Positions 1 through 24,199 of a DNA stretch of 24,199 bases are shown here, piece after piece. The translations under genes and the position numbers were made by a program. The stretch lies in IMG/VR virus record IMGVR_UViG_3300006793_000278, positions 1 through 24,199 of that record. The stretch is one strand, 5' to 3'. The notes beneath the pieces are model-generated. The model worked only from the letters and a program-made list of their open reading frames with translations, was not told where the DNA came from and made no database searches. This stretch comes from a virus. Position 1 is the first letter of the stretch; the number at the start of each line of letters is the position of its first letter.

Positions 1-47
1 ACATCCTGTTGCCACGGAAGAAGTTCGACGTTGAGTTCTGTACTCAA
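1..47 (-). CDS. Probable start of large terminase subunit (partial)
   Basis: An open frame runs off the left edge of the window. It begins at a TTG (47-45) that overlaps the lysozyme stop codon, preceded by an in-frame TAA (53-51) and by a purine-rich AAAGAGG at 61-55 that could serve as ribosome binding site. The visible residues read MSTELNVELLPWQQD. The ELLPWQ segment resembles the adenine-contacting Q motif near the N-terminus of many phage large terminases, the ATPase-nuclease motor that packages DNA. A terminase is expected next to the small-terminase-like gene at 489-863. Only about 15 codons are visible, so the call rests on context and a short motif. Any other downstream late gene remains possible. 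Confidence 0.4.
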   Translation of the reverse strand, partial: MSTELNVELLPWQQD

Positions 48-502
48 GCCTTAGCCTCTTTCATAATGTCAACAAGCTCTTTGCTACGGCGACCTACCTG
101 AGTGTACCACTTGGAGTCAATCATCTCATTGGCGGCCATTAGGTAGTTACCTTCGTTCACGTACTTGAGCATATTCTTAAACTGACCTAAACGATTACGT
201 CCAAGATTAAATGCCATATTCACAAGAACCCTTTGGGCGTCTGGGGCTTGTCCTGCAAAGTTTAAGACAAGAGTGCAGGCATCACTGTAGGCAATACCGC
301 AGTCTTTGTGAAAGACATCCAAGATCCTCTCATCAGTCACAGGGGTTCCTACGGGCCATGAGTGCTCCATATCGTCCTCTGTGACCATGTGGCCGATACC
401 GAATGTAGGGTACCCTTCAGAACACAAATAGATCTCTGTGACGTAGCCTTCGTGACGAACGAGATCCTCTTTGACAATTTCAATGAGTTCATCTTTCGTC
501 AT
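44..502 (-). CDS. T4-type lysozyme (GH24 endolysin)
   Basis: This 152-residue protein fits the GH24 muramidase family, which cuts the glycan chain of peptidoglycan to release progeny. The catalytic signature is E18 (RHEGY), C27 (YLCSEG) and T33 (PTFGIGH), with spacing E-8-C-5-T. T4 lysozyme has Asp at the middle position; Cys there is a known family variant. The downstream part has the helical lysozyme pattern (VLVNMAFNLG, LGQFKNML, SKWYTQVGRRS). There is no N-terminal hydrophobic stretch, so it is not a signal-anchor endolysin and should need a holin. It starts 14 bases inside the preceding gene, with GAGGTGAT just upstream of its ATG, indicating translational coupling. It belongs to the leftward late operon. 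Confidence 0.93.
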   Translation of the reverse strand: MTKDELIEIVKEDLVRHEGYVTEIYLCSEGYPTFGIGHMVTEDDMEHSWPVGTPVTDERILDVFHKDCGIAYSDACTLVLNFAGQAPDAQRVLVNMAFNLGRNRLGQFKNMLKYVNEGNYLMAANEMIDSKWYTQVGRRSKELVDIMKEAKA

Positions 503-863
503 CTATCACCTCAGCATCAATAATATCATTTTCAGTTACCTTTGCCTCACCAATACCACTAATGGTTATGGAGACTGAAGGACGACTACCACCTTCTTTG
601 TCTTTTTCAAAGTAGCTAATCGGTAGCATACGATCCATAAGTAACTTCCAAGCCGCCGCTTGGTTCTTATGGTCATCGTTCAGTGCCGCATCAAGAATAC
701 TGTCGAGTACCTTACGGGACTTAGGTGAGGCCAACATACGAGCTTTATACTCATTGATGATTGCGGCGTCGCCCGGAGGTCGACCAACTTTACCTCTATT
801 GGTCAACTTTTTAGATTCGACATCCTGTTTTTTAGGACGACCAATCTTTTTAGTTTCTGTCAT
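489..863 (-). CDS. Small terminase-like DNA-binding protein with two AT-hook motifs
   Basis: The 124-residue protein opens with two AT-hook-like cores, KIGRPKK (residues 6-12) and KVGRPPG (25-31), separated by a basic linker. A helical middle follows (SPKSRKVLDSILDAALNDDHKNQAAAWKL and on to about residue 85), then a beta-like SVSITISGI stretch and an acidic C-terminus (IIDAEVIDDER). AT-hooks bind the minor groove of AT-rich DNA. I read it as a small terminase subunit from its size, its place directly before the lysozyme and probable TerL, and its general similarity to small terminases of marine phages as I remember them. It is the first leftward gene after the control region and has an AAGGAA ribosome site. 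A late-gene regulator is an alternative, since its promoter is packed with palindromes. Confidence 0.55.
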   Translation of the reverse strand: MTETKKIGRPKKQDVESKKLTNRGKVGRPPGDAAIINEYKARMLASPKSRKVLDSILDAALNDDHKNQAAAWKLLMDRMLPISYFEKDKEGGSRPSVSITISGIGEAKVTENDIIDAEVIDDER

Positions 864-876
864 AAGTATTTTCCTT

Positions 877-1005
877 ACTTAAGGGTACTTAAGTGATACT
901 TTAAGAGTAATTAATAATAAACACTTAACGATTTACTTAAGTGTCTTAAGTATATTCCATAATTATACCATAAAACTAACCAAAAGTCAATAGGTATACT
1001 TAAGT
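877..1005. repeat. Cluster of ACTTAAGT palindromes (operator- or iteron-like)
   Basis: Five CTTAAG cores lie in 127 bases, at 878-883, 888-893, 936-941, 945-950 and 999-1004. Three are the full palindrome ACTTAAGT (887-894, 935-942, 998-1005) and the other two match it at seven of eight bases. Degenerate copies sit at 899-905 and 923-928. Two pairs are spaced 9-10 bases, about one helical turn. One site is just upstream of the -35 of the leftward promoter, one pair lies around the likely transcription start, and one pair lies in the leader next to the ribosome site. This is the usual geometry of a repressor or activator array. Confidence 0.7.
962..990 (-). promoter_or_regulatory. Leftward sigma70 promoter with extended -10
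   Basis: On the minus strand the -35 is TTGACT (990-985), the spacer is 17 bases, and the -10 is TATAAT (967-962) preceded by TGG. Transcription should start near 955 and give a leader of about 90 bases before the small-terminase-like gene. It shares the extended string TATG(G/C)TATAATT(A/G)TG(G/C)A with the promoter at 23856-23884. CTTAAG palindromes flank it on both sides. Confidence 0.85.
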
Positions 1006-1023
1006 TTCCCTAAGGTGCCCCAA

Positions 1024-1041
1024 GTTGACCCTTTTGTCAAC
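1024..1041. promoter_or_regulatory. Inverted repeat GTTGAC/GTCAAC
   Basis: A perfect 6-base stem (1024-1029 with 1036-1041) surrounds a 6-base loop CCTTTT. The T-runs at 1055-1060 and 1066-1071 are too far away for a classic intrinsic terminator. It may be a protein site or simply part of the structured control region. Confidence 0.35.
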
Positions 1042-1070
1042 CCTTCGGAGTCACTTTTTTATCACTTTTT

Positions 1071-1079
1071 TGTTATAAT
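1071..1079 (+). promoter_or_regulatory. Possible rightward extended -10 promoter
   Basis: TGT followed by TATAAT (1074-1079) forms an extended -10 facing the early genes. The hexamer 17 bases upstream (1051-1056, TCACTT) is a poor -35, but extended -10 promoters can tolerate that. The sequence upstream is T-rich. If it is used, the leader to the first early gene would be about 550 bases long. Confidence 0.4.
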
Positions 1080-1101
1080 AATCAATAAAGTTATCACCTA
1101 T

Positions 1102-1122
1102 GAATGATAATGCAAATCATTC
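1102..1122. repeat. Inverted repeat GAATGAT/ATCATTC
   Basis: A perfect 7-base inverted repeat (1102-1108 and 1116-1122) encloses a 7-base loop. It lies just downstream of the possible rightward promoter at 1071-1079, where it could be an operator or a 5' hairpin of the early transcript. Confidence 0.4.
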
Positions 1123-1240
1123 TTATTTACATTAGTTTCTAAAGGGTTTCCTGAGGGTTTCCTTAGCAAATCTGGGAGGGTACTAATATAGTTATAACAC
1201 ACTGGTCCCCTCCCCCGGCCCTCATGAACCCCTAAGGGGC

Positions 1241-1313
1241 CTAATGTTTAGCCTGCGAACCTTTAGTGCACTAATGTTTAGCCTACGAACCATTAGGGGT
1301 CGAAACATTAGTG
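1241..1313. repeat. 30-base tandem repeat with inverted partial copy
   Basis: Two 30-base units abut exactly (1241-1270 and 1271-1300). Their first 21 bases differ at one position (CTAATGTTTAGCCTRCGAACC). An 11-base inverted copy, AAACATTAGTG at 1303-1313, pairs with CACTAATGTTT at 1269-1279. The palindrome CCCCTAAGGGG lies immediately before, at 1229-1239. Direct plus inverted copies suggest a multi-subunit protein site, such as an origin, pac-type site or operator. Confidence 0.65.
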
Positions 1314-1364
1314 TCCTAAGGGTTGACAAGGGGTGGCATATGTGCATCAGAGGTGACACCTAGG

Positions 1365-1381
1365 TGCACCAAAGTGGTGCA
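1365..1381. repeat. Hairpin TGCACCA/TGGTGCA
   Basis: A perfect 7-base stem (1365-1371 with 1375-1381) surrounds a 3-base loop AAG. The 8-base palindrome ACCTAGGT (1358-1365) abuts it. No T-run follows, so it is not an obvious terminator. Confidence 0.45.
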
Positions 1382-1507
1382 AGGGAGTTTCAAAAGGGTT
1401 GCATGTGTGTGTCTGATGTGTACCCTCAGGAGCCACCCAAGCACCCACAAGTAAGACCAAAGTCGTACTTGAAAGCGTTACCGAATGTAACTACAGTGTT
1501 ACCCAAG

Positions 1508-1617
1508 TTGACACAGTGTTACCGACAGTGACTAGACTAAGGTCTAATGGTAAATCGTAAGTGCTTGATTGTCTTAGAGTTTCTAAAGTTGGCACAGTGT
1601 CTGCTACTGTCTAATCC
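1508..1617 (+). promoter_or_regulatory. Possible tandem early promoters (repeated TTGRCACAGTGT units)
   Basis: Two related units, AAGTTGACACAGTGT (from 1506) and AAGTTGGCACAGTGT (from 1587), each carry a -35-like box: TTGACA at 1508-1513 and TTGGCA at 1589-1594. The second is followed after 17 bases by a weak -10, TAATCC (1612-1617). The first has no good -10 at normal spacing. ACAGTGTTACC also occurs twice around the first box. These may be early promoters or sites for a protein that compensates for the poor -10. Confidence 0.3.
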
Positions 1618-1638
1618 AACGAACAGAGGAAATACATT

Positions 1639-1929
1639 ATGACTGACCGCATCAAGACAAGAATCACTGAAGACCGCCTAGACGTTGTCGGCCTATACGA
1701 TCACGTCAACGGGTACACATATGTGTATGAGCTTGAGATCGACCGTGACGGTGGTGACACTCGTCTGACTTCGGTCTCTCTCTGGAACAGCCCAGAAGTG
1801 CCCGTGACCAAGCGGGAGATTCTTAAGACCCTCGCACACGCTGTCGAGCATATGCGTTCTGCGTGGATTGAGGACGGCACGATCTACGGCACTGAGGCCG
1901 CAGACTGGACTTATAAGATTTCTTACTAA
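1639..1929 (+). CDS. Early protein of unknown function
   Basis: A 96-residue protein that I do not recognise. It begins with ATG after AGAGGAAA and is the first gene of the rightward arm. It is mixed charged and beta-rich in its first half (RLDVVGLYDHVNGYTYVYELEIDRD), followed by a likely helix (TKREILKTLAHAVEHMRSAW) and an aromatic C-terminus. There is no signal peptide, membrane segment or cysteine motif. A small soluble protein encoded first after the control region fits the usual place of phage proteins made immediately after infection, many of which act on host transcription or defence. That role is inferred from position only. Confidence 0.8.
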   Translation: MTDRIKTRITEDRLDVVGLYDHVNGYTYVYELEIDRDGGDTRLTSVSLWNSPEVPVTKREILKTLAHAVEHMRSAWIEDGTIYGTEAADWTYKISY

Positions 1930-1940
1930 GGAGAATTACT

Positions 1941-2201
1941 ATGACTACTTGGACAACTTTCGAGACTATCGCAGAGACAGCACAGCGCAGTGAGTTTGTA
2001 GTGCGTTCATTCTATGTCGACCGCCTTGGCGTTCATCAGTACCACGAGGACGACCGTGTGCGCTTTGATTTCGCAACGGCTGACGGTCAGAAGTGGTCGG
2101 TCGTTGACCGTGAGGCTGAGGACGACCAGACCGGCTCGTGTCACGGTACGATGCGTGACTGTGTATCTTGGGTCGCAGGTCGAGTGCTCTACGGAGCTTG
2201 A
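1941..2201 (+). CDS. Early protein of unknown function
   Basis: An 86-residue acidic protein that I do not recognise. AAGGAG (1928-1933) precedes its ATG, and it starts 11 bases after the previous gene, so the two should be cotranscribed. The sequence alternates charged and aromatic residues (FVVRSFYVDRLGVHQYHEDDRVRFDF), suggesting a small beta-rich fold, and it has two cysteines (GSCHGTMRDC) too few for a classic zinc site on their own. It contains no hydrophobic segment. A hairpin follows it at 2232-2250. Confidence 0.78.
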   Translation: MTTWTTFETIAETAQRSEFVVRSFYVDRLGVHQYHEDDRVRFDFATADGQKWSVVDREAEDDQTGSCHGTMRDCVSWVAGRVLYGA

Positions 2202-2231
2202 TTGCGTAGCAGTCTATTGACAATATCAACG

Positions 2232-2250
2232 GGGCGATGTAATGTCGCCC
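2232..2250 (+). promoter_or_regulatory. RNA hairpin GGGCGA/TCGCCC before the 2276 gene
   Basis: A perfect 6-base GC-rich stem (2232-2237 with 2245-2250) with a 7-base loop lies in the gap before the next early gene. The sequence ACACACAGGAGA and the start codon follow. No long T-run follows, so it is more likely an mRNA processing, stability or translation element than a terminator. Confidence 0.5.
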
Positions 2251-2275
2251 TTACTGAACACACAGGAGAGAACAC

Positions 2276-2509
2276 ATGAACACGATCCACACAGCACACT
2301 GCAAGCGCAAGGGCGTTTACTCTGTTTACGCTTATGCGATGCCTGAGGGTTACGACTTGCGGGTAGGTTACACAGTGCGGAGCAGTGACAGTCTCGAGGA
2401 GGCTACACAGGAGGCGTTGTACGATATCACAGGGCGCAACGCACACGAGTATACAGTGGTTGACCACGGGAAAAAGTCAGCCATATATTGTGAACACTAC
2501 AGGTTTTAA
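2276..2509 (+). CDS. Early protein of unknown function
   Basis: A 77-residue protein that I do not recognise. CACAGGAGAG supplies a strong ribosome site. The order looks like beta (KGVYSVYAYAMPEGYDLRVGYTVRS), then a helix (DSLEEATQEALYDITG), then beta (EYTVVDHGKKSAIY), giving a compact soluble fold. Cysteines 9 and 72 are isolated. It follows a hairpin and lies in a run of small early genes, so a host-interaction role is a guess from context. Confidence 0.78.
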   Translation: MNTIHTAHCKRKGVYSVYAYAMPEGYDLRVGYTVRSSDSLEEATQEALYDITGRNAHEYTVVDHGKKSAIYCEHYRF

Positions 2510-2523
2510 ACAGGAGAACGACT

Positions 2524-2673
2524 ATGACGCACTATCGTATATACCTAGGCACTCGCAACCCTGAGCTACTCTGGGAGGGCTACGGTCAGGAGAAACTACG
2601 CAAGGCTCTCTGGAAAGCCCGTAATCAGTTCGCAGACAGCACTAAGGAGGTATGGTATTACCCTAAATACTAA
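2524..2673 (+). CDS. Small early protein of unknown function (49 residues)
   Basis: A short gene read from ATG at 2524, preceded by CAGGAG (2512-2517) and starting 14 bases after the previous stop. The product begins MTHYRIYLGTRNPELLWEG and ends KEVWYYPKY. It is basic, rich in Trp and Tyr, with a likely amphipathic helix in the middle (QEKLRKALWKARNQFA). I do not recognise it. Tight spacing, a good ribosome site and the same strand as its neighbours support a real gene. Confidence 0.65.
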   Translation: MTHYRIYLGTRNPELLWEGYGQEKLRKALWKARNQFADSTKEVWYYPKY

Positions 2674-2687
2674 TCGCCCACTGATGA

Positions 2688-2730
2688 GCCTGAGTTGCGT
2701 CAGGCGAAACGACCGGTCTATACTGGTCGT
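2688..2730 (+). promoter_or_regulatory. Two tandem RNA hairpins before the 2762 gene
   Basis: The first hairpin is GCCTGA (2688-2693) with TCAGGC (2700-2705) around a 6-base loop. The second is a 9-base stem ACGACCGGT (2709-2717) with ACTGGTCGT (2722-2730) around CTAT, with one G-U pair. An alternative longer pairing, TCGCC (2674-2678) with GGCGA (2703-2707), competes with the first. ACACACAGGAGA and a start codon follow, as after the hairpin at 2232-2250. Confidence 0.55.
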
Positions 2731-2761
2731 CTGGGTAGCTAACACACAGGAGAAAACTACC

Positions 2762-3064
2762 ATGAGAAAGATTGAGAAAGAAATGAACTACGCAATCGCA
2801 CAAGGTCGCAACTGGTCCTCAGCTAACACGATGGTGCGTGTTGAGCCAGAGACACGCAAGCGCAAGGTCTACCTGCACGGCAACCACATTGCCACGGTCG
2901 ACGTTTACACGAGCGGGTGGGGTTGGTCTGGCGATGTCGAGGTCAACACCTACACGCTCAGCAACTGGCCGACTAACACCACTAAGTCACGCCTGAGAGC
3001 ACTTGGGGTTGACGTGTACACACGGAACCACACTACATACGTTGACGGAGTGCCAGTCGTATGA
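2762..3064 (+). CDS. Early protein of unknown function (100 residues)
   Basis: I chose ATG 2762 (MRKIEKEMNYAIAQG) because ACAGGAGAA lies just upstream. An earlier in-frame ATG at 2684 would be translated through the tandem hairpins and lacks a comparable site. The protein is basic, with a helical N-terminus, then a beta-rich core (TMVRVEPETRKRKVYLHGNHIATVDVYTS) and a Trp/Thr-rich stretch. I do not recognise it. Its stop overlaps the next start (ATGA), which points to translational coupling. Confidence 0.75.
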   Translation: MRKIEKEMNYAIAQGRNWSSANTMVRVEPETRKRKVYLHGNHIATVDVYTSGWGWSGDVEVNTYTLSNWPTNTTKSRLRALGVDVYTRNHTTYVDGVPVV

Positions 3065-3477
3065 AAACACTACAGACAGAGAATTTCGAGGTCGGCATTC
3101 ACGACGACCTCAAGCACGGTTGGTTTGAGCATAATCAACTAGGCGATGTGTGCATTGCAACGCTTGTTGTGGACTACCCGTACTCAAGCGGATTACACTG
3201 CACAGCCACAGGAGGCACAATGAGAAGATACGACCAGACGGCCCCGGATGTCGTCTACTTCAACCCCAAGACCGACGGTGAGCAACTCATCAAGAGTAAA
3301 CACACCTTGGTCACTTGGGATGGTGTCGGGCAGTTCAAAGCGTTCTACGCCGATGACTACCGATTCTTTGACCAGTTCACGATTCCATGCGTGACCACTG
3401 ACCAAGCGCAAGAGATTGCGGAGGAATACGCCGCAGAGTTCGACCTAGCGTGTGATGAGGAGACAGACGATGACTGA
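3061..3477 (+). CDS. Early protein of unknown function (138 residues)
   Basis: The product starts MKTLQTENFEVGIHDDLKHG and ends in the acidic tail CDEETDDD. It is rich in aromatic and acidic residues, with a central HCTATGGTMRRYDQTAPDVVYF segment and a C-terminal helix (TTDQAQEIAEEYAAEFDLA). I do not recognise it. A strongly acidic small early protein could mimic DNA or bind a basic host protein, but nothing here proves that. It is coupled by overlap to the genes on both sides. Confidence 0.77.
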   Translation: MKTLQTENFEVGIHDDLKHGWFEHNQLGDVCIATLVVDYPYSSGLHCTATGGTMRRYDQTAPDVVYFNPKTDGEQLIKSKHTLVTWDGVGQFKAFYADDYRFFDQFTIPCVTTDQAQEIAEEYAAEFDLACDEETDDD

Positions 3478-3706
3478 CCATGAACAACAATACGACCCAC
3501 AGCTTCAGTGGGTCATTGAGGAGGTGATCTTTGCGATCACTCAACAGAAGCAGACAGACACGACTTGGTTTGACGTTTATGAGACGATCACCGGGTCAAC
3601 AGCAGACGAGGCTTGGGATGAATACCAAGCGCAACAGCGAGCAGAAGCAGAGGGCGAAGCCCGCTATGAACAGGAGCAATACGATGCAGAGCGACTTTAT
3701 GACTGA
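3470..3706 (+). CDS. Acidic, Gln-rich early protein of unknown function
   Basis: I chose ATG 3470 (MTDHEQQYDPQLQWVIEE) over an earlier in-frame start at 3452, because GAGGAG at 3457-3462 is correctly placed for it and the 8-base overlap with the preceding stop is typical here. The 78-residue product is very acidic and rich in Gln and Tyr. It looks largely helical, with a possible coiled coil near the C-terminus (DEYQAQQRAEAEGEARYEQEQYDAE). I do not recognise it. Confidence 0.68.
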   Translation: MTDHEQQYDPQLQWVIEEVIFAITQQKQTDTTWFDVYETITGSTADEAWDEYQAQQRAEAEGEARYEQEQYDAERLYD

Positions 3707-3836
3707 CCTTGAGGTCGATATTTACTTAGGTTGTGTCAATTTGGCACGGGACATTAACGAGGAGATTATGAACATCGACGAGATGTTGGATATCTCCTTG
3801 TTTGATATTTGGTTGGAGTATGTAGGCAATGATTAA
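3684..3836 (+). CDS. Small acidic early protein of unknown function
   Basis: The likely start is ATG 3684 (MQSDFMTDLEVDIYLG), since AGGAG at 3672-3676 is 7 bases upstream; ATG 3699 is an alternative. The 50-residue product is acidic and hydrophobic, probably two helices (VDIYLGCVNLARDINEEIMNI, ISLFDIWLEYVGND). The frame continues further upstream, but that part is out-of-frame sequence of the preceding gene and has unlike composition. I do not recognise it. Its stop overlaps the next start by 8 bases. Confidence 0.6.
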   Translation: MQSDFMTDLEVDIYLGCVNLARDINEEIMNIDEMLDISLFDIWLEYVGND

Positions 3837-4068
3837 GCGAATCCATGTGAATCAGCACAATATCCGTGCTAACAGCAAGGGTGAGGACTTACCGGTCTTC
3901 ACTGTCAAGACGTACAAAGAGAACCTCAAGGGTGAACGTGTCGTCATCAAGGGCGACTCTGAACTGGTCTACAGCCCCGACAAGCCGCTTGACTGTGGTG
4001 CGAAGGTCTGGATTGAGACGACAGCGGACGTTGACGTACACTTTGGCGACTGGAAGGTCACAAGATGA
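3829..4068 (+). CDS. Conserved small marine-phage-type protein, function unknown
   Basis: This 79-residue protein begins MIKRIHVNQHNIRANSKG and has the core FTVKTYKENLKGERVVIKG, then LVYSPDKPLDCGAKVWIET. From memory this pattern recurs in small hypothetical proteins of cyanophages and other marine phages. I cannot check that here, and I know of no proven function. It is probably a small beta-barrel. It overlaps the preceding gene by 8 bases and the following one by 4 (ATGA), so it is translated within a coupled chain. Confidence 0.8.
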   Translation: MIKRIHVNQHNIRANSKGEDLPVFTVKTYKENLKGERVVIKGDSELVYSPDKPLDCGAKVWIETTADVDVHFGDWKVTR

Positions 4069-4286
4069 ACAAAGTCCCTCACGTTGAGCGTGACTTGCTC
4101 ACAGGTGGTCTTACGACTGCCTGTGCGGCTCTTTGGTGTAAATTTCTCTCTGAGGAGTTCGACTGGCAGGGTAATAGGTCGCTATCAGAATATTACAAAC
4201 GTCGCTCAGAGGAGCTCTCTGTAGCTCCTACGGGTGCTTTACACGACAGACGGCTAGAGGAGGCCATCAAAGCATGGAAACGCTAA
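4065..4286 (+). CDS. Early protein of unknown function (73 residues)
   Basis: The product starts MNKVPHVERDLLTGGLTTA. It looks mainly helical, with a Cys/Trp segment (TTACAALWCKFLSEEFDW) and a basic C-terminal helix (LHDRRLEEAIKAWKR). I do not recognise it. The start overlaps the previous stop as ATGA, and the small membrane gene at 4274 begins inside its 3' end. Confidence 0.7.
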   Translation: MNKVPHVERDLLTGGLTTACAALWCKFLSEEFDWQGNRSLSEYYKRRSEELSVAPTGALHDRRLEEAIKAWKR

Positions 4287-4387
4287 CTTTTAACGACTGG
4301 GCGTTGCTCATAATTGGTACAGGAGCCGTTGCGGCCATCTTTGGTGGTCTCATTGGGTGGGTTATCTTTGGTAACGAAAATGATTGA
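4274..4387 (+). CDS. Small single-span membrane protein (37 residues)
   Basis: Read from ATG 4274, the product starts METLTFNDWALLIIGTG and carries one long hydrophobic segment (about residues 10-33, including AVAAIFGGLIGWVIFG) with small-xxx-small glycine spacing, then a short polar tail (NEND). It should insert in the inner membrane. Its place among early genes argues against a classical late holin, although no other holin is seen in the window. Small phage membrane peptides can also block superinfection. It overlaps the upstream gene by 13 bases. Confidence 0.6.
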   Translation: METLTFNDWALLIIGTGAVAAIFGGLIGWVIFGNEND

Positions 4388-4439
4388 GGTGATGAAAATC
4401 GTTGTGGTTTTGATTGCCATTTGGAAATGTTTTAATTGA
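4380..4439 (+). CDS. Possible 19-residue hydrophobic peptide
   Basis: An ATG overlapping the previous stop opens a tiny frame, MIEVMKIVVVLIAIWKCFN. It has a hydrophobic core and a positive C-terminus, like a small membrane peptide. Only the coupling overlap and the context next to another membrane protein support translation; it may be chance. Confidence 0.25.
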   Translation: MIEVMKIVVVLIAIWKCFN

Positions 4440-4450
4440 GGTGAACAGCT

Positions 4451-4642
4451 ATGCGTTGCAAGGCTTGTAATGATGAATTGACAGACTATGAATCAACTTG
4501 GAAAGACTACGAAACCGGAGAGTTTTACGACCTCTGTGGTCAGTGTTGGTCTATTTCCCGCAGTGCTGAACTTGAAGCAGAGAATAATTTATGCTACAAT
4601 AGTGGTTTAGTCGTTATGAACAACAACGAGGAGGACTCCTAG
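4451..4642 (+). CDS. Small zinc-ribbon protein
   Basis: The 63-residue product has two CxxC knuckles, C3-C6 (RCKACND) and C29-C32 (DLCGQCW), about 22 residues apart. This is the usual four-cysteine zinc-ribbon pattern. The segment between them (DYESTWKDYETGEFYD) is acidic and aromatic. Such small zinc proteins are common in phages and often bind nucleic acid or host proteins, but this one has no assigned role. GAGGTGA precedes the ATG. A promoter for the replication genes lies inside its 3' half, at 4572-4600. Confidence 0.78.
   Translation: MRCKACNDELTDYESTWKDYETGEFYDLCGQCWSISRSAELEAENNLCYNSGLVVMNNNEEDS
4572..4600 (+). promoter_or_regulatory. Rightward sigma70 promoter for replication genes
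   Basis: TTGAAG (4572-4577), a 17-base spacer and TACAAT (4595-4600) preceded by TGC form an extended -10 promoter inside the zinc-ribbon gene. The bases after the -10 read AGTGGTTTA, as in the promoter at 8550-8578 and nearly as in the one at 11107-11135. It would drive the 4663 gene, the ssDNA-binding protein, primase-helicase and polymerase. Confidence 0.7.
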
Positions 4643-4648
4643 GAGTCC
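4633..4648 (+). promoter_or_regulatory. 16-base perfect palindrome GGACTCCTAGGAGTCC
   Basis: The palindrome covers the stop of the zinc-ribbon gene and lies just downstream of the 4572-4600 promoter, near the 5' end of that transcript. It ends three bases before the AGGAGG of the next gene. As DNA it could be an operator. As RNA its AGGAG half could also compete with that ribosome site. Confidence 0.5.
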
Positions 4649-4662
4649 CTTAGGAGGTCGTT

Positions 4663-4851
4663 ATGTTATTACCTAATATATCAACCAGTATATTACTTAT
4701 GGAATTACGGAACAGGCTGTCTGATCGTCTTGACGACCCTGAGCCGCAATATGACGTAGTGTTGTCGAATACACCACTGCGTGACTTAAGAGAGCTTGAG
4801 ACCGCTTTGGAATCAATCTCACTCTACACACCAGAACCTGAGGAGGTCTGA
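4663..4851 (+). CDS. Small protein of unknown function before ssb
   Basis: The 62-residue protein starts MLLPNISTSILLMELRNRLSD, with AGGAGG (4652-4657) perfectly spaced before its ATG. It is acidic and helical (LRNRLSDRLDDPE, LRDLRELETALESISLY). I do not recognise it. It is the first gene after the 4572-4600 promoter and ends three bases before the ssDNA-binding protein, so it may belong to the replication unit. Confidence 0.68.
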   Translation: MLLPNISTSILLMELRNRLSDRLDDPEPQYDVVLSNTPLRDLRELETALESISLYTPEPEEV

Positions 4852-4853
4852 TA

Positions 4854-5234
4854 ATGTCAGTAATCAACGGCACCGTCGCATTTGCGAACCTTAACGAGCA
4901 TGAGGTCTACAACGGCCAATCCACAGGCAAGTATTCACTTGTCTTAGTCCTTGATGACGCTGAAGCTGAGAAGCTTGAGCAGGAAGGCATCAAGATTAAA
5001 ATGTACAAGAACCAAGCACAACGTAAGTTCGCTACGAAGTTTGAGGACTTCCCTGTCATCGACAACGACGGTGAACCCGTCAGTAAGTCTTCAGTGCGCT
5101 ACGGTGACAAGGTGCGTATCAAGTACAACCTTGGCAACCCTCACCCTGTACACGGTGTCGCACCGTACCTACAGGCTGTCCGTGTGGTTGAGAAAGGGGA
5201 GGTAGCGGTTGGTGATGACGACGGAGAATTCTGA
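4854..5234 (+). CDS. Single-stranded DNA-binding protein (T7 gp2.5-like)
   Basis: The 126-residue product fits a short gp2.5-type OB-fold protein that coats single-stranded DNA and coordinates replication proteins. Features are the N-terminal strand pattern (VINGTVAFANLNEHEVYNG, KYSLVLVLDDAEAEKL), the KMYKNQAQRKFATKF segment, a late strand (YGDKVRIKYNLGN), and the acidic C-terminus GDDDGEF ending in phenylalanine. In T7 gp2.5 an acidic tail with a terminal Phe contacts the DNA polymerase. T7 gp2.5 is much longer (about 230 residues), so this is a reduced version. The primase-helicase begins inside its last codons. Confidence 0.85.
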   Translation: MSVINGTVAFANLNEHEVYNGQSTGKYSLVLVLDDAEAEKLEQEGIKIKMYKNQAQRKFATKFEDFPVIDNDGEPVSKSSVRYGDKVRIKYNLGNPHPVHGVAPYLQAVRVVEKGEVAVGDDDGEF

Positions 5235-6813
5235 GTTCGTCGGTCACGCTGAGTGCGAGAAGTGCGGGAGCAGTGATGCTCTCGCTACTTACTCAGACGG
5301 ACATGGGTATTGTTTCTCATGCCATACACATTTCAAGGAGGTCGACGGAGTGGAAGCCACTAACGTTGTCACATACACAAAACCAGTGGAGATGTACGGA
5401 TCGCCACGGGCACTTACGGATCGACGGATCGCATTAGATACTGTGAAGAAGTACGGTGTAACGTGTGACGATACCAAGCAATACTATCCGTACTATGACA
5501 AAGACGGGAAGCTCGTAGGCTCCAAGGTTCGCACAGTCGCAACCAAGGAGTTCAGCACTCGTGGAGATATGCGTACAAACGTCCTGTTCGGTCAGCAGTT
5601 ATTCAATACTGGTGGTCGCTACGTCACAGTCGTCGAGGGAGAGCTTGACGCTCTGGCCGCTTACGAGATGCTAGGGTCACGTTACCCTGTCGTCTCTATC
5701 ACCAAGGGTGCAGGCGGAGCAGTCAAGGACTTCAAGCAGAACCTAGAGTGGCTTGAGGGCTTTGAGAATGTCGTTATTTGTTTCGACAGCGACGTGGCAG
5801 GGCGTGAGGCCGCAGAGAAATGTGCACAAATACTCAGCCCTAACAAGGCCAAGGTCGTGAACCTGACTGACTACAAGGATGCTTCTGACTATCTCAAAGA
5901 GAACAAGGTCAGAGCATTCACGGCTCAGTGGTGGGAGGCAAAGTCCTACAGAATGACAGGCATCATCACCCTTGAAGATGCATGGTCTGACTTTATCAAG
6001 CGAGGAACAGAGGAGATCATTCCTTTCCCTGAATCGTTTGGTATGCTCAACTCTATGCTCAACGGTGGGATAGCCGCAGGTGAAATCACGGTCGTCGGTG
6101 CGCTGACCTCAGTTGGTAAGACGACAATGGTTAATGAGATCACTTACCACTTCTGGAAGAACACCAGTAAGACGATTGGTTGTGCCTTCCTTGAGGCATC
6201 CAACGGTGAGGCTGTCGAGAACCTCTTGACGATCCACACAGGCCACAATCTGTCACTGGAGGATCGTAAGAACATCGACTTTGACAGGCTCCATACGGAC
6301 ATCATCACGGATGGTCGTGTACTGCTCTTGGATCACAGCGGTGCTGTTGATACAGATGAGTTGTTCCTGAAGCTCCGTGCGATGGTCAAGGGTAACGGTT
6401 GTGATGTGCTTATCATTGACCCGCTACAGGCGGCAGTGACGAGCAACAGCAACGAGACCATTGACGACTTTATGGATCGCCTACTCAAGCTCGCCAAGGA
6501 GACCGATGTGTCGGTCATTGTTGTCAGCCATATGCGTAAGCCTAGTCTGACGAATCCACATAATGTGAATGAGTATGATCTTAAGGGCTCTGGTTCAATC
6601 AACCAGATTGCTTTTAACACGATCCTGCTCAGTCGTGACAAGATGGCTGAAGATGAGTACGCACGGAACAGCACTCAGGTGCAGGTCGTGAAGTGTCGTC
6701 GCACAGGTATAACAGGCTCTGCCGGTTGGCTGTACTACAACAGTTTGACAGGCCGCCTTGAGCGTGGCGAGAAGCCAGAAGTACACGAGGCAAACAACAT
6801 AGAGGAGTTCTAA
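5215..6813 (+). CDS. Bifunctional DNA primase-helicase (T7 gp4-like)
   Basis: A 532-residue replicative enzyme that makes RNA primers and unwinds DNA as a ring. From ATG 5215, the zinc finger has C14, C17, C33 and C36. A TOPRIM primase fold follows (VVEGELDAL about 139-147; CFDSDVAGR about 189-197). The RecA-type helicase has Walker A GALTSVGKT (295-303), Walker B LIIDP with D402, H439 in VVSHM, and an arginine-finger region KCRRTG (493-498). Length is close to T7 gp4 (566). The C-terminus NNIEEF is acidic with a final Phe, like T7 gp4. TTG 5209 and GTG 5212 are alternative starts for the GGGGAGG at 5196-5202. It overlaps ssb by 20 bases. Confidence 0.97.
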   Translation: MTTENSEFVGHAECEKCGSSDALATYSDGHGYCFSCHTHFKEVDGVEATNVVTYTKPVEMYGSPRALTDRRIALDTVKKYGVTCDDTKQYYPYYDKDGKLVGSKVRTVATKEFSTRGDMRTNVLFGQQLFNTGGRYVTVVEGELDALAAYEMLGSRYPVVSITKGAGGAVKDFKQNLEWLEGFENVVICFDSDVAGREAAEKCAQILSPNKAKVVNLTDYKDASDYLKENKVRAFTAQWWEAKSYRMTGIITLEDAWSDFIKRGTEEIIPFPESFGMLNSMLNGGIAAGEITVVGALTSVGKTTMVNEITYHFWKNTSKTIGCAFLEASNGEAVENLLTIHTGHNLSLEDRKNIDFDRLHTDIITDGRVLLLDHSGAVDTDELFLKLRAMVKGNGCDVLIIDPLQAAVTSNSNETIDDFMDRLLKLAKETDVSVIVVSHMRKPSLTNPHNVNEYDLKGSGSINQIAFNTILLSRDKMAEDEYARNSTQVQVVKCRRTGITGSAGWLYYNSLTGRLERGEKPEVHEANNIEEF

Positions 6814-6840
6814 TATGTCATCACGTCGAGGACGTATGTA

Positions 6841-8553
6841 ATGCGTTGTATTTGGGATATTGAAACAGACGGCCTCAAGCCCACAGTCATATGGTGCTTG
6901 TGTGCCATTAAAGATGACAAGATGTACACACTTGAGATGCCGACTAAAGAGATGGTTGAGGAGTTGTTCGCTGACGTAACTGAACACGTCGGGCACAATC
7001 TCATTAACTATGATATCCCTGTGGTCGAAAAGCTGTTAGATGTGTCGATAAACGGTCAAATAATAGACACGTTAGTCATGTCACGTTTATACAACCCACA
7101 GCTTGAAGGTGGTCACTCACTAGATGCTTGGGGACAACGCCTAAAGTTTCCTAAAGGAGATTATCATGATTGGTCTGCGCTTACGCCAGAAATGGTGGTT
7201 TACTGTCAGCAGGATGTTAGGGTTACTGAACGAGTTCTTGAGGTACTCCTCAAAGAGCTTAGTGAGTTTGGAAGTGACAGCATTACTCTTGAGCACGACG
7301 TACAGTGTGCAGTTAGTAAGCAAATCCAAAACGGTTGGTTACTCGACGAAAGAAAAGCCACAGACTTAGTTGCACAGTTACAGGAGAAGCAGAATGAAAT
7401 TGAAGAACAAGTGCACAAAGCGTTTACGCCTTTACCTACGTTCGTTAAAGAGATCGTACCCAAGTTCAAGAAAGATGGAGACCTATCAACAGTTGGCCTT
7501 AAGTTCTTGGGGGACAAGTGGACGACAGTAGGTGGGCCGTTCAGTCGCATTGACTGGCCTGAGTTCAACCTAGGATCACGACAGCAAATCGGGAGGTATC
7601 TTCGGCTCTTTGGTTGGAAGCCAGAGAAGTTTACGGAGACTGGTCAAGCTATTGTTGACGAGAAGACACTGGAGACTGTTACTGATATACCTGAAGCTCA
7701 ACTTATTGCGGAGTATCTCATGGTTGGTAAGAGGATCGCACAAGTCCAATCGTGGCTTGACGCAATCGAGGATGACGGTCGAGTGCATGGACAGGTCAAC
7801 GCCTGTGGTGCAGTCACAGGACGAATGACGCACAGTAAACCTAACATGGCCCAAGTGCCCGCTGTAGGAGCCCCATACGGGACAGAGTGTCGTGCCTGTT
7901 GGGTTGTGCCTACTGGTTACAAGTTAGTCGGGGTCGATGCTTCTGGGTTGGAACTCAGGATGTTAGCCTCATACATGAATGACAAGGAGTATACAGATGA
8001 AATCCTTAACGGAGACATTCATACAACAAATCAGCGAAATGCAGGATTGTCTACACGAGCTCAGGCAAAGACATTTATATACGCCTTCTTATACGGAGCA
8101 GGAGACGCTAAAATCGGCTCTATTGTGGATGGCAGTCAGAGGACTGGAGCGAGACTTAGACAACGCTTTCTCGACAATACTCCCGCACTTGCAGAGCTTA
8201 GAGAAAAAGTCTCAATCGCCTCTCACAGAGGACACCTCAGGGGCTTGGACGGACGATGCTTACACATCAGAAGTGAACATAGTGCCTTAAACACTTTGCT
8301 TCAGTCAGCCGGTGCTATCGTTATGAAGAAAGCACTACAGATCTTTGAGCAGTATGCTCCTCAATGGAAGCTAGACTATAAGCTCCTTGGGTCTATCCAC
8401 GATGAGTACCAGATCGAGGCTAGAGAAGATCAGGCAGACAAGGTGGGCTACTTGATGGTCGAGTCTATTAAGGCGGCAGGGATTGCCTTAGACCTCAAGT
8501 GCCCTCTTGATGGTGAATACAAGGTTGGTAACAATTGGGCTGAAACACATTGA
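6841..8553 (+). CDS. Family A DNA polymerase with 3'-5' exonuclease (T7 gp5-like)
   Basis: The 570-residue replicative polymerase has a complete proofreading domain: Exo I D6/E8 (WDIETDG), Exo II around D58 (GHNLINYD), Exo III Y121/D125 (YCQQD). The polymerase has motif A with D366 (GVDASGLELR), motif B R406-K410-Y414 (RAQAKTFIYAFLYGAGDAKIG, nearly identical to T7) and motif C HDE at 520-522. Tyr414 corresponds to position 762 of E. coli Pol I, where Tyr or Phe is typical of virulent phages. It is about 130 residues shorter than T7 gp5 and probably lacks the thioredoxin-binding loop. It starts 27 bases after the primase-helicase. Confidence 0.97.
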   Translation: MRCIWDIETDGLKPTVIWCLCAIKDDKMYTLEMPTKEMVEELFADVTEHVGHNLINYDIPVVEKLLDVSINGQIIDTLVMSRLYNPQLEGGHSLDAWGQRLKFPKGDYHDWSALTPEMVVYCQQDVRVTERVLEVLLKELSEFGSDSITLEHDVQCAVSKQIQNGWLLDERKATDLVAQLQEKQNEIEEQVHKAFTPLPTFVKEIVPKFKKDGDLSTVGLKFLGDKWTTVGGPFSRIDWPEFNLGSRQQIGRYLRLFGWKPEKFTETGQAIVDEKTLETVTDIPEAQLIAEYLMVGKRIAQVQSWLDAIEDDGRVHGQVNACGAVTGRMTHSKPNMAQVPAVGAPYGTECRACWVVPTGYKLVGVDASGLELRMLASYMNDKEYTDEILNGDIHTTNQRNAGLSTRAQAKTFIYAFLYGAGDAKIGSIVDGSQRTGARLRQRFLDNTPALAELREKVSIASHRGHLRGLDGRCLHIRSEHSALNTLLQSAGAIVMKKALQIFEQYAPQWKLDYKLLGSIHDEYQIEAREDQADKVGYLMVESIKAAGIALDLKCPLDGEYKVGNNWAETH

Positions 8554-8578
8554 TGACCACAACATATTGTGGTATAAT
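8550..8578 (+). promoter_or_regulatory. Rightward sigma70 promoter with palindromic spacer
   Basis: TTGATG (8550-8555), a 17-base spacer and TATAAT (8573-8578) preceded by TGG, followed by AGTGGTTTA. The spacer region holds the inverted repeat ACCACAA-CATA-TTGTGGT (8556-8573), a stem of seven bases that lies between the -35 and -10 and reaches the first base of the -10. A repressor bound there would block RNA polymerase. The promoter overlaps the polymerase stop codon and feeds the nuclease genes. Confidence 0.82.
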
Positions 8579-8604
8579 AGTGGTTTACACATTAGGAGAT
8601 ACAA

Positions 8605-8808
8605 ATGGCGAACATTTACAGCGTACAAGACTTTGAGGAGCGCCTCTCAGAGTTGACTGTCGGAACTGAGGAAGTACAACGTCTTATGGATTTTGTACAA
8701 AGGCGTGAACGTACAATCAATGGCCTCATTCGTAAAATCGGCATAGCTGAGACTATCATTGGCGAGTACGAGCTAGATAGACGATTGATGGAGGGTGAGC
8801 ATGAGTAA
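8605..8808 (+). CDS. Small helical protein of unknown function
   Basis: The 67-residue product starts MANIYSVQDFEERLSELTVG, with AGGAG (8592-8596) before the ATG. It is almost entirely charged helix (EVQRLMDFVQRRERTINGLIRKIGIAETIIGEYELDRRLMEGEHE) and could dimerise as a coiled coil. I do not recognise it. It is the first gene of the nuclease unit and overlaps the nuclease by 8 bases, so it may be its partner, but that is inference from coupling alone. Confidence 0.72.
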   Translation: MANIYSVQDFEERLSELTVGTEEVQRLMDFVQRRERTINGLIRKIGIAETIIGEYELDRRLMEGEHE

Positions 8809-9679
8809 GTCAATCTACACGCTCGTAGACGACATCTACGCACTGATGGAGAACCGCAACACACCTAAGGAGGTGGATGTGGATGCGGAGATTGAACGCT
8901 TTGGTGAGGCCATGAAAGACCTCATGAAGAAAGAGTTTAAGCCACAGGGTATGCGTGATGCTCGTAGGCTCCGGTTGTCTGCCATTGGTAAGAATGACCG
9001 TCAGCTTTGGTACTCAGCCAACAAGTACACTCAGGAGAAACTCAAGCCGCATACATACATTAAGTTTATGTACGGCCATATGATTGAGGAACTGGTTCTG
9101 TTCTTGACTCGTATGGCAGGACACACAGTGGAAGACCAACAGAAGCTATGTGAGGTTGAGGGTGTCAAGGGCTCTATGGACGCTCGTGTTGATGGTCGTT
9201 TGATTGACGTTAAGTCAACCTCAAGCTACGGTTATAAGAAGTTCAAGGACGCTACGCTTGCGTATGACGATCCCTTTGGCTACGTTGCTCAGTTGAAAGC
9301 CTACGCACACTCTGAGGGCGACACCAAGTACGGTTGGATTGCCATTGACAAGCAGAATGGTCACCTGTGTTACCTTGAGTATGATGAGACTGACACACAG
9401 GCTCCTGTGTACTCTGCGATCAACTACGACATTGCAGAGCGAGTCCGCCACGTAAAAAAGGTGGTGGAGCTTCCAGAACCTCCGTCCTTCTGTCACGAGC
9501 CCGTGGACGATGGGAAATCTGGAAACAAAAAGCTCGCTACGGGTTGCTCGTACTGCGGTTACAAGCTCCACTGTTACCCCACCTTAAGAGGATTTATTTA
9601 TTCTACTGGTGTAAGGTTTTTAACAGAGGTTGCGAATGAGCCTAAGGTTCCTGAGTTGCAGTTGAAGGAGGTATCATGA
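8801..9679 (+). CDS. PD-(D/E)XK exonuclease, RecB/Cas4-like
   Basis: A 292-residue nuclease read from ATG 8801, which has GGAGG at 8790-8794. RecB-type motifs are E97 (GHMIEEL), D127 (GSMDARVDG), D136-x-K138 (LIDVKST) and Q164 (YVAQLKAY). A C-terminal cysteine set, C231, C249, C252 and C258 (CSYCGYKLHC), resembles the Fe-S site of Cas4 and AddB nucleases, although the usual early cysteine near motif I is replaced (SAIGKNDRQLWY). It sits where T7 carries gene 6 exonuclease, so it probably degrades host DNA or processes replication ends, together with endonuclease I two genes on. Confidence 0.88.
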   Translation: MSKSIYTLVDDIYALMENRNTPKEVDVDAEIERFGEAMKDLMKKEFKPQGMRDARRLRLSAIGKNDRQLWYSANKYTQEKLKPHTYIKFMYGHMIEELVLFLTRMAGHTVEDQQKLCEVEGVKGSMDARVDGRLIDVKSTSSYGYKKFKDATLAYDDPFGYVAQLKAYAHSEGDTKYGWIAIDKQNGHLCYLEYDETDTQAPVYSAINYDIAERVRHVKKVVELPEPPSFCHEPVDDGKSGNKKLATGCSYCGYKLHCYPTLRGFIYSTGVRFLTEVANEPKVPELQLKEVS

Positions 9680-10167
9680 CTGACATAAATCCAAAAACAG
9701 GTAAAGAGTTCTATTACAAAGACAACCCAGAGGCTGTCAAAAAGCGTGATGCTAATCGTATGTATGTAAATGGTAAAGAGGTGTCGAAAAAACACCCACT
9801 TCATAAGCCCGGACGATATCATATGCTAGACGATGCTTGGTCACATTGTGATATTGATGCGAAAAGCACTGAAGGAGAAGTTTACATTGTCCGTAATAGT
9901 GCATGGCCTGAATGGCAGAAAGTTGGCAAGGCAGTAGACGCACAAGATCGTCTGAAGGGTTACCAGACTGGATCACCTAAACGTAACTACGAATTAGTAC
10001 ATGCAGAATGGTTCGCAGACCGTCATGAGGCAGAAAAAGCCATACATAAGATGCTTGAGCAACACAAGAGTTGCCATGAGCGTCGAAAAGAATGGTTTAA
10101 GTCCTACGACTCCGTAATTAAGGAGGTTATGCGTGAGTACAAAGAAGCGCAAGGGCAAGCCTCCTAA
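9676..10167 (+). CDS. GIY-YIG (T5orf172-type) nuclease-domain protein
   Basis: The 163-residue product has a charged N-terminal part (about 1-60) and a GIY-YIG-like C-terminal domain: GEVYIV (67-72), KVGKA (82-86), catalytic-type R92 in DRLKGYQTGSP, HEAEKAIHKML (about 117-127) and KEWF (138-141). T5orf172-type domains are a GIY-YIG subgroup often found in phages. The gene is coupled upstream by ATGA and downstream by a 35-base overlap, and it has no intron or split neighbour, so it looks like a settled operon member rather than a recent homing insertion. Its substrate is unknown; a role in DNA breakdown or junction processing is possible. Confidence 0.83.
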   Translation: MTDINPKTGKEFYYKDNPEAVKKRDANRMYVNGKEVSKKHPLHKPGRYHMLDDAWSHCDIDAKSTEGEVYIVRNSAWPEWQKVGKAVDAQDRLKGYQTGSPKRNYELVHAEWFADRHEAEKAIHKMLEQHKSCHERRKEWFKSYDSVIKEVMREYKEAQGQAS

Positions 10168-10540
10168 GGGCTATGATAGTTGGTTTGAGTATGAGTTGCA
10201 CATAGGGGTGCTCAAGGACTGTGAGTACCATACGGATTCAGTTGCGTACACACAGGAGAAAATGTATGAGCCTGACTTCCGCATCGGGGACTACCTGATC
10301 GAGGCCAAGGGTCGCTTCAGGGACTCTGAGGAAGCACGTAAGTATGTAGACATACGAAAGAGTTTAACATTTGAAGAATTGGTGTTTGTGTTTTATCACC
10401 CAGACACCCCAATGCCAAGAGCAAGGAGACGAAATGATGGGACTAAGTTCACAATGTCTGAATGGGCTGACAAAAATGGTTTTCGGTACTACACGGTCGA
10501 AACCATTACTACGCTACTTAAGGAAGCGAAAGTATGCTAA
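10133..10540 (+). CDS. Endonuclease I, Holliday-junction resolvase (T7 gp3-like)
   Basis: The 135-residue enzyme matches T7 endonuclease I, which cuts branched DNA and helps break down the host chromosome. The active-site pattern is E19 (SWFEYEL), D48 (MYEPDFRI), and E57-x-K59 (LIEAKGRF), equivalent to E20, D55, E65 and K67 of T7. The start is GTG 10133, placed 6 bases after a perfect AGGAGG (10121-10126). The N-terminus is strongly basic (STKKRKGKPPKG). It overlaps the GIY-YIG gene by 35 bases, and the next small gene starts inside its last codons. Confidence 0.95.
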   Translation: MSTKKRKGKPPKGYDSWFEYELHIGVLKDCEYHTDSVAYTQEKMYEPDFRIGDYLIEAKGRFRDSEEARKYVDIRKSLTFEELVFVFYHPDTPMPRARRRNDGTKFTMSEWADKNGFRYYTVETITTLLKEAKVC

Positions 10541-10695
10541 CACTTACCGACGTGTGTGATCGTTTGAAACAACAGGATGAGATAAGTGTCCTAGAGGTTC
10601 TTGAGATTACGTCTCAAGACCTCGTAGATCGCTTTCAGGACAAGATTGAAGATAAGTTAGATTACTTTATAGAGGATTTAGAAGATGAGTCGTAG
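10534..10695 (+). CDS. Small acidic protein of unknown function (53 residues)
   Basis: Read from ATG 10534, which overlaps the endonuclease stop, with AAGGAAG (10520-10526) upstream. The product starts MLTLTDVCDRLKQQDEISVL and ends IEDLEDES. The first part looks like a short helix-turn-helix-sized unit (LTDVCDRLKQQDEISVLEVLEITSQDLVDRF) and the rest is acidic helix. I do not recognise it. Its stop overlaps the next start. Confidence 0.7.
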   Translation: MLTLTDVCDRLKQQDEISVLEVLEITSQDLVDRFQDKIEDKLDYFIEDLEDES

Positions 10696-10909
10696 ATTTG
10701 ATAGTGTCTTTGAAGATGAAGACGATAAAGCATATATGGTCTTTGAGTTTCGTAACTGTGGTAAGTCCGTTAGGTTAGACAACAAGTATGACTATGATGT
10801 GACTTGGGATGAAATCTTACAGGATGTCGTACAGTGCCTTGAGGGTTCTTATGGCTACTCATTTAACCTAGATGATTTGAGCATCTACAAGAGGAAGACC
10901 GATGAGTGA
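10685..10909 (+). CDS. Small acidic protein of unknown function (74 residues)
   Basis: The product starts MSRRFDSVFEDEDDKAYMVFEF. It has acidic and aromatic stretches and a central helix (TWDEILQDVVQCLEGSYG). I do not recognise it. It overlaps genes on both sides (11 and 8 bases), so it belongs to the coupled chain between endonuclease I and the DUF3310 gene. Confidence 0.75.
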   Translation: MSRRFDSVFEDEDDKAYMVFEFRNCGKSVRLDNKYDYDVTWDEILQDVVQCLEGSYGYSFNLDDLSIYKRKTDE

Positions 10910-11132
10910 CCTTACTGAAATGGCACGAGAATATCAGTTAGGTGGTAGCCACTACACAGACAAACAGATACAGCCTTGGGACGCTATGGAATGTTGGATG
11001 TCAGAAGAACAATTCCGTGGATTTATTTTAGGTAATGTTATTAAGTACATAGCAAGGTTTCAAGAGAAAGGTGGTAAGTTAGACCTGCAAAAGGCCAAAC
11101 ACTATCTGGACAAATTGATTGAAATCTGGTAA
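10902..11132 (+). CDS. DUF3310 protein
   Basis: The 76-residue protein carries the DUF3310 signature: GGSHYTD (14-20), IQPWDAME (23-30), FILGNVIKYIARF (41-53) and a C-terminal helix KAKHYLDKLIEIW. This small family is widespread in phages near replication genes. Some databases call it nucleotide-kinase-like, but the biochemical role is not established. It closes the nuclease unit, and the promoter for the RNR genes overlaps its stop codon. Confidence 0.9.
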   Translation: MSDLTEMAREYQLGGSHYTDKQIQPWDAMECWMSEEQFRGFILGNVIKYIARFQEKGGKLDLQKAKHYLDKLIEIW

Positions 11133-11135
11133 AAT
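11107..11135 (+). promoter_or_regulatory. Rightward sigma70 promoter for the RNR unit
   Basis: TGGACA (11107-11112), a 17-base spacer and TAAAAT (11130-11135) preceded by TGG, followed by AGTGGGTT. It overlaps the end of the DUF3310 gene and gives a leader of about 75 bases before nrdA. It matches the 4572 and 8550 promoters in layout. Confidence 0.75.
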
Positions 11136-11215
11136 AGTGGGTTCGCCTTTGTGGTTTATCGACATCGTTGATATCGTTGCAAGGGCACCACACAAGAAGA
11201 ACATTGGAGAAGTGA

Positions 11216-12973
11216 ATGACAAACTACCTTGGGATAACGATTGACTATGAAAGAGATAATCGCCTCAGCGACCAAGCAGTTACACTCATGCGTGACTACT
11301 ATATGCTCAGCAGTGAACAATCGCCCCAAGAGGCTTTTGCTCGTGCTAGTGTGGCCTATTGTGGCGGTGATCTTGATTTTGCACAAAGGATATATGACTA
11401 TGCTAGCAAAGGTTGGTTCATGTTTGCGAGCCCTGTGCTCAGCAATGCCCCAGAACCGAATGGAAAGATTAGTGGGTTGCCTATTAGTTGTTTCCTTACT
11501 TACGTGGGGGACAATCTTGATAGCCTTATTGAACATAATGGTGAAGTAGCATGGCTTTCCGTAAAGGGCGGCGGTGTGGGTGGGCACTGGTCAGACGTGA
11601 GAGGGATCAGCGACAAAGCCCCCGGCCCGATCCCGTTCATGAAAGTAGTGGACGCACAGATGACAGCGTACAAACAAGGAAAGACAAGAAAGGGTAGCTA
11701 TGCGGCGTACCTAGACGTAAGCCATCCTGACATCGAGGAGTTCATTTCATTTAAAGTACCGACTGGTGGTGACATCAATCGTAAATGTTTTAATTTGTTT
11801 AACGCAGTCAATGTGACTGATGAATTTATGGAGAGTGTAATCAATGATACAGAGTGGAACCTTACAGACCCAAGTACAGGAATTGTTAGAGAGACAGTCA
11901 AAGCTCGTAGACTGTGGCAACGAATCCTTGAAGCTCGCTTCAGAACTGGCAGTCCTTACCTTAACTTTATCGACACAGCCAAAAGAGGCTTACCAGAAGC
12001 TCAAAGAAAACTTGGATTGTCAATTAACGGCTCTAACCTCTGCAACGAAATCCATCTCGCAACAAGTGAAGACCGTACAGCAGTCTGTTGCCTCTCCTCA
12101 GTCAACCTTGAGCTCTATGACGAGTGGAAAACAAGCGGAATGGTTGGAGACCTTATCCGACTCTTGGACAACGTGCTTCAATTCTTTATTGACCACGCAC
12201 CAGAAGAACTTGGAAAAGCTGTATTCTCAGCATACAGAGAACGTAGCATCGGTCTTGGAGCAATGGGGTTCCACGGCTACCTCCAGTCCAAAGGCATAGC
12301 TTGGGAGTCATGGCAAGCGGCGAGTGAGAACTATGGAATCTTCAAAGACATCAAGTCCCAAGCTGTCGAGGCAACCTACTCGCTCGCTGTGGAACGTGGC
12401 GAGTGTCCTGATGGAGTGGGTACTGGTGTTAGAAATATGCATCTGTTGGCTATTGCTCCTAACGCTAATAGTAGCATCCTTTGCGGGTGCTCTGCTAGCA
12501 TTGAACCACGCATTAGCAACTGCTATGTGCATCGTACTCGTGCCGGGTCTCATACTGTTCGTAATCCATACTTGGAGAAGTTATTAGATGAGAAGGGGCA
12601 AAATACAAAGAAGGTGTGGCAGAGCATACTTGAGAACGAAGGCTCTGTTCAGCACTTGGAGTTCTTATCCGATGACGAGAGGGATACTTTTAAGACAGCG
12701 TTTGAACTTGACCAAACATGGGTTGTGGAACATTCGGCAAAGCGACAGGAGTTTATATGTCAAGGCCAGAGTGTCAACGTCTTCTTCCCTTCGGGTACGG
12801 ATAAAGCTATTGTTAATCAGGTACATCTCAAGGCATGGAAGGAAGGGCTTAAAGGACTATACTATCTCAGAACGACTGCGGGTGTTACAGCAGAGAAGGT
12901 TGGAACTAAGGTAGATCGTAATGCCCTGAAGGATTTTGAGGATGAAGAGGTGTGTGTCTCATGTCAGGGCTAA
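11216..12973 (+). CDS. nrdA: Class I ribonucleotide reductase, large subunit
   Basis: The 585-residue catalytic subunit reduces ribonucleotides to deoxyribonucleotides. All key residues are present: C92 (ISCFL), the N274-C276-E278 triad (SNLCNEI), the partner cysteine at 291-292 (AVCCLSS), the radical-path pair Y549-Y550 (GLYYLRT) and the C-terminal shuttle pair C580/C583 (VCVSCQG). The protein starts directly at the fold preceding the barrel. At 585 residues, against about 760 in E. coli, it lacks the N-terminal ATP-cone, so it should not be shut down by dATP through that site. ATG 11216 follows GGAGAAG. The gene starts a unit that also holds nrdB. Confidence 0.97.
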   Translation: MTNYLGITIDYERDNRLSDQAVTLMRDYYMLSSEQSPQEAFARASVAYCGGDLDFAQRIYDYASKGWFMFASPVLSNAPEPNGKISGLPISCFLTYVGDNLDSLIEHNGEVAWLSVKGGGVGGHWSDVRGISDKAPGPIPFMKVVDAQMTAYKQGKTRKGSYAAYLDVSHPDIEEFISFKVPTGGDINRKCFNLFNAVNVTDEFMESVINDTEWNLTDPSTGIVRETVKARRLWQRILEARFRTGSPYLNFIDTAKRGLPEAQRKLGLSINGSNLCNEIHLATSEDRTAVCCLSSVNLELYDEWKTSGMVGDLIRLLDNVLQFFIDHAPEELGKAVFSAYRERSIGLGAMGFHGYLQSKGIAWESWQAASENYGIFKDIKSQAVEATYSLAVERGECPDGVGTGVRNMHLLAIAPNANSSILCGCSASIEPRISNCYVHRTRAGSHTVRNPYLEKLLDEKGQNTKKVWQSILENEGSVQHLEFLSDDERDTFKTAFELDQTWVVEHSAKRQEFICQGQSVNVFFPSGTDKAIVNQVHLKAWKEGLKGLYYLRTTAGVTAEKVGTKVDRNALKDFEDEEVCVSCQG

Positions 12974-13350
12974 ATGGATATCAGCTAATACAACGCATGA
13001 GTGAAGTTGAGTTGCTACAGGGCTTTGACGGCCCTGTCACTCACGATCAAATCCCCAAACTAGAAGAGGCAATTGAAGAAGAGAGTAAGAAGTCTAAAGC
13101 CTGTGAAGAACGTAATTATGATAAAATGCAGTACAGTAATCCTCATGCCAAAGAGATTAAACGTCTGCGTACCATCATTGCTTTTGTCAAAGCAGGTGCC
13201 AGTGTAGAACGTACTGGTGGCGGTTTTATTACCGTTAATGGTAAGTACATTATCTCTTTAGCCAATCCACGATGGAGGGTCAAAGGAAAGAACAAATGGT
13301 ACTGGTATACTACACCAGAGCAATTTATGGATAAATACGTCAACAGATAA
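12961..13350 (+). CDS. Protein of unknown function between nrdA and nrdB
   Basis: From ATG 12961 (GAAGAGG upstream, 13-base overlap with nrdA) the product has 129 residues. The first half is a charged helix (TKLEEAIEEESKKS-type region, about 40-60, and KEIKRLRTIIAFVKAG). The second half is a basic, aromatic beta region (GGGFITVNGKYIISL, WRVKGKNKWYWYTTPEQF). The Trp/Lys-rich C-terminal part could bind nucleic acid. I do not recognise it. Sitting inside the RNR unit suggests a nucleotide-metabolism or host-takeover role, but this is not proven. Confidence 0.75.
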   Translation: MSGLNGYQLIQRMSEVELLQGFDGPVTHDQIPKLEEAIEEESKKSKACEERNYDKMQYSNPHAKEIKRLRTIIAFVKAGASVERTGGGFITVNGKYIISLANPRWRVKGKNKWYWYTTPEQFMDKYVNR

Positions 13351-13356
13351 CATAGT

Positions 13357-13444
13357 ATCCATATATGTTGCTTTTGGGTGTAAATGGACACTATATAGAC
13401 CAAAGTCTACACATATGTTTCTTTTATGGATCATTCGTGTAGAC
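13357..13444 (+). promoter_or_regulatory. Structured gap with competing hairpins between nrdA and nrdB
   Basis: The only sizeable gap in the RNR unit holds several nested repeats. GTCTACAC (13405-13412) can pair with GTGTAGAC (13437-13444), or its first five bases can pair with TAGAC (13396-13400) around CAAA; the two pairings exclude each other. ATCCATA (13357-13363) pairs with TATGGAT (13425-13431). A direct repeat of ATGTT-CTTTT type recurs exactly 50 bases apart (13361-13375 and 13411-13425, 13 of 15 bases equal). No T-run follows. It may be an RNA switch, a processing site or a binding array. Confidence 0.55.
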
Positions 13445-13470
13445 CTATCCGCAGATAAATGGGAGAGAAT

Positions 13471-13680
13471 ATGAAAACCAAAGCAGGAACAATTGACGTA
13501 AAAGACTACGTTGAACATGAAGATGGAAGTGCAACACTGGTTGTCGATACAGACCCAGAAGCGACAAGACTGTTAGTCGAGGTAGGACTTAGGCGGTTGC
13601 TTGAGATGGCTGTAGATAAAGAGAATGACGAGTACAAGTTTGAGGACAATGATGAAAGAGACGACACAACTACTGATTAA
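13471..13680 (+). CDS. Small protein of unknown function (69 residues)
   Basis: I chose ATG 13471 because GGGAGAG (13461-13467) precedes it; the in-frame ATG 13459 overlaps that site. The product starts MKTKAGTIDVKDYVEHEDGS and is acidic, with a strand pair (TIDVKDYVEHEDGSATLVVDTD), a helix (EATRLLVEVGLRRLLEMAVD) and a disordered acidic tail. Small strand-helix proteins of this kind are common among phage hypotheticals. I cannot name its function. Confidence 0.72.
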   Translation: MKTKAGTIDVKDYVEHEDGSATLVVDTDPEATRLLVEVGLRRLLEMAVDKENDEYKFEDNDERDDTTTD

Positions 13681-13846
13681 GCGACTGGAGTTAGTTAAAG
13701 ACTCTGATCCATTTAACAAACGACTGATGAATGATTGCTTTGACCACTTTAAAGTGTTACAATCAGAGATAGAAAGACTACAATTTCACAACAACAATCT
13801 GATGAATGTAATCTATCAGAACCAAGGAGAATTAGAAAACCTATGA
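13652..13846 (+). CDS. Small coiled-coil protein before nrdB
   Basis: Read from ATG 13652 (GAGG at 13642-13645; ATG 13649 is an alternative). The 64-residue product starts MKETTQLLIKRLELVKDSD and is almost entirely helical with heptad-like spacing (FDHFKVLQSEIERLQFHNNNLMNVIYQNQGELENL), so it probably forms a coiled coil. It overlaps the gene before it by 29 bases and nrdB by 4 (ATGA). Function unknown. Confidence 0.7.
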   Translation: MKETTQLLIKRLELVKDSDPFNKRLMNDCFDHFKVLQSEIERLQFHNNNLMNVIYQNQGELENL

Positions 13847-14796
13847 GTCTATTAGAAGCGAACGTAACCTACAAACCCTTTAGCTACCCTTGGGCAGTGA
13901 CGTATGCAACAGAGCATGAGCGTATCCACTGGATTGAGGACGAACTGGAGTTACAAACAGATGTTAACCACTGGAAGTCGGGGGCTCTATCGGAGACAGA
14001 GAAGAACCACATTACCCAGATTCTGCGGTTGTTCACGCAGAGTGACGTTGCAGTCGGGACAAACTACCTTGAGTATTATATACCCAAGTTTAAGAACAAT
14101 GAGATCAGGGCAATGCTCACAGCCTTTGCTAGTCGTGAGTTCATCCATCAGCGAGCCTACGCACTCCTGAATGACACCCTAGGGTTACCTGAGGAAGAGT
14201 TCACTACCTTCCTTGAGTATCAGCAAATGTCTGCAAAAGTGGAGTTCATGTCCGATATTGACGTACATACCATCTCAGGCACTGGCTTGGCTATTGCACG
14301 GTCAGTCATGAACGAAGGTATGTCGTTGTTCAGTGCTTTTGCAATGCTGTTGAACTACCAGAGATACGGTAAGATGCCGGGTATGTGTACAGTCGTAGAA
14401 TGGTCTGTACGAGATGAGAGCCAACACGCTGAAGGAATGGCTAAGTTGTTTAGGGAGTTCTGTAATGAACATCCACGAATTGTTAATGATGACTTTAAGA
14501 AAGATATCTACGAGATGTTCCGTACTGCAGTCAAGCTTGAAGACAAGGTTATTGATCTTGCGTATGAGATGGGTGACTTGGAAGGTCTTACAGCGGCAGA
14601 TGTCAAGCAGTACATTCGCTACCTCGCAGACAGACGACTACTACAGCTTGGTCTCAAGACGAACTGGAAGGTTAAGGAGAACCCTCTCCCGTGGATGGAG
14701 GAGTTGCTTGGTGGTAGTTCTATTTCCAACTTTTTTGAAAAGCGAGTCACAGATTACAACGCACACGGATTGGAAGGGGAAGACTGGGGTTGGTAA
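13843..14796 (+). CDS. nrdB: Class I ribonucleotide reductase, small (radical) subunit
   Basis: The 317-residue beta subunit builds the diiron-tyrosyl radical used by NrdA. All six metal ligands can be placed: D68 (TQSDVAVG), E99 and H102 (REFIHQRAY), E158 (NEGMSLF), E192 and H195 (VRDESQH). The radical tyrosine is Y106, with the same E-2-H-3-Y spacing as E. coli E115/H118/Y122. D68 to E99 is 31 residues, as in E. coli. The C-terminal tail (TDYNAHGLEGEDWGW) has Y305, a candidate for the relay tyrosine that passes the radical to NrdA. It lacks the losses seen in metal-free or Tyr-free subclasses. Confidence 0.97.
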   Translation: MSLLEANVTYKPFSYPWAVTYATEHERIHWIEDELELQTDVNHWKSGALSETEKNHITQILRLFTQSDVAVGTNYLEYYIPKFKNNEIRAMLTAFASREFIHQRAYALLNDTLGLPEEEFTTFLEYQQMSAKVEFMSDIDVHTISGTGLAIARSVMNEGMSLFSAFAMLLNYQRYGKMPGMCTVVEWSVRDESQHAEGMAKLFREFCNEHPRIVNDDFKKDIYEMFRTAVKLEDKVIDLAYEMGDLEGLTAADVKQYIRYLADRRLLQLGLKTNWKVKENPLPWMEELLGGSSISNFFEKRVTDYNAHGLEGEDWGW

Positions 14797-14930
14797 GGAC
14801 TTATAAAGTTTACTGCGGTCAGCGGTACATAGGGACGTATAGGGCCAAGGATGGCACCTCAGCAATCAAACAATCACAATCAGGACAGACAGGCAATGCC
14901 AAGCATCTGTATAAGGCGGTAGAGGTATGA
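14790..14930 (+). CDS. Small basic protein from a TTG start (46 residues)
   Basis: A frame starting at TTG 14790, inside the nrdB stop region, with GGAAGGGGA (14772-14780) upstream. The product reads MVRTYKVYCGQRYIGTYRAK and continues to KHLYKAVEV. It is basic, with an early YKVYCGQRYIGTYRA beta-hairpin-like stretch. No ATG is available. Overlap with nrdB upstream and an ATGA overlap with the next gene support translation. I do not recognise it. Confidence 0.5.
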   Translation: MVRTYKVYCGQRYIGTYRAKDGTSAIKQSQSGQTGNAKHLYKAVEV

Positions 14931-15112
14931 TAACAGCTAGGTTTCACAATGTATTCGGACTGTCTGCAGAGACAGTACAGAGTCAACCAGTGTTAGGATG
15001 GAAGGAAGGTGAGGACATTGACGAGGCTACAGTGTACTTCTTTGATGGTTTTGTAATCAATGTCCCCTTTTGTAAGATTATGATTGGGGACATCTTTGAG
15101 GTTTTTGAGTAG
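14927..15112 (+). CDS. Last rightward gene, unknown function (61 residues)
   Basis: The product starts MITARFHNVFGLSAETVQSQ. It is acidic, with alternating hydrophobic strands (EATVYFFDGFVINVPFCKIMIGDIFEVFE), so probably a small beta fold. I do not recognise it. Its start overlaps the previous stop as ATGA, and the rightward terminator begins 18 bases after its stop. Confidence 0.7.
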   Translation: MITARFHNVFGLSAETVQSQPVLGWKEGEDIDEATVYFFDGFVINVPFCKIMIGDIFEVFE

Positions 15113-15130
15113 GTCGTTCGCTCAACCCTT

Positions 15131-15152
15131 GGGGCCTTAGGGCCCCTTTTTT
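15131..15152 (+). terminator. Intrinsic terminator ending the rightward arm
   Basis: A perfect 6-base GC stem, GGGGCC (15131-15136) with GGCCCC (15141-15146), encloses TTAG and is followed by six T residues (15147-15152). It works for the plus strand only: no T-run follows in the leftward direction. The T-run touches the stop codon of the converging leftward gene. Confidence 0.92.
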
Positions 15153-16833
15153 ATGGCCCGAATAAATCAGGATCTTCTTCAAACGGATTATCAACCAACA
15201 CATCTCCTACTACGGTGCCTAAAGCGGCTACGTTACCTGCGGCACTAGCAACATCCTGCGGGCGTACCTGAGCCGGTGTCTCTAGTTCTGCCTTGATGTC
15301 AGCCACAGCAGTGATATCCTGCGGTTGACGCTTAGGATTGGCTGAAGGGTTGATTATGTTCTTGGTAATAGGAGGCAGTACAGCAATCAGCTTAGTTGAC
15401 CCTACAGGGGTCATACCAAACAAATCTTGAATGTCAGACATTTGAGATGTGACGTTACCATCCTTACCTACCTTGTAGACAATGTTTACACCGCCTAACT
15501 CCATTGCCTCAGTGACCATAGAGTCAGAAAAGTAAACATCAGCGTCTTCACCCTGATCTTTGTTACGATTGATTTTGAATCCCTTGGCTTCCATTGCCTT
15601 GGCAAGTTCATCATTTGATTTGAAACCACGCTTCTCACGGTGCTTGAATGCACGGTTGACGATATTTGTTGTAGGGAACTTGACAATTTTATTAAGCTCT
15701 GTAGCTAGTTCACTAACATCGGTAATTGTACTTAAAGACGGGTTATCTGTAAATGCCTGATTGATCTTTGAAATTTTGTTACTATCTAGTGTAGATGTCT
15801 TATCATCTAACTCCAGAGTCCGATTGTATGACTGAATAAAGTCATCGCCATTCTTAAAACCATTCTTCATGGGGAATACTGAAGGTAACCTAGAAGCTTT
15901 CTCAGCTTTATATCCGAATGCGGCATTATACATACGTCCAGACCCTTCAGTTCCTATGGGTTGCCGTTCGACCATAATTAACTTGTCGTTTCCTTTGATA
16001 CCCCAATTAGATGACATAGTACGGAAGAAAGCGTCAGCATCTTGTTTGTTAAGACCAGACATTTGTCTATAATCATCAGGTTTAAACATGGCTTGATGAG
16101 TAAAGTAATCGGTATCCAACTTAGATAATAAAGGACTACGGTCTCCAATCATCCGTCCCAATAAATCTTCATAACCTACTTGACCCCATAAAGCGTTGCC
16201 ATAGGTTGCCTTAGCACCCTTAGGTCGTTGCTCAGGTTTACGCACAAGATCAGTGAGTGTTTTACTAACACCCCGCTGATTTAACTCAGCCATGCCTTGA
16301 GGGCTTACAGCTTGCTTAAGTGCATTTGCAAACCCTTGAACACCTCCACGTAATGTTGCGGCCACCTTCTGTCCGCTGTAAAAACCGGGGAGTTCGTTTG
16401 GCATATTACGTGCAACTAAATTACCAAACAAACGAGAACCAACTACAGGAATAGATGACCCTGCTTCTTCAATGAAACGAGCAGTACGTGGGTAGTCTTC
16501 AGCAACACCTTGGAGTGCTTGAGGGATGCCTGTGAGGTTCGCTAAGTAGGCTGTAGCGTCCTCTACGGGCTGAGGAATTAGTGAACTAAAAAGACTTCCT
16601 ACAGGGTTTCCTAAAAACTCATAAGCAGTGCCTGAGATCAACTCAAGAGGATTACGAGTGCCTTCTTGAAACTCTTGATTAACACGAGCCATATTGCTTG
16701 GGATATTCCCAAGTGTTTGAGCATTATTACGCACAAACCGACTAAAGGCGTAGTTGTCAGGATTGTAGGTTGCATCTTGAACAGCCTGCGGAAATGCCGC
16801 AGGGTTGCCCATCACTCGATCCAGTGCGCTCAT
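15151..16833 (-). CDS. Probable internal virion or ejection protein (560 residues)
   Basis: The product starts MSALDRVMGNPAAFPQAVQD and is the last gene of the leftward arm. The N-terminal third is helical and rich in Gly, Ala and Asn. A middle segment is mixed (GYEDLLGRMIGDRSPLLSKLDTDYFTHQAMFKPDDYRQM). The C-terminus is low-complexity Ala/Val/Pro and acidic (EEDPDLFGP). I know no family for it. Its place after three other soluble, low-complexity virion-type genes, and its TAATG overlap with the one before, suggest a protein packaged in the head and released into the host with the DNA. An unrelated late function cannot be excluded. Confidence 0.6.
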   Translation of the reverse strand: MSALDRVMGNPAAFPQAVQDATYNPDNYAFSRFVRNNAQTLGNIPSNMARVNQEFQEGTRNPLELISGTAYEFLGNPVGSLFSSLIPQPVEDATAYLANLTGIPQALQGVAEDYPRTARFIEEAGSSIPVVGSRLFGNLVARNMPNELPGFYSGQKVAATLRGGVQGFANALKQAVSPQGMAELNQRGVSKTLTDLVRKPEQRPKGAKATYGNALWGQVGYEDLLGRMIGDRSPLLSKLDTDYFTHQAMFKPDDYRQMSGLNKQDADAFFRTMSSNWGIKGNDKLIMVERQPIGTEGSGRMYNAAFGYKAEKASRLPSVFPMKNGFKNGDDFIQSYNRTLELDDKTSTLDSNKISKINQAFTDNPSLSTITDVSELATELNKIVKFPTTNIVNRAFKHREKRGFKSNDELAKAMEAKGFKINRNKDQGEDADVYFSDSMVTEAMELGGVNIVYKVGKDGNVTSQMSDIQDLFGMTPVGSTKLIAVLPPITKNIINPSANPKRQPQDITAVADIKAELETPAQVRPQDVASAAGNVAALGTVVGDVLVDNPFEEDPDLFGP

Positions 16834-18332
16834 TACTGCTGTTGCTCCTCAATAATCTCAGGAACCATCTTGCCTGCTTCAAAAGCGGCACCTCGTGTAC
16901 CTTGGGTAAGTGCCTCACCTGCAAGAGCACGGCCACCGGGCTGTGCAAGACCATAAGCCCCTAAACCTAACCCAAGGCTTGCAGTTGCAGTTGGTGACAA
17001 GTTACCAAACATACCACCACCAGAGACCGCACCACCGACTAAAAGTGGGTGTCTTTCGACAAAGTTGAGAACCTTAGCGATACCTTTGGGTCTAGACTCT
17101 TGAATGCCAAACTGCTTGGCGTTGAGCTTACCTTCAATCGCATAATGTTGACGACGTAGTGTATCTCGCATTCCGGGCACCATCCCGTCGAGTTGTTCGT
17201 TAAGGGTATTACGTACAACCCTAACGACATCTAAGCCTAACTTAGAGCCTTCAAACAAGTTCTTGTCAAACACGTTCTCAGAGATTTTATCCATAGCCTG
17301 ACGTAGACGATAGAGTCCCTCAGGTGTCCCATCAAATGCTTTGTTTGCTGTTGTAAAGATCTCTTCAGCTTTGGACACAATGTTGCTGAGTTCTGCAAAG
17401 TCCTCAAACTCTGCATTCTCTTTGGCAAACTTCTGTAGTGCACCCTCTACCTTGGTTGCAATCTGGCCCTTACTCATTCTCATGCCTTTGTTCTTGGCTT
17501 TCTTGAGTTGTCCAGTGATCTTGGTAGTTAGTTTATTGACTTCCCTTTGGAACACAGGAATCATCTTAGCAGGATTATCACTTGCTTTGATACCTAGGCT
17601 GATTGCCGTGTTAAGAATACCGTTATCATAGGGTGATAACTTCTCACCAAAGCGAGCCGCACGGTCTGCCGCCTTGTGACTTAAGATCATCTCTGCCAGA
17701 CCTTTCTTCTCACCTGCTACAGCAGTCTGGGGGCCTAGGGCATCTGGGAACTTCTTAGATCCCTTAAGAGGTAGTCCTACGACGTTTGCTAAAGGCCCTG
17801 CCAATGTTAAGTCCAACGTACTGAGCATGAAGTCTTTCTGACTTGGTGATAAGTTCTCATACCACTCCAAGGCTTCTTGCGCTTCCTCAGACTTGAGGAG
17901 CTTAGATCCACCTGCCGCTACAATCTCTTTCAAATACGACTTAGCATCATCAGGAGTCATCTGGCTTAACACAGTGAACATTGTTTCACCTGTGAGTTCC
18001 GCAAGTGCTCCTACAGCCGCACCCATCTGAGTAACGAACATCTGACCAAAGCCAATCTGATCGCCCTTGAATCCCTCGTAAGCACGTTCCATGCGTTCTT
18101 CACGGGATGTCATGATACCACCCATGCGCTCTAGGTAGTCTCTGTCCTGTTCTCTTGTAGGAACTTCCTGAGGCATCGCTTCAAAGCCTAAAGGGATGTC
18201 ACCAGAAGCAACCTGAGGGGCAACCTGAGGGCCTGAGGCAGGCGTAGGAGGCTGTTGTGGTGTCTGGGGTGCCACTGGGGGCGTAGGGCCTGCCTGTGGC
18301 ATTCTGACAAAGCCGGGAGGTAATTGTGCCAT
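16833..18332 (-). CDS. Probable ejection protein with LPPGF-type motifs (499 residues)
   Basis: The product opens with a proline-rich disordered region carrying two related motifs, LPPGFVRMPQ (4-13) and IPLGFEAMPQ (46-55). LPPGF-like motifs recur, from memory, in N-terminal parts of phage ejection or internal virion proteins. Helices with hydrophobic and Gly-rich patches follow (FGQMFVTQMGAAVGALAELTGETMF; STLDLTLAGPLANVVGLPLKG), then a long basic helical stretch (about 270-330), and a Gly/Ala-rich hydrophobic tail region (LLVGGAVSGGGMFGNL). Such proteins can line a channel through the host envelope. AGGAG precedes its ATG. Confidence 0.65.
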   Translation of the reverse strand: MAQLPPGFVRMPQAGPTPPVAPQTPQQPPTPASGPQVAPQVASGDIPLGFEAMPQEVPTREQDRDYLERMGGIMTSREERMERAYEGFKGDQIGFGQMFVTQMGAAVGALAELTGETMFTVLSQMTPDDAKSYLKEIVAAGGSKLLKSEEAQEALEWYENLSPSQKDFMLSTLDLTLAGPLANVVGLPLKGSKKFPDALGPQTAVAGEKKGLAEMILSHKAADRAARFGEKLSPYDNGILNTAISLGIKASDNPAKMIPVFQREVNKLTTKITGQLKKAKNKGMRMSKGQIATKVEGALQKFAKENAEFEDFAELSNIVSKAEEIFTTANKAFDGTPEGLYRLRQAMDKISENVFDKNLFEGSKLGLDVVRVVRNTLNEQLDGMVPGMRDTLRRQHYAIEGKLNAKQFGIQESRPKGIAKVLNFVERHPLLVGGAVSGGGMFGNLSPTATASLGLGLGAYGLAQPGGRALAGEALTQGTRGAAFEAGKMVPEIIEEQQQ

Positions 18333-18340
18333 TTGGTCTC

Positions 18341-19645
18341 CTATTGAACAGGTGTTCCGTCTGCTCTTACATACATTCCACTATAAGGATCAAGGTAAAT
18401 GATCTCACCTGTCTGTGGATTCTGTGCTTGGTCAAATCCCAAGCGGTCATAAGGTACTTCAACCTTACGCAAGTTAATCTGTTCATCAGGGAATGACATC
18501 TTAATATCATCGACAAGCATATTATGGAAGATCATTGCCGCACCAGTAACCTGACGGTTAATTCTGGAAATATCTCGAATAGCGTTTTCGTCCAACGACA
18601 CTTTGTTGCCAGACACTTCTCTCATGAAATCTTTATCGGCCTCAGTAATCGAGTTGCCTGTACCTAACGCTCCGGTTTTAAGCAACTCAAGCGTCAATCC
18701 TGCACTTGTAGCAAAAAATGTTTCAGTTGCCGCAGGGCGATCACTGTCGGTAAATCCTAGCTTGTTTAGTACCTTAGTTGCGTTCTTGATAAACTCAGCC
18801 CCTGTACCTGTAATAACTTCTCCAGAATTGATTAATGTGTCCATTCTGTCAATAGTTGCAAGTGTTTTGTTTGCTGTACGGGTTCCCTTTAATGATTTTG
18901 TGTATTCGTCTGACAGACCACCGCCAAGTTTCTCAAGGAACTTTTGTGTTGGCTTGTCAATCGTAACGTCTACCTTGGTACCCTCAGGCTTGTAACGCTC
19001 TGCACGAGCAACCTCAGTCCGTGTACCGTCAGCATCAACACGATAAGTAACAATCTCGTTACCTTCTTTGATCTCTTGGAACTTAGGAGCCGCACCTCGT
19101 TGTGATTTACTGATGTCAGCAAGGGTCTTTTGTAAGCTGAAGACACCTAGGCGAGCCTCTGTGGCCTTGTTACGTGCCATATTAGCTTGCTCTTCAAAAC
19201 CCGGCACACTTTCTAAACGAGTTGCTATCGCATCAAAATCTTGCGCTCTGTTGTCAAGCTCTGTCATCATTGCTTGTTCACGACTAGGGGCAGGCTGTTG
19301 GATCTCTGGAAGAGCACCACGGCCTGTTGCTTCAGACAATAAGGCACCCTCAAGGCCACCTAGTTGTTGATCTAACACAGCCTGTTGCTGTGCCTGAGCT
19401 TGTGCCCTCTGCTGTTGGACATCTGTCTTTGCTTGGCGAATAAGCGATTGCTGTTGACGTGCCTGAGTAACCCTAGGGTCTTCTCCTCCAAATGCTCGCC
19501 CAACAGCACGTCCAAGTCCGAATCCTACTGTAGCTTCAGGGCTACGCATTTGAGCCATTCGGGTTTGTTCTTCTTGACGAATCTGCTGAAGAATCTGAGC
19601 AGGACTAGCACCGAATAATGATAATACTTGATCTCTTCTAGCCAT
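18341..19645 (-). CDS. Probable internal virion protein with Gln-rich coiled coil (434 residues)
   Basis: The product starts MARRDQVLSLFGASPAQILQ. It has a Gln-rich coiled-coil region (about 60-95, with repeated QQQ and AQAQ), a second helical region, and a conserved-looking helical C-terminal domain (TFFATSAGLTLELLKTG, SITEADKDFMREVSG). It ends with the short strand tail IIYLDPYSGMYVRADGTPVQ. I recall the C-terminal pattern from internal virion proteins of podoviruses but cannot name a family. GGAGAA precedes the ATG, and the start overlaps the upstream stop as TAATG. Confidence 0.62.
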   Translation of the reverse strand: MARRDQVLSLFGASPAQILQQIRQEEQTRMAQMRSPEATVGFGLGRAVGRAFGGEDPRVTQARQQQSLIRQAKTDVQQQRAQAQAQQQAVLDQQLGGLEGALLSEATGRGALPEIQQPAPSREQAMMTELDNRAQDFDAIATRLESVPGFEEQANMARNKATEARLGVFSLQKTLADISKSQRGAAPKFQEIKEGNEIVTYRVDADGTRTEVARAERYKPEGTKVDVTIDKPTQKFLEKLGGGLSDEYTKSLKGTRTANKTLATIDRMDTLINSGEVITGTGAEFIKNATKVLNKLGFTDSDRPAATETFFATSAGLTLELLKTGALGTGNSITEADKDFMREVSGNKVSLDENAIRDISRINRQVTGAAMIFHNMLVDDIKMSFPDEQINLRKVEVPYDRLGFDQAQNPQTGEIIYLDPYSGMYVRADGTPVQ

Positions 19646-20550
19646 TATAGTTCTCCGTAGTATGCTGAACCCGGACGATCAAAGCCGTTAATACCTAGGG
19701 TATCTAGTGCGCCATCTAAACCGCTAGTCCTGCCGCCACCAAAGCCACCCAGACCCCTAAAGAGTCCTCCTAAAAAGTCTCCTTCGCCTTGACTACGTGC
19801 TTGGGAAGAACTAAACAGATACTCATAAGGACTCAGTTGAATCTTAGCCGCCCCAAACTCTGCGGCAGACCTTGCAGTTTCTGCGTCAATGCCTAATCCA
19901 ATCAACTGACGCTCCATTTCAGAAATTGACATACCAGACTGTAGCATTCCCTGAGCAAGCTGTCCAAGTTGATTAGCTTCACCTAGAGCTTTTTCCCTAG
20001 ATTGGATAGCAACATCTGCCAAGGTTTGCTGTTGTGCTTTTCCTAGTCCAAACACATCAGGCTGTACCATTCCTTCCCCGGCTCCAACACCTTCACCTGC
20101 AAGGCGTAGACTCATTCGTCCCGTACCAAACATACCTTGACGTAAGCGTTCTTCTTGCTGAGCAAAGGGGTCTTTGAGCGTCTCATAAACATCACCAAAA
20201 TACTCTTGGCCTCGTTTTTCTATATCAAAATTAGCTAACTGTTGAAACAAGCCTCCTGCACCGCCTAAGGCAGACCCTAGGATGTTTTGATACGCAGGTG
20301 CCAGAGCAACGCCATATTCGCCTGCCTGAGGGTCTAAAGCGGCTGTGCCTGATGTTGTACCAACCGTAACACCTCTAAACCTTACATCGTCTGCAAGTTC
20401 AGCGGCTTTCTTAATTGCCTCTCTTGCCGATCCTTCACCGTAGTCCCCAAAGAGACCTCCGCCGAACAATTGACCACCTAAGGCCGCCCCTAACTGAGGA
20501 TAACCAAAGTTAGATCCAATGGCTCCTCCAATGATACTACCAAGTGCCAT
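19645..20550 (-). CDS. Gly-rich virion protein, probable ejection protein (301 residues)
   Basis: The product starts MALGSIIGGAIGSNFGYPQL, a glycine-zipper-like hydrophobic segment (about 1-35) that could insert in or pack against a membrane. Gln/Glu helices follow (PFAQQEERLRQGMFG; KALGEANQLGQLAQGMLQSGMS) and the C-terminus is glycine-rich (FLGGLFRGLGGFGGGRTSG). Small Gly-rich proteins of this kind sit next to ejection proteins in podoviruses. The call is by composition and neighbourhood, not by a named domain. GGGAGC precedes the ATG. Confidence 0.6.
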   Translation of the reverse strand: MALGSIIGGAIGSNFGYPQLGAALGGQLFGGGLFGDYGEGSAREAIKKAAELADDVRFRGVTVGTTSGTAALDPQAGEYGVALAPAYQNILGSALGGAGGLFQQLANFDIEKRGQEYFGDVYETLKDPFAQQEERLRQGMFGTGRMSLRLAGEGVGAGEGMVQPDVFGLGKAQQQTLADVAIQSREKALGEANQLGQLAQGMLQSGMSISEMERQLIGLGIDAETARSAAEFGAAKIQLSPYEYLFSSSQARSQGEGDFLGGLFRGLGGFGGGRTSGLDGALDTLGINGFDRPGSAYYGEL

Positions 20551-20562
20551 TCTATTGCTCCC

Positions 20563-21579
20563 TTACTTTTTAATAATGTAGTTCAGCACTAACGTAGGCT
20601 GAACATTGTTGTGTGCGGATGATGCGTCTGCGGCGTCTATAGTGTCTATTGTAATACCTGTTGTTTTGGTATTGGTGTTGACTGATCTGTTTGCCGCTGA
20701 ATATGGATTTAATTGACCAAGTGTTGATCCGGAGTCTGTACCTGATGTAAATGTTGATGTGTGGAAGTGACCGGGGTCAGTTAATGTATGTTGGTGGCCT
20801 GCTTCGCCAGACTCAGCACCTGTCAACAAGTGAGTATTTTCACCACCGGCAGAACCAAGAACTGCCCCATCAAATGCAAATGTCAGTGCAGTATCGTCGG
20901 TAATAGTTACTGCGGATGATAAAATAATATCTGTCTGGCTATTAATCTTGACTACAGTAACTTCACCAGAGATGCCTGTACCTGTCACCTTCATACCAAG
21001 TACGATCGTACCGTCATTTTCATCGACAAGAATGTTTGTTGTACTTGTAAATGAACCATTGGAATCTGCGGTAGCTGTGGTAGCTCCGTTGTCACCTGTT
21101 AGACGAGAGGCCGCAGAGCCTCCCATGTCGTCAACACCGGCAATGGTACGACCACGGAGATCAGGGAGGTTAAAGGTAGTTGAGCCATCACCAGTACCAT
21201 AAGTGGTTGCAATGGCTGTAAACAGTGCCGCATTGTCAGTACGACTGACTGCCTGACCATAACATAAGAACCATCCTGTGGGTGCCGTAGACCCTGCAAA
21301 GGGTGCAAGCATTCCTGATGGAATTGTCACCAAAGCACCTACAGCATCCTGTACAAACGCTGTGGTTGCTAGCTGTGTTGTATCAGTTCCTGAGGTTGCC
21401 GTAGGAGCCGCAGGGGTTCCTGTGAATGTCGGAGAAGCAATGTCAGCTTTACTATTGACTGCTGTCTCAATTGCTACAAACTCAGCATTGATTTCTGCAC
21501 CTTTGATAATCTTATTGGCGTTTCCACTGGCAAGATTATCTTTAGTTGCAAAATTGGTTAGTTGCGTATAGTTACTCAT
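20563..21579 (-). CDS. Tail fibre or receptor protein with tail-collar domain
   Basis: The 338-residue product has an attachment-type N-terminus (TNFATKDNLASGNANKIIKG), the fibre repeat SPTFTGTPAAPT with TTQLATTAFVQ (49-77), and a tail-collar domain (GMLAPFAGSTAPTGWFLCYG, then FNLPDLRGRTIAG, 89-148). The histidine segment GHQHTLTDPGHFH (261-273) resembles the metal-binding HxH pattern of T4 gp12. The C-terminus NNVQPTLVLNYIIKK is typical of the family. About 60 residues (178-236, including VTGTGISGEVTVVKI) interrupt the collar fold before LGSAGGENTH, and look like an inserted beta module. It probably contacts the host surface. Confidence 0.88.
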   Translation of the reverse strand: MSNYTQLTNFATKDNLASGNANKIIKGAEINAEFVAIETAVNSKADIASPTFTGTPAAPTATSGTDTTQLATTAFVQDAVGALVTIPSGMLAPFAGSTAPTGWFLCYGQAVSRTDNAALFTAIATTYGTGDGSTTFNLPDLRGRTIAGVDDMGGSAASRLTGDNGATTATADSNGSFTSTTNILVDENDGTIVLGMKVTGTGISGEVTVVKINSQTDIILSSAVTITDDTALTFAFDGAVLGSAGGENTHLLTGAESGEAGHQHTLTDPGHFHTSTFTSGTDSGSTLGQLNPYSAANRSVNTNTKTTGITIDTIDAADASSAHNNVQPTLVLNYIIKK

Positions 21580-23183
21580 TAAAGAATCCTACCTTGTTTT
21601 ACGTATACATCCAATTTTTGAATTGATATTTCTGCACCATCAAGGTTAGCTTCAAACCCAACCTGAAGGATACTGCCTGATCCTGAACCCGGAAGTCTTA
21701 CAATATCTGAAATAGTTCCACTTGTGTACTCTGCAGGAGTCGGGTCATCTGGTGTTGTTGCTCCATTTGCCCCAAACTCAGCAATTCCATATTCTGCAAT
21801 AGCTAAGTCTTCCAACACTGCAGGGTATGATGTATAGTCATCAGAGTAATCAAAAGCAGATTTAAAAATAAATGACTCACCAACGCCACCAATAACAGTT
21901 GTAGCAATTCGCTTTAGAATTTTAGTTGTGGATGCATTACCAAAGTCAAAGTAGTTGGTAAAATATTGAAATGTGTATCTTTCAGAATTGTCAGAGTAAC
22001 CAAAATACTCCGCAAGACCATCTTCCTGCGTAAAGTAAACAGCGTTTGCTAGTGACAACATATTGGTTTGATTCTGAGTGTCCCATACGGTTACCCTTAA
22101 GGAGCCGTCTTGCAATGGAGTGCGAGTATCAAAACAATACACTTGCGTTGTGCTTGGGAATAACAACAAATAGAATGCATTGTCTTCAGAGTATACTGAT
22201 TTAATGTCATCTAACGTTTCATCGGCTGTTAAAGCGACAACGTCATCTCTAACGTTTTTAGACAGATCACGCATTGGTAGTGACTTTTCTTGAATGACAC
22301 GCCCAAGACTTCTTAAGCCATCTTCAGACAAGAAGAAGATATCAACACCTGTGTTTTGAATACTGTCACGAGCAACACAGCCAACACGACGGATAACTTC
22401 AACAAGCCGTAGTGTTGCAGGATCAAACGATGCATCATTAGAACCGTCAGCAAAAACTACAATGTTACGCTTACAGAATACAATGAATTGTCCGTTCTGA
22501 GCACCAAAGCCTACAATCTCATCAGTACCGTCAACAAGGATAGCTGAGAGATCAATACTACCTGCAGATCCTGTGTTCCAGTCTGCGCCATTTAACAGGT
22601 CAGACCAATAAACAGTCATCTTGTTGTAGTAAGAGCTGTCACTTGCATCTTGAATGTCTGCAGTCCATAAGCGACCGTAAGCAGACAGTACTGTGTGACC
22701 CGGTGGTGCCTGAGTAGTCCCGTTGATGCTACGGCCTGTATAGGAGGTTTCGTCTTCTACGTCAGTAATTGTACCTGCAACAGGATCATAGACCATTGGC
22801 TTGTAGCCACGTTGGAAGTAGTACGCTTTATCGTTCAGCGTCACACACTGCCAGTTGCCTTCAGTAAACGTATTGTCCGATGTAGGTGTAATCTCAGTAA
22901 GAGTTGTGGTTCCTTTGTAGAACTTCGTCGCAGACCACGATAGGATCGTTTCAGTGCCTTCAATATCAATAAACCGATGAGCACCTAACAGATTAACGTC
23001 TGATCCGCCTGTAGACGTTACATAACGCCAACCCTTACGAGCACCTAAGCGTCCGTACTTGTCAATAATACAGTTGTTAGCTGTCAGTGCAAAACCACTC
23101 TCAAGCGTAATACCGGACTCTTGAGTGTTTAGACCAAAGAATCCCGGTGCGGCAATACTGAGAGCTTGTAACGGTTTAGCCAT
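21579..23183 (-). CDS. Large tail protein (tail-tube/nozzle type)
   Basis: The 534-residue protein starts MAKPLQALSIAAPGFFGLNT and continues with an NNCIIDKYGRLGARKGW motif that I recall as characteristic of a family of phage tail proteins found in many marine podoviruses. It is beta-rich throughout, in keeping with a propeller-like tail nozzle or packaged-DNA-stabilising protein such as T7 gp12 or P22 gp10. It directly follows the adaptor-like gene, the usual order in podoviruses. The C-terminal part (EISIQKLDVYVKQGRIL) is a strand pair. Its stop overlaps the start of the fibre gene. Confidence 0.72.
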   Translation of the reverse strand: MAKPLQALSIAAPGFFGLNTQESGITLESGFALTANNCIIDKYGRLGARKGWRYVTSTGGSDVNLLGAHRFIDIEGTETILSWSATKFYKGTTTLTEITPTSDNTFTEGNWQCVTLNDKAYYFQRGYKPMVYDPVAGTITDVEDETSYTGRSINGTTQAPPGHTVLSAYGRLWTADIQDASDSSYYNKMTVYWSDLLNGADWNTGSAGSIDLSAILVDGTDEIVGFGAQNGQFIVFCKRNIVVFADGSNDASFDPATLRLVEVIRRVGCVARDSIQNTGVDIFFLSEDGLRSLGRVIQEKSLPMRDLSKNVRDDVVALTADETLDDIKSVYSEDNAFYLLLFPSTTQVYCFDTRTPLQDGSLRVTVWDTQNQTNMLSLANAVYFTQEDGLAEYFGYSDNSERYTFQYFTNYFDFGNASTTKILKRIATTVIGGVGESFIFKSAFDYSDDYTSYPAVLEDLAIAEYGIAEFGANGATTPDDPTPAEYTSGTISDIVRLPGSGSGSILQVGFEANLDGAEISIQKLDVYVKQGRIL

Positions 23184-23828
23184 TTATACTGTCCACTCTA
23201 GTTCTTCAGTGTGCCGTTGTGAGTCTTGAGCAATAGCATCATTGAGCACACGTTGGGCTGTTGCGTAAGCTGATGTACTAGCGACTCCACCATCTTCTCC
23301 CCGCTCTTCAACTGCTTTGGCATAAGCTAACAATTGCACAGGTAGCGAGGGTACGGTGAGTTTGTCTGTCCCTGCAGATAAATCCGCAGTTCGTTGAATG
23401 ATGTTAAAGTACACCGTATAGATAGTGTCAGGTTTAGGATAAAGATCAACCATTGTGTCACCATCAGCAGAAACACCATTAAAGTTATAGTATCTTGGGC
23501 TTCCGCTAGCAGGGGTTTGATTCAAGTAAAACTGGTTGAAGTCGTGTTGAGTACGGTACTCCATAAAGAAGTTCCCGTTATCATTAACGACATCCATGAC
23601 ACTAAAGTTATTCCCTGTTCCGTTGAGTTCATAGTTAAACACACCAGAAGTTGTCGTTAGTGTCAATGTTTGACGGAGAGCAGACCAGTTCCAAGTGTTT
23701 TCTACTTCGCTTTTGGCATCATTAACTAAAACACCAATAAGAGTCGAATACGTCGTTTCGTCCACAGTAGCAACTGTACGCTCTCTTAAGCGTTTAAGAA
23801 CATTATTGACAAGTTCTAAATATGTCAT
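23184..23828 (-). CDS. Head-tail adaptor (tail tubular A-like) protein
   Basis: The 214-residue product starts MTYLELVNNVLKRLRERTVA, and a helical N-terminus (SEVENTWNWSALRQTLTLTT) leads into beta strands. This matches the layout of podovirus adaptor or tail-tube A proteins (T7 gp11, P22 gp4), which form the ring below the portal. The motif NTWNWSALRQ near residue 40 is typical of that group as I recall it. It is the first gene after the strong promoter at 23856-23884 and abuts the tail gene with no spacer. Confidence 0.75.
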   Translation of the reverse strand: MTYLELVNNVLKRLRERTVATVDETTYSTLIGVLVNDAKSEVENTWNWSALRQTLTLTTTSGVFNYELNGTGNNFSVMDVVNDNGNFFMEYRTQHDFNQFYLNQTPASGSPRYYNFNGVSADGDTMVDLYPKPDTIYTVYFNIIQRTADLSAGTDKLTVPSLPVQLLAYAKAVEERGEDGGVASTSAYATAQRVLNDAIAQDSQRHTEELEWTV

Positions 23829-23855
23829 GAGAATACCTTAGTGTCTATATGCACA

Positions 23856-23884
23856 ATTATAGCATACTTTTAGTTAAATGTCAA
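23856..23884 (-). promoter_or_regulatory. Consensus leftward sigma70 promoter for tail genes
   Basis: On the minus strand the -35 is TTGACA (23884-23879), the spacer is 17 bases, and the -10 is TATAAT (23861-23856) preceded by TGC. Both hexamers are perfect. It fills the gap between two genes, with the adaptor ATG about 28 bases after the -10. It shares TATG(G/C)TATAATT(A/G)TG(G/C)A with the promoter at 962-990. Confidence 0.92.
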
Positions 23885-23886
23885 GT

Positions 23887-24150
23887 CTACCATTTTTTAC
23901 AAGACCAATAGCGAGCCGTTAGTTTGCTTGGGGGATTCGTGTCGCACTTATGTCTGGCTCTAAATGACTTCCTACGTGCAGGCTGAGACTTCTTAATTGT
24001 CATGTTAGGGTCACCAAAGCGGATGGTCTTTGTCTTATCACCTTCTTTAGCAACCACTACGAACTTCTTAGATCCGCCCGGAGTGCGCTTAGGTTTGTTG
24101 TAGCCGCTTACACCTGCTCTGGCTAACTTAGGGTCTTTTGACTTTGGCAC
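23887..24150 (-). CDS. DUF5872-like small basic phage protein
   Basis: The 87-residue basic product is read from GTG 24150, because GGAGG lies 5 bases before it and the protein then starts MPKSKDPKLARAGVSGYNKP; an upstream ATG at 24183 would add 11 residues of unlike composition. It carries the core KFVVVAKEGDKTKTIRFGD and the C-terminal basic RRKSFRARHKCD and ARYWSCKKW. I recognise this pattern from small DUF5872-type proteins encoded next to structural genes in marine phages; their role is unknown. The promoter at 23856-23884 begins right after its stop. Confidence 0.78.
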   Translation of the reverse strand: MPKSKDPKLARAGVSGYNKPKRTPGGSKKFVVVAKEGDKTKTIRFGDPNMTIKKSQPARRKSFRARHKCDTNPPSKLTARYWSCKKW

Positions 24151-24199
24151 ATTAGCCTCCTTGGATAATGTCGTTGGATTCAATAACTGATATAAGCAT

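Follow-up and report, generated by a model that had tools for sequence, protein, structure and literature searches.

MetJ met boxes measure 8 bp and follow one another in strict 8-bp tandem, short palindromes lying side by side at a promoter. Hairpins are also known from the leaders of phage late mRNAs, e.g., T4 gene e, and from the RNase III stem of the lambda N leader. Among alphaproteobacterial phages, vB_BsubS-Delta and PhiCbK-like phages carry CtrA-binding arrays in a divergent gap beside the terminase genes (PMC9437464). The locus analyzed here, a cluster of CTTAAG hexamers in a marine phage, likewise occupies a gap between divergent genes beside the terminase genes, as expected of a host-regulator array of the CtrA type. 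However, CtrA sites are TTAA-N7-TTAA dyads 11 bp apart, whereas the pairs here are CTTAAG-N4-CTTAAG, 10 bp apart (a TTAA spacing of N6). No TTAA-N7-TTAA dyad occurs in the window, and the modal TTAA spacing in near lineages is 10 (25 pairs, versus four pairs at 11). CtrA was therefore rejected as the binder because its spacing is wrong. Like met boxes, the cluster consists of short palindromes repeated at a promoter, but its copies lie at distances of 9–11 bp, most often 10, and an RHH-type protein was not found. Like the T4 gene e and lambda N leaders, it includes a structured leader directly upstream of a ribosome site, but its conserved part is a hexamer that also occurs outside the transcript, and its fold signal is not sense-specific.

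The window, i.e. the whole stretch of DNA analyzed, is a record of 24,199 bp. Early and replication genes run rightward (1639–15112) and structural genes leftward, re-entering at the left edge of the window with a small-terminase-like (TerS-like) gene assigned by synteny (489–863, minus strand) and a phage lysozyme gene (44–502, minus strand), the second gene of the late operon. The TerS-like protein has two GRP (AT-hook-like) motifs, and the Shine-Dalgarno sequence of its gene is AAGGA (872–876, minus strand). In relatives, the order of the late operon is TerS, lysozyme, TerL (Terminase_6N/6C) and portal (synteny read on locus L010, from which the placement of TerL is taken, as the window stops short of it). 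Because this leftward operon goes on to TerL and portal, the 775-bp divergent gap (864–1638) contains the late operon start. The TerS-like protein matched no known TerS family in PHROGs or Pfam, and its structural model (pLDDT 56) has a helical core only. The marine group has many metagenomic relatives, yet neither TerS nor the intergenic region found a match in the collection of named phages searched (50,697 records). The closest DNA polymerases are those of pelagiphages HTVC103P/104P/115P (46–50%), and the few TerS relatives within genomes come from Flavobacteriales and gammaproteobacterial MAGs (40–62% identity). One early protein (2762–3064) matches Pfam Kyanoviridae Gp96 (PF23790, E=7e-21), a family named for cyanophages.

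The promoter nearest the TerS-like gene, P2, is an extended −10 sigma-70 promoter on the minus strand (990–962), with 11 of 12 consensus matches in TTGACT-17-TATAAT and a TG ahead of the −10. Its −35 hexamer (TTGACT, 985–990) is kept in relatives, and its extended −10 (TGG TATAAT, 962–967) predicts a start site near 955. The earlier note took it for the late promoter of the small-terminase-like gene; the synteny of TerS, lysozyme, TerL and portal supports this assignment, and most relatives found have a P2-type promoter ahead of TerS. A tandem promoter, P1, likely exists upstream as well: its −35 (TTGACA, 1035–1040, minus strand) is invariant in an alignment of close relatives, and its −10 position (1012–1017, minus strand), a weak CACCTT in the window, reads TACAAT in L030 and TATAAT in L251. 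A second perfect P2-type promoter (23884–23856, minus strand) lies directly before a tail gene (23828–23184). Its leader contains no CTTAAG, which argues that the hexamers are not a general feature of promoters or ribosome sites. Other late genes share this promoter type in L084, L085, L090, L132 and similar loci, with a short hairpin immediately after it (e.g., AUAGUAUACAUUAAGUAUAUUAU); in L084 and L085, folding of this hairpin is better on the sense strand.

Five CTTAAG hexamers lie within 127 bp around P2, at 878, 888, 936, 945 and 999, three of them as the full palindrome ACTTAAGT (at 887, 935 and 998), exactly as first described; ACTTAAGT is absent from the rest of the record. The sites flank the −35, the predicted start site and the leader. 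O1 (999–1004, within ACTTAAGT at 998–1005) is ~9 bp above the P2 −35 and 7 bp past the presumed P1 −10. O2a (945–950) covers ~+5 to +10 of P2, and three copies lie deeper in the leader: O2b (936–941, within ACTTAAGT at 935–942), O3a at the end of the leader (888–893, within ACTTAAGT at 887–894) and O3b (878–883), immediately upstream of the Shine-Dalgarno sequence. The near-helical-turn spacing reported inside two pairs is 10 bp for 878/888 and 9 bp for 936/945. CTTAAG occurs 17 times in the window, compared with 7.0 ± 2.5 in dinucleotide shuffles (none of 100 shuffles reached 17); the other 24 kb hold 12 copies, or ~0.5 per kb against ~39 per kb in the array, so the hexamer is not equally dense elsewhere. 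A second CTTAAG cluster ~1.25 kb downstream was rejected as regulatory because it is coding (TerL, VSLKFLVMDEYAD).

We compared the leader with those of related phages. The first 80 loci came from a protein search with TerS alone as the query, and wider pattern scans led to 86 distinct TerS leaders, some of whose lineages were fetched by patterns containing TTAAG or TCGTTWAG. Conservation in related phages is evident among the 36 nearest loci (L004–L039), which hold 2–6 CTTAAG in the 300 bp upstream. In 26 related lineages, which are akin to each other so that counts are non-independent, the leaders contain 64 CTTAAG versus 2.2 in shuffles, and the zone just above the −35 contains 22 versus 0.9 expected; 21 of the 26 have a CTTAAG in the O1 zone. 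Twelve further copies (~1.1 expected) lie upstream of P1, at −200 to −85 and hence outside the P1 and P2 transcripts. Copies recur at −43 or −53, 8–11, 20–21, 66–70, 76–80, 87–90 and 99 relative to the −10. The distance between neighboring copies is 10 bp for 16 of 20 pairs, and for all 12 pairs of other TerS lineages. L108, with a different TerS type, and L105/L142, L176 and L193, with more distant TerS, each have four copies forming two pairs exactly 10 bp apart. L036 and L045 have no copy above the −35; there, CTTAAG is found instead within the −35/−10 spacer. Helical phasing across the whole array was rejected: spacings between lineages appear phased, yet TTAA within individual leaders shows no 10.5-bp period, and we restrict the claim of phasing to neighboring copies 9–11 bp apart. 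The remaining loci, whose TerS is ~66–77% identical, mostly have zero or one CTTAAG, with P2 and the TerS core nearly unchanged. At the same place, L125 and L169 carry a different repeat (many CTTTAAAG/GTTAAAG) and a very long stem in the leader.

We take the hexamers to be DNA sites first and a stem in the leader to be a second layer; the two readings are compatible. As DNA, the five CTTAAG are candidate operators, to which a regulator of the late promoter, encoded by phage or host, would bind sequence-specifically; we hold this sequence-based proposal at about even confidence. Such a regulator would gate P2 and probably the tandem P1. With its near-perfect sigma-70 consensus, P2 should fire on infection unless restrained, and a protein on O1 (above the −35), O2a/O2b (the first transcribed bases) and O3a/O3b (the leader) could block initiation or early elongation. 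We infer binding, repression over activation and the identity of any binder; by analogy, a host protein is possible. The concentration of sites at the late promoter, the extra copies upstream of both transcripts and the absence of O1–O2 covariation once CTTAAG is masked (p=0.46) all favor operators. So do the preferred 10-bp spacing of neighboring copies, the CTTAAG within the −35/−10 spacer of L036 and L045, the uncompensated O3 hexamer and the CTTAAG-free leader of the second P2-type promoter. Against operators, distant relatives lack the sites though P2 and TerS are kept, longer-range phasing is weak, and the flanking arms of the leader covary, which an operator does not need. No DNA-binding regulator family, RNA polymerase or transcription factor was recognised in the 24-kb window, which has many early proteins of unknown family. 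Of the several early genes present in close relatives only, none resembles a DNA-binding protein, and a co-occurring early gene was rejected as the regulator. The locus thus raises the question of how phages without a recognised regulator hold back a consensus sigma-70 late promoter, and a defined, conserved, 10-bp-paired site at that promoter is bait for finding the regulator.

The sites may act as RNA instead, which we consider possible but doubtful. The CUUAAG copies that open and close the leader would then be the self-complementary arms of a long imperfect hairpin (887–942, minus strand; arms 921–942 and 887–908, 77% complementary), whose role would be to make the late mRNA more stable or to leave the ribosome site accessible. 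At the start of a P1 transcript, this role would fall to the copy at 999, and the position of O1 behind the P1 −10 indeed resembles that of O2 behind the P2 −10. The leader stem is probably real, because its flanking arms covary with the hexamers masked: a lineage's own pairing beats arms swapped between lineages (p=0.001 with all C/ATTAAG masked). A two-sided change converts AUGAG/CUCAU to ACGAG/CUCGU, and in distant relatives the arms differ in sequence but are complementary (e.g., AAGAAACGC.../...GCGTTTCTT in L044). The hexamers do not share this behavior: O3 reads CTTAAG throughout the lineages compared, including those with ATTAAG at O2, so that compensation is lacking, and O1 has no covarying partner. 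Copies upstream of both transcripts likewise speak against an RNA role. The folding signal is strand-symmetric, the sense strand being no more structured than the antisense (z of −1.35 and −1.65, respectively, in 64 leaders), the mRNA 5′ end is not generally paired, and Rfam gave no plausible match. The openness of the window's Shine-Dalgarno sequence exceeds that in shuffles (0.66 versus 0.32), in keeping with a hairpin that frees the ribosome site; sequestration of this sequence by the array was rejected, as its accessibility in the window's clade is raised rather than lowered. In L049, L046 and L086, which have short leaders, pairing is possible between the 5′ end of the mRNA and the Shine-Dalgarno sequence (GUAUUCUUAG...CUAAGGUAAAUAC). 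The earlier note suggested the AT-hook protein encoded at 489–863 as a possible regulator of its own promoter, and we find it very unlikely that this TerS-like protein binds the array, as an autorepressor or because the array is a packaging site. The array is immediately upstream of its gene and the protein has the two GRP motifs, but neither these motifs nor the protein core show any change among clades, whether these have the sites or lack them, and the AT_hook match falls below the Pfam cut-off. That distant relatives lose the cluster while the TerS core and P2 stay nearly unchanged also makes TerS unlikely to act on its own promoter, and contig ends, judged by eye, show no visible pile-up at the site, which also speaks against TerS as the binder. 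The interpretation in the earlier note is partly supported: conservation and density were borne out and the AT-hook regulator was not.

Replication offers a further explanation for the array. Most close relatives have 2–7 exact DnaA boxes (TTATCCACA) in the divergent gap, 260–480 bp above P2 and nearly all in one orientation. Clusters occur in L237, L092, L217, L010, L253, L242, L065, L082, L169 and others, and the podophages with such clusters encode a T7-like primase-helicase and polymerase. All loci together contain 227 exact boxes in 1.9 Mb, versus ~14 expected by simple base counting. A perfect parS (TGTTTCACGTGAAACA), often with CTTAAG directly before it, lies in the DnaA-box region (L010:2546, L092:3265, L217:5844, L237:1155, L242:4134, L250:2220 and L268:3136), and in the viral contig collection an exact parS is present in at least 120 stretches. 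These boxes and parS sites suggest that the gap is a replication origin imitating the host oriC; host-type elements in this same region would link late transcription with replication control. The window's intergenic region contains no parS and no DnaA box, even allowing one mismatch, and SIO1, HTVC103P (first 50 kb) and CRP-403 contain no exact box. That the array itself belongs to an origin, as initiator sites or as an AT-rich tract for unwinding next to the late promoter, seems to us quite unlikely. GC content is 23% at 901–1000 and the sign of the GC skew flips there, but a skew change is also expected from divergent transcription. CTTAAG is centered on P2 and the leader and is not linked to the boxes: in the window CTTAAG occurs without boxes, and L065 and L082 have boxes without CTTAAG. 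DnaA boxes therefore fail to explain the array, and the origin iteron set once suggested gains only indirect support from the relatives' boxes in the same intergenic region, but CTTAAG does not track them. We also regard as unlikely that the divergent region of this podophage group with a T7-like replisome is a module reading host cell-cycle and replication proteins, in which the relatives' DnaA boxes and parS would mimic the host oriC and the CTTAAG pairs would be sites of a further host regulator timing late genes with the host replication state. Where relatives carry DnaA boxes, the window's subgroup lacks them and has 30-bp tandem repeats (CTAATGTTTAGCCTRCGAA..., 1230–1319 in the window); similar repeats are also seen in L129, L116, L230 and L178.
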